A stretch of DNA of 64,000 nt, from contig PCTW01000016.1 of assembly GCA_002786715.1 (NCBI GenBank), positions 35,976-99,975 of the forward strand, in the 5' to 3' direction. Each line of letters begins with the position of its first letter. Position 1 is the first letter of the stretch. The notes below the pieces were generated by a model. The model was not told the origin of the DNA. It saw nothing but the letters and a program-made list of their open reading frames with translations, and made no database searches. The position numbers and the translations under genes were made by a program. This document shows positions 1 through 64,000 of this stretch, in pieces. Origin of the DNA: Bdellovibrio sp. CG22_combo_CG10-13_8_21_14_all_39_27 (GTDB taxonomy: Bacteria; Bdellovibrionota; Bacteriovoracia; Bacteriovoracales; Bacteriovoracaceae).

Positions 1-481
1 CATCGAGAACATTCTCTACTCTGACCAGTGAAATTGGATATCCGACCATCGGAACAGAATAAAGATTTTCAGAGATTTTTGTAGCATACGTCATCTCTTG
101 AAACGGAATGAATTCCTTTGGAGCTACTTTATTTAAGATGAGGTACTTGTCAGTAAGTTCATATTTAAAAGTGTACTTGTTATGAGCACGGCCTCTGAAA
201 GGTACGTCTGTAAGAAGGGGGGAAGTTGATTCGTATTTTACAAGTCTCATGTTATCGAGAGAATTTGGAATTTTTGAATCATTTAGCTCAAGTGCTGATG
301 TCACTTGGGTTTTACTCAACTCCTCAGTTGTCATTACATCAAAAGCTTGTCCTTGATATTCGGCAATAGAGAGGAGGTCTGAGCCTTGGCCTTGCCCGAA
401 TTCCTCAGGACGTTGCTTTGTACAGCTCGCAATGAGAGCTGTCATGAGAATGGTCTTGAGAACGATGTTGGTTTTTTTCAT
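1..481 (-). CDS. lipoprotein of unknown function (C-terminus beyond the window)
   Basis: The reverse strand from 481 to the window edge is open (about 160 codons) and starts MKKTNIVLKTILMTALIASC. This is a type II signal peptide with lipobox LIASC, so the protein should be lipidated and exported. The rest is hydrophilic and matches no domain I recognise. The ATG at 481 is preferred over the one at 487 because the AAGGG upstream is better spaced. It lies 12 bases behind the outer-membrane barrel gene, so the two are probably co-transcribed and may act together at the outer membrane. The gene continues off the left edge, so its length is unknown. Confidence 0.75.
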   Translation of the reverse strand, partial: MKKTNIVLKTILMTALIASCTKQRPEEFGQGQGSDLLSIAEYQGQAFDVMTTEELSKTQVTSALELNDSKIPNSLDNMRLVKYESTSPLLTDVPFRGRAHNKYTFKYELTDKYLILNKVAPKEFIPFQEMTYATKISENLYSVPMVGYPISLVRVENVLD

Positions 482-493
482 CTTCATCCCTTT

Positions 494-1291
494 TTAAAAA
501 TTAATGCTCAGAGAGGTATAGATTGTCGATTCTTTCGAATTAAAAAATTCAATGTTATTTGTTACGCCATCATCTTTAAATGTTTTGCCGCCCAATGTGT
601 GTCCCAAACTCATTTCGATATCTTGGGTAATGGCATAGCTAATGGACTGACCTGCTTCAAAGACATCAGGTTTTCTATTATTGTAATAACTAAAGTATTG
701 CGAGTTTGTGACGTAGGTTGAAAAACTCAAATCCTTTGTCAATTGCAAATTTAAGCCTAAGTATTCACTTAGAGAATATTGAGTATTTACTGATCCTGAT
801 CGTGACGTTTCAAACTCGTGAATATTTCTATATCCAGAAATTTTTAAAGTCAGAGAACTTGATTCTATATAGGGTATCGCCAAATTTGAATTTGTTGATA
901 ATCCCAAGTAGATTCTGGTTTTTAATGATTCATCCTTAATTGAATCTTCATTAAGTGGAATATAGCCACGAATATCACTTGATACTGAAGTATCAGAATT
1001 CATATTAAAGAGTTTTTGAGTATGCCCTATAAAGGCATTTGATAAACTCTGCTCACGAGATCCTTGAAGTTCTTTGGATGCAGCGAGGTAAGCGCGAACT
1101 TTTGAATTATTTTGAAATTTATATGCAGGCATGAGTTCAAGGCTCATTTCGAGAACATTTCGTGCTTGGTCAAATGTTTCTAAACTTGATCTCGTCTCTA
1201 CAGATGAGTAAAGTGACCAATTCTTTGACGGCCGCCCAGCAAATGCCAGTGGCGGGATCATCAAAAGTAGCATAAGTGCCCGTATTTTCAT
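494..1291 (-). CDS. outer-membrane beta-barrel protein, unknown function
   Basis: 265 residues with a signal peptide (MKIRALMLLLMIPPLAFA, cleavage near AFA-G). The mature part alternates polar and hydrophobic residues as amphipathic strands do, and it ends in Phe (SLSINF), the usual C-terminal signal for outer-membrane barrel insertion. AAGGA lies 9 bases upstream of the ATG. The lipoprotein gene follows after 12 bases. Diverges from copZ across 119 bases. I recognise no family; porin or structural barrel is inferred from architecture alone. Confidence 0.7.
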   Translation of the reverse strand: MKIRALMLLLMIPPLAFAGRPSKNWSLYSSVETRSSLETFDQARNVLEMSLELMPAYKFQNNSKVRAYLAASKELQGSREQSLSNAFIGHTQKLFNMNSDTSVSSDIRGYIPLNEDSIKDESLKTRIYLGLSTNSNLAIPYIESSSLTLKISGYRNIHEFETSRSGSVNTQYSLSEYLGLNLQLTKDLSFSTYVTNSQYFSYYNNRKPDVFEAGQSISYAITQDIEMSLGHTLGGKTFKDDGVTNNIEFFNSKESTIYTSLSINF

Positions 1292-1410
1292 TAAAAATGT
1301 TCCTTTTTCAAGCGTCTTTAACTTAGATAATGCAGAAAGAATGCCAAAGCCAAAGCCTTGTCAGGAGTCTTTAAAAGGATTAATTTTCAACTCTATATGA
1401 GGAGTTTATT

Positions 1411-1626
1411 ATGAAAAATTATCTATTTAGCGTTGAAGGAATGACCTGTGGTGGTTGTGCTTCGAAAGTCGAAAAAGCTTTAAAGGCCCAAAGCTCTACT
1501 TGTTCTGTCTCTGTTGATTTGGCCCAAAAATTGGTTGAAATAAAAGACATTGATAAAACGGCCATGGAGATTAAATCTGCAATTGAAAATTCGGGCTTTA
1601 AAGTCACGAGCTTCAAAGGATTATAA
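1411..1626 (+). CDS. copZ: copper chaperone, HMA domain (CopZ-like)
   Basis: 71 residues forming a single heavy-metal-associated domain. The Cu(I)-binding loop is GMTCGGC with C13 and C16. Such proteins carry cytosolic Cu(I) to a P1B-type ATPase, and the ATPase gene follows with no gap (stop TAA 1624-1626, next start 1627). GAGGAG lies a few bases upstream of the ATG. The pair forms an ordinary copper-efflux operon. No CueR- or CsoR-type operator was recognised in the 119 bases upstream. Confidence 0.88.
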   Translation: MKNYLFSVEGMTCGGCASKVEKALKAQSSTCSVSVDLAQKLVEIKDIDKTAMEIKSAIENSGFKVTSFKGL

Positions 1627-3786
1627 TTGTCGCTTAAAAAAACAGTTGGCATCAAGGGAATGACTTGTGCTGCCTGCGCCAACATTATTGAATCTCAATT
1701 AAGTAAGATTGATCACGTTGAACAAGTTAATGTCAGTTTTGCTACTGAGCAAGCAACTATACAATCTGATCTTGAAATGAGCGACGCTCAGATTAATGAG
1801 CATCTCAATAAGCTGGGTTATTCAATTCGTCCGATCGGAAGTGCATCCCGTGAAGATTTGAGTTTTCTCAATCAGCATAAATTAATATTGGCCCTTTTTG
1901 TTTCTCTTTTTCTTATGATTTTTCATATGTCACCGCTCGGTCATTACATTGGGCACAAGAGCAATCAATGGGTCCAAATGATTTTGGCCTCAGTCGTGAT
2001 GGCTTTTTCTGGGAGAACATTTATTAAGGGTTTTTGGCAGTTTTTATTAACTGGTAAATCGACCATGAATACTCTAGTCGGCCTTGGCATTATATCGGCT
2101 TATATTCATGGCTTCATTGTGATTTTGAGCAATTCAAATGACCCCATATATTTTGAAGCAGCTGCAATGATTGTTGCACTTATTCTGTTCGGGAAATGGT
2201 TAGAAGAAAAGGCCAAGCGAAATGTGAATAGTGAACTTCAAGCTCTCATGGACATAAGTGCGAGCACTGCAATGCTTTTCAATCAAGAAAATGAACTGAT
2301 AGAGGTTGATGCTCGAAGTATTGAAGTCGGTCAGAAGGTTCAAGTGCGTACAGGTGAGAGAGCTTCTGTTGACGGTACCATCGTTAAGGGGCAAGTCTTA
2401 GTTGATTCATCAGCAATCAATGGTGAGGCCATGCCTACAAGTTTAAAAGAAGGCGACCAATTGCTAGCAGGAATGCTTGTTTTAGAAGGCATAGCTGTTT
2501 CAGTTGCAACAAAAGATGGTAAATCGAGTGAGCTTCAAAAGGCCTTAGATATAATTCTGAGTTCACAGTCAAGTAGACCGAAAATTCAAGTCCTCTGTGA
2601 TCAAATTTCAAACGTATTCGTCCCTATCGTTATTGTTATTTCCTCATTAACTTTTATTTATTGGTTTTTCGTCTCTGATATAGGCAGCCTTAGTCTCGCA
2701 GTTAATAATGCAATATCAGTATTAGTTATAGCTTGCCCTTGTGCGCTTGGATTAGCGACTCCAACGGCAGTCATGGTTGGGAGTTCTGTGCTCGCGCAGA
2801 GAGGTTTGTGGTGTACTGATACCTCGGCAATGGAGCGTGCAGAAAAAATTACGGATGTTGTTTTTGATAAAACGGGTACTTTGTCACAAGGTAAACCACA
2901 GGTTTCTATTTATAAAAAATTAGCAAATAATCACTCGACCGACGCCATGGCCTATTCAATGGCAAGTTTTTCAAATCATCCTCTATCAATTTCGATTGCC
3001 AAATCTTTTACTCAGTCAAAGCTTTCATTCCTAGACCTCGAAAGTTTTGAAGAGATATCTGGAAAGGGGATAATTGCTACCTATGAAGGCGAAAAATGGT
3101 ATTTAGGATCACTTAAGTTTATGCAAGATAATGGATTCGATATTTCAATGGTACCAGATTCTGAATCCACAATTGTCGCTATTGCTTCCAAAAATGTTAT
3201 CGAAGGTCTATTTACGATAGAGGATCCGATCAAAGAAAATGCAAAAGAACTTATATCTTATCTTCATTCTAAAGGTAAGACTCTTCATCTCGTTTCTGGT
3301 GATCGTCAAATAGTGGTAGATCGCTTTGCAGATCGTTTAAATATTTCTCATCGATCAGGAGATGTTCTTCCTACAGACAAGGCCCGCTATATTCAAGATC
3401 TGGAAAAAAAGGGAAAGAAAGTTTTAATGATAGGTGATGGATTGAACGATGCGGCCGCTATGTCGCAAGCCACTTTAAGTATGGCAATGGATGAGGGAAT
3501 TGATGCTGCGAAGGCCGTAGGGCACGTCATTATTAAAGGTGCTGATCTTCATCGTATTGTTCTTTTCTTTGAAATGGCGAAAAAAATTATGAGTGGAATT
3601 CGCTCGAATCTCTTTTTATCTTTTATCTTCAATGTCGTTGGTATACCGCTTGCCGCAGGACTTTTTTATCATTGGTTAAAGTTCTTCCTTCCTCCTAATT
3701 ATGCCAGCATTGCGATGGGGAGTAGTTCTCTCTCTGTACTTTTGAACGCATTACGTTTAAAGCACAGCTTAAAGCAGATTCATTAA
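1627..3786 (+). CDS. copA: Cu(I)-exporting P1B-type ATPase
   Basis: 719 residues. An N-terminal HMA domain has GMTCAAC (C14, C17), followed by transmembrane segments, the P1B membrane motif CPC (370-372) within CPCALGLATP, the phosphorylation site DKTGT (D414) and the hinge motif GDGLND (603-608). It uses ATP to export Cu(I) from the cytoplasm. The start is TTG directly after the copZ stop; the AAAGGA at the end of copZ serves as ribosome binding site, so translation of the two genes is probably coupled. Size and single HMA domain are usual for bacterial CopA. The last 18 bases overlap the convergent deacetylase gene. Confidence 0.93.
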   Translation: MSLKKTVGIKGMTCAACANIIESQLSKIDHVEQVNVSFATEQATIQSDLEMSDAQINEHLNKLGYSIRPIGSASREDLSFLNQHKLILALFVSLFLMIFHMSPLGHYIGHKSNQWVQMILASVVMAFSGRTFIKGFWQFLLTGKSTMNTLVGLGIISAYIHGFIVILSNSNDPIYFEAAAMIVALILFGKWLEEKAKRNVNSELQALMDISASTAMLFNQENELIEVDARSIEVGQKVQVRTGERASVDGTIVKGQVLVDSSAINGEAMPTSLKEGDQLLAGMLVLEGIAVSVATKDGKSSELQKALDIILSSQSSRPKIQVLCDQISNVFVPIVIVISSLTFIYWFFVSDIGSLSLAVNNAISVLVIACPCALGLATPTAVMVGSSVLAQRGLWCTDTSAMERAEKITDVVFDKTGTLSQGKPQVSIYKKLANNHSTDAMAYSMASFSNHPLSISIAKSFTQSKLSFLDLESFEEISGKGIIATYEGEKWYLGSLKFMQDNGFDISMVPDSESTIVAIASKNVIEGLFTIEDPIKENAKELISYLHSKGKTLHLVSGDRQIVVDRFADRLNISHRSGDVLPTDKARYIQDLEKKGKKVLMIGDGLNDAAAMSQATLSMAMDEGIDAAKAVGHVIIKGADLHRIVLFFEMAKKIMSGIRSNLFLSFIFNVVGIPLAAGLFYHWLKFFLPPNYASIAMGSSSLSVLLNALRLKHSLKQIH

Positions 3787-4716
3787 TTTTTTGTGAAGTA
3801 GCTTTGCCTCTCTATAGGTATTGCAATGGGCAGTGATCGTATCTTCAATCGGATCGCTATACCCACCACCAAGCGCAATCGCAATTGGGGTTCTTGATTG
3901 ATAGGCAAAGTTAAATACTTTTCGGTCTCGTAATCTTAGACCTTCAAGGCTTAGGTCGAGTTTTCCAAAACGGTCATTTTTGAGAGGGTCAACTCCTGCT
4001 TGATAGAGAATAAGATCAAATTTCATTTTTGCGACTTGATTCAATGTTTCATCTAAGGAGTGATGATAGATTTCATCATTACAATGATCAGGTAGGTCCA
4101 CATCTAAATGGCCTGATATCTTTCGAAAGGGATAATTATTTTTTCCATGCATGCTGCAAATAAAAATATCTTTTGATTGATTCAAGATGGAAGAATTGCC
4201 GTTTCCTTGATGAACGTCGAGATCCAATATCAAAGCCGATTTGATTTTTCTTTGATGAATGAGCCAAGTTGAAGCAATGGCAAAATCGTTAAAAACACAA
4301 AAGCCTTCCCCTTTATCACGATGGGCATGGTGTGTTCCACCTGATAAATTACCAGAGACTCCATGATTCAATGCTTCAGAACATGCTGCAATGAACCCCC
4401 CGACGCTTGCTCGTGAACGTAAAATAATTCGCTCAGACCAAGGGAAGCCAATTTCTTTCATGGCCTTTGCTTCAATTGATCCGTTCTCGATGGAGTCGTA
4501 ATATTGTTCTGAATGGACTAACAGTATTTGCTCTCGAGAAGCAAGCGGGGCAGGAAAAAGTTCTTCTGCAGAAATGATGTTTTGCTCTAGTAATTTTAAA
4601 CGGAGGTTGCGATATTTCTCCATAGGGAATCGATGTTGGTTCGGCAAGAATAATGAAAATTGATCAGAATAATAGACTTTCAAATTCGATTTAATAGAGT
4701 CTTGATAATTTATCAC
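3769..4716 (-). CDS. histone deacetylase family protein (AcuC/HdaH type)
   Basis: 315 residues with hallmarks of the zinc-dependent deacetylase superfamily: GGTHHA (126-131, paired active-site His), DLDVHQGNG (165-173, zinc ligands D167 and H169) and a later QAGVDP whose Asp is the third ligand. Bacterial members remove acetyl or other acyl groups from lysines, acetylpolyamines or small metabolites; the substrate cannot be told from sequence. It overlaps the upstream carboxypeptidase gene by 26 bases, so it is translated from the same mRNA. Its 3' end overlaps copA convergently. Confidence 0.85.
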   Translation of the reverse strand: MINYQDSIKSNLKVYYSDQFSLFLPNQHRFPMEKYRNLRLKLLEQNIISAEELFPAPLASREQILLVHSEQYYDSIENGSIEAKAMKEIGFPWSERIILRSRASVGGFIAACSEALNHGVSGNLSGGTHHAHRDKGEGFCVFNDFAIASTWLIHQRKIKSALILDLDVHQGNGNSSILNQSKDIFICSMHGKNNYPFRKISGHLDVDLPDHCNDEIYHHSLDETLNQVAKMKFDLILYQAGVDPLKNDRFGKLDLSLEGLRLRDRKVFNFAYQSRTPIAIALGGGYSDPIEDTITAHCNTYREAKLLHKKLMNLL

Positions 4717-5377
4717 TACTCATCAAGGCTTTGAGCGCTTTTTCATTTTCTTCCCAAATTTCTTTCAGAGTTAAATCTTCTGTCAAGACAGGGAATTCCA
4801 GTGTTAAGACTGGGCATTTGTATTTTTCTGGCGCGTAGTCGCCCAATGAGCCAGGGGTTGGATGCCCTTTAATATCATCGATAATAGGATAATTATTGTG
4901 TTCAAACATGATTTCTGCAAACTCTCTGCAGTCACCATTGATATTGAGCATCGGCTTCCATGAGTGAAAGCTAACAATGAAGCTTGGATTGTATTTCTGA
5001 AAGAGTTTTTCGAGATAAAGATTTTCTGGTTCAGAAAAAGGTTTAGTGCCTGGAAAGTATTTTGCTTCTCTCGCTTCAGACGTCCAAGATTTTGCGCCTA
5101 AATTGCGATTTAGATCGACACCGTGAGAATTGGTTCTGGTTCCTGCGCGATAGCCATCAATGTTAAGAATAGGAACCACGACTAATGGTAACTGTGCTAG
5201 GTCATCATCTTTCTTCAACCAATCAAATAATTGTTGTAAGCAAAAAACGCCTTCGACTTCATCACCGTGAACGCCAGCAAGTAAATATATCCAATTGTTT
5301 GATTTAGATTCGCTTCTAAAGGCTGCAATCTCTGATCCCTCAACTGTTGTTCCATGCTTTATTTCAATGAAGTTCAT
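4691..5377 (-). CDS. M14-family zinc carboxypeptidase (murein peptide amidase-like)
   Basis: 228 residues. The M14 zinc site is visible as HGDE (H37, E40) with the third ligand H138 in SFHSW; DLNRN (89-93) is the substrate-binding Asn-Arg pair and E194 in TLEFP is the likely catalytic Glu. No signal peptide, so it is cytoplasmic. This short form resembles MpaA-type enzymes that trim murein peptides during cell-wall recycling, which would suit a predator digesting peptidoglycan. That specific role is inference. Middle gene of a three-gene unit, 8 bases after the pterin enzyme gene. Confidence 0.75.
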   Translation of the reverse strand: MNFIEIKHGTTVEGSEIAAFRSESKSNNWIYLLAGVHGDEVEGVFCLQQLFDWLKKDDDLAQLPLVVVPILNIDGYRAGTRTNSHGVDLNRNLGAKSWTSEAREAKYFPGTKPFSEPENLYLEKLFQKYNPSFIVSFHSWKPMLNINGDCREFAEIMFEHNNYPIIDDIKGHPTPGSLGDYAPEKYKCPVLTLEFPVLTEDLTLKEIWEENEKALKALMSSDKLSRLY

Positions 5378-5385
5378 AATTTTTC

Positions 5386-5916
5386 CTATTCAATCCAGAC
5401 TGAGGCACATTGTCCTGGAGTCTCTTCAATTGTCACTTTTAATTTCTTAAAACAATAATTGAATTTATTTTTAATTCTTAATTTTAGTTCAGTTCCGAAA
5501 TATATGGCCAGTCGTTCAACGGAGGTGTTTAGAACAGGAAGAAGATAGACATCACCTTGAGGGAATGACATTGTCGAGCCGTCAGGTATTTGAAGAAATA
5601 CCTGAGAGTCTTTTGTCTCAATTTTCAGTTGAGGATGAAGCTTCGGAATGAGAAGATGGTGATCTAGCTCTTGGCAGATTTCTCTAATCACTGGTTTAAT
5701 ATCTAAAAAATCAAAGACCATATCATTGTTTAAATTTGAGTTTTCGCCTTCGATTTCAACGCGATAGTTATGACCATGGAGTGTTTCTCGTGTTCCGTTT
5801 TCAAACAACATGAAATGAGCGCAAGCAAAATTAAAATTTTGTTTGTAAACGTGAATTGAGTATGGCGCAAGATCCAAGACTAAGCTCCTCATCTTTGAAG
5901 ACGCATTTTTTAACAC
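5386..5916 (-). CDS. 6-pyruvoyltetrahydropterin synthase/QueD superfamily, PTPS-III-like
   Basis: 176 residues of the COG0720 fold. Zinc ligands are H34 in CAHF and H47/H49 in LHGHNY. The Cys that precedes HGH in QueD (CxxxHGH) is missing; instead a Glu stands in E44-T-L-H-G-H, the ExxHGH pattern reported for PTPS-III enzymes, which make 6-hydroxymethyldihydropterin for folate and bypass FolB. A folate role is therefore more likely than queuosine synthesis, but it is inferred. The start is GTG with AGGGG seven bases upstream; an in-frame ATG eight codons later is the alternative. First gene of a minus-strand unit with the M14 and deacetylase genes. Confidence 0.75.
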   Translation of the reverse strand: MLKNASSKMRSLVLDLAPYSIHVYKQNFNFACAHFMLFENGTRETLHGHNYRVEIEGENSNLNNDMVFDFLDIKPVIREICQELDHHLLIPKLHPQLKIETKDSQVFLQIPDGSTMSFPQGDVYLLPVLNTSVERLAIYFGTELKLRIKNKFNYCFKKLKVTIEETPGQCASVWIE

Positions 5917-5954
5917 GATCCATCCCCTGTGAAAAGAATTTGTGAGAGACTTGG

Positions 5955-5983
5955 TTGAGTGTTTAGGTGATAATAGGTATTAT
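5955..5983 (+). promoter_or_regulatory. candidate sigma70-type promoter for tyrS
   Basis: TTGAGT (5955-5960) and TATTAT (5978-5983) are separated by 17 bases and lie about 35 bases before the tyrS ATG. Found by eye only. Confidence 0.35.
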
Positions 5984-6018
5984 GCCCAAATCATTGAAAT
6001 CGGCCCATTGAGGAAATT

Positions 6019-7284
6019 ATGCAAGACTCCATTCAACAAACTTTAAATGAGTTAAGAAAGAAATACGACGATAAGGTGGTCGGAGAAGCCCATATTCAGT
6101 TTGAACAACTACGATTTGGAGTGAGTGAAATCACCCCAGATGTTGAACTTCTTCAAATGCTTGCGTATTCAATCCACAATAAAAAACCTTTAAGAGTCAA
6201 ATGTGGAATTGATCCAACGGGCTCGGATATTCATCTTGGTCATCTTGTTCCTTTTAGGAAGATGCGTCAATTTCAAGATCTTGGTCATATTGGTGTGGTT
6301 ATCATTGGTGACTATACCGCTTCAATTGGAGATCCCACTGGTTTAAATGAGGCCCGACAAGCGCTAGATCCTGAAACGATCAAACTTAATGCAAGAACTT
6401 ATATGGATCAAGTCTATACAGTGGTAGATCGCGATCGTACTGAAGTTTGTTTTCAATCTGAATGGTTTAATGATGTCACATTGAGAGATGTTATCCAATG
6501 GGCCGGTCAAACGACAGTCGCGAAGCTTCTTTCTCATGATACTTTTATGAAGCGAATTGAGAGTGGGAATACGCTGTCTCTCCATGAACTTTTCTATCCT
6601 ATTTTGCAAGGTATAGATTCCGTTTACATAAAGGCTGATGTTGAACTCGGGGGCAGTGATCAAAAGTTTAATGTCCTTATGGGGCGCGATTATCAACGTC
6701 ATCGCAATATGCGTCCGCAGGTTGCAGTTCTGTTGCCAATTGTAACTGGAACTTGCGGAACGAAAAAAATGAGCAAGTCTCTTGGAAATTATATCGCTAT
6801 TAATGATCAGCCTTTTGATAAGTTTGGAAAAATCATGAGTATTCCAGATCGACTTATGGGAGAGTATTTTCAATATTTAACAGATATTACTCCTGCCGAG
6901 TTTGAACAAATTACCGCTGGTCTTGATAAAGGTGTACTGCATCCCAATGAAACCAAAAAAGATCTTGCCCAAAGAATCGTGACATTCTTTCATGGAGAAG
7001 ATGTTGGCCGTGAAATGCGTACACAGTTTGAAAATGTTTTTAAAAAGGGTGAGGTTCCTGAGGATACCCCAACTTATTCTTGTGCATCTGAAGACTCTTT
7101 AATTAATGTTTTGGTAAGCTTAGGTCTTATTGATTCTAAGAAAGAAGTGAGAAGATTACTTCAGCAAAATGCTATTGGATTTGTTGATGGAGATAAGATT
7201 ACAGATGAATCTTTCGTGATAAATTCTTCAAGTGCTGGCAAAGTTATTAAGATTGGAAAACGTAAATTTTTGCGGATTGAATAA
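6019..7284 (+). CDS. tyrS: tyrosyl-tRNA synthetase
   Basis: 421 residues. A class I synthetase with HLGH (72-75, the HIGH motif), KMSKS (250-254) and a C-terminal S4-like RNA-binding domain from about residue 350. It attaches tyrosine to tRNA-Tyr in the cytoplasm. Length and motif spacing match the bacterial TyrS branch with the canonical KMSKS. GAGGAAA precedes the ATG. rnhA starts inside its stop codon (TAATG), so tyrS, rnhA and the following lipoprotein gene form one unit. Confidence 0.95.
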   Translation: MQDSIQQTLNELRKKYDDKVVGEAHIQFEQLRFGVSEITPDVELLQMLAYSIHNKKPLRVKCGIDPTGSDIHLGHLVPFRKMRQFQDLGHIGVVIIGDYTASIGDPTGLNEARQALDPETIKLNARTYMDQVYTVVDRDRTEVCFQSEWFNDVTLRDVIQWAGQTTVAKLLSHDTFMKRIESGNTLSLHELFYPILQGIDSVYIKADVELGGSDQKFNVLMGRDYQRHRNMRPQVAVLLPIVTGTCGTKKMSKSLGNYIAINDQPFDKFGKIMSIPDRLMGEYFQYLTDITPAEFEQITAGLDKGVLHPNETKKDLAQRIVTFFHGEDVGREMRTQFENVFKKGEVPEDTPTYSCASEDSLINVLVSLGLIDSKKEVRRLLQQNAIGFVDGDKITDESFVINSSSAGKVIKIGKRKFLRIE

Positions 7285-7940
7285 TGACTAAAAAGAGATT
7301 GGAAAATGCTTTTAAATTATTGAGATCTCTCTTAAGAGACGATAGTGATGCTTTAAATTTGATTGATCAAGTTGAAGAACGCGCTCAAAATGTTGAGTTT
7401 AAAACCAATGAAACTGAGTCAAGTGCCGGTGGCCATTATCCTGTGCCCCATGAAATTGTCAAAAATGAACTGGCCGTTGCTATTTTTAGTGATGGCGCTT
7501 GTCGGGGAAATCCTGGAGTTGGTGCCTGGGCCTGTATGGCGCAAAATGCAGCAGGAGAAATCCTCTTTGAGTCTTCTGGTGTCGATGCTAATACCACCAA
7601 TAATAGAATGGAGCTTGAGGGCGTTATCAGTGGATTAAAATATTTAATTGATGAACGTGGCGGAATTTCTCAAACAGGCAAATTAGAAGTTCACGTCTAT
7701 ACAGATTCACGATATATCGTCGATGGCATGAATCAGTGGCTTCAGGGCTGGAAGCAACGAGGCTGGCGCAAGGCCGATAACAAAGTTCCAGAAAATTTAG
7801 AATATTGGAAACGGCTAGATGAGATTACATCTTTCTATTGGTCTGTCGGATTTCACTGGGTGAGAGGTCATAGTGGTCATCCTCAAAATGAGCATTGTGA
7901 TCGTTTATGCAATCAGGCCATTGATGAGGCGAGACTGTGA
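7284..7940 (+). CDS. rnhA: ribonuclease HI with N-terminal extension
   Basis: 218 residues. The RNase HI domain starts near residue 63 with catalytic D70 (FSDGACRGNPG), E110 (NRMELEG), D141 (TDSRY) and D206 (NEHCDRLCN), all present. It cleaves RNA in RNA-DNA hybrids. The first ~60 residues are an extra hydrophilic, helical segment that is neither the usual hybrid-binding domain nor a signal peptide. It overlaps tyrS by one base, and the next gene's GTG overlaps its stop (GTGA). Confidence 0.92.
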   Translation: MTKKRLENAFKLLRSLLRDDSDALNLIDQVEERAQNVEFKTNETESSAGGHYPVPHEIVKNELAVAIFSDGACRGNPGVGAWACMAQNAAGEILFESSGVDANTTNNRMELEGVISGLKYLIDERGGISQTGKLEVHVYTDSRYIVDGMNQWLQGWKQRGWRKADNKVPENLEYWKRLDEITSFYWSVGFHWVRGHSGHPQNEHCDRLCNQAIDEARL

Positions 7941-8542
7941 AGTTAACTTTTGTTTTTTTTCTCATTTTCTTGTTTTCTTGCAGTCATCAGACTGTAAAAT
8001 TCAACTATGTTCCTCCTCAAAAAAATCAAGTACAAAGGGAAATCAAGCGCGACTTCATGGAGATTGAAGACTCGTTAAAAATTGCTCAATTAAAATTGAA
8101 ACAATTTTCAAAGCATCACAACAGCAATACCAAGTATGTTGTTATATCTCTTAATGATTTAGTTTGGAGTGAGAACAGTGAAATTTGGTCGATTCGTCCT
8201 GAGTTTCAGTCTTTCATCAAACAGGTAATTAAAAATAAAAATTTAAAGCTAGTTATTTTAAAAGATCATTCGAAAAAAGATTCTCGCTTGATTATTAAAA
8301 ACTTATTCTTAGAATATGGCATCAGCTCCAATGATGTAGAGTTTTTAAGTGAACGAGAAATTGCAAAAAGTTCGGAGATTACTATGTCGAGTATGTTGAT
8401 GTTCCTGGGAAGTCAGCGAAATGCGATGGCCTCTTTCGAAAGTCTCAGCGATTCACCGCTGCTAGTTTACCAACTCAAAAACATTCATATTTTGTTACCA
8501 GAATTGAATACAGCTGTGACACAAACCGCAAAAAACGACTAA
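7937..8542 (+). CDS. lipoprotein with a degenerate HAD-like segment
   Basis: 201 residues, GTG start overlapping the rnhA stop. The lipobox FLFSC (Cys15) marks an exported lipoprotein. Residues ~66-140 (YVVISLNDLVWS through LVILKDHSKKD) resemble the first strands of a HAD-superfamily acid phosphatase, but the nucleophile position, normally D in DxD, reads S-L-N-D. If the resemblance is real, the protein is probably not a phosphatase. The HAD relation is weak and made by eye. The linkage to tyrS/rnhA looks like operon packing rather than a functional link. Confidence 0.6.
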   Translation: MKLTFVFFLIFLFSCSHQTVKFNYVPPQKNQVQREIKRDFMEIEDSLKIAQLKLKQFSKHHNSNTKYVVISLNDLVWSENSEIWSIRPEFQSFIKQVIKNKNLKLVILKDHSKKDSRLIIKNLFLEYGISSNDVEFLSEREIAKSSEITMSSMLMFLGSQRNAMASFESLSDSPLLVYQLKNIHILLPELNTAVTQTAKND

Positions 8543-8557
8543 ATTTGTTATTTGAAG

Positions 8558-8586
8558 TTGTCAAAATTTCTAAGCTAACGTAACCT
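8558..8586 (+). promoter_or_regulatory. candidate promoter for the FKBP lipoprotein gene
   Basis: TTGTCA (8558-8563) and TAACCT (8581-8586) with a 17-base spacer, about 40 bases before the ATG. The -10 is a poor match; a TATACT a little further down is an alternative without a clear -35. Confidence 0.25.
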
Positions 8587-8626
8587 CTTAATTAATTATA
8601 CTTTTCATTACTTCAAAGGATGAATC

Positions 8627-9349
8627 ATGAAAAAAATTCTTAACGGGGTTTTGGCCCTCACACTTGTTACAGCATTCTCTTGTAAACCTAAAGAAGCAGA
8701 AATTAAAACAGAAGAGGATAAGACTCTCTATACTGTTGGTACAATGTTTGGAGAAAGACTTTCAGCAATGAAGCTCTCTGAAGCTCAGATTGCTGCTATC
8801 GCAACAGGTCTTGTTGAATCAGCATCTGGCAAACAGCCAAGAGTTAATGCTCAAGAATATGCTCCTAAAGTTCGTGATTTCTTCAATGAAAGAATGAAGT
8901 CTATGTCTGAGGACAATAAGAAAACTGGTGTTGATTTCTTGGAAAAATTTGTAAAAAGCGAAGGTGCAACTAAGACTGAGTCAGGATTAGCTTTTAAAGT
9001 CATTCAAGAAGGTACTGGCGCTTATCCAAAAGCTGAAGATACGGTTCGTGTTCATTACCACGGTACTTTAATTGATGGGACTGTTTTTGATAGTTCTGTT
9101 GAGCGTGGACAACCAGTCAACTTTCCTCTAAATCGCGTTATCCGTGGTTGGACAGAAGGTCTTCAGAAAGTTAAAGCCGGTGGTAAAGTTAAGCTCGTTA
9201 TTCCTCCAGACCTAGCTTATGGCGACGCTGGTGCACCTCCTAAAATTCCAGGTGGCGCAACATTAGTTTTTGAAGTTGAACTGCTAGAGATCGTTAAGAA
9301 CGAAACTCCAGCCGCTGAAGCTCCTAAAAAGCCAGCTAAGAAAAAATAA
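8627..9349 (+). CDS. FKBP-type peptidyl-prolyl isomerase lipoprotein (Mip/FkpA-like)
   Basis: 240 residues. The signal peptide ends in lipobox TAFSC (Cys19). An N-terminal helical dimerisation region (~30-110) is followed by an FKBP domain (~117-225) with TVRVHYHGTLIDGTVFDSS and VIRGWTEGL, and an Ala/Pro/Lys-rich tail. It should assist folding of exported proteins at proline bonds in the periplasm or at the outer membrane. AAAGGA precedes the ATG. A strong rho-independent terminator follows, so this gene ends its transcript. Confidence 0.9.
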   Translation: MKKILNGVLALTLVTAFSCKPKEAEIKTEEDKTLYTVGTMFGERLSAMKLSEAQIAAIATGLVESASGKQPRVNAQEYAPKVRDFFNERMKSMSEDNKKTGVDFLEKFVKSEGATKTESGLAFKVIQEGTGAYPKAEDTVRVHYHGTLIDGTVFDSSVERGQPVNFPLNRVIRGWTEGLQKVKAGGKVKLVIPPDLAYGDAGAPPKIPGGATLVFEVELLEIVKNETPAAEAPKKPAKKK

Positions 9350-9371
9350 TTTTAAATAGCTTATTTATTTT

Positions 9372-9398
9372 AGGGCCCTCTATTGAGGGCCTTTTTTT
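9372..9398 (+). terminator. rho-independent terminator
   Basis: GGCCCTC (9374-9380), loop TATT, GAGGGCC (9385-9391), then seven T. It ends the FKBP transcript. The run of T also contains the stop codon of the convergent Nudix gene. Confidence 0.9.
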
Positions 9399-9834
9399 AT
9401 TCAATTTTATCCAAATAGTCACCTTGATTAGCAGCTAGTTTCTCTTTTAAGCCTGGAGAAATCTCTAGCCAACGGTAGTTAAAGATCAGATTCTCATCTT
9501 CTCCATGGCCACTTACTGAGTGGGTCCATTGCTCTGCCGCTTTTTGTCTTAAGTTGATCTGATAAACGAAACGTTGATGGATTTCGTGGCGATCAAATCT
9601 TTCCCATTGGAAAATGCCTAAGAGTTTAAAGGTCTCATGTTCAATTGCGAGACCTGATTCCTCAAAGACCTCTCTCATCAAAGTTTCTTCAGGTTTCTCG
9701 CCTGAATCTACCGTACCAGCAGGAACTTGGACTCCTGCTTCGGGATAATCTCTATGTGTAAAAGTAAGTAACTCTTGGGCTGAATTCGTGGTGCGAATGA
9801 TGTAGGCGACAATTTTTTGTTTTCGATGTTTCAT
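9397..9834 (-). CDS. Nudix hydrolase
   Basis: 145 residues with a complete Nudix box, Gx5Ex7REVxEExG, from G40 to G61 (E46, R54, E55, E58, E59). Such enzymes hydrolyse nucleoside diphosphates linked to another group; the substrate is not evident. Cytoplasmic, single gene, convergent with the FKBP gene. Its start lies just beyond the terminator of the upstream protease gene, so it needs its own promoter or read-through. Confidence 0.85.
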   Translation of the reverse strand: MKHRKQKIVAYIIRTTNSAQELLTFTHRDYPEAGVQVPAGTVDSGEKPEETLMREVFEESGLAIEHETFKLLGIFQWERFDRHEIHQRFVYQINLRQKAAEQWTHSVSGHGEDENLIFNYRWLEISPGLKEKLAANQGDYLDKIE

Positions 9835-9848
9835 AGTAACTATTAAAC

Positions 9849-9878
9849 AAAAAAAAAGGCCGCTTTAAAAGCGGCCTT
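9849..9878 (-). terminator. rho-independent terminator of the secreted protease gene
   Basis: Read on the minus strand: AAGGCCGC, an AT-rich loop, GCGGCCTT, then a run of T (complement of the A run at 9849-9857). It sits 22 bases past the protease stop. Confidence 0.85.
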
Positions 9879-9900
9879 CCTTAATAATCTTTTTTAAAGA

Positions 9901-10773
9901 CTACGGCTTGTACCAGCAAAGTGGTCTTACACCTGATGTGTAACCATCAGCGCGTACACAGTAACCAGTTACAGCGTCTGTATCTGATGGATCAGTGTAG
10001 GCATCTTTGTCACAAAGAGCGCCGTTGAAATATGTATCAAGACGACATTGTGAATCTGGATGATTGTCGTTAGTAGCAGTTACAACTTTTGTATCTGGAG
10101 TATCAAACTTCAGAGGAGTTGTGCTGTTTCTTAAAGCTTTGAAAAGGTCTGCAAGGCTTAATCCGGCCATTGCACCACGCTGACACATAGCAATGTCTGA
10201 AGCGTTAGTGAAAGACTCTTGACATGCTTTAGTAGCAACATCAGGAACATTCAATGAAGCAACGATAGCGATGTTGTCATCTTTTTCCATATATTTTCTT
10301 AAACACTTCGAGTTACCGAAATAATCAGCTTGACCTTCGTTTGAAGCCCATGATGATCCCCACCAGCTCTTCTTCTTTGGTTGACCGCCAAGGTGGTGAC
10401 CTAATTCGTGACAAACAACGAGTGCAAACGCGTCATCAGTTACAACTTGGTGACGTGCAAGACCGCCAAACATAGAAACTTTCCAAACGTTTCCTACTTG
10501 TTGAGCGTAAGCATTAACAGTTCCGTCATCCCACTTTCTTTCGATTTCAAGTTGCTTACCGCGAGTTGAAATGATTGGAGAGTAGATAGCTTCAACGTTA
10601 TTAATGATTTCGTTAAAGCGAGCTTCAGTCATGTTGTTGGCCGCTTTGTCTGAAGTTGAAATCCAAAGATCGTTTTGTTCAACGATTCCAGATGTACCAT
10701 GCATGTCGCATGCTTGAGTGGCGCCAATCCATCCTGATGCAAGTAGTGCCGCTACTAGAATTCCTTTTCTCAT
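9901..10773 (-). CDS. secreted zinc metallopeptidase (HELGH type)
   Basis: 290 residues. A signal peptide (cleavage after ATQA) is followed by a catalytic region with HELGH (122-126); E146 in NEGQADYF is the likely third zinc ligand, which makes this a gluzincin-like enzyme. Eight or more Cys in the mature protein suggest disulfides. Export and protease motif fit a predator enzyme acting on prey or on its own envelope, which is inference. I do not recognise the peptidase family by name. Own terminator; a purine-rich AGGAGG stretch lies upstream of the ATG. Confidence 0.8.
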   Translation of the reverse strand: MRKGILVAALLASGWIGATQACDMHGTSGIVEQNDLWISTSDKAANNMTEARFNEIINNVEAIYSPIISTRGKQLEIERKWDDGTVNAYAQQVGNVWKVSMFGGLARHQVVTDDAFALVVCHELGHHLGGQPKKKSWWGSSWASNEGQADYFGNSKCLRKYMEKDDNIAIVASLNVPDVATKACQESFTNASDIAMCQRGAMAGLSLADLFKALRNSTTPLKFDTPDTKVVTATNDNHPDSQCRLDTYFNGALCDKDAYTDPSDTDAVTGYCVRADGYTSGVRPLCWYKP

Positions 10774-10939
10774 TTAAGTCCTCCTTGAGACTGTTGATTA
10801 TTTTAATAATCAAACTTTGTCAGATTTGTGTTAAAATTTTCCCTCTTTTTTTAAGAGAATGTCTAATGCTTGTTGGCCTGATTTTAAATGTGTAAGATTT
10901 TATTAGAACTTGCGAATTTATATTTTTTCAGAGGTTTAG

Positions 10940-11263
10940 ATGTTTCAGATAGTCGTTTTTGTAAATGTTGATAAAAGTAATCAGGTAAAAGAGGCGATGT
11001 TTACATCTGGTGCTGGGGCGATTGGTGAGTATGAAAATTGCTGTTTTGAAAGCTTGGGAACGGGACAATTTAGACCTTTAGAAAAGGCCAACCCTTATCT
11101 AGGAAAGTCAGGCGAAATTGAGAAGGTTTCTGAAGTTAGATTAGAGATGGTTTGCGCAAAAGAAAATTTAAAATCAACGATAGAAGCTATGCTAAAGGCC
11201 CATCCCTACGAGACTCCCGCTTACTACGTTATTCCTCATTATGATTGGAATAAGATCCAATGA
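10940..11263 (+). CDS. NIF3/YqfO-type small-domain protein
   Basis: 107 residues starting MFQIVVFVNVD. GTGQFRPLEKANPYLG and the ending HPYETPAYYVIP match the small CutA-like domain inserted in YqfO-type NIF3 proteins, here as a stand-alone protein. The function of this domain is unknown. Its stop (TGA) overlaps the ATG of the umuD remnant, as if once co-transcribed with umuD. Confidence 0.75.
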   Translation: MFQIVVFVNVDKSNQVKEAMFTSGAGAIGEYENCCFESLGTGQFRPLEKANPYLGKSGEIEKVSEVRLEMVCAKENLKSTIEAMLKAHPYETPAYYVIPHYDWNKIQ

Positions 11264-11461
11264 AAATTTACAGCTTGAATCAGCAAGCAATCACCAACCA
11301 CATCTTTTAAGTTGTTTGCTTCGCGGATTGAGGCAGGATTTCCATCGCCTGCCGATGATTTGATGCCTGAGAATAAGAAGTTTAAACCCTATCGGATCAA
11401 TGATGAAGACGATGTCCTGATATGGGGAGTAGTGACAAATGTTATTCATAAAATTGACTAA
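11260..11461 (+). pseudogene. umuD: remnant of umuD (frameshifted, internally deleted)
   Basis: An ATG overlapping the NIF3-like stop opens 16 codons (MKIYSLNQQAITNHIF) and stops. In another frame, 11303-11461 reads LFASRIEAGFPSPADD joined directly to LMPENKKFKPY and DVLIWGVVTNVIHKID. From memory of E. coli UmuD, the first part matches its N-terminal GFPSPA cleavage region and the second its extreme C-terminus (…SPITISSEDTL…FGVV). About 80 residues between them, with the catalytic Ser and Lys, are missing. So the gene carries a frameshift and a large deletion and cannot make a working UmuD. Confidence 0.75.
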
Positions 11462-11521
11462 TTCACTTCTCGCTGGCCAATTTTCTTTTGTTCTCTCAAT
11501 ATAGAACTCTCTGGAGGCTTC

Positions 11522-12109
11522 ATGCTTAAAATATTTCTACTTTCAATTTTTCTAACTTGTTCTTCATTTGCTGCAACGATTGGTAAACCAGCACCAGATT
11601 TCAAATTGAAATCTCATATGGGTAAAACTGTTTCATTGTCTGAATTCAAAGGTAAGACAGTTGTGCTTGAATGGTATAATTATGGTTGTCCCTTTGTGCG
11701 CAAACACTATGATTCAAAAAATATGCAATCATTGCAAAAGAAATACAAAAATGATGTGATTTGGTTGGCCATCGCTTCAAGTGCTAAAGGTAAACAAGGT
11801 TATCTTGCAGGTTCGGGAGAAGCTGTATTGAAATATCAAGATGAAGGAATGGCCGCTCATTCATTGTTACTAGATACAGATGGAACAGTCGGCAGACTCT
11901 ATGGCGCGAAAGTGACTCCCCATATGTTTATTGTTGATGCTCAAGGAACACTCGTTTATGAAGGTGGCATTGATGATATCTTATCAGCTGATCCGAAGGA
12001 TGTTGCCAAGGCCCACAATTATATCGCTCAAAGTATTGATGAGTTGAAGTCCGGCAAAAAATTAAGCCACACAAAAACTGATGCCTACGGTTGTGCGGTT
12101 AAATACTAA
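11522..12109 (+). CDS. exported redoxin (AhpC/TSA-thioredoxin fold)
   Basis: 195 residues. A signal peptide (MLKIFLLSIFLTCSSFA) precedes a peroxiredoxin-like fold: GKPAPDFKLKS, EWYNYGCPFV (C56), and VTPHMFIVDAQGTLVYEGGIDD. The second conserved Cys is near the C-terminus in AYGCAVKY. It should act in periplasmic thiol or peroxide chemistry; the substrate is unknown. TGGAGG precedes the ATG. The next gene, ung, begins on the base after its stop, so both are on one mRNA. The pair lies between the umuD and umuC relics. Confidence 0.8.
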   Translation: MLKIFLLSIFLTCSSFAATIGKPAPDFKLKSHMGKTVSLSEFKGKTVVLEWYNYGCPFVRKHYDSKNMQSLQKKYKNDVIWLAIASSAKGKQGYLAGSGEAVLKYQDEGMAAHSLLLDTDGTVGRLYGAKVTPHMFIVDAQGTLVYEGGIDDILSADPKDVAKAHNYIAQSIDELKSGKKLSHTKTDAYGCAVKY

Positions 12110-12793
12110 ATGCAATTTGATTTTCCTGCTTCTTGGAATAACTACTTAGGCGCTGAAATGAGTGCGCCTTATATGAAAGAGCTTGAAGCTTTTCTTGATG
12201 CTGAAATCAAGGCCGGGCGTGAGTTTTACCCCGAAGCTAAAAATATTTTTCAAGCTTACAAGTACGCACCAATAGACAAAGTTAAAGTTGTTATTGTGGG
12301 CCAAGATCCTTATCACGGCAAAGGTCAGGCCCATGGGCTTTCTTTTTCTGTCCGACCCGGAGTCGCAACTCCGCCTTCATTGCAAAACATTTTTAAGGAA
12401 TTAAAAGGTGATCTAGGCATCGCTATATCTCCTCATGGATTCTTAGAAGCCTGGGCGAAGCAAGGAGTTTTGCTGTTGAATGCTGTTCTAACAGTTGAAG
12501 CTGATAAGGCTGCCTCTCATGCCAAAAAGGGCTGGGAGAAGTTCACTGATGCCACCATAGAAGTCTTAAATAAAGAGTGTGATCATTTGGTCTTCTTTCT
12601 CTGGGGTGCTTATGCTCAAAAGAAAGGGGCATCAATTGATCGAACTCGGCATCTGGTGATTGAATCAGTGCATCCTTCTCCTTTGTCAGCTCATCGCGGT
12701 TTTTTTGGGACAAAACCTTTTTCTCAAACCAATGATTTTTTAAAGAAACACCATAAAAGTCCCATCGACTGGAAGTTGCCGCCTCTTGCGTAA
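12110..12793 (+). CDS. ung: uracil-DNA glycosylase, family 1
   Basis: 227 residues. GQDPYHG (catalytic D66) and [13 protein letters not shown] are the water-activating and minor-groove motifs of family 1 UNG. It removes uracil from DNA as the first step of base excision repair. It starts directly after the redoxin stop with no obvious ribosome binding site of its own, which suggests translational coupling. The umuC remnant begins about 40 bases after its stop. Confidence 0.95.
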
Positions 12794-12831
12794 GTGTATA
12801 CTGCCTTATGCTAACTTCTTCGTGCCAGGGA

Positions 12832-12980
12832 TGAAAGTGATGGACCGGATTAATCACAGAGAGGGAAGAGATACCATCTCAAGTCTTGCTTGTGGCATCC
12901 AACAATTATGGGAATTGCGCTCAGAATATAAATCAAAGCATTTTACCACTCGCTGGAGCGATCTGCTTAAAATTCATTAA
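12832..12980 (+). pseudogene. umuC: C-terminal fragment of umuC
   Basis: The frame from ATG 12832 reads KVMDRINHREGRDTIS, GIQQLWELRSEYKSKHFTT and RWSDLLKIH, then stops. It follows, almost residue for residue, the last ~50 residues of E. coli UmuC as I recall it (VMD..N..EGR.T, GIQQ.W, TTR.SDLL), the tail after the Y-family polymerase domains. The polymerase itself is absent; upstream is ung. A short peptide could be made, but the fragment has no polymerase function. It overlaps the convergent gene by 14 bases. Confidence 0.75.
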
Positions 12981-13950
12981 AATATGAAACCTTGCCATGT
13001 CCTTTTGTATTGATTAACCAATGAGACAAAGGACGTTTATGAGGATCACTTTCAAGAATAACATCATATTTGTTTTTCATTTTGTTTAAAGATTTGTTCT
13101 CAGAATCACAGGCCTTTTGATCAATCGCACGAGACTTGTTCGCCTCTTCAACTGTTGCGACAAATTTTTTGAGACCTGAGCGGCTAGCGAATTTTGAACA
13201 GTTTACGCTTTCATCCATCGACTCATCAAAATAGTTTTTAAAATCAATTTCATTCTCAAGCACCCATTGATTATTCTTGCATGAGATATAGGGACCGACG
13301 TTGTATTCCTTTCCTAAGATATCATCATTCTTCTGAAGCATATGATTCCAAAAACGCATTCCATTAAAATTGGCCGAAAGATCGGCGTACGAAAACACAC
13401 CAGTTGCTAAAATATTTCCACCAAGAGCGGTTTTTTCTTTAAAAATTCCATTTTTTAAAACTGAAACCATATCTTTCTTTTTAAGATAATGACCTTTAAA
13501 GTAGTTAAAACCCATACCGAACATGTGCTCTACTTTATCAGTACCGATGACAACATCTCCAACCTTGATAATAGGACCTAATGCCAGAGCTGAAGTGCGC
13601 GCTTTTTGTCGACCTAACAGAAAGCCATTCCAAACGCTCCACTTTTTATAAACGGAATTATCAAGGGGAATCACTTGACGTGGAATTGAATCATCGTGAA
13701 GAAGGTCGATCGTTAATTGCCCCTTGGTATGATTAGCAAAATACTTTTTCAATTCTGTGTAAAGGATATCTTCATTACATTGGGACTTTGCATTGCTGGA
13801 AATAACGGCCTGTTTAAGATATGTGTTGGCGCGAGTATTGAGAATATCTCCTATGTCGACGATCTTTTCATAGGCCAGCGTATAGTGATCCACTTCTGAT
13901 GCCATAAGTGGATTAGACAAAATAAGGGCAGAAAGTAATAGTGTTTTCAT
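12967..13950 (-). CDS. exported protein of unknown function
   Basis: 327 residues with a clear signal peptide (MKTLLLSALILSNPLMA). The mature protein has a central glycine-containing segment, VGDVVIGTDKVEHMFGMGF, whose DKxxH pattern recalls some lipid-active membrane-associated proteins, but I cannot assign a family. Four or more Cys suggest disulfides in the periplasm. Monocistronic; convergent with the umuC remnant and separated from the HD-domain gene by 74 bases. Confidence 0.65.
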   Translation of the reverse strand: MKTLLLSALILSNPLMASEVDHYTLAYEKIVDIGDILNTRANTYLKQAVISSNAKSQCNEDILYTELKKYFANHTKGQLTIDLLHDDSIPRQVIPLDNSVYKKWSVWNGFLLGRQKARTSALALGPIIKVGDVVIGTDKVEHMFGMGFNYFKGHYLKKKDMVSVLKNGIFKEKTALGGNILATGVFSYADLSANFNGMRFWNHMLQKNDDILGKEYNVGPYISCKNNQWVLENEIDFKNYFDESMDESVNCSKFASRSGLKKFVATVEEANKSRAIDQKACDSENKSLNKMKNKYDVILESDPHKRPLSHWLINTKGHGKVSYFNEF

Positions 13951-14024
13951 AGTCTTTAGAATGCCACTTTTATGGGAAAGTTGCTCTTGGGGAGAAAGGA
14001 TTACAGAGGGTGACTAAGAATTGA

Positions 14025-15362
14025 TCAGCTTACGGCCTTTTCTAATGCTTCAATACACTTACGGTATTGACCTTTATCGTACTTGAGACTCATATCGTGC
14101 AAAATGGCCTTCTTATCAGGTTTTTCACTGGCCAAGATTCTATGAACAAAGTCTTCTGTAACTAAAAAAACAATGGCCAGCGGACTTAAGCGGTTATCTA
14201 AATGATCATCAGAAAAACCAATTCCATTGAGAGTTCCGTGATGTTGAAGAATGACACTATCAGTTCCCATAGGAAGGTCAGGGTACTTAGATAATAATTC
14301 TGAAGTCAAAAAAGCATGTCTTGCGACTTTTATCTTTTGTTCGTCAGGCAGGGATGATTCTTTAAGAGATTGTGTGGAATGAATACAAGTCATTCTATCA
14401 TCGGCTATCATGACGTCGTGAAAAAAAGCCGCCAGACCGATGATCTTTTGTTGTTCAGTGTTCCCCCATTGGAGTTTGCTAATAAGATGATGTCCAAAAA
14501 TAGAAATCATCAATGAATGTTTATAAGTATAAGAATTTGTATTTTTGCTTAAGACATCGAGTAAGTCATCAAGTCCAGGAGAGAGTAGTGCCATTTTAAA
14601 AAAAGATTCAACGGCAGTACGAGTGGTTTGTATGGCCTTTTTATCCATTCCAAATTGCTCAATCAGATAGCAGCTACTATCCATCGCTGCTTGGGTAACG
14701 GCCACTCGGTTTTGAAAAGTTAAATTGGGATCGCTCAGGAGTTGGTAGAGTTCAGTGCTTAAGAAATTCACAAACTCAAGACGATGATAGCGACTAACAT
14801 AGAATGTTTGAAGACCATCAAAGATAAGAGACTCAACTTTCTCGCGGTCAATCGATGATTCGGCCAACAACCAGGTATTCATTCCGTCTTCTTCATCGAG
14901 GTAAAGATCAACCGGCACTTTTGTCATCGTTAAGAGACAGGCCATTTGAAATGGGTAATATTCCGGGACGCTAAATTCCATCATGACTTCTGAAGTGACT
15001 TCTAGAAGTTTTGCAGCTTCTTTAACTAATCCTCGCCAATTTTCACGGTCAATAAGAATCGCTTTTCCTTCAAGCTTAGGGTTTTGCCCCATCACGATCA
15101 CTGGAATTTCGAGTTGCTGGGCATTGACGAAATAGACGACCTTTAGCGAAGTGTATTCTCCGTCGACCATGTCCTCTGTTACAATGAGATTGGCACTTTC
15201 TCCTGACTTAAAATACTCACTCAATTCCTCAGAATTTTTCATACAGATGACTTCTGATCCAGTGTAAAGCTCAAGATTATTGGCAATCAATTTTCGCATG
15301 GCCGAACTTGATTCGACGAAGAGGATTTTTCTTTGGAACTGAATCTCATTTTCATCAGACAT
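14025..15362 (-). CDS. pseudo-receiver/HD-GYP-like regulator (degenerate)
   Basis: 445 residues. Residues ~11-115 look like a CheY receiver, but the phosphoacceptor position reads LIVTE (E63) instead of Asp. A middle domain (~125-200) is followed by an HD domain with H315-D316 and HHGTLNGIGF (374-383), where an active HD-GYP has HHExxDGxGYP. The loss of Glu, Asp and Tyr in that loop suggests weak or no c-di-GMP phosphodiesterase activity; it may bind the nucleotide or a partner. Same architecture as the proteins at 36964 and 38298. Own promoter likely; stands alone. Confidence 0.8.
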   Translation of the reverse strand: MSDENEIQFQRKILFVESSSAMRKLIANNLELYTGSEVICMKNSEELSEYFKSGESANLIVTEDMVDGEYTSLKVVYFVNAQQLEIPVIVMGQNPKLEGKAILIDRENWRGLVKEAAKLLEVTSEVMMEFSVPEYYPFQMACLLTMTKVPVDLYLDEEDGMNTWLLAESSIDREKVESLIFDGLQTFYVSRYHRLEFVNFLSTELYQLLSDPNLTFQNRVAVTQAAMDSSCYLIEQFGMDKKAIQTTRTAVESFFKMALLSPGLDDLLDVLSKNTNSYTYKHSLMISIFGHHLISKLQWGNTEQQKIIGLAAFFHDVMIADDRMTCIHSTQSLKESSLPDEQKIKVARHAFLTSELLSKYPDLPMGTDSVILQHHGTLNGIGFSDDHLDNRLSPLAIVFLVTEDFVHRILASEKPDKKAILHDMSLKYDKGQYRKCIEALEKAVS

Positions 15363-15459
15363 ATGTTTATTTTAGCATGATTTTAATATGTTAAAAGAGG
15401 TGCGTGTCACGTAAAGGGGTGATATTATTAGGCAATAATCGCTGTTTAGGTGGGTCTTT

Positions 15460-15795
15460 ATGAATCTTAAAAATCAAAAATGTGTTCTGGCGACCTCTCA
15501 AGATATTTCTTTGAGTATCGACAAATGTCTTGAACTCAAAAAAGAACTCCGAGAAGATTGGATTTTAGATCAAGAAAATATGGTACTTACTAAAACTCTG
15601 ACTTTTAAAAATTTTAGAGAACCACTGCAAGTTCTGCTGAAAATTTCAAAAATGGCCGAAGAACAAAATCATCACCCCGTTTTAAAACTTGCCTATGGGC
15701 TTCTTGAAATTTCAATTTGGACTCATAAAGTGAATGGATTACTTAAAAATGACTTTATCTTTGCAGCAAAGGTAGATGAAATATGCGAACACTGA
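15460..15795 (+). CDS. phhB: pterin-4a-carbinolamine dehydratase
   Basis: 111 residues. The signature NHHPVLKLAYG…TH…GL..ND (H71, H72, P73; T88-H89) is intact. It dehydrates 4a-hydroxytetrahydrobiopterin, regenerating the cofactor of aromatic amino acid hydroxylases. No hydroxylase gene lies in the window. The downstream exported protein gene starts 13 bases inside it. Confidence 0.88.
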   Translation: MNLKNQKCVLATSQDISLSIDKCLELKKELREDWILDQENMVLTKTLTFKNFREPLQVLLKISKMAEEQNHHPVLKLAYGLLEISIWTHKVNGLLKNDFIFAAKVDEICEH

Positions 15796-16433
15796 TTATC
15801 TTCTTTTTATTTTTAACTTTTCCTACGAGCTATGCTCAAAATAATTCTCAAGGAAGCGATGACTTTTTTAAAGCTCTAAAAGAGCAAATGAAAGGTGACC
15901 GCCAAGAAATGGAGAAATATTTTCAAGGCGATTTTATCGATAAAATGGATGAAATGGTAGAGAAGATGCATAGCGATTTTTTCAAGCAATGGGAACAATT
16001 GATGCAAGATGATCAAGTCGGTGACTATTTTCGCCAAATGGAATTGGGACAAGCTGATATACCAATGGAGTGGAAGAAGACAGATAAAGGTCAGAGTCTC
16101 ATTGTTCAATTGAAACCGATAAAAGATGCTCCCCTTGAAATAAAAATTGATAATCACCAGATTATTTTAAAAGGGACAGTTGAAAAGACTCAAGAGTTTG
16201 GGACCGGGAAGTCCAAAGTTGTCACAAAGCGTATTTATACTTTCAACAAGTCGATTCAAATTCCAGATGAGCTTGATCCACAATCGGCCGACATTCACCA
16301 AGCGAAAGATGTTATTGAAATACGTTTTAAATTGGCAAAAAACAAAAAAAGGGGAGTGATCAAAAAACAAACTCCCTCTCAAGTTCCAGGTGTTCAGCCC
16401 TTAGTTCCTCAAGAGGGAGATATTAACCTTTAA
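15783..16433 (+). CDS. exported alpha-crystallin/HSP20-domain protein
   Basis: 216 residues. The signal peptide (…FPTSYAQ) is followed by a Met/Asp/Glu-rich helical segment (~25-90) and an alpha-crystallin-like beta domain (~95-190: EIKIDNHQIILKGTVEKT, YTFNKSIQIPDELDPQSADIHQAKDVIEIRF). Small heat-shock proteins hold unfolding proteins; most are cytoplasmic, so an exported one points to a periplasmic holdase. The C-terminus (QVPGVQPLVPQ) is proline-rich and could hold an IxI-like contact. The last 4 bases overlap the end of the phosphonate operon convergently. Confidence 0.75.
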   Translation: MRTLIIFFLFLTFPTSYAQNNSQGSDDFFKALKEQMKGDRQEMEKYFQGDFIDKMDEMVEKMHSDFFKQWEQLMQDDQVGDYFRQMELGQADIPMEWKKTDKGQSLIVQLKPIKDAPLEIKIDNHQIILKGTVEKTQEFGTGKSKVVTKRIYTFNKSIQIPDELDPQSADIHQAKDVIEIRFKLAKNKKRGVIKKQTPSQVPGVQPLVPQEGDINL

Positions 16434-17557
16434 TGTCTTTTTGACTGAAGAAAGGATTTAAGATTGTCTAAGAAAAAGCTGATGTCTTCGCTATTGAGTT
16501 CACCAATATTTGAAATTCTAAATGATTTTTCCTTGGCATTCTTACCTGGATAAATGGTGATTCCTTTAAGATAGAGATAGTCATGCATTTCTTCGAAAGT
16601 AAAATTACTACTCTCAGGCCATCTGAAGGCCGTGAGTATTTTTGCCTGGAGATGCTCAGGAACCAGACATTCAAATCCTAACTCGAGCATGCCACTTTTC
16701 ATTTGAAGATAAAGCTCTTCATAACGACTAGCTCTGGCCGTTGTTCCGCCAGCTTCAAAAAATTCATCGAACGCTTCATTGAGAGCGTAGAGAATTTGAA
16801 CTGGGGGAGTGAAGGCAAATTGATTATTTTTTTCTTGAGAACTGTAATTGTTTGAAAGATCCAAGTAGAAACTTCTTTTTGGGTATTGAGAAATTTCGTT
16901 AAGTACTTGCTCCTTAACAATACAGATTCCTAAGCCGGCCATACCTTGAATACACTTATTAGAGGATGACACTAAATAGTCGACGTCATCTTTTGACAGA
17001 TCTATTTCTATACCTGCATAGGAAGACATGGCATCAACTAATGTTTTTAATTTATATTGCTTGGCCAATCGATGAAGTGAGCTTAAGTCGTTTAAGATTC
17101 CAACCGTAGTTTCATGATGGATGAAGGCCATGACATGATACTTTTGAGCATTTTGCTCCAAATGAGTTTTAAGAGCTTGTTGATCAATGGGATCTCCCCA
17201 ATTCGCTTTAATAACATCTGCAGGAATCTTGAGAGCATCACAGATCTTTTTCATGCGTTCGCCATAAGCTCCATTTTCTAAAATGAGCACGGCCTTTTCG
17301 TTAGTGCATGAACTTAAGCAAGCTTCGATTGCAGCTGTTCCAGAACCACCAATAAGCACAGCTTTATAACGAGAATCTGCGCTTACAACTTGAAGTGCTT
17401 TATTTTTAACCACACCTAACAAATCGCCAAACTCTTGCTCTCTGGGACAAATATCGGGAACTATCAATGCTGATTTTACACGGGCCGAAGTTGTTGCTGG
17501 TCCGGGATTTAAAAGGATATTGCGATCAATTGTCTTTTCAATATTCTGTTTAAACAT
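16430..17557 (-). CDS. phnW: 2-aminoethylphosphonate-pyruvate transaminase
   Basis: 375 residues of the class V aminotransferase fold. The PLP-binding lysine is K201 in SSNKCIQGMAG, and D175 in VDAMSS contacts the pyridine nitrogen. PhnW interconverts phosphonoacetaldehyde plus alanine and AEP plus pyruvate. In catabolic loci it is paired with a phosphonatase; here it follows PEP mutase and phosphonopyruvate decarboxylase genes, so it should run toward AEP synthesis. Last gene of the operon; it overlaps the decarboxylase stop by one base. Confidence 0.9.
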   Translation of the reverse strand: MFKQNIEKTIDRNILLNPGPATTSARVKSALIVPDICPREQEFGDLLGVVKNKALQVVSADSRYKAVLIGGSGTAAIEACLSSCTNEKAVLILENGAYGERMKKICDALKIPADVIKANWGDPIDQQALKTHLEQNAQKYHVMAFIHHETTVGILNDLSSLHRLAKQYKLKTLVDAMSSYAGIEIDLSKDDVDYLVSSSNKCIQGMAGLGICIVKEQVLNEISQYPKRSFYLDLSNNYSSQEKNNQFAFTPPVQILYALNEAFDEFFEAGGTTARASRYEELYLQMKSGMLELGFECLVPEHLQAKILTAFRWPESSNFTFEEMHDYLYLKGITIYPGKNAKEKSFRISNIGELNSEDISFFLDNLKSFLQSKRH

Positions 17558-18714
17558 TAATGAGCTCCAGTCATAAAATCTTTAAGTCTCTCTGAAACTT
17601 GAGGAGGAGTAACCGTAGGTCTTCCCAATTTTTCAGGTGAACCTTTTTTAATAAAGAAACGAATAAAAGTTAAAGAAGGTGCTTTTTTGTATTCTTCTAT
17701 GGCCCCGGCCAAACCTTCAGCAGTGTTTGTTTCAATCACTCTTTTGTAGCCACAAGCTGAAGCGATAGAGCAAAAGTCGATCGTCTCAGATAATGTAGAT
17801 TGACCACCTGTCGAATCGTGAACGGCATTGTCGAGCAGAATATGGAGCATATTGTTTAAGTTCATTTGACCCGCAAGCGCCATATTTCCCATTCTCATCA
17901 ATAAAGCACCGTCACCATCAATAACGGTCACCGTTTTATTTGGAACAGCGTAAGCAAGACCTGCACCCATTGCAGCTGCGCAGCCCATCGATCCCACCAT
18001 GTAGAATTGATTTTCCGTATCGCCTAATTCAAAGAGTTCGCGTCCCGTTTTGCCTGTTGTCGCTAGAAGGGCAGTTTGTGGGCCAGTTGTGTCACGTATA
18101 ACTTTAAGGGCATCAGTACGAGTGAGATTGTTCTCTCCTGAAACTGATTTCTGAGTTTTCACTTCAGAAGTGAAACTGGCACTTTTGTTACCTTTCTTTT
18201 GTAGCTCATAGCTATTAACACTTCCTTCTTTCATGACCAGAAAGAAAGGCAATCTCGTTTCTTGCATCGAAGCCATGGCCCGATCAAGAGTTGGAGTTAC
18301 TTCCTCTTCGGTTTGAGGAAAGAAGCTCCAAGGAATCTGCATAATGTCGAGCATTTGAGTTGTGATTTGCCCCATCAGTTCATGCTGTGGTTCATCTTTT
18401 TTGCCACCTGGTTCACCTCTCCACGTTGTAATTCCAAGAAAAGGAATTCTCGAAGAGTAGCTCAACGAAGTAAGTGGATTTACGGCATTTCCAAGGCCAG
18501 AGTTTTGAAACATCACTACTGCTGTTTTGCCACCAACCCAAGTTCCTGAAGCTAAGGCGACTGCATCACCTTCATTAGGAGTTCCAATGAATTCAAGTTC
18601 ATTATCATCAATAACAAAATTGATGAATGGCTTCAGATAAGAACATGGTGTCCCTGTGAAGGTTGTTAAGTTATTTTTTTTACATTCGCTTAGAAAGCGG
18701 CTTGATTCAATCAT
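17557..18714 (-). CDS. aepY: phosphonopyruvate decarboxylase
   Basis: A single chain of about 385 residues of the ThDP-dependent family. FTGTPCSYLKPFIN at the N-terminus, the Glu in TPNEGDAVALASG, and the ThDP-Mg site GDGALLMRMGN…DNAVHDSTGGQ are the expected motifs. It converts phosphonopyruvate to phosphonoacetaldehyde, the irreversible step that pulls the unfavourable PEP mutase reaction. The ATG at 18714 is chosen because GAGG lies 6 bases upstream; a GTG at 18726 overlapping the PEP mutase stop is possible. Confidence 0.92.
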   Translation of the reverse strand: MIESSRFLSECKKNNLTTFTGTPCSYLKPFINFVIDDNELEFIGTPNEGDAVALASGTWVGGKTAVVMFQNSGLGNAVNPLTSLSYSSRIPFLGITTWRGEPGGKKDEPQHELMGQITTQMLDIMQIPWSFFPQTEEEVTPTLDRAMASMQETRLPFFLVMKEGSVNSYELQKKGNKSASFTSEVKTQKSVSGENNLTRTDALKVIRDTTGPQTALLATTGKTGRELFELGDTENQFYMVGSMGCAAAMGAGLAYAVPNKTVTVIDGDGALLMRMGNMALAGQMNLNNMLHILLDNAVHDSTGGQSTLSETIDFCSIASACGYKRVIETNTAEGLAGAIEEYKKAPSLTFIRFFIKKGSPEKLGRPTVTPPQVSERLKDFMTGAH

Positions 18715-18725
18715 ATTATTCCTCA

Positions 18726-20336
18726 CTAAAAAACTTGTACTTTTTCAAAATCTTTAAAGTTATCGACATCCATCCATTGACCTTCGATATAGCAAACGCC
18801 GATGTTTACATCTCGCTCAATCATGAAATTAAAGAGATCACCCATTTTCATCTCATGAAAGTGCGGAGTCTTTGACAATTCATCCAGTGAGTTTTTAAGA
18901 ATAGTAGAGCCTTTGGCATTGGCCTTGAGCATACCTATCCACTCGCCATGGACTTCAAATTCAGCCTGATTTTTAGTCGCAAGTTTCGTCTTTAAAAGGC
19001 GAGAGTTTTCTTCAACGAAAGATTTGTTGTATTTATTAGAAGTCGTTACATAATCGCCTGTGTATTGATCATCTCTTCTTGTTGTATTGGCATCAACGAC
19101 GATTGTAATGTCAGAAGTCGATTCATTCAGGAGGTTTAAGATATGGCCACGGAAAGCGATATCTCCATAAGCGATAAGAGTTTCGCCATCTATTTTGTTC
19201 TTTGCGAGGTAAAGAGAAGAGAGTTCTCCTGTTTTTTCATATTGATCATTATCAATATACTCACATCCTAATTGAGGAAAGCTGTCCTTTTTGTAGCCGC
19301 GAATAACACTGATATCATTCATGCCATGGTCTTTAATTTTATCAATGGCCTGCTTAAGAAGTGGTTTTCCATTAACTTCCAAAAGTGCTTTTGGTTTATT
19401 AAGTGTGAGTTCTCCCAGTTCCTTTCCGCGGCTTGCAGCAAGAATGATTGCGTGAACATTATTATTGCTTTGGAAGTATTTCTTCTCAGCTTCTTCCAAT
19501 TCTTGATCGTTTTGAAGTCTAAAGACTTCTTTCACAGAAGCAACCTTATCTTCAACATTTATTAAACTCTTATCTTCAAAAATTGTTTTTGCCGTTTGTT
19601 GCATGGCCGTAACAGCGCTTCTCATAAGGTGGTTGGCCCAGATTACTGTTGAAACTCCGTGATCAGCAAATTCTTGTGTTGGCGTGGCGTAATATTTTGT
19701 TGGAACGATAACAACTGGACAACGATCTCCCCACTCCTTCATGAAAGCGAAAATTTCGTCGGCACGGCTAATTTTACTATGCATAAGAATGGCAGTTGCT
19801 CCGGCTTTTCTATAGGCTTCAGCACGCTTGAGTGCTTCTTGCAGTCCCCATCCCGCAATTAAAGCTTCAACGCGAGCAACGATACAAAAATCGTCATCGC
19901 TACGAGCGTCAAGGCCTGCTTTAATTTTTCCGCAGAACTCATCCATGTCAGCGAGAGGTTGAGCTTCTCCACGAAGGAAACTATTTGTCTTTGGAAAGAT
20001 TTTATCTTCGATACAAACTCCAGCAACTTCTCTTTGCTCGAGTTTCTTAACGAGACGTCTCATATTGTTAAAGTTACCGTAACCTGTGTCGCCATCCAAA
20101 AGAATAGGGATTTGAGTGGCATCTGACATATATTCAACGACGTCTAAAACTTGAGTCCAAGAAGCTTCATTATTATCTCTCACTCCAAGAGAAGCAGAGA
20201 TTGAAAGACCAGAACCCCAGATTCCTTCAAAGCCGGCTTCTTCAGCGATTTTTGCTGATAAACCATTGTGGGCTTCCATCAGGAAGGCCAAATCTTTTCT
20301 TTGAATCATGCTTTTGAGTTTTGTCGTTTTTTTCAT
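18726..20336 (-). CDS. aepX: PEP mutase fused to a nucleotidyltransferase
   Basis: About 536 residues in two domains. Residues 1-290 are a PEP mutase (isocitrate lyase superfamily): LDGDTGYGN (81-89) for metal binding and [10 protein letters not shown] (111-120), the loop that distinguishes PEP mutase from lyases. It rearranges PEP to phosphonopyruvate, making the C-P bond. Residues ~294-537 are a nucleotidyltransferase ([10 protein letters not shown] 300-309, [10 protein letters not shown] 315-324) resembling CTP:phosphonate/phosphocholine cytidylyltransferases. Such fusions are known and imply formation of a CMP-phosphonate. The second of two adjacent ATGs is better spaced from AAGGA; the first is at 20339. 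Confidence 0.93.
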
Positions 20337-20980
20337 CATAGTGTCCTTTGAATTGTTGGAAAAATTAATTTCGTTAACATAAATAGTGAGAGAATAATCA
20401 TTAGTGAACCGCTGACGCGATTAAAAGTGAGAAGGTATTTGTTGCGGATAGCTTCTTTAAATTTATTAGTAATTTTTGACAGGAAAACAAACCATAGGAA
20501 TGAACCAGCCCCCAACCCTAATGAATGAATGATAATATTTGTTTGAGTCATTGGAAAAAGGGTAAGACTTTTTATAAAGGCACCAAGTCCAGTCATGGTT
20601 AAAATCAAGGTCGGATTTGAAGTGTATATCACAACACCTAAAAGAAGGTAGCCTAGTAGACCTGCTTTTTTAGTTTTAATCTCTTCATTCTCATTGGGCA
20701 CAATTGGCTTGGCCATGAGATCTTTAATCCCTAAGAAAAAAATCAAAGCAATTCCAACTGATTTTAAAATGATGGTTATGTTTTCACTAAAATCAAACAT
20801 TGAAAGGCCTGATAGAATAATCATGAAATAAACAACATCCATCAAAGAACCACCAAGTGCTATGGCCAAAGCATTTTGCGAGCTACTCTTTATCTGAGTA
20901 TTAATAACCATGACGTTGATTGGCCCAACCGGAATACACATCAGAAAACCAATAAAAGTTCCAAGCAGAAGTGCAATCAC
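20336..20980 (-). CDS. LysE-family membrane transporter
   Basis: About 214 residues with six probable transmembrane helices and the N-terminal LysE/RhtB signature [21 protein letters not shown]. Family members export amino acids and similar small solutes. The GTG at 20980 is chosen because it overlaps the stop of the upstream gene (GTGA) and gives the usual LysE N-terminus. Placement inside the phosphonate operon suggests export of an aminophosphonate, or a membrane role in lipid synthesis; neither is shown by sequence. Confidence 0.85.
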
Positions 20981-21849
20981 AAGACTTTCTCTTTTAGTAG
21001 AATACTTGAATTCACATTGGATTGAATAAAATAGACTAACAAAAGCCAAAGGTTTGAAACAACTAAGGCGAAGTACAAATATATAGGCATTTCATTAAGC
21101 ATTAGGGCCAAACTTAAAAAAGTTAAGTGAGACGATCCAGCCACAAAGGCCCAAAGAGGAAGTATCGAAATATTAACTTTTGTGTACTTTTCGGCATCGT
21201 AGAGGGGAACGGAGTCATCGCTTTTTTGAGCATTTGAAAACTTTAAAAACATAAAAAGAAGAAACTTTTCAAAGTATTGCCCCTTTTGTTTCTTAAGTTG
21301 ATCGTACTCTCTTCTCCAAGCATTCAGTTCTCTGATGCGACCATCAGGATTGCCACTTGAGTAATGCTGAAATTGCTTTTTGTAATAATGATAAATACTC
21401 GCATGGATTAAAATGCATATAGCACATAAAAATGAAAAGTATTCAATAGGGAAGTCGTGATTCTGTTTTTTAAGTCCAATGAACAGAGTTGAATAAATGG
21501 CAATGTTAGAAATAAGGTCGACGAACATATCAATTTGAGTTCCCCATTTTGAACCATTCTTTTTCATTCGAGCAATCATGCCGTCGCAGCAATCAAAAAC
21601 ACTGAAAAGGATAATGCATACTCCACCTATGGCGAAATCCAATTTTTCACCTTGAGCAATAAAATATGAACCGACTAAGGCCCAAATAAGAGCAACAAAA
21701 GAATAGTGGTTGGGATTGAGTGGCATTTTGTAGGTAAGTTTGACTATCAAGTAGGCCAGAGGTCTATAGATGAGAAAATCGAAAGGTTCCTCTAAGCGAA
21801 ACTCTTTAGTGTTGTTCTGATATTCAAGTTTTGATAGTAGGGCCATCAT
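20977..21849 (-). CDS. CDP-alcohol phosphatidyltransferase family, candidate phosphonolipid synthase
   Basis: 290 residues with several transmembrane helices. The family motif is complete: D86xxD89G90xxA93R94x8G103x3D107x3D111. Such enzymes displace CMP from a CDP-alcohol, or transfer a CDP-activated head group to a lipid alcohol. Beside two nucleotidyltransferases and the AEP pathway, the likely reaction is CMP-AEP plus ceramide or diacylglycerol to phosphonolipid plus CMP. It begins on the base after the stop of the nucleotidyltransferase gene. Lipid specificity cannot be read from sequence. Confidence 0.88.
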   Translation of the reverse strand: MMALLSKLEYQNNTKEFRLEEPFDFLIYRPLAYLIVKLTYKMPLNPNHYSFVALIWALVGSYFIAQGEKLDFAIGGVCIILFSVFDCCDGMIARMKKNGSKWGTQIDMFVDLISNIAIYSTLFIGLKKQNHDFPIEYFSFLCAICILIHASIYHYYKKQFQHYSSGNPDGRIRELNAWRREYDQLKKQKGQYFEKFLLFMFLKFSNAQKSDDSVPLYDAEKYTKVNISILPLWAFVAGSSHLTFLSLALMLNEMPIYLYFALVVSNLWLLLVYFIQSNVNSSILLKEKVL

Positions 21850-22605
21850 TTATTTCCCAAAAATTTCGACAGCTCTTTTAAAATCTTCAGGATTGTCGAT
21901 TTCAATTGAACGTCCACGAGTTAATTTGTAAATTCCAACATCTTCTTCTAAAAGAAATTGATTGAGCATATGTTCCCAATTGAGGTTGAGGTTTTTTGGA
22001 TGAGACAGAAATTCTTCTGTTTTTTTGCAAAGCTTTACAGTGTCTTCTTTGGAAAACTTTAAAATCCCAATTGCTTCTCCAGCAAAGTCATATTTTGCGA
22101 GTTCTTCACTGGTAACGGCCCTTTTGTCGACCGTCATGCGGGCAAAGCCTTTTTGATCTATTAAAGTCTTAGCGCACTCAATATCCTCTAGGCTTGATGG
22201 CCCAATAAGAATTTGAGAGTTTGTTCCTTGATTCATAAAATCTTCAAGGACTTCTTTATCGTAAATAAGATCGGCATCAAAGATTAAGCAAGGTTGTGCT
22301 AGTTCTTTGACTCCTAACAAAAGAGAGAAGGTGTTGCCTTGTTTTTCAAAGTCTTCGTTGAGTTGATATCTAATATTGAAATCATCCTTATATTTTTCAG
22401 CGACATTTCGAATCATTGATTCTTTGTATCCAAGAACCAAAGTGACGTCTTTTATTCCCAGCTCTTTCCAAAGACGAAAGCTTCGTTCAAGTAAAGACTC
22501 TGAATTAATTTGAAGGAGACATTTCGGATCATTCGTAAGTTTACTAATGCGCGATCCGTAACCTGCCGCTAAATAAACTGCATGAAATTTATTTACTTGA
22601 TCCAT
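21850..22605 (-). CDS. stand-alone nucleotidyltransferase (LicC/PntC-like)
   Basis: 251 residues. LAAGYGSRIS (12-21) and DPKCLL (26-31) form the nucleotide-binding signature, and FDADLIYD holds the metal-binding Asp. It resembles CTP:phosphocholine and CTP:AEP cytidylyltransferases. The operon thus has two such domains, one fused to PEP mutase. This one may activate AEP while the other acts on a different phosphonate, or the reverse. It overlaps the oxygenase gene by 13 bases and abuts the phosphatidyltransferase gene. Confidence 0.88.
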   Translation of the reverse strand: MDQVNKFHAVYLAAGYGSRISKLTNDPKCLLQINSESLLERSFRLWKELGIKDVTLVLGYKESMIRNVAEKYKDDFNIRYQLNEDFEKQGNTFSLLLGVKELAQPCLIFDADLIYDKEVLEDFMNQGTNSQILIGPSSLEDIECAKTLIDQKGFARMTVDKRAVTSEELAKYDFAGEAIGILKFSKEDTVKLCKKTEEFLSHPKNLNLNWEHMLNQFLLEEDVGIYKLTRGRSIEIDNPEDFKRAVEIFGK

Positions 22606-23474
22606 AATCTCTCCATAGTGCGCTTTAAGATGGCGCCTTTGCCTTGAATATAGTCATCATAAGTTACGGCTTCGATGGCGTCAGAAAAACAGGTTCTACC
22701 ATGCAACACTTGAGCATCTCTTGTAATGAGAATGTCGCCCTTTCTCATGCGATAACGCATTTGATACTCTGAGCTGTTTGTCACGGCATCTAGAACGTCA
22801 ATAGCGTAGAGTTGTTCAAAAGATAGGGGCTTGTTGGCCTTAACGTGAGCAGACTCCATATAAGGACGTAAGTGGCGAAAGAGCGGAAGACCATTTTCAT
22901 CATAAGTAATGATTGGGGCTTCATATAAAGAATCAGAAACTCCTCTCATTTCCCAAGTAAAGTTGTCCTCAAGTACGGCCAAGGCCTTTGGATACTTCTC
23001 TTTTAGTGTTTTATGGACGGCAACGCCGTCGACTAAAATATTTTCCCCTCCCACTTGAGCTGGTTCGATACAGCTTAAAAAGAGGTAATTCCAAATTTCT
23101 GGGATGTTTACGTTATCTGTATGAATGCTCCCGCCTTCACGGGTTTGATGATAACGAGCACCTTGATACATAGATCCCAAGCGATCACGATCGTAGACCA
23201 TGATGACTTTGTCGCCTTTTTCGTTTTGAACTAAGAGCTCTCCAAAGAAGCTGCTTATAAGTTCAGGAGCATTAACCAACTCCTGATGACTAAAAGTATT
23301 GGCCGCTTCATCTTCGAGATGAAGAATAACTCCTCGATATTTGGTATCTAAGTCTTCCTTTATAGCGGAGAAGAAAGGGGCAAGTTCACTTAAGTTCTTA
23401 TCCTTAATTCCTTTACCTAAAGCTACTTGCTTCGCTGCGTCCATGGTGATTTCTTTCATAAATGATGATTGCAA
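22593..23474 (-). CDS. Fe(II)/2-oxoglutarate oxygenase (TauD/TfdA superfamily), candidate AEP hydroxylase
   Basis: 293 residues. The iron facial triad is H118-x-D120 (GGSIHTDNVN) and distal H258 (VLHGRTCF). R285 and R289 in RTMERLW are candidate 2-oxoglutarate-binding arginines, as in TauD-like enzymes. Using Fe(II), 2-oxoglutarate and O2 it should hydroxylate an unactivated carbon. As first gene of an AEP-lipid operon, C1 of the aminoethylphosphonate (free, CMP-linked or in the lipid) is the likely target. The start is TTG, with a perfect AAGGAG 6 bases upstream; the ATG five codons later is too far from it. It is not close to taurine dioxygenase in context. Confidence 0.85.
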   Translation of the reverse strand: MQSSFMKEITMDAAKQVALGKGIKDKNLSELAPFFSAIKEDLDTKYRGVILHLEDEAANTFSHQELVNAPELISSFFGELLVQNEKGDKVIMVYDRDRLGSMYQGARYHQTREGGSIHTDNVNIPEIWNYLFLSCIEPAQVGGENILVDGVAVHKTLKEKYPKALAVLEDNFTWEMRGVSDSLYEAPIITYDENGLPLFRHLRPYMESAHVKANKPLSFEQLYAIDVLDAVTNSSEYQMRYRMRKGDILITRDAQVLHGRTCFSDAIEAVTYDDYIQGKGAILKRTMERLWIK

Positions 23475-23568
23475 AATAGACTCCTTGAAATTAGTGCTAA
23501 TGTAATAACTAACCGAAACTACTTTTTCTATGTGACAAAAGTATCAATGTGAAGTAATAAAGTCAGCT
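23475..23568. promoter_or_regulatory. divergent promoter region of phosphonate operon and LuxR-type regulator
   Basis: The 94 bases between the TTG of the oxygenase gene and the regulator ATG must hold both promoters. AT-rich with several TAAT-type repeats (GTGCTAATGTAATAACTAA), but no operator could be fixed by eye. An AAGGAG serving the oxygenase gene lies at its left end. Confidence 0.45.
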
Positions 23569-24072
23569 ATGACAAATGTCACATCACCCTTTTATAAAGA
23601 AAAAGTAACGATCACATATTTTTTGATCGGCATTTTTCTTATTGTCACATTCGATATTTCTTACGATGTGCTCGACGGGATGGGGCTTCACGTTCTCTTT
23701 CGCAGTGCAATTGTTGGAGTTACTATTCTCTATACCGTATTTAGAATGGTGCGCTATGTGTGGAGTTCGTTTCAATTTGAACTTGAAGAATCAAAAAAAA
23801 CCGCAGGCCAATATGAGCGAAAAATTAAGGATTTTATTGGCGAATTTAAAAAGTATATCGAAGATGAATTTGAAAAGTGGCAATTTAGCCAAAGTGAAAA
23901 AGAGATCGCTTATCTTTTGTTAAAAGGTTTAAGCTCCAAAGATATGGCGGCCAAGAGATTTACTTCAGAGCGCACAATTCGCAATCAATGTGCCACCATT
24001 TATCAAAAGTCTGGTCTCCAGGGCAAAACTGATTTTTGTGCTTATTTTCTTCAAGAATTCTTAACAGAGTAA
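23569..24072 (+). CDS. membrane-anchored LuxR/GerE-type transcription regulator
   Basis: 167 residues. Two hydrophobic segments (~14-30 and ~42-62) form a membrane hairpin, followed by a charged, probably coiled-coil linker (~68-100) and a GerE-type helix-turn-helix (~104-165: SQSEKEIAYLLLKGLSSKDMAAKRF, SERTIRNQCATIYQKSG). There is no receiver or ligand domain, so the membrane part is the only possible sensor. It diverges from the phosphonate operon across 94 bases and is the obvious candidate to control it, perhaps in response to membrane composition (inference). Confidence 0.8.
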   Translation: MTNVTSPFYKEKVTITYFLIGIFLIVTFDISYDVLDGMGLHVLFRSAIVGVTILYTVFRMVRYVWSSFQFELEESKKTAGQYERKIKDFIGEFKKYIEDEFEKWQFSQSEKEIAYLLLKGLSSKDMAAKRFTSERTIRNQCATIYQKSGLQGKTDFCAYFLQEFLTE

Positions 24073-24076
24073 GTTT

Positions 24077-25258
24077 TTAGAGAAATTGGGCCGTGACTCC
24101 CCAGATGGTTCTAAACTCAGTATCCTTTCTCACAAGAGGTGAGGCCGAAACATTTTTGCCGTACCATTTTTCACCTACCGCCATAACCCATTTATAGCGC
24201 CCCATTTTTAAATATCCCTTGATCATTATTTCCATGTTTTGAGTTGCTTTAGCGTTATACTCACGTCCAACAACATTCACTTCATTGGGAGCCACTCCGT
24301 AATAGTAGTTCATATATTCATCGTCCCACCATTGGACGAACATATGGGGGGCAAGAGTGAAATAGCGATTGAGATTGTATTCATGCTCAAGTTGAATTTT
24401 AAAAATTTCACCATGTGAGATTCCTTGAATATCTTTAAACCAAAAAAAAGTGAGATCCCAAGTTTTTAAAATCCAGCCTGAAAAAAGTGATCGCTCCCTC
24501 TCACTTAGTCCATCAGCATCATAGGGCTCACCATCAATGATAGTGGTAAAGAGAAGGGCGTAGTTTTTAAGAGGTAAAAGGACAATTCCTGCTCCATCTT
24601 TATTGATGAAAAGGGGGCCATAGCGAATGAGGAAAAGGGGAAGGGGTTCGTGAACAGTAAGACCCTGGCGAAAAGTGGTCTTATCTTTTAAGTGATTACG
24701 AGGACGAATATTTTCAGAAAGATTAAATCCAATTCCCACATGGGCTTCGTAAAAAGGAATGTATCCTTCCGCATTGTAGTAGGGGATCTCAATAAATTGG
24801 GGAACTGATTGTTGGTCGACAACTTTTACTAAGACATTTTTGAGAGTCGGGAAGGCCAAATAGTTGTGATAGTTTACAGTAATCTCTTCCAATTTATAAC
24901 GTTGGTTATTGTATTCGAGATATTTATCAATTTGACAGTTGGTGATTTCAAAATGAAATCTGAGATTTTTAACTGCCGAAATTTGAAAATCGAGAAATTC
25001 ATCGACAGAGAATAAAGTTTCTACGTTGTAGTAGATACTCTCAATAAAGGAAGGTTCTGATTCATTGCCGGTCGCGTGATCGTAAATGTCGACAGTCATT
25101 TCTGAAACATCTTTGAACTTACAATCGCGAATCTTGGCCCGATAACGAACTTTTTTGTTTGAATTGCTATGGGACACTTCAAGAAGTGTCACGAGTTGAT
25201 CTTCGGCCAGAACAATATGAGGCAGAAGTACTAATAAGAGTATTAAAGTCTTAAACAT
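24077..25258 (-). CDS. MipA/OmpV-like outer-membrane protein with N-terminal domain
   Basis: 393 residues with a signal peptide (…LPHIVLAE). The C-terminal ~230 residues (GYIPFYEAHVGIGFNL, DADGLSERERSLFSGW, YMNYYYGVAPNEV, VGEKWYGKNVSASPLV) resemble the MipA/OmpV barrel family, in which YYGV and a late SPLV segment are typical. The first ~150 residues are an extra soluble domain of unknown kind. MipA can bind lytic transglycosylase; the role here is open. It ends in an aromatic-rich strand (GVTAQFL). Confidence 0.7.
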   Translation of the reverse strand: MFKTLILLLVLLPHIVLAEDQLVTLLEVSHSNSNKKVRYRAKIRDCKFKDVSEMTVDIYDHATGNESEPSFIESIYYNVETLFSVDEFLDFQISAVKNLRFHFEITNCQIDKYLEYNNQRYKLEEITVNYHNYLAFPTLKNVLVKVVDQQSVPQFIEIPYYNAEGYIPFYEAHVGIGFNLSENIRPRNHLKDKTTFRQGLTVHEPLPLFLIRYGPLFINKDGAGIVLLPLKNYALLFTTIIDGEPYDADGLSERERSLFSGWILKTWDLTFFWFKDIQGISHGEIFKIQLEHEYNLNRYFTLAPHMFVQWWDDEYMNYYYGVAPNEVNVVGREYNAKATQNMEIMIKGYLKMGRYKWVMAVGEKWYGKNVSASPLVRKDTEFRTIWGVTAQFL

Positions 25259-25412
25259 GGGGCCACACTCTAGCCCATTAGATATGGATATTCCATGATT
25301 TCTGAGCTTCTTCCTTTTATTTTCTTAAATTATTTCAAGAGCTTATAATCCCGCGTTCTTCACTTAAGTAAAATCCCGACTTTACCGATAGGATATTGAA
25401 GTGGAGGGCCAT

Positions 25413-25871
25413 ATGAGGCTGAAAATATTTTGGACGTTTCAATTTTTACTGTGCTTAGGTTTGACCATTAATGGGGTTAAGGCCTTAGATCAGGAGGAAA
25501 TCATGAAGCCACAGAAGTACGATCATCCGATCAGAGAGGTCTCCGTTATCGCTTCTGATGAAGGTTTTTATCCGGAACGAATTACTGGCTATGTTGGCGA
25601 AAAGATGAGGTTTTTCATTACTTCTTCCACCCAGCAGCCAAGTTGTTTCTTTCTTCAAGATAAGAAGATTTTTTTAAGTGCCGAAAAGGGTCAAGTTCAT
25701 AGCGCTGAAGCCTATTTTGAAAAAGAGGGCATCTATGAATTTTATTGTCCGACAGGAAAAATTAAAGGTCGTCTTTCAGTGATTGAGCGACCTGACGATA
25801 AGAAGAAGAGAGAAATCGCTTCAGAACAAGCGAGAAGCAAGGTGCGCGTGTGGCGACCTCGTGATGAGTAA
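25413..25871 (+). CDS. exported cupredoxin-fold protein
   Basis: 152 residues from the ATG at 25413 (GGAGG 7 bases upstream; an earlier in-frame GTG is less likely). A signal peptide is followed by a cupredoxin-like domain (~40-130: VIASDEGFYPERITGYVGEKMRFFITSS and EGIYEFYCPTGKIKGRLSV). Cu-binding cupredoxins usually have CPxH or CxxHxxM here; this protein has the Cys but lacks the following His/Met, so copper binding is doubtful. A charged tail follows. The CpaF-type gene begins 18 bases downstream. Confidence 0.7.
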   Translation: MRLKIFWTFQFLLCLGLTINGVKALDQEEIMKPQKYDHPIREVSVIASDEGFYPERITGYVGEKMRFFITSSTQQPSCFFLQDKKIFLSAEKGQVHSAEAYFEKEGIYEFYCPTGKIKGRLSVIERPDDKKKREIASEQARSKVRVWRPRDE

Positions 25872-25889
25872 GCTAAGGAGCTTTTAAAA

Positions 25890-27020
25890 GTGTCGATATT
25901 TTCAGATGCCATTGAGTCCCTCTTAAGTCCGATCGGTGATCTACTGAGAGATCCGTCCGTGACAGAAGTCATGATCAACGGGCCATCGGAAATCTTTGTC
26001 GAAAGAAAAGGTCTCGTTTACAAAACAGAAAATAAGTTTCCCAGTGATGATGCTTTATTATCAGCAATGAGAGCGATTGCTCAATCAGTTGGTCGTGTGA
26101 TTGATAACGATAATCCTCGCCTGGATGCTCGTCTTCCTGACGGTTCTCGTATTCACGTTGTGCTTCCTCCTATGGCGAAGAATGGAACAACGGTGGCCAT
26201 CAGAAAATTCTCAAAAGAAAAGTTAACTTTAAATGATATGATTGGTTTTGGATCAATTTCAAAAACCGCTGCGCGTTTTCTCGATATTTGTATTTTCCTC
26301 GGCAAGAATCTTATTGTCTCAGGTGGTACAGGTTCAGGAAAGACGACGATGTTGAACGTTTTAGGTTCTCGAATTCCCAAAACTCAGCGCTTGATCATCA
26401 TCGAAGATGCTTCGGAACTTCAAGTAAAAGCAGAGCACGTAGTGCAATTTGAAACGCGAAAAGCTGACCCCACCAGAGGCACAACTGAAGTGACGATTCG
26501 CGATCTGGTGATTTCTTCGATGAGATTGCGTCCCGATCGTATTATCGTAGGGGAAGTGAGAGGGGAAGAAGCACTCGACCTTATTCAAGTGATGAACACC
26601 GGTCACGACGGTTCGATGGGAACTGTTCACGCCAACAATCCAGTGGATGCCTGTACTCGTTTAGAGACATTATGCTTGATGGGAGATACTAAAATTCCAC
26701 CCGATGCTGTTCGAAAGATGGTGGGCTCAGCGATGCAAATTGTCGTTCAATGCTCTCGTTATCATGACGGGGGGAGAAGAACTTCGCATATTTCAGAAAT
26801 TATCGGACTCGACGTTCATGGCAATTATGTTGCTCGTGATATTTTTCGTTGGGTGCAAACAGGCAAAGACCCAGAAACAGGGAAGTACATTGGTGAAATG
26901 ATTCCTTGTGGCTATGTTCCCACATTCTTTGAGGATATAATGGTTAACAAGCTGCCTTTTCCCAAGTCTCAATTCATACCACCTGAGTGGTATATCAAAA
27001 TGAAGAAAGAGGCCGCTTAA
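25890..27020 (+). CDS. CpaF/TadA-type secretion ATPase
   Basis: 376 residues. N-terminal region with EVMINGPSEIFVERKG, Walker A GGTGSGKTT (145-153), Asp box (IIIEDASELQ), Walker B region (RLRPDRIIVGEVRGEEALD) and His box (GHDGSMGTVHANNP). It belongs to the CpaF branch of type II/IV secretion ATPases that power Flp/Tad pili. No other Tad or pilus gene lies in the window, so it is an orphan or works with distant genes. GTG start with AAGGAG 9 bases upstream. The protein is shorter at its N-terminus than many CpaF proteins. Confidence 0.88.
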   Translation: MSIFSDAIESLLSPIGDLLRDPSVTEVMINGPSEIFVERKGLVYKTENKFPSDDALLSAMRAIAQSVGRVIDNDNPRLDARLPDGSRIHVVLPPMAKNGTTVAIRKFSKEKLTLNDMIGFGSISKTAARFLDICIFLGKNLIVSGGTGSGKTTMLNVLGSRIPKTQRLIIIEDASELQVKAEHVVQFETRKADPTRGTTEVTIRDLVISSMRLRPDRIIVGEVRGEEALDLIQVMNTGHDGSMGTVHANNPVDACTRLETLCLMGDTKIPPDAVRKMVGSAMQIVVQCSRYHDGGRRTSHISEIIGLDVHGNYVARDIFRWVQTGKDPETGKYIGEMIPCGYVPTFFEDIMVNKLPFPKSQFIPPEWYIKMKKEAA

Positions 27021-27032
27021 TCAGGAGCGGTT

Positions 27033-27158
27033 GTGATCGAATTTGAGAATGATAAGAAAAAACAATTGTACAAAAGATGGGTTCCGATAGTTGTAGCCTG
27101 TATTCTTTTTGCCATTTTTTATTACGTGAGTGACCAGCAATTAAGTTTGCCCAAATAA
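27033..27158 (+). CDS. small membrane protein downstream of the CpaF-type ATPase
   Basis: 41 codons, GTG start with AGGAG 5 bases upstream, 12 bases after the ATPase stop. A charged N-terminus (IEFENDKKKQLYKRW) precedes one transmembrane helix (VPIVVACILFAIFYYV) and a short tail. The ribosome binding site, tight spacing and clean single-pass topology argue for a real gene. Its last 18 bases overlap the convergent acyl-CoA dehydrogenase gene. Function unknown; it may anchor or partner the ATPase. Confidence 0.5.
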   Translation: MIEFENDKKKQLYKRWVPIVVACILFAIFYYVSDQQLSLPK

Positions 27159-28832
27159 GTAAGATTTTTCTGCATTTAGATCGACTACACGTTCAAGTTC
27201 AGAGCGGTTCAATTCATTAATAAACCTTTTTACACTATATAAATTTTTGAACGTGAGATTTCTGTCAGTATGCTTAAGCATTAAAGTCGCACAAGTAATA
27301 TCGCCAATCCTGAAGCTTAAGGCGCGCATTTTTGACTCCAAAATCTCAGGAGATGATTGAGTATGGGCTGTGGCGAACTCTACTGTTTGTTTTAAAAGTG
27401 ACATAATTTCTGTCGTCATATCTTTTAATTCAGAAGATTTTATTTCTTGGAGAGAGCGGGTTATATCCTGTGCCCAAGGAGAAAAGGCATTTTCTTTGCT
27501 CATCGCTCTAAGAACATCAAGAGATAGCACATTGGTCGTTCCTTCCCAAATTGTAAAAACTTGGGCGTCTCTCAACCACATGGGAAGTCCGGTGTCTTCT
27601 ATATATCCCGCTCCTCCAAAAGATTCGATCATTTCAGAACAATGTCCCATGAAATTTTTGGCAGTGTAGAGTTTTGCAATTGGAGTGAGTAGTCTAAGAA
27701 TTGAGGAAGCATTCTCTCTTATCTTTTGCTCTTTTGAGCATTCTTCTTGTCCTAAAAGTGAGGCTACGAAACTCACGAGATGGAAACTGGCTTCAAAGTG
27801 AATTCGGGATTTGGTGAGAATTTGTAAGTGCAGGGGATGGTCTTTTAAATGCTTTTTAAAGGCCATTCGCTTTGTCGAATAATCGAGAGACAGATCGAGC
27901 AGCCTCTTCCAAGCTCCGACTGTTGTTGTGGCATTATAAATACGAGTGATATTGAAAAGAGTTGCGATTGTTTTTACACCAGCTCCAATTTCTCCAATTA
28001 AAGTTGCTTTAGTATTCTTGAGTTGGAGCTCTGCAGTTGGTAGCGCCTTTGTTCCCAATTTATCTTTGAGTCTTAAAATTTCAATCCCATTAAGTTTTTC
28101 ATTGTCATCTCTAAGCTCTAAATAAAAAAGCGAAAGTCCTCTTGAACCAGCTACTGAATTTCCGCTATCGTCAATTATTCGGGCCAGAGTCATCGCCATT
28201 TGCGATGTTGTGGCTGAAGTGAACCACTTTACTCCATTGAGAAGGTAATGATCTCCCTTTTTTAGTGCAGTGGTTTCTGTGTTTGAAATATCTGAACCGC
28301 CACTTCTTTCTGTCATCCATTGACCTGACGTCCAGAATTTTTTGGGATCACGAGAGATAATATTTTGGTAGGCTTGGGACTTTTGTTCCTTGGAACCAAA
28401 GTTCTCAAGTAGTTTGGCAGCTCCATCAGTCATCGCTAAGGGACAGGTATAATAAGCGCTACTTGGATGATAAAGATAGAGTTTGGCGAATTGATAAAGT
28501 CGAGAGAGCTCTCCAAACTTTCTTTCATATCCAATAGCGACGATTCCTTCTTCACTGCTCACTTTATCAAGTTGTTTCCAGCCTGGGGCCACTTCTATTT
28601 CATCAATTCGATTCCCCCAGGCATCAAATGGAATTAAACGAGGTGGATGTTGATGACAGTCTTGGGCATAACTTTCAATTTCATTTTCTATGCGCGATTC
28701 AAATTTTTTGAGATCTTCATCGATTATCGAAAATTGTTCTTGCGAGAAACGACTCTTTAAAATTTCTTTTAAGAGAGTGTCCGTTGAGTAAGCTCGCGAT
28801 GTTTTTGGTGGGGTTTGAATGAATCCGTTCAT
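27141..28832 (-). CDS. acyl-CoA dehydrogenase (AidB/ACAD-type)
   Basis: 563 residues, longer than ordinary ~380-residue acyl-CoA dehydrogenases and close to the AidB length class. FAD/substrate motifs: MTERSGGSDISNTETTA, YLLNGVKWFTSA, ESFGGAGYIEDTGLPMWLRDAQVFTIWEGTTNVLSLD. It oxidises an acyl-CoA at the alpha-beta bond with FAD, or, if AidB-like, has an uncertain role in alkylation stress. Single gene on the minus strand with a long C-terminal helical region after residue ~440. Confidence 0.85.
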   Translation of the reverse strand: MNGFIQTPPKTSRAYSTDTLLKEILKSRFSQEQFSIIDEDLKKFESRIENEIESYAQDCHQHPPRLIPFDAWGNRIDEIEVAPGWKQLDKVSSEEGIVAIGYERKFGELSRLYQFAKLYLYHPSSAYYTCPLAMTDGAAKLLENFGSKEQKSQAYQNIISRDPKKFWTSGQWMTERSGGSDISNTETTALKKGDHYLLNGVKWFTSATTSQMAMTLARIIDDSGNSVAGSRGLSLFYLELRDDNEKLNGIEILRLKDKLGTKALPTAELQLKNTKATLIGEIGAGVKTIATLFNITRIYNATTTVGAWKRLLDLSLDYSTKRMAFKKHLKDHPLHLQILTKSRIHFEASFHLVSFVASLLGQEECSKEQKIRENASSILRLLTPIAKLYTAKNFMGHCSEMIESFGGAGYIEDTGLPMWLRDAQVFTIWEGTTNVLSLDVLRAMSKENAFSPWAQDITRSLQEIKSSELKDMTTEIMSLLKQTVEFATAHTQSSPEILESKMRALSFRIGDITCATLMLKHTDRNLTFKNLYSVKRFINELNRSELERVVDLNAEKSYLFGQT

Positions 28833-28978
28833 GTCCCTTCCTTGTCGAGTGGTGACTAAATGACACTATATTAGCATTATTTTATGCGTGCGCACTGCGA
28901 TAATTAAAGCAAATAGAATCTTCACTTTACGATCACTGTTACATTCTGATACCGAGAGTCAACTTCTTAGGAGATATT

Positions 28979-30100
28979 ATGCGCACTTTCTTAGTATTCG
29001 CCATTTTGGCATTCTCTTTTTCTTTTAATGCATTCGCTTTAAATGCTGAAGTAAAAGGGTTTCTTGCTCTTGATCTCCTGAGAGTTTCAAAAGTAAAAAA
29101 TCGTTCACAATCTGTCGAAACAGGTATTGGTGTTCTTGATCTTAAAATTTATGGGAATCAAGATAATATTTTTGCTCGTTTCAAATTGGATCTTGATGAT
29201 TCAAAATTAGGTGAGCCCTATAATATCTTTGAAGAAGCGACGGCCACATATCGTTTCCGCGACAATATGATGATTACCGCAGGTAAAGGCGTCGTTCCTT
29301 TTCATCGTCTTCATTGGGGAGTGATTGAAAACACTTATATCGATGGTGGGTCAGTGATTGGTACAGAAAACTCTTGGCGCGATGTTGATCAGAAAATCAT
29401 TTTATCATTTCGCCTTGGTGAGTTTAAATCGGGCTGGATTAACCACACAACATTTTGGGGAGAGTCAAAAGCCGTTTCTCGTGATCGCGATGGCGCCCTA
29501 ACATATGACTCAAATGATGCGCTCACATTTACCAATGCTAAAACTTTTAAAACCGATGAAGAACGTGGATTTGCTAATAAGTTAGAATTCTTTCCTAACA
29601 ACGCCCTTTCGCTTTCAGTGGGGGCCATTTATTACAAGGCCGATATTGCTCCTGATCAAAGTTATGCTTTCGATACCGGTGCTAAATATCGAACTTCAGA
29701 ATGGGAATTGTGGACTGAATATATGTATGGTGTAAAAACCACAAACGCTTCTGATAAGTATGCGACGAGAGAAAAAGCTGAACATTTTTTACAGTTCGGA
29801 GCCGAGAAAACAGTAAATCAATTAATCAATGTTTTGGTTGATATTGAAGGAATAATGGTTAAGGATCTTCGACACTCTGATCGTGGACCGACAGGTAAGT
29901 TGCGCTTCAATGACGGGAAAACTTATAAAACCAATAACGCCAAAATTGAATCAGGTGTTAAGTTTAAAATAAGCAAGGCCGCTTTTGTAACGGTTGGTGC
30001 ACTATTTGAAAAACAATGGCAAAAGATTGATGAGGTCGATAGCTCTAAAAGCCCACTTCATGCTTATGAGTTTGCAACAAAGCTATCTTTTTGGTTTTAG
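28979..30100 (+). CDS. porin-like outer-membrane protein
   Basis: 373 residues with signal peptide (…FNAFA). Alternating strands with aromatic girdle residues and a C-terminus LSFWF mark an outer-membrane barrel. It resembles phosphate-porin or carbohydrate-porin-like proteins in general layout, but no selectivity motif was recognised. AGGAGA precedes the ATG. Its end overlaps the convergent gene by 4 bases; no terminator hairpin is evident. Confidence 0.75.
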   Translation: MRTFLVFAILAFSFSFNAFALNAEVKGFLALDLLRVSKVKNRSQSVETGIGVLDLKIYGNQDNIFARFKLDLDDSKLGEPYNIFEEATATYRFRDNMMITAGKGVVPFHRLHWGVIENTYIDGGSVIGTENSWRDVDQKIILSFRLGEFKSGWINHTTFWGESKAVSRDRDGALTYDSNDALTFTNAKTFKTDEERGFANKLEFFPNNALSLSVGAIYYKADIAPDQSYAFDTGAKYRTSEWELWTEYMYGVKTTNASDKYATREKAEHFLQFGAEKTVNQLINVLVDIEGIMVKDLRHSDRGPTGKLRFNDGKTYKTNNAKIESGVKFKISKAAFVTVGALFEKQWQKIDEVDSSKSPLHAYEFATKLSFWF

Positions 30101-31602
30101 TTGCGCTCAACAACCCAGTCGAAGGCTTCTCCGCCTTGCATACGATCGTAGCCATCTTTGTTGATTTCGATCATATTGTCATAACGTGAAAGGTCTTGTT
30201 CGCGATATTTCTTGATTCCTTTTTCGATCTCTTTTTGCTTCAAATGACTATCTATTTTCTTTTGGCATTCATAAGTTTTTAGATCACAAACCTTTGCTGA
30301 GACGATCGCTTTTTCAGTTAGGCCAATCTTCATGACTTCAAACTTTAATACGGCAGAGGAGAGATCTTCTAAAGAAGACTCAAGAGAATTAAAAGCTTCG
30401 CTTTTTTGTGACTTAAATGATCTTACGATAAGATCTTGAACAAGATACTGCTGCTCTTTTTCACCTTTGTAGTATTCTTCCTGAGTTACTTCATTGGCGG
30501 CATCTGAAATTCTCTTATCTAATTCTGATAGAAATGAGTTCACTTGATTTTTGTCTGAAGTGTCTTTTAGTTTCAATGCAAGATCATAGATTTTGGATAA
30601 AACGAGGTCAGTATAATCACCACTGCTTCTAAGATAATTTTCTCGAGCTTCTTTGGCCTTTTCTTTTAGTTGATCATCTGTGTACTTTGTTACAAATTGC
30701 TGAGCAATTTGAGTATAGCGAGTAATGTTAGCTGTAAGAGTCTGCTTGTTAGTGCTTAACGTTTGTTCAATTTTGTCGGCCAATTGATGAGCTTCGTCCG
30801 CGTTGATTTTAGCGATCTCACTCAGAGACATATCGGAAATTGATAGTGAGTCTAAGGATTCCAACGTTACTCTTAGCTCTGGATTATCTTGAATAATTTT
30901 AAGCAATGAAGCTTTATCCATTCTCTTATTGTTGAGTTTTTGATTGACCAAAGCTTCATTAGACTTTCCAAAGTCCCACATGTCGGTCGGTCTAACATAG
31001 ACTTCATATCCTCTTGTTGCTTTGAAAAATTCATGTTTCTGTATTTCCTTGATTCTCATGCTTTCTTTGAGGCGAGCTTTTTGAGCATTGAACCAACTAA
31101 AATAGACGTCAGTATTAGATTCCGAGGCTTTATGAGGATAACCATTCTTTTTAAGTTCTGCTCCGAAGAGATCGCGGGCCTTAACTATACCTAATCTCTG
31201 ATCGAGATACTTGCGACAAGCATCGGTTTCAATTTTTTGAGTAGCATCAAAGTAAGCTGTTTCCGTGATTCTGAATGCTGGTGTTTTTCCAGATGATTTA
31301 CGGTCGCGAATTGCATCTTTTTCTACTATCTTAAAGTAGGTCCATTGACGTAAGCCAGAATCAAACATTGGAGATAGGGCTTGTTTGCGTAGCTCTTGAT
31401 ACTTATCAAAGTCTTTTCCAGCTTTTTCAAACAGAGCTACTTTTTGAGAGTCTGTCATTCGCGTTGTTTCTAGAAAATCATAGATGTCGATATTTGTTGC
31501 GATACTATCAATTACTTTTGAACTGACCCAAACGATTGGACCTGCGGCCATCACTGAGCTTGAAAGTAAAACCGACGATAATGCAATTTTTAATATTTTC
31601 AT
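30097..31602 (-). CDS. exported helical protein of unknown function
   Basis: 501 residues with signal peptide (…SSSVMAAG). The mature protein is mostly charged helix with long stretches rich in Lys, Glu, Asp and Ser and probable coiled coils at ~225-400. One Cys pair near residues 430-445 (VCDLKTYEC). No family recognised. It lies 13 bases behind the barrel gene at 31616-32659, and the two are probably one operon, so it may be a periplasmic partner of that barrel. Confidence 0.65.
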   Translation of the reverse strand: MKILKIALSSVLLSSSVMAAGPIVWVSSKVIDSIATNIDIYDFLETTRMTDSQKVALFEKAGKDFDKYQELRKQALSPMFDSGLRQWTYFKIVEKDAIRDRKSSGKTPAFRITETAYFDATQKIETDACRKYLDQRLGIVKARDLFGAELKKNGYPHKASESNTDVYFSWFNAQKARLKESMRIKEIQKHEFFKATRGYEVYVRPTDMWDFGKSNEALVNQKLNNKRMDKASLLKIIQDNPELRVTLESLDSLSISDMSLSEIAKINADEAHQLADKIEQTLSTNKQTLTANITRYTQIAQQFVTKYTDDQLKEKAKEARENYLRSSGDYTDLVLSKIYDLALKLKDTSDKNQVNSFLSELDKRISDAANEVTQEEYYKGEKEQQYLVQDLIVRSFKSQKSEAFNSLESSLEDLSSAVLKFEVMKIGLTEKAIVSAKVCDLKTYECQKKIDSHLKQKEIEKGIKKYREQDLSRYDNMIEINKDGYDRMQGGEAFDWVVERN

Positions 31603-31615
31603 CTACAAACCTTTC

Positions 31616-32659
31616 TTATTTTTTGTCATCGAAGAGATAGTTTTCGTTACGATTGCTTCCAGATGTTCCAAAAGCATAAGTCACGTTGACACCAAAAACG
31701 ATATCGTCCTTTCTTTCAACATAATTGTTGTAGCGAACTTCTGCGCCGACAGTAATATTAGAAGTAAGGGCAGTCTTCACACCAAGTGCAATTTGGGAAA
31801 CTTCTTTTTCAACCCATGTGTACTCAACGATGACATCAGTTGTTTCATGTACTCTAATTGAGCCACCAACAGTGATGCCAAAATTTGAGTTTGGATATTC
31901 TGGATTGTTTGAGAAGTACATACCTTCAACCCAACCAACAAGCATCCCATCTTGAGTTTCGCCGATTAGGCCAATAGACGTTCTTCTTTCGTGACCCGAT
32001 TCTAAATGGGAGTTGCCCATTTCTGCATGAGATAGAGTCAATAGCCATTGATCAGTTAACATTTTACTTAAACGAACTGAAACACCATCAAGTCTACCAA
32101 TTTCAAGATCTCCGCCTTTCGTTTCAAATGCTGAAACTTCGGCCATATCAAAAATTCCAAAGAGACCTTCAGAGAGTTCTACAGTCACTCCCATGACCTC
32201 GCTGATTTCTTGCATGCTTGATAATGGGTTATTTTTAAAGATAGGCATGGTTTGTACATTTTGTCCGAAGGCCATCGGTTGTTTACCAACGATGATCGCA
32301 ACTGGTGCTCCACCAACTTGCCTGATTTCAATATAGGCTTCCTTAATAAAAGCTCCGAGATCGAAATCATCAGTTAATTCAACTTTATTATCTTTGAAAA
32401 TTTGCGCCAAATTGGCCGTGATGACGGCGCGAATTTTATCTTTAAAAGTTCCTGATAAAGTAACGTAAGAATCTCTAAGTGTTGCCACCTTTCCAGAATC
32501 TGTTCCGTACATGCCTGAGGTATTGATTTCTCCATCAACTGATACTTTAAAATCTCCGCCGAGAAGACCACGATCTTCTTGCGAAAAAGCAGGAAGACTG
32601 ATTAAAGTCGACAGCAAAAGGGCAATTGGTAGTACGGTTTTCACGATAAACTCCTTCAA
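31616..32659 (-). CDS. porin-like outer-membrane protein
   Basis: 347 residues with a signal peptide ending PAFSQE. GDFKVSVDGEINTSGMYG, EAYIEIRQVGGAPVAIIVGKQPMAFGQ and repeated amphipathic strands resemble phosphate-selective-porin-type barrels. The protein does not end in an aromatic strand but in a hydrophilic tail (NRNENYLFDDKK) after the last strand VTYAFG. AAGGAG precedes the ATG. First gene of a two-gene unit with the helical exported protein. Confidence 0.7.
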   Translation of the reverse strand: MKEFIVKTVLPIALLLSTLISLPAFSQEDRGLLGGDFKVSVDGEINTSGMYGTDSGKVATLRDSYVTLSGTFKDKIRAVITANLAQIFKDNKVELTDDFDLGAFIKEAYIEIRQVGGAPVAIIVGKQPMAFGQNVQTMPIFKNNPLSSMQEISEVMGVTVELSEGLFGIFDMAEVSAFETKGGDLEIGRLDGVSVRLSKMLTDQWLLTLSHAEMGNSHLESGHERRTSIGLIGETQDGMLVGWVEGMYFSNNPEYPNSNFGITVGGSIRVHETTDVIVEYTWVEKEVSQIALGVKTALTSNITVGAEVRYNNYVERKDDIVFGVNVTYAFGTSGSNRNENYLFDDKK

Positions 32660-32812
32660 ATAAGGGGGTGCATATTTGGCTTATTCTATCGGGTTTATTT
32701 ATTCTTTTGGGTGAGCTTGGTAATTTTTATGGGGGTGTTGTTTTTTAGACAAACATCTAAGTGCTTGAAATTAATGGTTGCCAAGGGCGTTTTTCTTTAT
32801 CATTATGTCATC

Positions 32813-33484
32813 ATGAAAACCATTGTCCCTCAAATGACCAAGAAAGAGCGTGCTCAATTCATTTCGAAACGTCTTGAAGAACTCTACCCTGAAACCCCCA
32901 TTCCTTTAGATCATAAGGATGCCTATACATTATTAATCGCCGTACTTTTGTCGGCCCAATGTACTGATGAAAGGGTTAATAAAATTACCCCAGGCTTGTT
33001 TCAATTGGCCGATAATCCCTTTGATATGGCGCTTGTATCAGTTGATGAAATAGCGGCCATTATCAAGCCATGCGGGCTATCTCCGCGAAAATCAAAAGCT
33101 ATTTCAGAGCTTTCTAAAATTTTGGTGAATGACTATAAGGGTGAAGTTCCACAAAGCTTTGAAGCTCTTGAGGCACTACCGGGTGTAGGGCATAAAACGG
33201 CTTCAGTGGTTATGTCGCAAGCTTTTGGTGTACCGGCCTTTCCTGTCGACACACATATTCATCGACTTGCTCAACGCTGGGAACTCACTAATGGTAAAAA
33301 TGTAGAGCAAACTGAAGTCGACTTAAAGAAACTTTTTCCAGAGGATCAATGGAACAAGCTTCATTTGAGAATTATATTCTATGGTAGGGAATTTTGTTCT
33401 GCACGTGGTTGCGATGGAACCATATGTGAGATCTGTAACTGTCTATTTCCCAATCGAGTGAAAGGTATAGTCACTAAAAAGTAG
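32813..33484 (+). CDS. nth: endonuclease III (DNA glycosylase/AP lyase)
   Basis: 223 residues from ATG 32813; an ATG 21 bases further on is also possible and no clear ribosome binding site decides. The helix-hairpin-helix LPGVGHKTASVV contains the catalytic Lys and the later VDTHIHRLAQR holds the catalytic Asp. It removes oxidised pyrimidines and nicks the strand. The C-terminal Cys set reads C-x4-C-x4-C-x2-C-x-C instead of the usual C-x6-C-x2-C-x5-C for the 4Fe-4S cluster, so cluster binding may be altered. Confidence 0.9.
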   Translation: MKTIVPQMTKKERAQFISKRLEELYPETPIPLDHKDAYTLLIAVLLSAQCTDERVNKITPGLFQLADNPFDMALVSVDEIAAIIKPCGLSPRKSKAISELSKILVNDYKGEVPQSFEALEALPGVGHKTASVVMSQAFGVPAFPVDTHIHRLAQRWELTNGKNVEQTEVDLKKLFPEDQWNKLHLRIIFYGREFCSARGCDGTICEICNCLFPNRVKGIVTKK

Positions 33485-33505
33485 AGCCTCCCACTCAGGT
33501 AAAAG

Positions 33506-33521
33506 CTACTCTTTTGAGTAG
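33506..33521 (+). terminator. possible weak terminator after nth
   Basis: CTACTC-TTTT-GAGTAG forms a perfect 6-bp hairpin 22 bases after the nth stop, but only a poor T-rich tail follows. Confidence 0.35.
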
Positions 33522-33560
33522 AAGTTTGAGATTTTCTCTAATTGTGCGAATCTGTTATAA

Positions 33561-34133
33561 GTGAAACTTTTATTTAAATTCATTCTTATACTTTTGTTTT
33601 CGGCCACATCGGCGATGGCCGCGTTTAATATCGAACTGTTTGGAAATTATACTTCTGACTCTGATAATGTTGACAATGAATCTTATTCGAAGAGCTATTA
33701 CGGTCTCTTCTTAGGCGCTTCTCTTGATGGTAAGCAGGCAGTCTACTTCGGTCAGAGTGTCATGCTGCATAGTCGATCTCTCAAAGGCTCAGGAAGCTCA
33801 ACGGCAGGTACTTTGAGTGTTACTGAATTGGGTCCACGATTTACACTTTTCTTTGGAGAGTCTCAAGGCTGGGCCCTGACTACAGTTTGGAATCCTTATG
33901 CTAAAGGCAAGAGACAACGTGCTGGTGCTTCTGAAGACATTAGCGGTTGGAGCTATATGGCATCATTTGGATATCAATTAAGACTGACGAAAGGATTTAC
34001 TTTGGGGGCTAATATTTCTTACCATTCACTTAGTATTTCTAAATCAACTGACTCTAGCAACATAGAGACTCAAGTGAGTCATAAGTATACTTCGATCATT
34101 CCTATGATTACTATCGCTCTTCGTTTTAGATGA
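33561..34133 (+). CDS. small outer-membrane beta-barrel protein
   Basis: 190 residues, GTG start, signal peptide (…SATSAMAA). The mature part looks like an eight-strand barrel (FNIELFGNYTS, YGLFLGASLDG, PRFTLFFG, YMASFGYQLRL, FTLGANISYHSL, IIPMITIALRFR). Function unknown. It overlaps the next gene by 4 bases, so both are likely expressed together. Confidence 0.65.
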   Translation: MKLLFKFILILLFSATSAMAAFNIELFGNYTSDSDNVDNESYSKSYYGLFLGASLDGKQAVYFGQSVMLHSRSLKGSGSSTAGTLSVTELGPRFTLFFGESQGWALTTVWNPYAKGKRQRAGASEDISGWSYMASFGYQLRLTKGFTLGANISYHSLSISKSTDSSNIETQVSHKYTSIIPMITIALRFR

Positions 34134-34537
34134 GTTTCTTTAAGACACTTCGAAATTATTTTGATGCTTTTGTCCCTGACTATAAAGAATTTATGGATTT
34201 GGGGTATCGTGCTACCACATTTAATGGTGATTTTATCCTTGAGAAATCGATTTCTCACTGTCATATTCGAATTCATCAAAGTATTGAACCTTTCAATCCC
34301 GTTTTAAGCTCACTGATTGATTTTGATTTAAATGATAATGCCTGTGTCGTCATAGATGTTTCGGCCCTGAATCATGATCTGAGAAATTCGTTGTATCAAG
34401 GGATAAAGGAAATGTTTGATTTTTCTCACTTAAGAGATTCTTATATTTTTCTCTATGATAAAAAAATGGAATTAAAATCAGTTCGTTTGCCAAAAAAATT
34501 GGAAAGCATCGAAGAAGTTTTTAAACAGGTTGTCTAA
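34130..34537 (+). CDS. small cytoplasmic protein of unknown function
   Basis: 135 residues, no signal peptide or membrane segment. The stretch ACVVIDVSALNHDLRNSLYQGIKEMF has the strand-helix rhythm of STAS-like domains, but the conserved Ser/Thr site is not clear, so this is only a suggestion. It overlaps the barrel gene by 4 bases and converges on the receiver/PilZ-like gene with 17 bases of overlap. Confidence 0.55.
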   Translation: MSFFKTLRNYFDAFVPDYKEFMDLGYRATTFNGDFILEKSISHCHIRIHQSIEPFNPVLSSLIDFDLNDNACVVIDVSALNHDLRNSLYQGIKEMFDFSHLRDSYIFLYDKKMELKSVRLPKKLESIEEVFKQVV

Positions 34538-35216
34538 GGATCCATTGGCGAGCTTGCAAAGAAATTTCGGGCTTGGTCGCATCAAATTCACAAAAAGCAT
34601 AAAATAATTTGAGATCAGTATTAAATGAAGTTTCATCCACCATGAGCGATATTTCATCCATATTGAGTATCTCTTTGAGAGCGGAGCTTTTTAAATTAAT
34701 TAGCGTCCCTTTAGATATCAAATGAGGAGAAGATAGTGTGATTCCATATTCAGAAATTTGATTTAAATGAAGGTGGAAAGAAAGATGGCATTCTTGTTTA
34801 ACTTCAGAAATGGAATAGAATGTGAGCTCATTCTTTTTTCCTTCAAGTTGCAAATGCTGTTTAATCTTACTTATCAGAAGAGGAGGATCTAGGGGTTTTG
34901 TCAAAGCATCATTTGCCCCGACTTCTAGCGCCAACGAAATATCTTTTGTGCTATTTCTTCTCGAGATGACAATTATGGGAATGTCATGGCCTTTTGTTAA
35001 TCGGATGGCTTGAATTAACTTATAGCCGGCTCCCATGGCAATATCTAGGTTGAGATCAATGATGCAAAGATCCGGAGTGCTTGATCTCATAAGGGCCGTG
35101 AATTGATCTACTGTTGTACAAATTTTTAAATCAAGATCAAGTGGTTTCAGAGTTAACTTTAAAAAATTATTAAAATCGACATCATCATCAATGGTAAAAA
35201 CAATAGGTTTTTTCAT
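34521..35216 (-). CDS. response regulator: receiver plus PilZ-like domain
   Basis: 231 residues. The receiver (1-125) has D10-D12 acidic pocket, phosphoacceptor D54 (CIIDLNLD), T/S switch region and K in LTKPLDPP. Residues ~130-230 have PilZ-like strands (HLSFHLHLNQISEYGITLSSPHLISKGTLINL) but no clear c-di-GMP RxxxR motif. It should relay phosphorylation to a nucleotide- or protein-binding output. It overlaps the paralogous gene at 35213 by 4 bases; both follow the phosphotransfer gene. Confidence 0.8.
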   Translation of the reverse strand: MKKPIVFTIDDDVDFNNFLKLTLKPLDLDLKICTTVDQFTALMRSSTPDLCIIDLNLDIAMGAGYKLIQAIRLTKGHDIPIIVISRRNSTKDISLALEVGANDALTKPLDPPLLISKIKQHLQLEGKKNELTFYSISEVKQECHLSFHLHLNQISEYGITLSSPHLISKGTLINLKSSALKEILNMDEISLMVDETSFNTDLKLFYAFCEFDATKPEISLQARQWILRQPV

Positions 35217-35887
35217 TTCTTTTTAATTTTTCTTATGTTTTGGGCCATGAGTTCAGTCATTCCTCTAAAAGTTACCTCTGTATTATAAGTTCCGTCACTT
35301 GCAGGTTTTGATTGATCAACTGTTCTCATTTTGATTTCATTTAAGCGAATTTCATTTAAAAAATCACTTTGTATTTTGATATCAGTTTTTTCAGAAAACT
35401 TAACAGGAGCGACAACCACGAGTGAGATTTCGTTTATTTTTACATGCTTTGCATAAAGTGAACATTCGATGCTTGGGGGGTGAGGAATATTGTAACTAGC
35501 TGCTTCGGTGGCGCGGAGGTTTTTCTTGAGCTTTTGAACCAAGGCCGCTGCATTTAACGGCTTAGCGAGCAGTTCATCAACACCTAAGGCTTTAGCTTTG
35601 AGTATATTTCCCCGGCTCATATCCGAACTACTTATGAAGATCTTTGTTGTTTGAAAGTGAGACTGTTCACGAATCCAAGGAATGAGAGACCAGCTCAAAT
35701 CAGTTCCTAGATTAATATCAAGAATGATGGCGTGTGGAATATGCTGGTTGAGATAACTTTTAGCTGAATTAAGGTCTTTTTCAATATGAACTCTGAATCC
35801 ACTACCAGATATTTGCTTATTGAGGAGATTGGTTAAATCTTCATCATCATCAACCAGTAAAATGTCGAATATTTTTGCTATATTCAT
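35213..35887 (-). CDS. response regulator: receiver plus PilZ-like domain
   Basis: 224 residues. Receiver with D13-D15, phosphoacceptor D57 (IILDINLG) and K in LLAKPLNAA. The C-terminal ~95 residues (SIECSLYAKHVKINEISLVVVAPVKFSEKTDIKI) parallel the PilZ-like output of its neighbour, also without an obvious c-di-GMP motif. The pair looks like a tandem duplication that diverged. It overlaps the Hpt gene by 4 bases. Confidence 0.8.
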   Translation of the reverse strand: MNIAKIFDILLVDDDEDLTNLLNKQISGSGFRVHIEKDLNSAKSYLNQHIPHAIILDINLGTDLSWSLIPWIREQSHFQTTKIFISSSDMSRGNILKAKALGVDELLAKPLNAAALVQKLKKNLRATEAASYNIPHPPSIECSLYAKHVKINEISLVVVAPVKFSEKTDIKIQSDFLNEIRLNEIKMRTVDQSKPASDGTYNTEVTFRGMTELMAQNIRKIKKK

Positions 35888-36192
35888 TTATAAACTATTT
35901 CTAGCTTTTCCATATAGTTTTTGTATTCAATGAGAAGTGATTTAATTGAAATTAGGTCTTGCTTTATTGCGGCCATTTCTAAATTGACGCCAATTTGACC
36001 AAGGTCAGGAAGACCATAGCTACCTGCATTTCCTGCCAATTTATGACCTATGACCTGAATTGTCTTGATGTCGTTTGTTTTTATAGCTTCTAAAATAGAA
36101 GAGAGATCTTTTATCCTGTTACTTAAGAACGTAGGCATGATGTCTTTGAGGTCTGCATCTATCGTGATTCGAATTTTACCTGAGTCTGCCAT
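35884..36192 (-). CDS. histidine phosphotransfer (Hpt) protein
   Basis: 102 residues forming a four-helix Hpt domain. The phosphorylatable His is H50 in VIGHKLAGNAGSYGL, matching the HxLKGxAxxxG pattern. Such proteins carry phosphate between receivers of a multistep phosphorelay. First gene of a minus-strand trio with the two receiver/PilZ-like proteins. The hybrid kinase that would load it is not in the window. Confidence 0.85.
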   Translation of the reverse strand: MADSGKIRITIDADLKDIMPTFLSNRIKDLSSILEAIKTNDIKTIQVIGHKLAGNAGSYGLPDLGQIGVNLEMAAIKQDLISIKSLLIEYKNYMEKLEIVYK

Positions 36193-36265
36193 TAAACAAT
36201 CTCTCTATCAAAATTACTTTAAATTTATCTATTTAATGCTACCATAATTCTACTTAAGGTGGTTT

Positions 36266-36967
36266 ATGAATAAAAAAATATCACTATTAATCATAGATGA
36301 TGACTCGGACATTCATCTTCTTCTAAAGCGGACTCTTGAAGTCAACTTTAGCTTATCCTTTGCAATTGATTTGGCTTCTGCACGTGAATATGTTTCAAAT
36401 AGTCGCCCAGATATTATTGTCCTTGATGAAGGACTGCCAGATGGTTCAGGATCTGAATTTTGCCATTATCTGAAGAATAATTTGTCTATGAAAGATGTTC
36501 CCATCATTATGCTTACCTCACGAAAGGAGCTTCAAGATAAGCTATCTGCTTTCAATTCTGGCGCCGATGACTATGTGGTAAAGCCATTTGAACCCCTTGA
36601 GCTGGCGGCCAGAATTCAGGCACGTTTTAGGGTCAATCATGAAGGACAAGACAATTATCATCTAGATGATTTATTGTTCAATCTTTCAACTCAAAAATTA
36701 TCAATCGAATCTGGTGATGGTGCTGTCGAAATAGATTTGACTCCTCTCGAGTTCAAAATTCTTTATCATCTGTCACGTGAGGTAGGATCTATTCATCCGC
36801 GCGATGAACTCCTTCATGCAGTCTGGGGTGAGAAAGTGAATGTCGTTAGCAGAACTGTAGATCAACATATTAGCAAAGTTCGTAAAAAGATTTCCTCATC
36901 TTCGTTCACTGTAAAATCGGCACACGGAAAAGGTTATTTTTTAATTAAAAAGAATATAAAAAGATGA
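36266..36967 (+). CDS. OmpR/PhoB-family response regulator
   Basis: 233 residues. Receiver with D11-D13, phosphoacceptor D54 (IIVLDEGLPDG) and K in YVVKPFEPLEL, followed by a winged-helix domain (LTPLEFKILYHLSREVG, SRTVDQHISKVRKKI, VKSAHGKGYFL). It should bind DNA as a dimer when phosphorylated. It diverges from the Hpt gene and overlaps the HD-domain gene by 4 bases. No sensor kinase is adjacent. Confidence 0.92.
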   Translation: MNKKISLLIIDDDSDIHLLLKRTLEVNFSLSFAIDLASAREYVSNSRPDIIVLDEGLPDGSGSEFCHYLKNNLSMKDVPIIMLTSRKELQDKLSAFNSGADDYVVKPFEPLELAARIQARFRVNHEGQDNYHLDDLLFNLSTQKLSIESGDGAVEIDLTPLEFKILYHLSREVGSIHPRDELLHAVWGEKVNVVSRTVDQHISKVRKKISSSSFTVKSAHGKGYFLIKKNIKR

Positions 36968-38301
36968 TGAAAGTTGTTCTTTATTCAGATAATGAAGTCA
37001 TTAATGATCTCTATGTTATCAACCTTCAAATTTTTGTTGATGCTCAAGTTCTTGTCGTTTCAAATGTTGATTCCTTAAAAGAAGCTCTCACTTCTGAGGT
37101 GGAGCTTATAATCACTCTTTCTCAAGTTGAAGGGCGTGATGCAGGAGCTGAAGTTCAGACAATAATGAAGGATGGTAGTCTTCAGACTCCCTTACTGTTA
37201 ATTGGAGAGAAAAGTTCGATTGCGCATACTCATGGGGTAGAAACGCTTCCTGGAAATTTGAATTTGCAATTGTTAATCAGAACGATAGCTAAAATGTTCA
37301 ACATTACGGCCAAGGATATGGCCTTTAAAGATTTACCAGATTTTTATCCTATTCCTATTAAGATTCTTTCCAATATCGATACAGCTCCATGTGATATCTA
37401 CTTAAAGATGACTCGGACTAAAGAGGAATATGCAAAAATTGTAGATGTTGGTCGCTCTCTCTCTGTCAAAGTTAAAATGTATCTTCAAAGAGGTGTCGAA
37501 ACTCTCTATATCCCTAAGGATCAAAGGGCGGTTGTCGCCAACCTTGCAAGTCAGCGCTTAAATGAAAAATTACAAGAAAAGATGACTCCCGATATGGCCA
37601 TCGACGTTGTCGAGCAAGGGTTTGAACTCATTGCGGAAGAATTAAGTCAAAATCCACAAGCCAATGAAGAGATGGTTAAAATTTCTAAGAGTTGTGTATC
37701 GGCAGTAAGTTCAGTCATCAATTCTGTGCCCAAAATCAAATCGCTACTTCAGTCATTGCTCGAGAATAAATCTCGCTTTATTTATATGCATTCAGTAATG
37801 ACTACCTACATTTCAAATCACATCATTAAAAATATTTCCTGGGGTTCCGAAGAACATGCAGAGAAAGTGGCTTTTGTCTTATTTTTTCACGATATGTTTC
37901 TTATTCCTGTATACAATAAATATCCTGAATTTAAATACGAAGAAGATTTAATTTTTAATCAAGTTCTAGATGATAAGGAAAAAGAAATCGTCTTATCCCA
38001 CGCTCGTATGGCCAGCGAGATGATTCGCAATTTTCCAAGAATGCCAATGGGTGCTGATGCTATTTTACAACAACATCATGGAATGAACGGTGGTGTTGGT
38101 TTTGCACTTGAGTATCAAGATGATATTTCACCATTGGCCAAAGTTATAATCGTTGCAGAAGAGTTTGTTAACATTGCATTAAAATCAAAAGATGAAGGGA
38201 CCGCTATTACAAAAGATCAGGTTGTCTCTCAATTAAGAACGAGATTTACTCGACATACTTATAAGAAAATCATTGATACTCTCGACAATCTTCAATTCTA
38301 A
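36964..38301 (+). CDS. pseudo-receiver/HD-GYP-like regulator (degenerate)
   Basis: 445 residues. The receiver-like N-terminus lacks the phosphoacceptor: the position reads LIITL instead of LIxxD. A middle region (~120-200) has DIYLKMTRTKEEYAKI and LQRGVETLYIPKD. The HD domain has H309-D310 and HHGMNGGVGF (371-380) where HD-GYP needs HHExxDGxGYP. Architecture and length equal the 14025 protein and are close to the 38298 protein. Probably a ligand- or partner-binding regulator rather than an enzyme. Translated with the OmpR-type gene (ATGATG overlap). Confidence 0.8.
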   Translation: MMKVVLYSDNEVINDLYVINLQIFVDAQVLVVSNVDSLKEALTSEVELIITLSQVEGRDAGAEVQTIMKDGSLQTPLLLIGEKSSIAHTHGVETLPGNLNLQLLIRTIAKMFNITAKDMAFKDLPDFYPIPIKILSNIDTAPCDIYLKMTRTKEEYAKIVDVGRSLSVKVKMYLQRGVETLYIPKDQRAVVANLASQRLNEKLQEKMTPDMAIDVVEQGFELIAEELSQNPQANEEMVKISKSCVSAVSSVINSVPKIKSLLQSLLENKSRFIYMHSVMTTYISNHIIKNISWGSEEHAEKVAFVLFFHDMFLIPVYNKYPEFKYEEDLIFNQVLDDKEKEIVLSHARMASEMIRNFPRMPMGADAILQQHHGMNGGVGFALEYQDDISPLAKVIIVAEEFVNIALKSKDEGTAITKDQVVSQLRTRFTRHTYKKIIDTLDNLQF

Positions 38302-39668
38302 CCAAGATCTTTCACGGCCTTTTTAAGAATTTTTAAAGGTTCTTTAAAATGCCCAACGTTATAGTGATTGTTCATGGCGCCTAAGACAGAAGTCATCGTT
38401 AGCTTGCTAGGTCCATGAATGGCCAATTGAGTTACGAAATTTGAAGTAAGAACAAAAACTGAAGAGATCGCAGTTAGTTTAGAAGCATTGTAGCGTCTAG
38501 GAAAGCCTGAACCATCAGGCAGTTCATGATGTTCTTCAATAATAAAATCAGCCTCAGAGATTCCTGAAAACTGCTTTGCAATATCTGCGGCCTTTCGCAT
38601 GTGATTGGTGAATTCTTCTCTTTCTTTTTCAGAGTAACCCTCTAGTTCGGGATGTTCGAGGTGAGTAATGCGAATCATCTTTTCATCTGGAAGATAGACA
38701 TCGTGGAGATAGCTGGCCAAAGTTAATTTCGAGCGAGTCATTTCTGAGCTCCAGCCCATACCTCTCATTAAGCCTTCGCTAATGAGGGCCTTGAGCACTG
38801 CCTGTTCAGCTAGGTCGAGGTGTTCATATGGAAAGTTTTTTAAAATATCAGTAAGAGTTGAGGTTGTCTCGTAAAGCTTGGCACTCGCATCCATAATGAC
38901 GTTTATAAATTGAGTAAGTTTTTCTGTTACTCCCACACTTTTTAAATATTGATGTATTACGAGTACTCCAGCTATTTCTGTCTGGAGAATGAGCTTTGTT
39001 TGCATTCCTTTTTTAGATAAGACGTTTGATATCTTATCAATCGAATTTTCTAAAAATTTCAATTGCTCATCTTTGTGCAGATAAAGAACACGTATGCCTC
39101 TTTTTCCAATGTCCTGAATTTGAGATTGCGTATAGGGCTTGTCTTTGCTTAATGCCTTGATATATTTTGTTTTAGTGAGTTCAATATAGGCATCAAAGGG
39201 ACTGGTTCTAAAAAGATAAAAGTTGCGCAATTTTAATGGAACAAACTCATCTCGATTGAGTTCAATCACAGAATTCACAAAATCTTCTTTTTGGGCCCAT
39301 TCTAATGAAACTTGAATAATCTCTTTAAATTTATTTACCTCGTATGGCTTTTTATAGATTTGAGCAGAATCTGAAGTTTCAATGAGATCATTATCAACTC
39401 TGTCCTTGAGCATCACTTCTGTTCCGATGAAGATAATGGGACGTTCTCCAATACTTTCATAAACTTCTCTGGCCAGCTCTGAAGGATTATCAGTTTTGAT
39501 TCCGCATTCAATCATGATCATTGTGAAAGGGCCTTGGAAGTTGAGTGCTTCAATGGCATCGGAACCTTTAATGGCACAAACTAATTCTACTTTTGAGAAA
39601 TGCGCTCGAAAGATATTTCGTAGATAATTCCACTCTTCTTTTTCGTCACAAATGAATAGGGCCTTCAA
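38298..39668 (-). CDS. pseudo-receiver/HD-GYP phosphodiesterase
   Basis: 456 residues. The receiver-like domain has Glu in place of the phosphoacceptor Asp (MIMIECG) but keeps the Lys (YKKPYE). The HD-GYP domain is nearly canonical: H322-D323 and HHELPDGSGFP (380-390), with Phe for Tyr. Of the three paralogs in this window it is the only one likely to hydrolyse c-di-GMP. Its end overlaps the convergent paralog's stop by 4 bases. Confidence 0.85.
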   Translation of the reverse strand: MKALFICDEKEEWNYLRNIFRAHFSKVELVCAIKGSDAIEALNFQGPFTMIMIECGIKTDNPSELAREVYESIGERPIIFIGTEVMLKDRVDNDLIETSDSAQIYKKPYEVNKFKEIIQVSLEWAQKEDFVNSVIELNRDEFVPLKLRNFYLFRTSPFDAYIELTKTKYIKALSKDKPYTQSQIQDIGKRGIRVLYLHKDEQLKFLENSIDKISNVLSKKGMQTKLILQTEIAGVLVIHQYLKSVGVTEKLTQFINVIMDASAKLYETTSTLTDILKNFPYEHLDLAEQAVLKALISEGLMRGMGWSSEMTRSKLTLASYLHDVYLPDEKMIRITHLEHPELEGYSEKEREEFTNHMRKAADIAKQFSGISEADFIIEEHHELPDGSGFPRRYNASKLTAISSVFVLTSNFVTQLAIHGPSKLTMTSVLGAMNNHYNVGHFKEPLKILKKAVKDLG

Positions 39669-39741
39669 AAATATACATCCTCAATTTTATTAATTAAGTC
39701 ATTATAACTCTGTTTAAGGAAGAACCCAAAGATGAGGAAAA

Positions 39742-41142
39742 TTAAGCATTTTCCGATAGTTCAGGGGCGAAACAAGCTGTAATGGGAACATCTTTTACTT
39801 CAATCCACTCAGGAACAGAGACTGAACTGGCCAATCTCATCCCATAGGTCGAGGAGAGGTTAACAGAAGTAATCTTGCTTGAAAGCCAATGAACATTATT
39901 GAAAACATGATGAAAACTGTCATTTACTCTAATATTGTAGAGATGATCTTGAACTTTACCTTCACTTATCAAGTAAGTACCAAAGCGTGAAGTTGCAGTG
40001 AATTCGCCTTTTGCGACGTTGGTGAAATTCATATAATGAAGAGTATTAATATAAAGAGTTGGTTCCTTCGTTTGTTGGACTAGCTCTGTCCAAGTCGCCG
40101 GTCCTGTTCCTGGTAGTAATTCAAAAGAGGCCGTTGCAAAATCGTTATCGACAACGATTCCATACCGATCACAAATATCTTTTGATGAGTAGATGAGATT
40201 TTTTAAAATCCCTTTGTTGATTATGGTGTGAGCTGGTCTGAGAATTCCATTAAGACCCACTCTTCTTTTAAATAAAGAGTGCTTAGATGTTGGGTCATTG
40301 GTAATGGTTATATTATCACCAAAAACTTTACTTCCAATATCATGCTGTCCTTTTTTAAACATTCCTGTTTGCATCAGATACGATTCACCTGAAAAGCCCA
40401 CCCAACTTGTATAGGCCAAAATTTCGGCCACTGCTTCAGGTCCAAAGATGACATTGTATTTTCCAATGGGGACGCTCTTTCGATGCGTAGTTGTCTTAAC
40501 TAAAAAATGGCGATCAAGTTCTTCTATCATTGCATCAGCGTTAATCTCTGCTAATGAAGCACCTACTTGCGAGGATTTAATCTCTTTGTTGTTATGCTCT
40601 TTGAGCTGAAGCACGACATCGACATTATAATCTGAACCACGATAGGAGATAGGTTGCTCGACATTGGTATTGATAATGCTATAAGCATAGGTTCCGAGTG
40701 AAAAAGCGCCAGAGACTTCACAACCTTTATCTGCAAATTTATTCACAGCTTTGGCATAGACGTCAACCATAAGAGAAGTGTCCATGTTAATCATGTCCAT
40801 ATCTGAATGGTCATCGTTGTAATCGCCTTGGGCCAGATTTAAGAGGTCTCCAAGATGATCAATTTCAGGTAATAAAGGAAGTGTCGCTTGAAGCTCTTTG
40901 ATTTCGTGAATGAGTTCTTCTGTTGTATTATTTTTAAGAACAAATTCGCCCTTGCTTTGCTTTTTGCCTAATTGAATTTGTACGAAAAAGCGTGCGGCTT
41001 CTTCAGAGGTATTAAGAGAAACCTGATTCCGTCCTGCACGAACCAAATGAGATCTTTCACTTCGAAAAACGATCTGACCTTTAATACCCTGATCTTTGAG
41101 ATATTGATTGGCATTAATTAAGAGTTGATGATCAACTTTCAT
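39742..41142 (-). CDS. pmbA: TldE/PmbA-type metalloprotease subunit
   Basis: 466 residues of the TldD/PmbA family. It lacks the HExxxH zinc motif, as expected for the TldE subunit, and keeps family blocks such as GKYNVIFGPEAVAEIL and the glycine-rich C-terminal core. With TldD it forms a heterodimer that degrades or matures peptides in the cytoplasm. It overlaps tldD by 4 bases. Confidence 0.88.
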   Translation of the reverse strand: MKVDHQLLINANQYLKDQGIKGQIVFRSERSHLVRAGRNQVSLNTSEEAARFFVQIQLGKKQSKGEFVLKNNTTEELIHEIKELQATLPLLPEIDHLGDLLNLAQGDYNDDHSDMDMINMDTSLMVDVYAKAVNKFADKGCEVSGAFSLGTYAYSIINTNVEQPISYRGSDYNVDVVLQLKEHNNKEIKSSQVGASLAEINADAMIEELDRHFLVKTTTHRKSVPIGKYNVIFGPEAVAEILAYTSWVGFSGESYLMQTGMFKKGQHDIGSKVFGDNITITNDPTSKHSLFKRRVGLNGILRPAHTIINKGILKNLIYSSKDICDRYGIVVDNDFATASFELLPGTGPATWTELVQQTKEPTLYINTLHYMNFTNVAKGEFTATSRFGTYLISEGKVQDHLYNIRVNDSFHHVFNNVHWLSSKITSVNLSSTYGMRLASSVSVPEWIEVKDVPITACFAPELSENA

Positions 41143-42602
41143 GATTCACTCCCTACTTGAACATTTTCAAAAACGCAGACTGGAACTCCATGTCCAAGTC
41201 TCATGATTTGATTAGGCTGACCTTTGCCACAATTGTAAACTTGCTCTAACCGCCAAGTACTTTTGTCCCCAACATATTTTAACGAATTCCAAAAAGGAAT
41301 AGAGGCTCCACCATAAGTGGGGTTGCGAACGATGTGGCTAATTTTTCCATCTTTAATTTTCCATCCAATTTCACAAGCAAAATGAAAGTTTTCACGGTTG
41401 CTTCCAATAGACCAGCTTCTTGGTGATTCAACCATCAATCCATTTTTAACTTTTGAAATCAATTCTTCGAGCTCACCATCGTTGCCTGGATCTAGATTGA
41501 TATTGTTCATACGTTCTATGGGCATATGGCGATAGCTTTCAGCGCGGTTGGCACCGCCTGACTGATCGAAGATTTTTCTTTTTGCTAGGGTGTTGGCTTC
41601 ATTTATTGTTGAACGAGAGGTGAGCGCATTTTTGAGGATGCCGTTGTCGATCAAAACGACATTTCGTCCAGGAACTCCATCGTCGTCAAACCCTGTTGTA
41701 CCAGGAGAGTTTGGTGTTGTTCCATCTGCGCGAGCATTTAATTTCTTTGAACCAAAAACCTTATGATCAAAGTCGTCAAGATTGACATGTGATCCACCGG
41801 CATAACTTAATTCATATCCCAAAATTCTATCCAGCTCCAAAGCGTGTCCGATTGTTTCGTGAACTTGGAGTGCCATCATGCTATTTAAAATAACGAGGTC
41901 ACAAGTTTCTTGCTCACATTGAGGGGCTTTTAAGATTTCTTTCAATTGGTCGACAAGTTGCGAAGCTTTTACATTAAGATCTTGGTCAATGATATTTTCC
42001 CAACCTACAGATTTGTTGATATCTTGATAAATTTCGAAACTTCTTTTTTGGCGAAGGCCATCGATATCTATGCCAGAGCAATCAAGAGAAGCGGCCACGT
42101 CATTTATCTTGCGCCATATTTTGGATCCTTCTGTATCAGCGTAATAAATTGAGCGATGGTAAAATTCAAAACTAACAGACCATAGATCGACCTCAGGAGC
42201 TCGAAGTAATTGATCTAACTCAAATAATCTTTTCATCTTGTCTTCAAGTGAAACGGTTCTTGGATCAATGAGAGTATGTGTCTGAAACTCAGAAATAAGT
42301 GTTTCTTTAGGGGAGAGTTCAATTTTAAACTGACGTAATTGAGCAGCTGAACGGGCCTGCTCTAATGCTGCCTTTGCAGTGTCGGCCAATGTATTCATAT
42401 TTTCGGTAGATGAAAATCCCCAAGCCCCATCACATAATACTCGTATCCCTGCTCCTTGGCGCTTTCTTGTCGAATTTTGGTGGAGTATTCCTTTCAACGT
42501 TGAAAGAGATTGCAACCAATCATCTTGGTGCCACCGTATATCGGCGTAACTGGCCCCCATAGCTAATAATGAGTCGAGAATGTCAGCGATTTTTTTTTGC
42601 AT
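41139..42602 (-). CDS. tldD: TldD-type zinc metalloprotease subunit
   Basis: 487 residues. The zinc site is H248-E249-xxx-H253 (VHETIGHALELDR), the atypical HExxxH of TldD, followed by GYELSYAGGSHV and NSPGTTGFDDDGVPG. It is the catalytic subunit that works with TldE, whose gene overlaps its stop. In other bacteria the pair processes peptides such as microcins or antitoxins; the target here is unknown. GCCATTTATGC upstream offers no strong ribosome binding site. Confidence 0.92.
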   Translation of the reverse strand: MQKKIADILDSLLAMGASYADIRWHQDDWLQSLSTLKGILHQNSTRKRQGAGIRVLCDGAWGFSSTENMNTLADTAKAALEQARSAAQLRQFKIELSPKETLISEFQTHTLIDPRTVSLEDKMKRLFELDQLLRAPEVDLWSVSFEFYHRSIYYADTEGSKIWRKINDVAASLDCSGIDIDGLRQKRSFEIYQDINKSVGWENIIDQDLNVKASQLVDQLKEILKAPQCEQETCDLVILNSMMALQVHETIGHALELDRILGYELSYAGGSHVNLDDFDHKVFGSKKLNARADGTTPNSPGTTGFDDDGVPGRNVVLIDNGILKNALTSRSTINEANTLAKRKIFDQSGGANRAESYRHMPIERMNNINLDPGNDGELEELISKVKNGLMVESPRSWSIGSNRENFHFACEIGWKIKDGKISHIVRNPTYGGASIPFWNSLKYVGDKSTWRLEQVYNCGKGQPNQIMRLGHGVPVCVFENVQVGSES

Positions 42603-42775
42603 AAATGGCCTTGGATTTGAAGTTGTTATTGTCTATCAAAGAACTTTTGATTTAAGAAGTCTCTCGTTACTAAACTCTCATTGAGCTGACACGAAATCAG
42701 TTACTTAGGAAAAGAAAAACTTGAAAAGTTTTCTTCTTGGTCTTGCTCTTTTTTAAGCACAGGGTAAAAGGAGCT

Positions 42776-43579
42776 ATGGGTAAATCTTTGATCGCAATAT
42801 TCTTTCTCTTTAATTTCTTTGCTCGGCCAGTTTTTGCTTCATATTCCTATGTTCAGCTAGAGCTCACAGATCACTCAATCGTCAATGGAGAGTTGATCGA
42901 GAGTTATGAGGACCGTTGGTTTTGGGAGAAGAATAGTGAGTTTATAGAAAAATATAAGCTTCTTTTTTCGCTCGAATGGGGTGAGCCTAAATGGCAAATG
43001 ATCAATGAGAAAAATATCATTAAATCTACTGTTCAATTGAAGAAGAGGTCATTGTATCGACGTTATTTACAAAGAAAGGGAATAGTCTTTCAAAATACAT
43101 TAGTGGAGAACGCTTACGTTCTTACAGGTAATGAAGGTCATCATAAGTTTGAAAGAATGTTTGGAAACTTTGCTTGGGATATAGGAGTTGTAGACTCAAA
43201 TGGTAAAACTCATTCTGAAGAGGGATTGGAACTCTCTGACTATTATATTTTCAATCGTGATGTGAAAGCTCCTCTGAAAGGAATTGTCGTTGGTCTTGTG
43301 AGTAATCAAGAAGACAATAAACCTTCTCCTCTATTCCTGGGAGATCTTTCTCAAAAAGAAAATAATTATTTAACTCTAAAAATCGATGGACCTTTTTATT
43401 TGTCGATCGTCCATTTTAAGCAGAATTCAATCACTGTTAATATTGGTGATGAAGTTAAGATTGGTCAGGTTCTCGGCCAAGTCGGAAACTCAGGCGTCTC
43501 TTATGTGCCTCATCTTCACTATACTTTGTATGCTTATATCCCTGAACTTGAGAGATTTATTTCAGTTCCCGCTAACTAA
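42776..43579 (+). CDS. exported M23-family (LytM-like) protein, probably degenerate
   Basis: 267 residues from the ATG at 42776 with AAGGAG close upstream; signal peptide (…FFARPVFA). The C-terminal half is an M23 fold: FAWDIGV (metal Asp), VKAPLKGIVVGL, VNIGDEVKIGQVLGQVGNSG and HLHYTLY (HxH). The first ligand His four residues before the Asp is Asn, so metal binding may be weakened and the protein may be a LytM-type activator rather than an endopeptidase. The N-terminal ~120 residues are not recognised. Confidence 0.75.
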   Translation: MGKSLIAIFFLFNFFARPVFASYSYVQLELTDHSIVNGELIESYEDRWFWEKNSEFIEKYKLLFSLEWGEPKWQMINEKNIIKSTVQLKKRSLYRRYLQRKGIVFQNTLVENAYVLTGNEGHHKFERMFGNFAWDIGVVDSNGKTHSEEGLELSDYYIFNRDVKAPLKGIVVGLVSNQEDNKPSPLFLGDLSQKENNYLTLKIDGPFYLSIVHFKQNSITVNIGDEVKIGQVLGQVGNSGVSYVPHLHYTLYAYIPELERFISVPAN

Positions 43580-44087
43580 CGAGCTTTTGTGGCCCAACCC
43601 AATGCCACCATTCAATCGGATCATCCTCTTTAATTCTTAACACGAGGTGAGGGGACCAGCGCGGTCGTCCTGGTCGTTTGATAAGTTTCATTTGAGCTTC
43701 ATGGGGAAGGCGACAGCCTTTGCGATGATTACAACCCGGACAGCAGGTTACGACGTTTTCCCAATTCGTTTTTCCCTGGCGAGATATGGGGATGACATGA
43801 TCAAAAGTGAGCTGGTGACCGGGCATTTTTATAGCGCAATATTGGCATTGAAAATTATCGCGCACAAAAACGTTGGTCCGAGTAAATCTGACTTTGAGCT
43901 CACCTTTATGGCGACCAAAGAGACGTAAAATTTTAGGAAGTTTAAAGTGATTATTTACTGAGCGAATGGTTATTTCTTGATATTCGTTAACGACTTCGGC
44001 TTTGCCCGTAAGAAAGAGTATCATGGCCTTTTCCCATGAAACGATTCGCACCGGACGATATGTACTATCTAAGATCAATGTCCGCAT
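43572..44087 (-). CDS. HNH endonuclease
   Basis: 171 residues. CQYC…FDHVIPISRQGKTNWENVVTCCPGCN is a complete HNH site (two CxxC structural zinc pairs around the DH…N…H motif). The N-terminal MRTLILDSTYRPVRIVSWEKA is typical of a widespread bacterial HNH family of unclear role that is not tied to mobile elements. AAGGAGG occurs about 30 bases upstream of the ATG and GGAG just before it. Its last 8 bases overlap the convergent M23-like gene. Confidence 0.88.
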   Translation of the reverse strand: MRTLILDSTYRPVRIVSWEKAMILFLTGKAEVVNEYQEITIRSVNNHFKLPKILRLFGRHKGELKVRFTRTNVFVRDNFQCQYCAIKMPGHQLTFDHVIPISRQGKTNWENVVTCCPGCNHRKGCRLPHEAQMKLIKRPGRPRWSPHLVLRIKEDDPIEWWHWVGPQKLVS

Positions 44088-44200
44088 AGTTCAATCTCCG
44101 ACCCCTACCTTGGGTCTGGACCTCCTTTCTCTATTTTAACACGGCCACGATTAAAGTGTTCCCATGGGGAAGGAAAGTGTAAGAAAGTATTTGAATGATG

Positions 44201-45058
44201 TTATTTCAATGGGTTAGCTTGAAGACTTTTTAAACTCTCTGTAAGACGGCCAAGTAATGAATCCCAAGCTACATTGCCCATGGTTTTACTATCAATCATT
44301 AAATGATGAATGGTTTTTTGATTTTGAGCTATTGGATCATAAGTCCACCAGTGTTGCTCAGATAGTCTCCCCCAAGATTTTGTCTCCGCTACATTTAAGA
44401 GTTCATCTTTATCACTCACAATAATGTTCATTCTATTGAGTAATTCTTGATTTGGAGTTGTCTCTTGTGAGGCCAAGTAGAGAGTTCTATAGGCAGAGAG
44501 AGTCGTGCTGTCATGGACGCGGTAATCTTCGAGGTTAGCGCTGGGGATTTTAAAAGAAGGAAACCAGTTCGCAAGCCAGGATAAAACACCCAAAGGATAT
44601 TTGGGAATAAAGGCCGGAGCAAAAAAGTAAAACTGAAGGGGAGCTGGGGAGAGCTTTTGTTGGGCCATCCAATATAGCATAACTGCGCCCGTTGATTGAC
44701 CAACTCCATACCAAGGTTGATGACAGTTCTTCAGCCATTTCCCAAGCTCGGTCATTTCTCTTTTCCAAGAATCAATTTTGAGATGACTCCATTGATTCTC
44801 ATTATTTGCCCCATGACCCGCAAGCGCAATATTGGCAATACTATAATGTTGAGCGAGAAAAAAATCGGCGAGCTGATTCATTTTTTCAGGTCGTAAATTA
44901 AGTCCATGGGCCAGAACGACTAATCCGTTTGATGCCTGCTTTGGAAGTTCATAGCGAATGACTGAAGGAGGAATTGACCCTGAGCATTGACTATAAACAT
45001 TCGAGATAAATATGAAATTTGCTGACATGAGAAAAAAAATTGTTTTGTAGGTTTTCAT
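44201..45058 (-). CDS. exported alpha/beta hydrolase
   Basis: 285 residues with a signal peptide (…FISNVYSQ). The alpha/beta-hydrolase core is visible: VVLAHGLNLRP (oxyanion loop), GHGAN, nucleophile elbow GVGQSTGAV (Ser in GQSTG), SDKDELLN (acid) and IHHLMI (late His). A periplasmic or secreted lipase/esterase is likely; the substrate is unknown. Confidence 0.8.
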   Translation of the reverse strand: MKTYKTIFFLMSANFIFISNVYSQCSGSIPPSVIRYELPKQASNGLVVLAHGLNLRPEKMNQLADFFLAQHYSIANIALAGHGANNENQWSHLKIDSWKREMTELGKWLKNCHQPWYGVGQSTGAVMLYWMAQQKLSPAPLQFYFFAPAFIPKYPLGVLSWLANWFPSFKIPSANLEDYRVHDSTTLSAYRTLYLASQETTPNQELLNRMNIIVSDKDELLNVAETKSWGRLSEQHWWTYDPIAQNQKTIHHLMIDSKTMGNVAWDSLLGRLTESLKSLQANPLK

Positions 45059-45114
45059 ACTGATTATCTTAAGGCATGATGCGGCTTCACAACATAAAAA
45101 TTTTGGAGTTCCTC

Positions 45115-45600
45115 ATGCGCTTAATTGCAGTTGTCGCGACTTTATTACTTTCTTTTTCTCTCCATGCGGCTTCGCTTAAACATAATGTTCTGAGTGGAAA
45201 GTATCACACAGGCGGAACGATTACGGTTTCAGATGTTAAGCAAAGTGCGACTGAAGAAGTTAAGTTACTCGTTAATTATCACATTATTACACGCTTTTTT
45301 CTCCCTAATAAGACTGGTTCTTTGGATGTAATTGTTCCGAGTCGCTATTTAGAAGAACAAGGTTATAGAGATCTTCAAGTTGCTAAGAGCCTTAACTTTC
45401 GCGATGCTCGTTTTACTTTTTTAAATAGAGTTAACGTTGCTGGATATTATGATGCTTATCGCGTGAGAATTGATCCTAAGTCGCGCAAATGGACTGCCGT
45501 AATTATTTATCACCCAGACATTCCAGGTGTTGGTTGGTATTCTTCAGAGATTACAATTCTTTCGAACAACTATGTTCTAAGCACATTGTTGGCCAATTAA
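45115..45600 (+). CDS. exported protein of unknown function
   Basis: 161 residues from the ATG at 45115 (GGAG 7 bases upstream). Signal peptide (MRLIAVVATLLLSFSLHAA) and an all-beta-looking mature part with no Cys. No family recognised. It diverges from the hydrolase gene and converges on apaG with an 8-base gap. Confidence 0.65.
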   Translation: MRLIAVVATLLLSFSLHAASLKHNVLSGKYHTGGTITVSDVKQSATEEVKLLVNYHIITRFFLPNKTGSLDVIVPSRYLEEQGYRDLQVAKSLNFRDARFTFLNRVNVAGYYDAYRVRIDPKSRKWTAVIIYHPDIPGVGWYSSEITILSNNYVLSTLLAN

Positions 45601-45608
45601 AAAATAAA

Positions 45609-46025
45609 TTAATGAATTGTTGGCTGATCTGGTTCTTCTGAATATCTGAAAAAGAAGAGTGGGATTGTTACCCACGACTTTTCGCCTTCATCATCTTGCA
45701 TTTCAAATTTTCCTCTCATATTCCCAGTAGGAGTATTGAGTGGGCAAAAGCTCGTATAGCGAAAGCTTTTACCTGGAGTAAGTCGAGGTCTTTGTCCAAC
45801 AACCCCGTCGCCATAGACTTTTCTCTCATGGCCCTTGCCGTCTTTAATAATCCAATAACGATTAATTAAAGTGAGAGTCGTATTTGTATTGTTGGTAATA
45901 TTGATTTGATAGGCAAAAAAGTAATAATTGTTAGCGAGGTCGGATTTTTCTTTGACGAAGAAAGGCTTAGCTTCAATAACAACGCCATCACTTTCTTCGA
46001 GATATGAGTAAGACTGTAAGGACAT
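45609..46025 (-). CDS. apaG: ApaG-domain protein
   Basis: 138 residues from the ATG at 46025, which has GGGGAG 4 bases upstream; an in-frame start 12 codons earlier lacks support. YQINITNNTNTTLTLINRYWIIKDGKG and GDGVVGQRPRLTPGKSFRYTSFCPLNTPTGNMRGKFEM are the ApaG immunoglobulin-like fold signature. Function is poorly known; bacterial ApaG binds metals or nucleotides, and eukaryotic relatives sit in F-box proteins. Confidence 0.9.
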   Translation of the reverse strand: MSLQSYSYLEESDGVVIEAKPFFVKEKSDLANNYYFFAYQINITNNTNTTLTLINRYWIIKDGKGHERKVYGDGVVGQRPRLTPGKSFRYTSFCPLNTPTGNMRGKFEMQDDEGEKSWVTIPLFFFRYSEEPDQPTIH

Positions 46026-46154
46026 GAAGCTCCCCGATAGGCCGATCAAGCCTAAACCCAAATTGGTTGATTAAGAGACTCATTGTCTACCTAATCTAGA
46101 ATTAAGCTTCAAGCTCAAAAGAGTAATCGCACACTCTTTTCATGGTGTTTTAAT

Positions 46155-46170
46155 ATTAGGATGACCTAAT
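46155..46170. promoter_or_regulatory. inverted repeat upstream of purF, possible operator
   Basis: ATTAGG-atga-CCTAAT is a perfect 6-bp inverted repeat 95 bases before the purF ATG. A weak promoter (TTGATC 46184, TAACGT 46207, 17-base spacer) lies just after it. It does not match the PurR box or a purine riboswitch core. Confidence 0.35.
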
Positions 46171-46265
46171 AATTGATATTATGTTGATCTTAAAAAAGAG
46201 TAGACCTAACGTCTTAAAAATCATATGATTCCCCATAGTAACCTGTCAGCCTAAGTAGAGGTCGT

Positions 46266-47747
46266 ATGTGTGGTGTCATTGGTCTTATTGGACCTCAAGA
46301 AATAGCTTCTTCAGAAGATTACTGGGCCGCCTATGATGCCTATAGAGGATTGTTGACCCTACAGCATCGCGGGCAAGATGCTGCCGGAGTACTCACTTAC
46401 GATACGATGAAGAAAAAGTATTATGGCGACAAGGATCTAGGTCTGGTTGCTCAAGTCTTTCAACAAAAAAATCTCGAAACTCTTAGAGGCAATTTGGCCA
46501 TTGGACACACTCGCTATGCGACTATTGGTAGCGATGGTAAAAACGACCTACAACCTATGGTGATGGGATTTCCGATCGGCATGGGAATGGTTCATAACGG
46601 GAATATCGTCAATTATTTTTCATTAGCAAAAGAGATGGCCGATAAATTTGGCCTTCACTTACTCACAAATAATGATCTCGAATTAATGATGCATGTTTTT
46701 TGCCAAGGTTTACTTACGAATAAATCAATTGATTCAACACAGGTTAATCTTGATGACATGAAAAGGGCGGCAAAAGATTTATTAGTTAAGGCCATAGGCG
46801 CATATGCGCTTGTTGGAACGGTTGCGGGAATTGGGCTGTTTGGTTTAAGAGATCCAAAAGGTATTCGACCATTGGTTCTCGGCAAAAAAACGAAAAATGG
46901 AAAAGATATTTGGTGCCTGACCTCTGAAACTTGCGCTTTGAATTTTTTAGGGATGGAGTTTGTCAGAGATGTGGCTCCTGGCGAACTTGTCATCATCGAT
47001 GAGAATCTGCAATTGCATTCATTTCAAATTATCGAAGAAAAAAAGAAAGCTCGCTGTATGTTTGAGTGGATTTACTTTGCTGGGGCAGAGTCGAGCCTTG
47101 AAGGTCGTTCAGTCTATGGTGCTCGATTAGGCTTAGGTCAGGTTTTGGCCAAGAAAGCAAAACTCTTAATCGAAGACAAAACAATTATTCCAGATATTGT
47201 CTGTCCCGTACCAGACACTTCGAGAACGGCCTCTATTGCCTTGGCCGAAAGTTTAGGACTTCCTTACCGAGAAGGATTAATTAAAAATCGTTATACTCAA
47301 CGAAGCTTTATTTTAAATACGCAAGACAAGCGTGAAAAAGCAGTTGAGCTTAAACTCTCTCCCGTTCGCAGTGAAATAGAAGGAAAAAATATCTTATTAG
47401 TTGATGATTCTGTTGTTCGCGGAACAACTTCTCGCCAAATCATAAGTCTTTTAAAGAAACATGGAGCGAAACAAGTGACCCTTGCGATTACTTGTCCACC
47501 TTTGAGACATGGCTGTTTTTACGGAATAGATTTTCCAAGTGATAAAGATCTTATTGCTAATGGAAAAGATGTTCCTGAAATCGCAAAATGGGTTGGAGCT
47601 GACCATGTTATTTATATTGATGAGCAAGATTTGCAAGACGCTATTGGCCTAGATGGTCTCTGTATGGCCTGTGTGACAGGTGAATATCCCACTTCAGTGA
47701 CTGAAGCTTTGGAATTCACCCAAAGAAGAAATGAATTTAAAGGATAA
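46266..47747 (+). CDS. purF: amidophosphoribosyltransferase
   Basis: 493 residues. After Met removal Cys2 (MCGVIGL) is the glutaminase nucleophile; the PRPP loop is ILLVDDSVVRGTTS, and a C-terminal CMACVTGEYP suggests the Fe-S-type Cys found in Bacillus-like PurF. It makes phosphoribosylamine from PRPP and glutamine, the first purine step. GTAGAGG precedes the ATG. First gene of an eight-gene plus-strand operon; purC follows after 6 bases. Confidence 0.95.
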   Translation: MCGVIGLIGPQEIASSEDYWAAYDAYRGLLTLQHRGQDAAGVLTYDTMKKKYYGDKDLGLVAQVFQQKNLETLRGNLAIGHTRYATIGSDGKNDLQPMVMGFPIGMGMVHNGNIVNYFSLAKEMADKFGLHLLTNNDLELMMHVFCQGLLTNKSIDSTQVNLDDMKRAAKDLLVKAIGAYALVGTVAGIGLFGLRDPKGIRPLVLGKKTKNGKDIWCLTSETCALNFLGMEFVRDVAPGELVIIDENLQLHSFQIIEEKKKARCMFEWIYFAGAESSLEGRSVYGARLGLGQVLAKKAKLLIEDKTIIPDIVCPVPDTSRTASIALAESLGLPYREGLIKNRYTQRSFILNTQDKREKAVELKLSPVRSEIEGKNILLVDDSVVRGTTSRQIISLLKKHGAKQVTLAITCPPLRHGCFYGIDFPSDKDLIANGKDVPEIAKWVGADHVIYIDEQDLQDAIGLDGLCMACVTGEYPTSVTEALEFTQRRNEFKG

Positions 47748-47753
47748 TCGAGA

Positions 47754-48890
47754 GTGAAAGCTATATATCATGGTTCTGTAAAGGATCTCTATCGCACAGA
47801 TGATGAGAAAATGATTTTTCTCTTCTCTGATCGTTATTCTGTTTTTGACTGGGGAGAAATGCCGGATCATCTCAAGCTTAAAGGTCAATCACTTACACGC
47901 ATCGCCCATCTTTTTTTTAAAATGTTAAGTGATTCTCATTTCTGGAGAACATTGGATAACGGACTCATTACAAGCGATAGTTTATTATTTGAGAGATTTT
48001 GTGTCCATGGATTGCCTCATCATTATATTGGACCCGTCACGAGCGATGGGATTCTTGGAAATATTGAAGACGCTGTTTCTGGACTGAAAGTTGAAGAGGT
48101 TCAAGTTTTAAGGCCACAATATATCAAAGAAAAACATAGTTATGATTATTCCACTTATTCCGAGAGGCCAACAAAGACTCTCGTTCCGCTTGAAATGATT
48201 TTTAGATTTGGACTAACTGAAGGATCATCTCTTTTTGAGCGGGTTTCTGATCAAGCTTATTTGGCGCAGTTGGGGTTAGATGCCTCAGACTTAGTCCCAG
48301 GTGTATTGTTTCAAAGGCCAGTTATTGAATTTTCGACTAAGCTCGAAGAACGCGACCGCTACTTGAGTTACCAGCAAGCTCAAGAGATCTCTGGAATGTC
48401 AGATGAGGAATGGGCGGAGCTGCTAGAGACCGTTTCATTAATTGCGCTTGCGATTAAAAAAATATGGAGTGATACCAATATTATTTGTCTTGATGGCAAA
48501 GTTGAAATGGCCTTTATTGAAGGCGAGAATCATCGACAATTTATGTTGGTTGACAGTATTGGACCAGATGAATTGAGGCTTAGTCATAATGGGGTCGAAT
48601 TATCTAAAGAATGTTTAAGAAAGTTTTATCGCAAGGATCAAGCCTGGTTTACGTCGCTTAAGACGGCTAAGCAAAAGGCAGATGCATTAGGTGTTCAAGA
48701 TTGGAAAAGCATGGCCCTCGAACTTCATCCAACAGGGCCTGCTCCATTACCTGCAAATATCAAAACACCTATTGAAATGCTTTATCGGACGTTGACTCAA
48801 GAATTATACCGAACTCATATGAGTTTGACGATTGACTCAAGTGCTTGGTCGCTTGAAAAATTATCTCATACGCTTAGAGGTCTTTTATGA
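47754..48890 (+). CDS. purC: SAICAR synthetase
   Basis: 378 residues, GTG start. GSVKDLYR near the N-terminus is the ATP loop (usually GKxKDxY), FSDRYSVFDWG matches the family, and the C-terminal half has the Asp-rich catalytic region. It joins aspartate to CAIR. At 378 residues it is much longer than the ~240-residue E. coli enzyme and diverges from it. Assignment rests on the N-terminal signature and on its place between purF and purD. Confidence 0.85.
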   Translation: MKAIYHGSVKDLYRTDDEKMIFLFSDRYSVFDWGEMPDHLKLKGQSLTRIAHLFFKMLSDSHFWRTLDNGLITSDSLLFERFCVHGLPHHYIGPVTSDGILGNIEDAVSGLKVEEVQVLRPQYIKEKHSYDYSTYSERPTKTLVPLEMIFRFGLTEGSSLFERVSDQAYLAQLGLDASDLVPGVLFQRPVIEFSTKLEERDRYLSYQQAQEISGMSDEEWAELLETVSLIALAIKKIWSDTNIICLDGKVEMAFIEGENHRQFMLVDSIGPDELRLSHNGVELSKECLRKFYRKDQAWFTSLKTAKQKADALGVQDWKSMALELHPTGPAPLPANIKTPIEMLYRTLTQELYRTHMSLTIDSSAWSLEKLSHTLRGLL

Positions 48891-50188
48891 AGATTCTCGT
48901 CATAGGAAGTGGTGGTCGAGAGCATGCCTTATGCTTGGCGCTTTCCCAGTCTCCAAGCTGTGAATCGCTCTTCGTTCTACCTGGAAATCCTGGCATGAAG
49001 GCCGTATCGAAGCTCGAATTTATTCCGGGCAAGGTAACCGATTTAGAGTATATTCTAAAAACTTCTCAGGAACTGGCCATCGATCTTGTGGTCGTTGGTC
49101 CTGAAGATCCGCTCTCATTGGGCTTGGCCGATCTGTTGCGATCTCATGGTATTTCAGTTTATGGACCGGGAAAGTTTGCAGCGCAACTTGAGTCATCCAA
49201 AGCCTTCTCTAAAGAATTCATGAAGAAATATAATATCCCGACAGCAAATTATAAGACTGTTGAAAATTTTGAAGATGCAAAATACGTTATTAAGCATTGG
49301 CCTGAAGAATCAGGAATTGTCGTTAAGGCATCTGCTCTAGCTCAGGGAAAGGGTGTTGTTGTCGCTCAAGACAAAGATGAAGCGATCAAAGCTTGTTTTG
49401 ATTTTTTTGAAAATGATGAGTGTTCTATAACTACAGACAAAATTGTTTTAGAAGAACGATTAATTGGTGAAGAGCTTTCTTCTTTTGCCATTTGTGATGG
49501 ACACGATTATTTCTATCTGGGACATGCTTGCGATTACAAACGAGTTCACGACAATGATTTAGGTCCGAATACTGGCGGTATGGGGGGGTATACTCCTAAT
49601 CGTTGGCCAGGTCCAAAAGCGATTGAACAGATTCATGACATTGTTAAAAAAACTATTAATGGAATGAAAGAAGAGGGCTTCCTTTTTATCGGAACGCTCT
49701 TTATCGGATTAATGATTAATGGCGATGAGGTAAAGGTTATCGAGTTTAATGTTCGTCTTGGCGATCCAGAAACTCAGATGCTTTTGCCACGTGTTCAAGG
49801 TGATTTAGCTTCTTTGCTCTTTAAAGCTTCTACTGAAAGCTTAAAGGATCAGCATGACGTCAAGCTTGATGATAATGAATGTGTTCATATCGTTTTAACG
49901 AGTGGAGGTTATCCTTCTGTAGATAAGACGCCTCTCCTTCTCAATCAAGAAATTCATGGCTTTGAAACCATAAATGATCCAGATCTTTTTCTCTATTTTG
50001 CCGGCGTCAAAACGAATCCAGAGGGAAAATTGGTTAATTCCGGGGGACGAGTTTTAGGAGTGACAGCGAAAGCAGAGACAATAGAGCAAGCCCGAAAAAT
50101 GGCCTATGAAGCTATTCAAAAAATTAATTTTTCAGGTTCACACTACAGGAGAGACATTGCCAAAATTCAACGTGGCCATCTTCGCTAG
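48887..50188 (+). CDS. purD: phosphoribosylamine-glycine ligase
   Basis: 433 residues of the ATP-grasp fold. VIGSGGREHAL at the N-terminus, VVKASALAQGKGVVVA (ATP loop) and GPNTGGMGGYTPN are classic PurD motifs. It makes glycinamide ribonucleotide. It overlaps purC by 4 bases, and purN starts inside its last 32 bases. Confidence 0.95.
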   Translation: MKILVIGSGGREHALCLALSQSPSCESLFVLPGNPGMKAVSKLEFIPGKVTDLEYILKTSQELAIDLVVVGPEDPLSLGLADLLRSHGISVYGPGKFAAQLESSKAFSKEFMKKYNIPTANYKTVENFEDAKYVIKHWPEESGIVVKASALAQGKGVVVAQDKDEAIKACFDFFENDECSITTDKIVLEERLIGEELSSFAICDGHDYFYLGHACDYKRVHDNDLGPNTGGMGGYTPNRWPGPKAIEQIHDIVKKTINGMKEEGFLFIGTLFIGLMINGDEVKVIEFNVRLGDPETQMLLPRVQGDLASLLFKASTESLKDQHDVKLDDNECVHIVLTSGGYPSVDKTPLLLNQEIHGFETINDPDLFLYFAGVKTNPEGKLVNSGGRVLGVTAKAETIEQARKMAYEAIQKINFSGSHYRRDIAKIQRGHLR

Positions 50189-50753
50189 CGGGGAAGGTTC
50201 GAATGCTCAAAATTTGTGGAGAGTGGCAAGTAAAGCAGGGCACCCTGTACGTGGTTTGATTTGTGATCGTCAAGATGCAGGAGTTATAAAACTTGCTGAG
50301 CAAGAAAATATTCCTCACATTGTAATTAATAAAAAAGACTATCTTAAAAAACAATCAGATTTTGAAGCCGCTATTCTAAATCAATTAATTGAGTGGGATG
50401 TTAATTGGATATTTTTGGCAGGATTTATGACTATCTTAAGTTCTCATTTTTTAAAGATGTATTTCAATTCGATAACTCAGAAGTTTCAAGTGATTAATAT
50501 TCATCCCTCGTTACTTCCTCAATATCCAGGAACAAAATCTTATCAACAGGCCTATGCAGATAAAGTAAATACACATGGTGTGACAGTTCACTATGTTGAC
50601 GAGGGTGTAGATACAGGCCCAATTATTGAGCAACAAATATTTACAAGAGATATTGCTTGGAGTTTTGAGGAATTTGTCGCTTTTGGGAAAAGTATTGAAC
50701 ATAAATTATATGAAAAAGTTTTCCTTAATTTTTTAAATGAACATTTGGAATAA
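50157..50753 (+). CDS. purN: phosphoribosylglycinamide formyltransferase
   Basis: 198 residues from a TTG with AGGAG 5 bases upstream; the longer frame back to 50106 would give an unlikely N-terminus. FASGEGSNAQN (phosphate loop), NIHPSLLPQYPG (catalytic Asn-His) and HGVTVHYVDEGVDTGPII (catalytic Asp) identify the 10-formyl-THF-dependent enzyme. It formylates GAR. Unusually large overlap with purD (32 bases) suggests coupled translation. Confidence 0.92.
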   Translation: MPKFNVAIFASGEGSNAQNLWRVASKAGHPVRGLICDRQDAGVIKLAEQENIPHIVINKKDYLKKQSDFEAAILNQLIEWDVNWIFLAGFMTILSSHFLKMYFNSITQKFQVINIHPSLLPQYPGTKSYQQAYADKVNTHGVTVHYVDEGVDTGPIIEQQIFTRDIAWSFEEFVAFGKSIEHKLYEKVFLNFLNEHLE

Positions 50754-50756
50754 GTA

Positions 50757-53700
50757 ATGACAACTAAAAGAATTGAAATTGATGAAATTCATCGAGCACC
50801 AGATCATGTTTTGGCGGCTCAGTTAAAAGAATTGTTTAGCGGTATAGATGCCAGGGTTTTTAAACGTCGCTTTTATCTGATTGAAGGTAAAATTTCCGAT
50901 TGGAATCTGGTTTACTCTCTTTTCTTTGATCCTTTACTTGAACAAATTATTTTGGATGAATCCGAACATCTTCACCCTTGTGATTGGGTTATTGAAGTTA
51001 GCTACTTGCCTGGTGTGACAGACAACCCTGGTCGTTCGGCCAAAATGGCCTTAGAAGAATGTCATATTCAAGCGGAGGTTTCGTCTGGTCAGATTTACTT
51101 CATTGAAGGAAAAACAAGTGAAGGCCCACTTTTGGCCTGGGCCCAAGAGCATTTAGGAAATCCGCTTATCCAACGTGTTTCACTTTTAACTTATCATAAG
51201 TGGTCATCCTCTAAGCGCTTTACAGAACCACACTTACCCAAAGTTCAAATCGATCATGATCATCATGTCCAGACAATCAATATAGATATGACTGATGAAG
51301 AAGCTGAATCTTTGATCGTTGATCGTTGCCTTGCTCTTTCATTAGGAGAGTGGAACCATCTCAAAAACTATTTTAAATCTGATACTGTCCAGGAACAGAG
51401 ACTTGATTTAGGTATGCCCAAATTGCCAACGGATGTTGAAATTGAAATCATAGCACAGTCTTGGTCGGAACATTGTAAACACAAAATCTTTTCTGCCAAT
51501 ATCGAATATTCAGAATGCGATGATCATGGTGGCGTTAAGCTAGAATCTAGTACCGTGAAATCGCTTTATAAGAGTTTAATCAAGAAAGCGACTTTTGATG
51601 CCAAGGAAAAGCATAATATTGATTGGCTTATTTCGGTGTTTAGCGATAATGCTGGAATTGTTCGTTTTGATTCTGAAGTTGATCTTTGTATAAAAGTTGA
51701 AACTCATAATTCTCCTTCGGCACTTGATCCTTATGGTGGTTCATTAACAGGTATTCTTGGTGTTAATCGTGATATTATGGGAACGGGAATGGGCGCTCGT
51801 CCCATCGCTAACACGGATGTTTTTTGTTTCGGTTCTCCTCGTCTTCCAGCTAAAGATAATAAAGAATTAATGCCTGCAGGAGTTAAGTCACCACGAAATA
51901 TTTTTCGTGGTGTTCATAAAGGCATCGAAGATGGTGGTAATAAAAGTGGTATCCCTACCGTCAATGGTTCATTCTTTTTTGATAATAGCTATTGTGGTAA
52001 GCCGTTAGTCTTTTGTGGAACAGTCGGAGTATTACCTCAGCAATTGCCTGATGGTCGCCAAGCTTCTGGTAAGCATGCCAAAGCTGGGGACGCTATTATC
52101 GTTATCGGAGGAGCTGTTGGAGCTGATGGTATTCATGGCGCAACATTTAGTTCTTTAGAACTAAACGAAAGCTCTCCTGCGACTGCGGTACAAATAGGTG
52201 ATCCTTTAACTCAAAGAAGATGTTTAGATTTTTTAATTGAAGCACGCGATTTGGGGTATTTTTCTTCAATTACTGATAATGGAGCTGGCGGTATTAGTTC
52301 AAGTCTCGGTGAGATGGCCCGCGAAACGGGTGGGGCACAAATTGATCTCTCTCAATGTACTTTGAAATATCCAGGGCTTTCTCCTTGGGAAATTATGATT
52401 TCAGAAAGTCAGGAACGTATGTCCTTAGCTGTTCCTCAAAAATATGTTACTGCATTTTGCAGCTTGGCCCAAAAACGTGGTGTCGATGCTCAAGTTCTAG
52501 GTTCTTTTACTGATTCTGGATTTTTTGAAATTTTTCATGCACAACAAAGAGTTGCCTATCTCTCACTAGAGTGGTTGCACGAGTCTTTGCCTCCGATGCA
52601 ACTAAAAGCACATTGGGACGGCCCTCGACCTTTTACTTCTTGGTTGAGTGAATCAACTAATAAAAAAACTATTGCTGAAACAACATGGGATGAAGTGTTA
52701 CTTAAAATTCTTGGGAGTGATAATGTTGCTTCCAAAGAGCGTTGGGTTCGACGTTATGATCATGAAGTGCAAGGGGCCACTCATCTTAAACCCTACATTT
52801 CTCTCAAGCAGACATCTCCTTCTAATGCAGGTGCTATTTGGTTGAAGCCTCATGGAGGGTCAGAAAAAGCCACTGTCTATATCGGTCATGGCCTAGCTCC
52901 TCGCTATTCTCCTTATGATCCTTACTTCATGGCGCAAGCAGCAGTTGACGAGTCCGTTCGCAATATTGTGGTTCAAGGTGCAAACCCAGAACAAATTTGT
53001 CTCCTTGATAACTTTTGTTGGCCAGATCCAGTAGCGTCTCTTAAGAATCCTGATGGCGAATATAAACTTGGTCAGCTCGTAAGAACTTGTTATGGACTTT
53101 ACGATATCGCTGTCCATTATGGTCATCCCTTTGTCTCAGGCAAAGATTCTATGAAAAATGATTTCAGAGGGAAAAATAAAAGAGGCGAATCACTTCAAAT
53201 TAGTATTTTGCCTACGCTATTAGTTACGGCCATGGGCAGTGGAAGTTTAGCAACAAGTACTCGCTGCTATTTCCCTCGCGCCGGCCTGAAGATAGGACTT
53301 CTCGGTAAACCAAGTGGTGGGTTAATGGCCAGTGAATTTGAGCAATTTGTTCTGCTCAATTTAGAACACAAATGCTTGCCTGAGATTTCTATTGATCAAA
53401 ATAAAAAACGTTATTCTCTATTTCATCAAGCCTGTGTTGAGCAATTAATTGAGAGTGCCACTGATATTTCTGATGGAGGACTTTTGGTTGCACTTTCAGA
53501 ATTGAGTTTTGCAGAGAGATTGGGAATTCGCTTTACTGATGACGTTGTCGGCGACTGGATTTATCTTTTTAATGAGTCGCCAGGACAATTGGTCATTGCT
53601 TTCGACCATGAGAATGAAGCCCGCTTAAATCAAATCTTCCAAGAAGACTTAGTCGTGATAGGTGAAACTATTTCTGAACCCATTATTGAAATTCCTAAAT

Positions 53701-53774
53701 ACGGAAAGCAAGTGTTTGATCTCAACCGTGGATATCAGGCGTGGAACAAAAGTTGGAGTGAGGTAGACTCATGA
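50757..53774 (+). CDS. purL: FGAM synthase, PurS-PurL fusion
   Basis: 1005 residues. The N-terminal ~170 residues look like PurS-type domains (VIEVSYLPGVTDNPGRSAKMALEE), followed by the PurL ATPase core (SWSEHCKHKIF, VETHNSPSALDPYGG, NIFRGVHKGIEDGGNKSGIPT). It lacks the C-terminal glutaminase of the ~1300-residue proteobacterial PurL; that part is the separate purQ next door. The complex makes FGAM from FGAR and glutamine. It overlaps purQ by 4 bases. Confidence 0.93.
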   Translation: MTTKRIEIDEIHRAPDHVLAAQLKELFSGIDARVFKRRFYLIEGKISDWNLVYSLFFDPLLEQIILDESEHLHPCDWVIEVSYLPGVTDNPGRSAKMALEECHIQAEVSSGQIYFIEGKTSEGPLLAWAQEHLGNPLIQRVSLLTYHKWSSSKRFTEPHLPKVQIDHDHHVQTINIDMTDEEAESLIVDRCLALSLGEWNHLKNYFKSDTVQEQRLDLGMPKLPTDVEIEIIAQSWSEHCKHKIFSANIEYSECDDHGGVKLESSTVKSLYKSLIKKATFDAKEKHNIDWLISVFSDNAGIVRFDSEVDLCIKVETHNSPSALDPYGGSLTGILGVNRDIMGTGMGARPIANTDVFCFGSPRLPAKDNKELMPAGVKSPRNIFRGVHKGIEDGGNKSGIPTVNGSFFFDNSYCGKPLVFCGTVGVLPQQLPDGRQASGKHAKAGDAIIVIGGAVGADGIHGATFSSLELNESSPATAVQIGDPLTQRRCLDFLIEARDLGYFSSITDNGAGGISSSLGEMARETGGAQIDLSQCTLKYPGLSPWEIMISESQERMSLAVPQKYVTAFCSLAQKRGVDAQVLGSFTDSGFFEIFHAQQRVAYLSLEWLHESLPPMQLKAHWDGPRPFTSWLSESTNKKTIAETTWDEVLLKILGSDNVASKERWVRRYDHEVQGATHLKPYISLKQTSPSNAGAIWLKPHGGSEKATVYIGHGLAPRYSPYDPYFMAQAAVDESVRNIVVQGANPEQICLLDNFCWPDPVASLKNPDGEYKLGQLVRTCYGLYDIAVHYGHPFVSGKDSMKNDFRGKNKRGESLQISILPTLLVTAMGSGSLATSTRCYFPRAGLKIGLLGKPSGGLMASEFEQFVLLNLEHKCLPEISIDQNKKRYSLFHQACVEQLIESATDISDGGLLVALSELSFAERLGIRFTDDVVGDWIYLFNESPGQLVIAFDHENEARLNQIFQEDLVVIGETISEPIIEIPKYGKQVFDLNRGYQAWNKSWSEVDS

Positions 53775-54538
53775 AAAAACCATTAGTTTTAATTCTCTCT
53801 GGTGACGGGATTAATTGCCAAAATGAAACAGCTTGGGCCTTTAATCTTGCAGGAGCAGTATCTCATTGTGTTCACGTCAATGATCTTCTTGAAAATCCTG
53901 ACATGCTTTTGAGCTATCATGGAATGGCCTTTCCTGGTGGCTTTTCATTTGGTGATGAGTTGGGATCTGGACAATTGCTTGCCATTAAAATGAAAAATCG
54001 CTTGAAAGCGGTTCTTGATGAAGCGGTAAAAAGAAAAATGCCCATGATAGGAATATGTAATGGTCTGCAAGTTTTGACGAAGTTGGGTCTTTTACCAGAT
54101 TGGAATCAAGAGAGAACTGTGGCCATGGCCCATAATCGCCAAGGTCATTTTATAGATCAATGGGTTGAGATGAAGGCGCTTAAAAGCCGCTGTATTTGGA
54201 CTCAGGGAATTGAAGATCAAACTGTGTCTGTTCCTGTTCGCCATGGAGAAGGTAGGTTTACCTTTACTCCTGGATCAGAAGAAAAGGTTTATCAACAGCT
54301 CAAAGATAACGGTCAAATTGTTTTTCGTTATAACGAAGACATTAATGGTAGCTATGATCAAATCGCTGGGATTTGTGATCCTACAGGAATGATCCTTGGG
54401 CTGATGCCGCACCCTGAAGCGGTCTTGTATCAAGCGACACTGCCTGCAAAGTCTTTGTCTCCTCTTGATACAACATGGGCAATGAAGATTTTTGAGAATG
54501 CAGTAACGACAATGACAAAGCAAATGGAGAAGCTATGA
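53771..54538 (+). CDS. purQ: FGAM synthase glutaminase subunit
   Basis: 255 residues of the class I glutamine amidotransferase fold. C96 in GICNGLQVL is the nucleophile and the His-Glu pair is in LMPHPEA. It feeds ammonia to the PurSL subunit encoded just upstream. Its stop overlaps the purH start by 4 bases. Confidence 0.93.
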   Translation: MKKPLVLILSGDGINCQNETAWAFNLAGAVSHCVHVNDLLENPDMLLSYHGMAFPGGFSFGDELGSGQLLAIKMKNRLKAVLDEAVKRKMPMIGICNGLQVLTKLGLLPDWNQERTVAMAHNRQGHFIDQWVEMKALKSRCIWTQGIEDQTVSVPVRHGEGRFTFTPGSEEKVYQQLKDNGQIVFRYNEDINGSYDQIAGICDPTGMILGLMPHPEAVLYQATLPAKSLSPLDTTWAMKIFENAVTTMTKQMEKL

Positions 54539-56106
54539 CTACAAAAATTAAATGTGCTCTCTTAAGTGTTTCGGATAAAACAGGAATTTTAGAAATTGCT
54601 CGAGAGTTAAAAAAGAATAATGTTGAGATTATCTCATCGGGTGGAACGGGGACATTTTTGGCCCAAAATGATATTGCTTTTACAAATATTGAAGATGTTA
54701 CAGGTAATCCTGAAGCTTTCGGTGGTCGAATGAAAACCATCAGCTTTCAAGTCGGTTCAGGACTTCTTTTTAGAAGAGATCATCAAGAGGATGTTGAAAC
54801 AGCTCAAAAGCTTGGAATAAAGGCGATTGATTTAGTTGTTTGTAATCTTTATCCTTTCTCACAAGTTGCCAAAGCTCAGGGCGATTGGGCGGAGCTGATT
54901 GAAAATATCGATATTGGTGGTCCGACCATGATTAGGGCAGCAGCTAAAAATCATAATCATGTCGTCGTTTTGGTTAACCCTTCCCAATATCAAACTTTCC
55001 TCGAACATTATGCCAGCAATGATGGTGAGACCCAACTTGATTTTCGAAAAGAAGTTGCTTTGCAGGCGTATGAGCATATGGCGCTCTATGATAGTACTGT
55101 GGCCATGGAGCTAGCTCGTCGTATGAATAAAAAGGTAACGACTCATGTGATTTCACCGCTGAATGCTCAAACTTTGCGCTATGGAGAGAACCCTCATCAA
55201 GCTGGAGTTGTTGTCTCCCATCCATTAGATCAAGGAATTGCCTCAATCGTTCCCATTCAAGGAAAAGAGTTAAGTTATAATAATCTTCTTGATGCTGACT
55301 CTGCTTGGAGAAGTGTCGTTGATCTTAATCGTTTAACCGGCCCACAAAAGAAATTTGCAGTTTCTGTGGTTAAACATTCAACTCCTTGTGGGTTAAGCAT
55401 TGCCGATAATCAGATGATGGCCCTAGAGAAAGCTTGGGCCGGAGATAGTATATCCGCTTTCGGTGGAATTATCGCCTTTAATTCGTTGCTAGAAAAAAGT
55501 GCAGCTCAATTTTTAAGTGAGAAGTTTATTGAGGTCGTTGTTGCCCCAGATTTTTCTCCTGAGGCATTAGAGCTTTTTAGTAAAAAGAAGAATGTTCGTT
55601 TACTGAAAGTTCCCATGGTTGATCGACTTCCTGGTCCTATGATTCGTTCCATTTTTGGTGGTTATGTAGTCCAAGAAGAAGATAATGGCAGAGAGGGAAG
55701 TCTTGAATGTGTTACAAAGAGTAAATTGAGTGATTCATCTTATCCGTTAGTCGAATTTGGTATTCTTTGTTGTAAGCACTTAAAGTCAAATGCGATTGCA
55801 CTTGTTATGGAAGAATCAAATTGTTTTTCGATGATAGGCGCAGGGATGGGGAATCCAAATCGCCTGGTTAGCGTTACACAGGCCGTGGATAAGGCTCATG
55901 AAAATGGGCATCGCGACTTATCACATGCGTTTTTAATCTCTGATGCCTTTTTCCCATTTGCGGATACAGTTGAAGCTGCTCATGCCAAAGGGATTAATCT
56001 TTTTATCCAACCAGGTGGCAGCATTAAAGATCAAGAAGTTGTTGCTTGTGCCAATAAGATGGGGGCCACAATGGTAATGACGGGAATGAGACATTTTAGA
56101 CATTAA
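54535..56106 (+). CDS. purH: bifunctional AICAR transformylase/IMP cyclohydrolase
   Basis: 523 residues, the usual length. The N-terminal cyclohydrolase domain has SVSDKTGILE, SSGGTGTF and GGRMKT; the transformylase domain has LRYGENPHQAG and VKHSTPCGLS (catalytic Lys-His). It performs the last two steps to IMP. Between purQ (4-base overlap) and purM (10-base gap). Confidence 0.95.
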   Translation: MTTKIKCALLSVSDKTGILEIARELKKNNVEIISSGGTGTFLAQNDIAFTNIEDVTGNPEAFGGRMKTISFQVGSGLLFRRDHQEDVETAQKLGIKAIDLVVCNLYPFSQVAKAQGDWAELIENIDIGGPTMIRAAAKNHNHVVVLVNPSQYQTFLEHYASNDGETQLDFRKEVALQAYEHMALYDSTVAMELARRMNKKVTTHVISPLNAQTLRYGENPHQAGVVVSHPLDQGIASIVPIQGKELSYNNLLDADSAWRSVVDLNRLTGPQKKFAVSVVKHSTPCGLSIADNQMMALEKAWAGDSISAFGGIIAFNSLLEKSAAQFLSEKFIEVVVAPDFSPEALELFSKKKNVRLLKVPMVDRLPGPMIRSIFGGYVVQEEDNGREGSLECVTKSKLSDSSYPLVEFGILCCKHLKSNAIALVMEESNCFSMIGAGMGNPNRLVSVTQAVDKAHENGHRDLSHAFLISDAFFPFADTVEAAHAKGINLFIQPGGSIKDQEVVACANKMGATMVMTGMRHFRH

Positions 56107-56116
56107 AGGAAATGAT

Positions 56117-57118
56117 ATGAGTAAGAAAATTAGTTATAAAGATGCTGGCGTTGACCGTGATCTCGGCGATCAATTTGTTGAAAATATAAAAGCAAAAGTC
56201 ATGTCGACCTATAATGCAGATGTCTTGCACGGAGTTGGGGGATTTGCTTCTCTATATAAGTGTGGAGATCGTCTACTCGCTGCTGGGACAGATGGTGTAG
56301 GAACTAAACTGAAATTGGCCCAGCATTTAAATATTCATGATTCAATTGGAATTGATCTCGTCGCAATGTGTGCCAATGATATTCTTTGCACCGGAGCGCG
56401 ACCTATGTTTTTTCTCGATTATTTTGCGACAGGAAAATTGGAGCTTTCTGTTTCTGAAGCCATTATCAAAGGTATTGTTCAAGGTTGTCTGGAAAGTGAA
56501 CTTGCGCTTATTGGCGGAGAGACGGCAGAGATGCCTGGTCTCTATGCTCATGGTGAATATGATCTCGCTGGTTTTGCTGTCGGCGAATTGATGCCCGAAG
56601 AATTACTTGATGGAAGTCATTTTGAAGATGGTGATCATTTGATCTCTCTTGCGAGTTCTGGATTTCATTCAAATGGATATTCTTTAGTTCGCAAGTTATT
56701 ACAAGAGACTGAAACGGACTTACTTAAGCAGGCCTTAACTCCGACGCGGCTTTATTGGAAATTGATTAAACAATTAAAAAGCGAAGGCTTTATCAAAGGC
56801 TTGGCCCATATTACTGGCTCTGGCGTTCTCAATATTCCAAGAATGAATGGAAATTTTGATTACTTTCTTGAAAATGTACCCGCCCTTTCAAGCCTTCCCA
56901 AAGTTGTTCAAACTGTATGTGAAAGAAGTCAGCTAGAAGCCGACGAACTTTATCAAACTTTCAATATGGGAATGGGGATGGTTCTTGTAACAGATAAACC
57001 CTTGGAAATTGAAAGCTATCTTATGGCCAAGCAGGAGAGCTATGAGTGGCTAGGAACTATTAAAAAGGGTTCAGGTCAAGTTCAGCTTAAAAACAACGGC
57101 AATTGGCTCAAATTTTAG
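56117..57118 (+). CDS. purM: phosphoribosylformylglycinamidine cyclo-ligase
   Basis: 333 residues. YKDAGVDRDLGD at the N-terminus, GTDGVGTKLKLA, DLVAMCANDILCTGARPMFFLDYFATG and GGETAEMPG are the AIR synthetase motifs. It closes the imidazole ring of AIR. Last gene of the pur operon. purE, purK and purB are not in the window and must be elsewhere. Confidence 0.95.
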   Translation: MSKKISYKDAGVDRDLGDQFVENIKAKVMSTYNADVLHGVGGFASLYKCGDRLLAAGTDGVGTKLKLAQHLNIHDSIGIDLVAMCANDILCTGARPMFFLDYFATGKLELSVSEAIIKGIVQGCLESELALIGGETAEMPGLYAHGEYDLAGFAVGELMPEELLDGSHFEDGDHLISLASSGFHSNGYSLVRKLLQETETDLLKQALTPTRLYWKLIKQLKSEGFIKGLAHITGSGVLNIPRMNGNFDYFLENVPALSSLPKVVQTVCERSQLEADELYQTFNMGMGMVLVTDKPLEIESYLMAKQESYEWLGTIKKGSGQVQLKNNGNWLKF

Positions 57119-57173
57119 TATTCTCACTCAGGAATTCTGCCTTATCAGACGATAAGAAAGAGAGGGCAGGTCT

Positions 57174-58328
57174 ATGCACATTTTACATGTGGGCAAATAT
57201 TATTATCCCTATCGCGGAGGCATGGAAAGTGTTGTTCGTGATATTTGCCAAGGGCTCGAATCTTCTGGTGAACAAGTCGAAGTTGTTTGTTCTAACACAA
57301 AATTAGAAACTGAATCAGAAATTCTTCATGGAGTAAAAATCCATCGCCTCGGAAGCTTTGGTCATTTTTATGGTCAATGCATGAATCTCTCACTTCTTTG
57401 GAAATTGCCAAAGATGGCGAAAGATTTTGATGTTGTTCATGTTCATAGTCCAAATCCATTGGCCGAATTGGCAGCACTTCTCATTCCTAAAAATGTTCCG
57501 ATTGTTTGCACTCACCATAGTGATGTCGTTCGACAAAAATGGCTTTTGCCATTGTATGGTAAACTTTTTCATAAGTTCCTCTCTCGAGTCTCAAAAATTT
57601 TCGTTCCTACTCAGAACCATATTAAATTTTCTCATTTCTTGCCCGGGTACAAAGAAAAATGTGTTGAATTACCTTTCTCAATCAACACAGCTGCTTTTCA
57701 TCTTAATTCTGAAGTTGAAAAAGAAATTCATGAATTAAAGCAAACCTATGGTCAGTATGCTCTCTTTGTAGGTCGGTTAGTTGGTTACAAAGGAATTGAT
57801 GTTTTGATTGAAGCGATGAAAGAAGTTGATCATCAAGTTTTAATTGTCGGAGAAGGTCCTCTTGACCATATTCTCAAAAATAAAGTACGCGAATTAAACC
57901 TTGAATCAAAAGTTCATTTTATTGGTAGAGTCCAGGACCGTGCTTTATTTAGCGCTCTCTATCATGCATGTCATTTTGTTGTTCTTCCATCGGTGTCTTC
58001 AAATGAAAATTTCGGAGTCGTGCAGTTGGAGGCTATGTTCTGTGAAAAGGCAGTTGTTACAACTGATTTGGAGTCTGGAGTTCCTGTCGTTGGTCAAAAA
58101 GGAGAAACCTGTCTCATTGTACCACCATCAAATAGTGGTCGCTTAGCGATGGCAATGAGTATGCTTTTTCATAATCCTGAACTCGCTTCTTCAATGGGAA
58201 GAAAGGGAAAAATTCGTTTTCTTGAAAAATTCACAACTCAGATGATGATTGAAGGGCATTTGCATGAATATGAGCAAACCTCTGAAGTCTCAAAAGCTAG
58301 AACTAGAGTTCTAAAAGACGCCGCTTAG
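57174..58328 (+). CDS. glycosyltransferase family 4
   Basis: 384 residues of the GT-B fold. MHILHVGKYYYPYRGGMESVVRDI at the N-terminus, the nucleotide-binding C-terminal domain with LFVGRLVGYKGIDVLIEA and SSNENFGVVQLEAMFCEKAVV (ExxxxxxxE-type motif). It transfers a sugar from a nucleotide sugar to an envelope glycan or lipid; donor and acceptor are unknown. It lies 55 bases after purM and may read through from it. A possible hairpin (57137-57169) could cover its ribosome binding site. Confidence 0.85.
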   Translation: MHILHVGKYYYPYRGGMESVVRDICQGLESSGEQVEVVCSNTKLETESEILHGVKIHRLGSFGHFYGQCMNLSLLWKLPKMAKDFDVVHVHSPNPLAELAALLIPKNVPIVCTHHSDVVRQKWLLPLYGKLFHKFLSRVSKIFVPTQNHIKFSHFLPGYKEKCVELPFSINTAAFHLNSEVEKEIHELKQTYGQYALFVGRLVGYKGIDVLIEAMKEVDHQVLIVGEGPLDHILKNKVRELNLESKVHFIGRVQDRALFSALYHACHFVVLPSVSSNENFGVVQLEAMFCEKAVVTTDLESGVPVVGQKGETCLIVPPSNSGRLAMAMSMLFHNPELASSMGRKGKIRFLEKFTTQMMIEGHLHEYEQTSEVSKARTRVLKDAA

Positions 58329-59059
58329 TTCAATAGAAATTTCATAATTAATCTTACTGCTGAAACCAACATTGCTGCCTTGAAAAGGATTCGAAACGGT
58401 TTTTCAGGAAGTCTGCGTAATAAATAGACTCCCCATTTGGTGCCAATCAAAGCGCAGAGGGACATGAAAATGATGGTTGGCCAATAATTCAAAAAATTAA
58501 ATCCTACTGCTAAAAAGGCAGGGATTTTCATTATGTGGCCGATGACTTGAATACTTGCTTGTGTTGAGATGATTTCTTCTTTAGAGAGATCATCGCGAAT
58601 CATAAAGGGGCCAAGTAATGGGCCAGTTGCTCCAATAAAAGGACCTAAAATACCAATCGTCATACCTAAAAAGAAGTAACCCCATAAAGGGAGCTTAAGA
58701 GACGGCATTTTCTTCGGTTTAAAAACACTATAAATAATAAGAGTCACAACTCCTAGAATGATCGCTTTCTCTCCGGACAAATGCTTAAGCCCAAGGACAG
58801 CAATGACTGTCCCAAAAGGAATACCTAATGAGGTTGTCCAAAAAAGCGGTTTTGAGATTTTTTCTTTTAGAAAAAGGACGCGCGAGCCATTGCTTAAAAG
58901 TTGGACCACTCCATGAATGGGTATAATGACACTCATTGGATAAAAAAATGTCATTAATGAAAGCAGCAGAATTCCACCGGCAATGCCGATTGTTGCTGAA
59001 ATGATAGAGGTTAAAATAGTTGCAGAACAAAGTGTCAGTAGTATGACAGCTTCATTCAT
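58325..59059 (-). CDS. TauE/SafE-family membrane protein
   Basis: 244 residues with about seven or eight hydrophobic helices. IGIAGGILLLSLMTFFYPM near the N-terminus and GPFIGATGPLLGPFMIRDDLSKEE in the middle are the two repeats of the DUF81/TauE permease family, which moves sulfur-containing or organic anions. Substrate unknown. It overlaps rlmK by 4 bases and the glycosyltransferase stop by 4 bases. Confidence 0.82.
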   Translation of the reverse strand: MNEAVILLTLCSATILTSIISATIGIAGGILLLSLMTFFYPMSVIIPIHGVVQLLSNGSRVLFLKEKISKPLFWTTSLGIPFGTVIAVLGLKHLSGEKAIILGVVTLIIYSVFKPKKMPSLKLPLWGYFFLGMTIGILGPFIGATGPLLGPFMIRDDLSKEEIISTQASIQVIGHIMKIPAFLAVGFNFLNYWPTIIFMSLCALIGTKWGVYLLRRLPEKPFRILFKAAMLVSAVRLIMKFLLN

Positions 59060-59988
59060 ACTTTACGCCTTATATGATAGGCGTGATGAATCTTTTGGTC
59101 TCGAAAATCATTGGGAATTGTTTTTGGACCAATGTCAGTAATTTTAAATCGGGCCGTTAGTGATTCATCTAACTTAAATGAGCGTAGATTGCAGGAAAAA
59201 AGGATATCTCCATCGATCTGTAAGTATTCTATGGCCCTTTCAATGAGTTTAATGTGATCTTCCTGAATATCAAAAACGTCGTCCATTCTTTTGCTATTGG
59301 AAAAAGTGGGTGGATCGATAAATATAAGGTCAAATTTACGTTCTGGTGGAAACGTTTCTTGACTCCATTTTAAACAATCCATTCTCTTGAGTTCATGTCG
59401 ATCTAGATCCATGTCATTCAATCTAAAATTTCGTTCGGACCACTCAAGATATGTAGCTGATAAATCCATGCTGACACTCTCGCGAGCTCCACCCATAAAA
59501 GCATGGACTGTTGCCGTTGAAGTGTAGCTGAAAAGATTGAGAAAGGATTTTCCTTTGGCCATTTTGCGAATCATGTAGCGCATGGGACGGTGATCTAGGA
59601 ATAGGCCAGTGTCGAGATAATCGCTGAGATTAACTTCAAACAGAGCATCCTTTTCGTGAACGTTGATGATTGAGTATTTTCGACCGAGCTTTTCGTATTG
59701 ATTTGTTCCTTTTTGAGCTGCTCTTATTTTGACAAAAATATTAATAGGGAGAATCTCGAGAACTTCTTCGATGGCCTTTAGGGTCAAATCAAAATTGGCC
59801 CGTTTTTCCGGTTCTTCATCAATAGGTGAGTAGAAGTGTGAAACGACTGCATACTTACTGTAGATGTCGATGGAATAAGGGAATTCAGGAATATCTTGAT
59901 CATAGATTCGATAGCAATTGGTTTCTAATTGCTTAACATAAGGCTTTAGGCGCTTAAGATTTTTTTGAAGACGATTGGCTATGCTCAC
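59056..59988 (-). CDS. rlmK: 23S rRNA m7G2069 methyltransferase, stand-alone RlmK type
   Basis: 310 residues. NCYRIYDQDIPEFPYSIDIY, AAQKGTNQYEKLG, NLSDYLDTGLFLDHRPMR, LNLFSYTSTATVHAFMGGA (SAM loop), FIDPPTFSNSKRMDDVFDIQ and HHAYHIRR follow, block by block, the C-terminal half of E. coli RlmKL as I recall it. The N-terminal RlmL half (m2G2445, with THUMP domain) is absent, so this is a one-domain enzyme. The methylation target is inferred from that half's known activity. Confidence 0.85.
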   Translation of the reverse strand: MSIANRLQKNLKRLKPYVKQLETNCYRIYDQDIPEFPYSIDIYSKYAVVSHFYSPIDEEPEKRANFDLTLKAIEEVLEILPINIFVKIRAAQKGTNQYEKLGRKYSIINVHEKDALFEVNLSDYLDTGLFLDHRPMRYMIRKMAKGKSFLNLFSYTSTATVHAFMGGARESVSMDLSATYLEWSERNFRLNDMDLDRHELKRMDCLKWSQETFPPERKFDLIFIDPPTFSNSKRMDDVFDIQEDHIKLIERAIEYLQIDGDILFSCNLRSFKLDESLTARFKITDIGPKTIPNDFRDQKIHHAYHIRRKV

Positions 59989-60201
59989 TTGCGTATACTA
60001 TCGCTTTTGGCCTCAAGTGAGTAGCAAAAAAAGACGGATTTACAGCTGTTTAACCATTGTACGGTGACCAAATTTAATGGCATCAACTTACCCTTAGTGT
60101 TCAAGTTAACTCCTCGAAATGACGATAAATGGGTGTTCCTTCAAGCCTAGTGCTTTGGGGGGACTTATAATGATTTATTGATTCTTTAAATGGAGCACTC
60201 C

Positions 60202-62010
60202 ATGAAACTTCTTATTTTTTCTTTTTCTCTACTTCTCTCAATCAATCTCTTCGCTAGTGAAGCAGCAACAGTTATTGCTCTCAAGGGCAAGGTGCTTAAG
60301 TATAGTTCTGATAAGGGAGATTCTAAGATTGCCGTCGGTGACATCATTTCTGTGGGAGAGAGAATTAAAACGGAAAGTGGTTCTTTTGTTAAATTGAAAT
60401 TTATTGATGAATCGCAAACGACATTAGGGCCCTCCAGTGAGCTATTGGTTGAAGCTTTTTCCTCTGACAAACCGGGGATTCTCAATCTTATGCGCGGTAG
60501 TCTTAAGTCAAAAGTGACTAAAGATTATATGAATATCAAAAAGGACAGTTCTAAGCTTTTTATTAAATCTCACTCTGCTTCAATGGGTGTAAGAGGGACT
60601 GAATTTATTTGGTCCTATGAAGATGAGCAAACGGGACTTGTCACTTTAGAAGGCGTTGTTCGATTTGTGAGTCTAAGAGATGCAAAAGAGCGAGGTAGTC
60701 TTGATCCTGAGTATTTAGATTCGTTGTTAAATTCAAAGAGAGCAGTCACAGTTTCAAGAGGTGAGACTTCTATGCTTTTTAAATCGGCCAAAGAAGTTCA
60801 CAAAACTGAAAAACTTCCAGAAGAATCGTTAAAAGAACTTAAAAAGTTAAATTTTGAAGTCAGTGGCGCAGGCGCACCTAAGAAGATGAGTAAGTTTTTT
60901 GCTCAAAATAAGCAAAATCTAAAAAATGAAAATCTCGACACCACAGATGATCTCTTTGGGGATAGTCCCGTTGAAGAAGAGGTTGTCGCTGAATCGAAAG
61001 ATAAAGAAGATAAAAGAAAAATTGATCATGAACGTGATGTAACGAAACAAAAAAAGGACAATGGCGAGAACAGTGTCGCAGCTGATCTCGAACAAGCTTC
61101 AACAAATGCACCTGAAACATTTGCTTTCCCTCTTGCAGAAGAGCTCGTCACTGATAAGCCCGAAACTGAAAGAGAGTTGAAACCTCATGATAGTCGAAAG
61201 GCGCTCAACGGAGAAGTAGATGAAAAAATGGCCAAGCTTGAAGAGATTAAGGCCAAACTCGCTGAAAAAGAAAAACTTGATGCCGAGAAATTGGTGAAAA
61301 TTGGAGAAAGAGAAAAGTTGAAGAAGGCGAAATCAGAAGCGATTAAAAAACTCATGGCCAAGAAGGCAAAAGAGAAGGACGGCATATTAGGTCGTAACGA
61401 GAAAACAATGATGAATAAGGGGCTTGGCGCTAATAACCTTATCCGTAAAGAAGTTAATGTTGATGATTCACTAATCAAGAAACTTGGAACTTCTACTTTT
61501 AAGGCCAGTTTAAATGGTGAAGTAAGTCCAGATATGTTTCAGGCCGATACAAAAACACTCATTGATAAGAATAATGCCATCATCGATTCCGCTCTCAAAA
61601 CGGAGAGTACGTTAATTAAGTCAGTTGACACGGCCCTGGTCACTCAGCCTGAGGTTGAACAGCCCGAGGTTGATGAAAATCCTACCTCTACGACAACGAC
61701 TTCAACGTCGAGTGACAGTTCTTCAGGTACTAGCTCAACTGGTTTGGTTACTAAAATTGTAACTGGTATCGTTAAAACTGTATCAGGCACTTCGTCGACT
61801 GGTACTCGAGACCCTGCCTCAGACTCTGGTGCTGATGGAGTTAGTAAAGAAGATGCAGATGCTGCTCAAGCTGCCTACGATAAATGTATAACTGATTATA
61901 AAGCTAAGCATAAACTGGCCCTCGATGCTCCCGTTTCTGCTTTTATGGCGAGACAAAAGGATGCAGTTGCTTATTGTACTGAACAACAAGCAGCATCTTC
62001 GACGAAATAA
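60202..62010 (+). CDS. exported FecR-domain protein with charged and Ser/Thr-rich tail
   Basis: 602 residues from the ATG at 60202 (GGAG 6 bases upstream). Signal peptide, then a FecR-like beta domain (~20-150: VGDIISVGERIKTESGSFVKLKFIDESQTTLGPSSELLVE, MNIKKDSSKLFIKSHSASMGVRGTEFIW). A long Lys/Glu-rich helical region (~335-400) and a Ser/Thr-rich linker (~490-540) follow, then a short C-terminal segment with two Cys. There is no anti-sigma or membrane part, so it is not FecR itself; such proteins may be surface or cell-wall associated. The 200 bases upstream carry no feature I can name. Confidence 0.7.
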   Translation: MKLLIFSFSLLLSINLFASEAATVIALKGKVLKYSSDKGDSKIAVGDIISVGERIKTESGSFVKLKFIDESQTTLGPSSELLVEAFSSDKPGILNLMRGSLKSKVTKDYMNIKKDSSKLFIKSHSASMGVRGTEFIWSYEDEQTGLVTLEGVVRFVSLRDAKERGSLDPEYLDSLLNSKRAVTVSRGETSMLFKSAKEVHKTEKLPEESLKELKKLNFEVSGAGAPKKMSKFFAQNKQNLKNENLDTTDDLFGDSPVEEEVVAESKDKEDKRKIDHERDVTKQKKDNGENSVAADLEQASTNAPETFAFPLAEELVTDKPETERELKPHDSRKALNGEVDEKMAKLEEIKAKLAEKEKLDAEKLVKIGEREKLKKAKSEAIKKLMAKKAKEKDGILGRNEKTMMNKGLGANNLIRKEVNVDDSLIKKLGTSTFKASLNGEVSPDMFQADTKTLIDKNNAIIDSALKTESTLIKSVDTALVTQPEVEQPEVDENPTSTTTTSTSSDSSSGTSSTGLVTKIVTGIVKTVSGTSSTGTRDPASDSGADGVSKEDADAAQAAYDKCITDYKAKHKLALDAPVSAFMARQKDAVAYCTEQQAASSTK

Positions 62011-63609
62011 TTAACGGTAGTCTGAGTTTTTATAGAAAACAACGTCCGGGTTTTTCTCGATGACAAGTTTAAGGTCCCATTCTGAGCGAACGGCGAAACA
62101 AACACGACCTTTGTGATCATAACAAATATTTGAACTATTATCTGAGATGAAACTATCTTTCTTTTTCTCATCTGGAAAACGCAACCATCTCATTCCGACA
62201 AAAGGATACGATTGATAATCGCCTCGTACAGAATACTCATCTTCAAGTCGATATTTCACCACTTCAAATTGGAGTTGTCCTACGGCCCCTAGGATGAGCT
62301 CTTTGAAGGCATGCCTGATAAATAACTGAACAGTTCCTTCTTCGGAGAGTTGCTTCAATCCTTTTTCAAGTTGTTTGCCTTTCATGGGGTCTTTTAAAAT
62401 GACTTTGTTAAAAATCTCTGGGGCAAAACTAGGAATACCTGTGAATTGAATCTTTTCGCCTTCACTGAACGTATCGCCTATCTGCAATTTTCCGGTATCG
62501 TGGATACCGATAATGTCGCCGGGAAAAGCCTCCTCAGTGATTTCTCTGTCTTGTGCTAAAAACATGAGAGGAGAGGCGATTTTCATTTCTCTTTCATCTC
62601 TCACTAAATAAACTTTCTGATTGCGGACAAATTTACCTGAGCAGACGCGAAGGAAGGCGATTCTATCGCGATGTTTTTTATCCATATTGGCCTGAATTTT
62701 AAAAATGAAACCCGTAAATTTTTCTTCGTGAGGGTCCACTTCTCTTGTCGCAGAGTTTTCATCGTATGGTGGAAGTCTTACTTCTCGCACCATCGGTCCG
62801 GGTCCCACTTCTGCGATCATATCGAGTGTTTCTTTGACTCCAAAGTTATTAAGAGCAGAACCAAAAAAGACGGGAGTTTGAATGCCGGCCAAAAAATCAG
62901 CTTGGTTAAATTCAGGTATCAATTCCGTTACCATTTCTAGATCAGCTTTAAGCTTTTCCAATAAAGCAGGTCCGATATAGGCGACAACGGCTGGAGAATC
63001 TAAATCGCTGGCATCAATAATTTTGGGATGATTAGGATCTTTCGTTTCTTTAAAGTTGAGAATTGTTTTCTGACGGCGATCATAAACTCCTTTAAAGTTG
63101 ACTCCATCTCCAATCGGCCATGTCATGGGGATACACTGGATCTGTTGAATTGTTTCGATATTATCCAAGAGCTCAAACGGGTCCATGGCATCGCGATCGA
63201 ATTTATTCATGAAAGTGATGATTGGGGTATCGCGCATACGACAAACTTCCATCAACTTTATTGTTCTTTCTTCGACACCTTTGGCGGAGTCAATCATCAT
63301 TAAAACTGACTCTACTGCAGTCAGCGTTCTGTAGGTGTCTTCGGAGAAGTCTTTGTGTCCAGGAGTATCAAGAAGATGCATGATCCGTTCTTTATAAGGA
63401 AAAGACATAACAGAGGAAGCAACTGAGATCCCTCTCTCTTTTTCAATTTCCATCCAGTCCGATTTTGCGTAATTTCCCGATTTAGATTTAACCATCCCTG
63501 TTTCGCGTATGACCTCACCAAACCATAACAATTTTTCAGTCATCGTTGTTTTACCCGCATCCGGGTGAGAAATAATGGCAAAGGTGCATCGTTGGTCGGA
63601 TTCTCGCAT
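62011..63609 (-). CDS. prfC: peptide chain release factor 3
   Basis: 532 residues. Translational GTPase with P-loop HPDAGKTTMTEK (16-27), DTPGHKDFSEDT (G3) and NKFDRD (G4); the RF3-specific sequence SDWMEIEKERGISVASSVMSF is present. It recycles RF1 and RF2 from the ribosome after termination. The length is as expected. It begins 6 bases after the gcvPB stop, so it probably shares that transcript. Confidence 0.95.
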   Translation of the reverse strand: MRESDQRCTFAIISHPDAGKTTMTEKLLWFGEVIRETGMVKSKSGNYAKSDWMEIEKERGISVASSVMSFPYKERIMHLLDTPGHKDFSEDTYRTLTAVESVLMMIDSAKGVEERTIKLMEVCRMRDTPIITFMNKFDRDAMDPFELLDNIETIQQIQCIPMTWPIGDGVNFKGVYDRRQKTILNFKETKDPNHPKIIDASDLDSPAVVAYIGPALLEKLKADLEMVTELIPEFNQADFLAGIQTPVFFGSALNNFGVKETLDMIAEVGPGPMVREVRLPPYDENSATREVDPHEEKFTGFIFKIQANMDKKHRDRIAFLRVCSGKFVRNQKVYLVRDEREMKIASPLMFLAQDREITEEAFPGDIIGIHDTGKLQIGDTFSEGEKIQFTGIPSFAPEIFNKVILKDPMKGKQLEKGLKQLSEEGTVQLFIRHAFKELILGAVGQLQFEVVKYRLEDEYSVRGDYQSYPFVGMRWLRFPDEKKKDSFISDNSSNICYDHKGRVCFAVRSEWDLKLVIEKNPDVVFYKNSDYR

Positions 63610-63615
63610 TTCAAA

Positions 63616-64000
63616 TTATCCTTGGACTTTATGAGCTTCAATGATTTTCATGCAAATATCACCAACCGCCATGGTTTTAAGTGGACCAGGGTCGATTCTG
63701 TTGGGAATGACCTCAGGTAATCTTGTTATTTTTTCTGATAAGATAAGGTTCTTGTTGGCCTCGACTTCATCTACTTTATCAATAGGGGTGAAGTGTGGGG
63801 CCGTCATTAAAACCTCTGGATGATCGATTAAAATTTTCTTAATAGCAGTAATGATATCAATAAAACGGTCCAGTTCAGCTTTGCTGTAAGACTCCGTTGG
63901 TTCAATCATCAATCCAAATTGCTCAGGAAATGCAACTGTTGGTGCGTGCAAACCAAAGTCCAAAAAGAGTTTCCCAATTTTAGCAATCGATTGGACCTTT
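63616..64000 (-). CDS. gcvPB: glycine dehydrogenase (decarboxylating) subunit 2, C-terminal part
   Basis: The reverse frame is open from the window edge to 63616 (about 127 codons). FGLHAPTVAFPEQFGLMIEPTESYSKAELDRFIDII is the conserved C-terminal region of the P-protein (PLP enzyme of the glycine cleavage system). The motif arrangement and short tail fit the split form, subunit 2, but a full-length GcvP cannot be excluded since the rest is outside the window. Confidence 0.85.
   Translation of the reverse strand, partial: KVQSIAKIGKLFLDFGLHAPTVAFPEQFGLMIEPTESYSKAELDRFIDIITAIKKILIDHPEVLMTAPHFTPIDKVDEVEANKNLILSEKITRLPEVIPNRIDPGPLKTMAVGDICMKIIEAHKVQG

Follow-up and report, generated by a model that had tools for sequence, protein, structure and literature searches.

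The seven-gene operon that we analysed here probably makes a lipid head group with a C-P bond and links it to a lipid acceptor, with ceramide as the likeliest candidate; we put the probability of this reading at roughly 70%. It lies on the minus strand at positions 16430-23474 of a 64,000-nucleotide stretch of DNA (the window) from Bdellovibrio sp. CG22_combo_CG10-13_8_21_14_all_39_27, which is related to the predatory genus Bacteriovorax. The reading is built on gene content, sequence motifs, conserved gene order and, in two relatives, the physical proximity of sphingolipid genes, all of which we observed directly.

In the pathway that we infer, with its substrates, step order, hydroxylation site and acceptor, PEP mutase, phosphonopyruvate decarboxylase (PPD) and 2-aminoethylphosphonate transaminase (AEPT) would convert PEP to 2-aminoethylphosphonate (AEP), and a TauD-type oxygenase would hydroxylate the AEP unit, probably at C1, to give 1-hydroxy-2-aminoethylphosphonate (HAEP). 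A free-standing cytidylyltransferase would turn AEP or HAEP into its CMP conjugate, from which a CDP-alcohol phosphotransferase would move (H)AEP onto the primary hydroxyl of ceramide in a Kennedy-type transfer. The ceramide would be supplied by a cluster of SPT, GNAT acyltransferase and reductase elsewhere in the genome, and the product would be a sphingophosphonolipid resembling that of Bacteriovorax stolpii. The initial annotation had placed the complete route from PEP to the hydroxylated lipid in this one operon; this holds for the head group, for which the steps that can be checked in the sequence stand, but not for the ceramide genes, which lie on another contig (C79).

Operon layout and conservation

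The operon and its neighbourhood contain the following features:
22593..23474, minus strand: TauD/TmpA-like Fe(II)/2OG oxygenase, first gene (PF02668, 4e-21)
21850..22605, minus strand: free-standing MobA-like nucleotidyltransferase (NT), PntC/LicC-like (PDB LicC, 5e-16; T. denticola PntC, 5e-10)
20977..21849, minus strand: CDP-alcohol phosphotransferase (PF01066, 9e-10, full motif)
20336..20980 (ORF open from 21049), minus strand: LysE-family membrane protein (PF01810, 2e-21)
18726..20339, minus strand: PEP mutase with C-terminal MobA-like NT domain (TIGR02320, 401 bits; PDB PEP mutase, 1e-134)
17557..18726, minus strand: PPD (TIGR03297, 412 bits)
16430..17557, minus strand: AEPT, last gene (TIGR03301, 380 bits)
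23475..23568, no strand: divergent intergenic region with the ribosome-binding site of the operon (from sequence)
23569..24072, plus strand: divergent LuxR-type regulator, LIC13292-family-like (GerE, 1e-5; NF047608, 95 bits, under the cut-off)
24077..25258, minus strand: MipA/OmpV-like outer-membrane protein (PF06629, 2e-21)

All seven ORFs of the operon were recovered, and they are tightly packed, with overlaps of 1 bp at both the AEPT/PPD and the PPD/PEP mutase junction, 4 bp between PEP mutase and LysE genes and 13 bp between NT and oxygenase genes, and with a gap of 0 between CDP-alcohol transferase and NT genes. The LysE gene probably starts at GTG 20980 rather than at the listed TTG 21049; the GTG start gives a GTGA 4-bp overlap with the stop of the CDP-alcohol transferase gene. 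Among 20 related genomes, spread over several genera, most repeat the order TauD-NT-CDP-alcohol transferase-LysE-PEP mutase-PPD, so the arrangement is not a matter of chance. The TauD, LysE, CDP-OH_P_transf and NTP_transf_3 domains all exceed their Pfam gathering scores. ORFs, junctions, profile scores, motifs and conserved order thus bear out the earlier description of seven minus-strand genes with overlaps or zero gaps.

An AAGGAG motif lies about 6 nt upstream of the TTG start of the oxygenase gene, while a promoter scan of 23475..23568 found no promoter-like site above chance. The divergent LuxR-type protein is a putative regulator of the operon, and its homologue is likewise divergent from the oxygenase gene in genomes G081 and G110. 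The LysE protein has six hydrophobic segments and keeps its place in the operon except in G005; its role is possibly transport. The MipA/OmpV-like gene is a putative accessory gene, which adjoins the operon in G000, G005, G059 and G110 and has a strong homologue in 11 of the 20 PEP-mutase genomes compared to 2 of 109 others. The large genes for BipA and an ABC ATPase near the operon in G014 look unrelated to it.

Predicted synthesis of aminoethylphosphonate

PEP mutase, PPD and AEPT all score above the curated NCBIfam equivalog cut-offs (320, 312 and 361 bits for TIGR02320, TIGR03297 and TIGR03301, respectively) and are encoded in one operon, and the EDKxxxxxNS motif of PEP mutase is intact, as it is in 96 of 96 unique relatives. 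This result supports the proposed conversion of PEP to AEP by these enzymes.

The NT domain fused to PEP mutase lacks the arginine of the GxGxR motif. We considered that it had decayed and been replaced by the free-standing NT, and rejected this idea: the arginine is missing in all 96 unique relatives of the fusion family and in about half of the clusters no further NT lies near enough, so that there is no ground to write the fused domain off as dead. The domain is also a point against our preferred reading, which does not explain how two NTs would share the work.

Proposed activation and transfer of the head group

We propose from its sequence that the free-standing NT is a CTP:(H)AEP cytidylyltransferase. 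It matches the AEP-specific PntC (Treponema denticola, A. rimae; PMC6697681) and LicC and keeps the catalytic Arg and Lys; its identity to PntC is low, and AEP or HAEP is its predicted substrate. The catalytic GxGSR...PK residues are invariant in relatives, and a free-standing NT occurs in 22 of 25 clusters with the CDP-alcohol transferase, compared to 7 of 43 without it. The transferase carries the motif D(x)2DG(x)2AR(x)nG(x)3D(x)3D at residue 86 (DCCDGMIARMKKNGSKWGTQIDMFVD) and, in a simple scan, four hydrophobic segments. The genome encodes two further proteins of this family, PgsA and PssA, and as these are the ordinary types, the transferase of the operon is an extra, third one. In our proposal, CMP-(H)AEP is its donor substrate and a lipid alcohol, most probably ceramide, receives the (H)AEP unit.

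Ceramide as probable acceptor

Caulobacter ceramide gene types include SPT, an N-acyltransferase and an NAD(P)-dependent reductase. The genome of the window has the same combination on contig C79, where the SPT gene is followed by genes for a tandem-GNAT acyltransferase and an epimerase-type reductase. SPT is the best match of this first protein (506 bits, under the NF047600 cut-off of 640), which scores 391 bits to Sphingobacterium SPT versus 283 for the next enzyme kind. Caulobacter differs in that its acyltransferase is of the PF04339 type instead of the tandem-GNAT protein found next to SPT here; PF04339, the Caulobacter-type ceramide acyltransferase family, was looked for in the genome of the window and is absent. 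Bacterial ceramide synthesis in Caulobacter involves five genes (PMC11324152).

SPT is present in all 20 PEP-mutase genomes and in 71 of the 129 genomes of the order, the majority of these 71 being operon-free. Counted per genus, SPT occurs in 8 of 8 genera with and 33 of 48 without PEP mutase (p = 0.037); as SPT is widespread in the family and 13 of the 20 PEP-mutase genomes belong to one genus, the association is weak when relatedness is allowed for. More direct is the gene linkage in two genomes, both from one genus. In G071, the CDP-alcohol transferase gene is no longer part of the operon: a second gene for the SPT-linked GNAT acyltransferase precedes it by 15 bp, and a gene for a desaturase with a sphingolipid delta4-desaturase signature follows directly. 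The gene for this desaturase (82% identity) is also present in G072, immediately before LysE-PEP mutase-PPD on one strand. Desaturase homologues are also found near SPT in G031, G095 and G097. Two findings count against our reading: at E 1e-40, 6 of the 20 PEP-mutase genomes have no desaturase homologue, and in G016 PEP mutase and SPT are present and the oxygenase and the CDP-alcohol transferase absent.

Diacylglycerol is the acceptor of some CDP-alcohol transferases, eukaryotic EPT1 for example, and would here give a glycerophosphonolipid, a phosphono analogue of PE, with the sphingolipid genes merely being common in the family. The many operon-free genomes with SPT fit such a product, as does the location of operon and sphingolipid genes on separate contigs in the genome of the window. 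We nevertheless consider it unlikely, given the position of the G071 transferase between an SPT-linked acyltransferase copy and a sphingolipid-desaturase-like gene, the sphingolipid-desaturase-like gene inside the phosphonate operon of G072, and the B. stolpii HAEP lipid, which is built on a sphingoid base (PMC6148460).

Proposed hydroxylation of the head group

Wherever a complete operon was seen, the oxygenase gene comes first, and oxygenase, NT and CDP-alcohol transferase occur together in 17 full-flank clusters. L117 is excluded from this count: its matching ORF has only 115 aa and, judging by its sequence, is like the L067 query just in the GBBH-like N-terminal domain. The iron triad HxD...H (H118, D120 and H258) and R285/R289, one of which would bind 2OG, are invariant in 17 orthologues. 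The best NCBIfam match is the trimethyl-AEP hydroxylase TmpA (NF049936) with 56 bits at a cut-off of 400, which allows a works-like claim only. FrbJ (E 1e-8), GBBH and TmpA (E 5e-5) are the PDB matches, and the oxygenase model matches TtnM, GlaH, FrbJ and TmpA, with TtnM as best fold match. TtnM is a polyketide-pathway hydroxylase, and FrbJ and TmpA are phosphonate hydroxylases. The latter two share the TauD/GBBH superfamily and fold with the oxygenase of the operon, but are distant from it, as the E values and the TmpA score tell. We propose that the oxygenase is the C1 hydroxylase of the aminoethylphosphonate unit.

Given the wide substrate range of the TauD family and the weak best matches, the oxygenase might instead act on another position or molecule, such as the acyl chain or the sphingoid base, leaving plain AEP as head group; AEP-lipid-type clusters free of an oxygenase are known, e.g. 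L066 and G057. This appears rather improbable to us, as the oxygenase comes first in every complete operon, phosphonate hydroxylases are among its nearest structures, the equivalent gene set of Burkholderiaceae also has an oxygenase, from another Pfam family, and the head group of B. stolpii is HAEP (PMC8154272). In bacteria, the capacity to make phosphonates mostly serves to modify the cell surface, frequently its glycans (PMC6697681, PMC8931226), and in G005 a gene for an EptA-type phosphoethanolamine transferase lies just upstream of the oxygenase gene; still, a phosphonate on a glycan or lipid A or as free small molecule, with the CDP-alcohol transferase in another step, is very improbable, as neither the seven genes nor those directly beside them include a glycosyltransferase or LicD-like gene, NT and CDP-alcohol transferase tend to occur in the same clusters, and G057, from outside the family, joins PEP mutase-PPD-AEPT-CDP-alcohol transferase-NT to the lipid-transport genes MMPL, MlaE and MlaD.

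With C-P head group and ceramide as our preferred reading, we offer only tentatively a dedicated system in which TauD-type hydroxylation of the head group and CMP activation by the free-standing NT would feed a ceramide-specific CDP-alcohol transferase, LysE and MipA-like proteins would carry or host the lipid at the surface, and the fused NT domain would work independently of the arginine or have another task.

Known systems and implications

The predicted product corresponds to the sphingophosphonolipid with HAEP head group of Bacteriovorax (Bdellovibrio) stolpii (Watanabe 2001, as cited in PMC8154272; PMC6148460), and operon-bearing genomes named Bacteriovorax sp. share the family of the genome analysed here. 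The lipid of B. stolpii is known as a molecule; that of the operon is a prediction from its genes. For Burkholderia and, in 2018, a lichen Nostoc, a phosphonolipid cluster has been proposed (Fig. 7 of PMC5987646, which cites Yu et al. 2013, PNAS, as source); it comprises CDP-alcohol phosphatidyltransferase, OG-Fe(II) oxygenase, NTP transferase, pepM, ppd and AEPT. This functional set, for Nostoc compared by that description, is the same as in our operon, which contains every gene of the Yu 2013 type (CDP-alcohol transferase, NT, oxygenase, PEP mutase, PPD and AEPT). The Burkholderiaceae loci that we examined differ in their oxygenase (HalD/2OG-FeII_Oxy_3 versus TauD, a different Pfam family); their NT and CDP-alcohol transferase are only 25-28% identical to those of the operon, and no LysE gene was seen.

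Since 2001 the HAEP sphingolipid of B. stolpii has been a known compound; in the open-access literature we found no paper that ties genes to it. To that extent the remark of the initial annotation that it was not aware of these genes being tied to the lipid stands, but it has to be tempered by the similar cluster proposed in Burkholderia and Nostoc. The gene set is of a known type, its oxygenase family differs from that of these Burkholderiaceae loci, and an orphan lipid is now genetically testable. If our reading is true, the C-P head group could be removed genetically and its function asked, e.g. in lipase resistance, and the operon would reveal how bacteria attach a non-phosphate head group to ceramide. 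The same kind of gene set would have recruited two different oxygenase families, and the genes would provide a genomic marker for environmental phosphonolipid makers, an aminophosphonate source in the phosphorus cycle.

Operon structure and conservation

The seven minus-strand open reading frames, running from 23474 down to 16430, lie exactly where the initial annotation had placed them and are joined by overlaps of 1 bp, 4 bp or 13 bp or by zero gaps; for the LysE frame, GTG 20980 is the most likely start, which would add another 4-bp overlap. Pfam and NCBIfam also bore out the family assignments: a TauD-type oxygenase, a nucleotidyltransferase (NT), a CDP-alcohol phosphotransferase (CDPOH), a LysE protein, a phosphoenolpyruvate (PEP) mutase fused to an NT domain, phosphonopyruvate decarboxylase (PPD) and 2-aminoethylphosphonate (AEP) transaminase (AEPT). 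PEP mutase, PPD and AEPT each score above the curated equivalog cut-off of NCBIfam. The operon very probably encodes the head-group pathway to a phosphonolipid. It is flanked by three genes:

24077-25258, MipA-like outer-membrane protein gene
23569-24072, LuxR-type gene, divergent from the oxygenase gene
15783-16433, gene of a weakly HSP20-like protein, downstream and convergent, overlapping the end of the transaminase gene by 4 bp

Elsewhere in the window, genes with amidotransferase/phosphoribosyltransferase and AIR-synthase domains (46266-53774) probably belong to ordinary purine biosynthesis.

The source genome is G000 (4.08 Mb, 97 contigs). PEP mutase (E below 1e-60) is present in 20 of 129 genomes of its order. 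Most of the 20 keep the order TauD-NT-CDPOH-LysE-PEP mutase-PPD, with some copies truncated by contig ends; the operon of G005 has no LysE, oxygenase and transferase are missing in G016, and in one genus AEPT often lies a few genes away from the rest. The operon or parts of it occur in all 14 genomes of genus g15: PEP mutase marks 13 of them, and the remaining one, G067, has TauD-NT-CDPOH at the end of a contig.

Nucleotidyltransferases and oxygenase

The free NT, which has the GxGSR and PK motifs, is similar to LicC and to the PntC of T. denticola. The GxGxR arginine is absent from the NT domain fused to PEP mutase in 96/96 unique relatives gathered from many phyla; in T. denticola PntC, mutation of the equivalent Arg15 left <10% activity (PMC6697681). 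In the literature such fusions, arginine-less here (C-terminal domain of 18726-20339 and the 96 relatives), are classed as nucleotidyltransferases. Of the 68 clusters whose flanking sequence was long enough, a free NT was found in 22/25 with a recognisable CDP-alcohol transferase vs 7/43 without one (Fisher p 6e-9, ignoring relatedness), so the free NT is the likely partner of lipid transfer. In many clusters the fused domain is the sole NT.

The nearest solved relatives of the TauD-family oxygenase are FrbJ, GBBH and TmpA. The structure predicted for it, which has a pLDDT of 77 and poorly modelled loops at the active site, matches TtnM, GlaH, FrbJ and TmpA. Since FrbJ and TmpA are phosphonate hydroxylases, a phosphonate is by analogy a plausible substrate. 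All 17 orthologues compared keep the iron-binding triad unchanged. A hydroxylated head group is quite probable.

Lipid acceptor

G000 also has ordinary PgsA-type and PssA-type genes, and the CDP-alcohol transferase of the operon is therefore a third, special one. The genome encodes one clear serine palmitoyltransferase (SPT; it scores 506 bits against NF047600, whose cut-off is 640, and 391 bits against the Sphingobacterium SPT in PDB), with bioF separate from it. Behind SPT lies:

L131 8756-9874 (contig C79), unannotated 372-aa protein, no Pfam match, modelled (pLDDT 86) as a tandem GNAT acyltransferase

This protein adjoins SPT in 11/11 relatives checked and is a candidate ceramide synthase; an epimerase-type reductase gene follows. 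We infer that SPT, acyltransferase and reductase are ceramide synthesis genes. SPT occurs in 20/20 genomes with PEP mutase vs 71/129 overall, a co-occurrence that by itself is weak evidence for a ceramide acceptor because the count by genus gives 8/8 vs 33/48 (p=0.037).

Physical linkage, seen twice and both times in genus g15, is stronger evidence. The operon of G071 reads TauD-NT-LysE with no transferase in between; its transferase lies on another contig. There the acyltransferase gene found beside SPT has a second copy (71% identical to that genome's own SPT-linked one); the transferase gene follows it after 15 bp, and next comes a fatty-acid desaturase gene whose product has an additional match to the sphingolipid delta4-desaturase motif PF08557. 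In G072 the same desaturase (82% identical) directly precedes LysE-PEP mutase-PPD, all on one strand; the contig breaks off inside the desaturase gene, so the visible sequence starts there. Homologues lie near SPT in G031, G095 and G097, and one is found in G000. Given a lipid product, its acceptor is thus likely to be ceramide rather than diacylglycerol. The rival readings, diacylglycerol as acceptor and plain AEP as head group, overlap and could hold together, so their figures and that of the full reading need not total one. For the full reading, in which a C-P head group would be made, hydroxylated and attached to a lipid, most likely ceramide, we estimate a probability of about 0.7.

Accessory genes

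A MipA-like gene adjoins the operon in four genera (G000, G005, G059 and G110; loci including L114, L150 and L162). Strong homologues (E below 1e-30) occur in 11/20 PEP-mutase genomes vs 2/109 others (Fisher p 4e-9, ignoring relatedness), and the homologue search found none in the operon-free sister species G010 and G033. The LuxR-type gene, in the same place in two other genera (L149, L150), is possibly the operon regulator. In G057, from outside the family, PEP mutase-PPD-AEPT-CDPOH-NT runs on with zero gaps into genes of three lipid-transport families, MMPL, MlaE and MlaD, and the cluster has no oxygenase (L117 10092-16863); in G067 an MMPL gene overlaps the start of the oxygenase gene. These arrangements agree with a lipid product.

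Two further loci were observed. Directly upstream of the G005 operon lies an EptA-type phosphoethanolamine transferase gene (L114 14133-15518), whose product could conceivably transfer the phosphonate head group onto lipid A. A Cyclobacteriaceae cluster (L066 7799-15305) holds PEP mutase, PPD, NT, AEPT, CDP-alcohol transferase and a sulfatase-family gene, with no oxygenase seen; its product is possibly a plain AEP lipid.

Discussion

The initial annotation knew of no work tying these genes to the sphingophosphonolipid of Bacteriovorax stolpii. No such paper was found in the open-access library searched, but the same functional set has been drawn as a phosphonolipid cluster in Nostoc (PMC5987646, 2018, after Yu et al. 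2013), with a homologous Burkholderia cluster, and this kind of cluster is therefore already known as a proposal. The Burkholderiaceae clusters examined have an oxygenase of the HalD/2OG-FeII_Oxy_3 type, whereas that of the window is TauD. The new elements are the variant itself, which uses another oxygenase family and comes from the same predator family as the known lipid, its link to sphingolipid genes, and an accessory outer-membrane gene.
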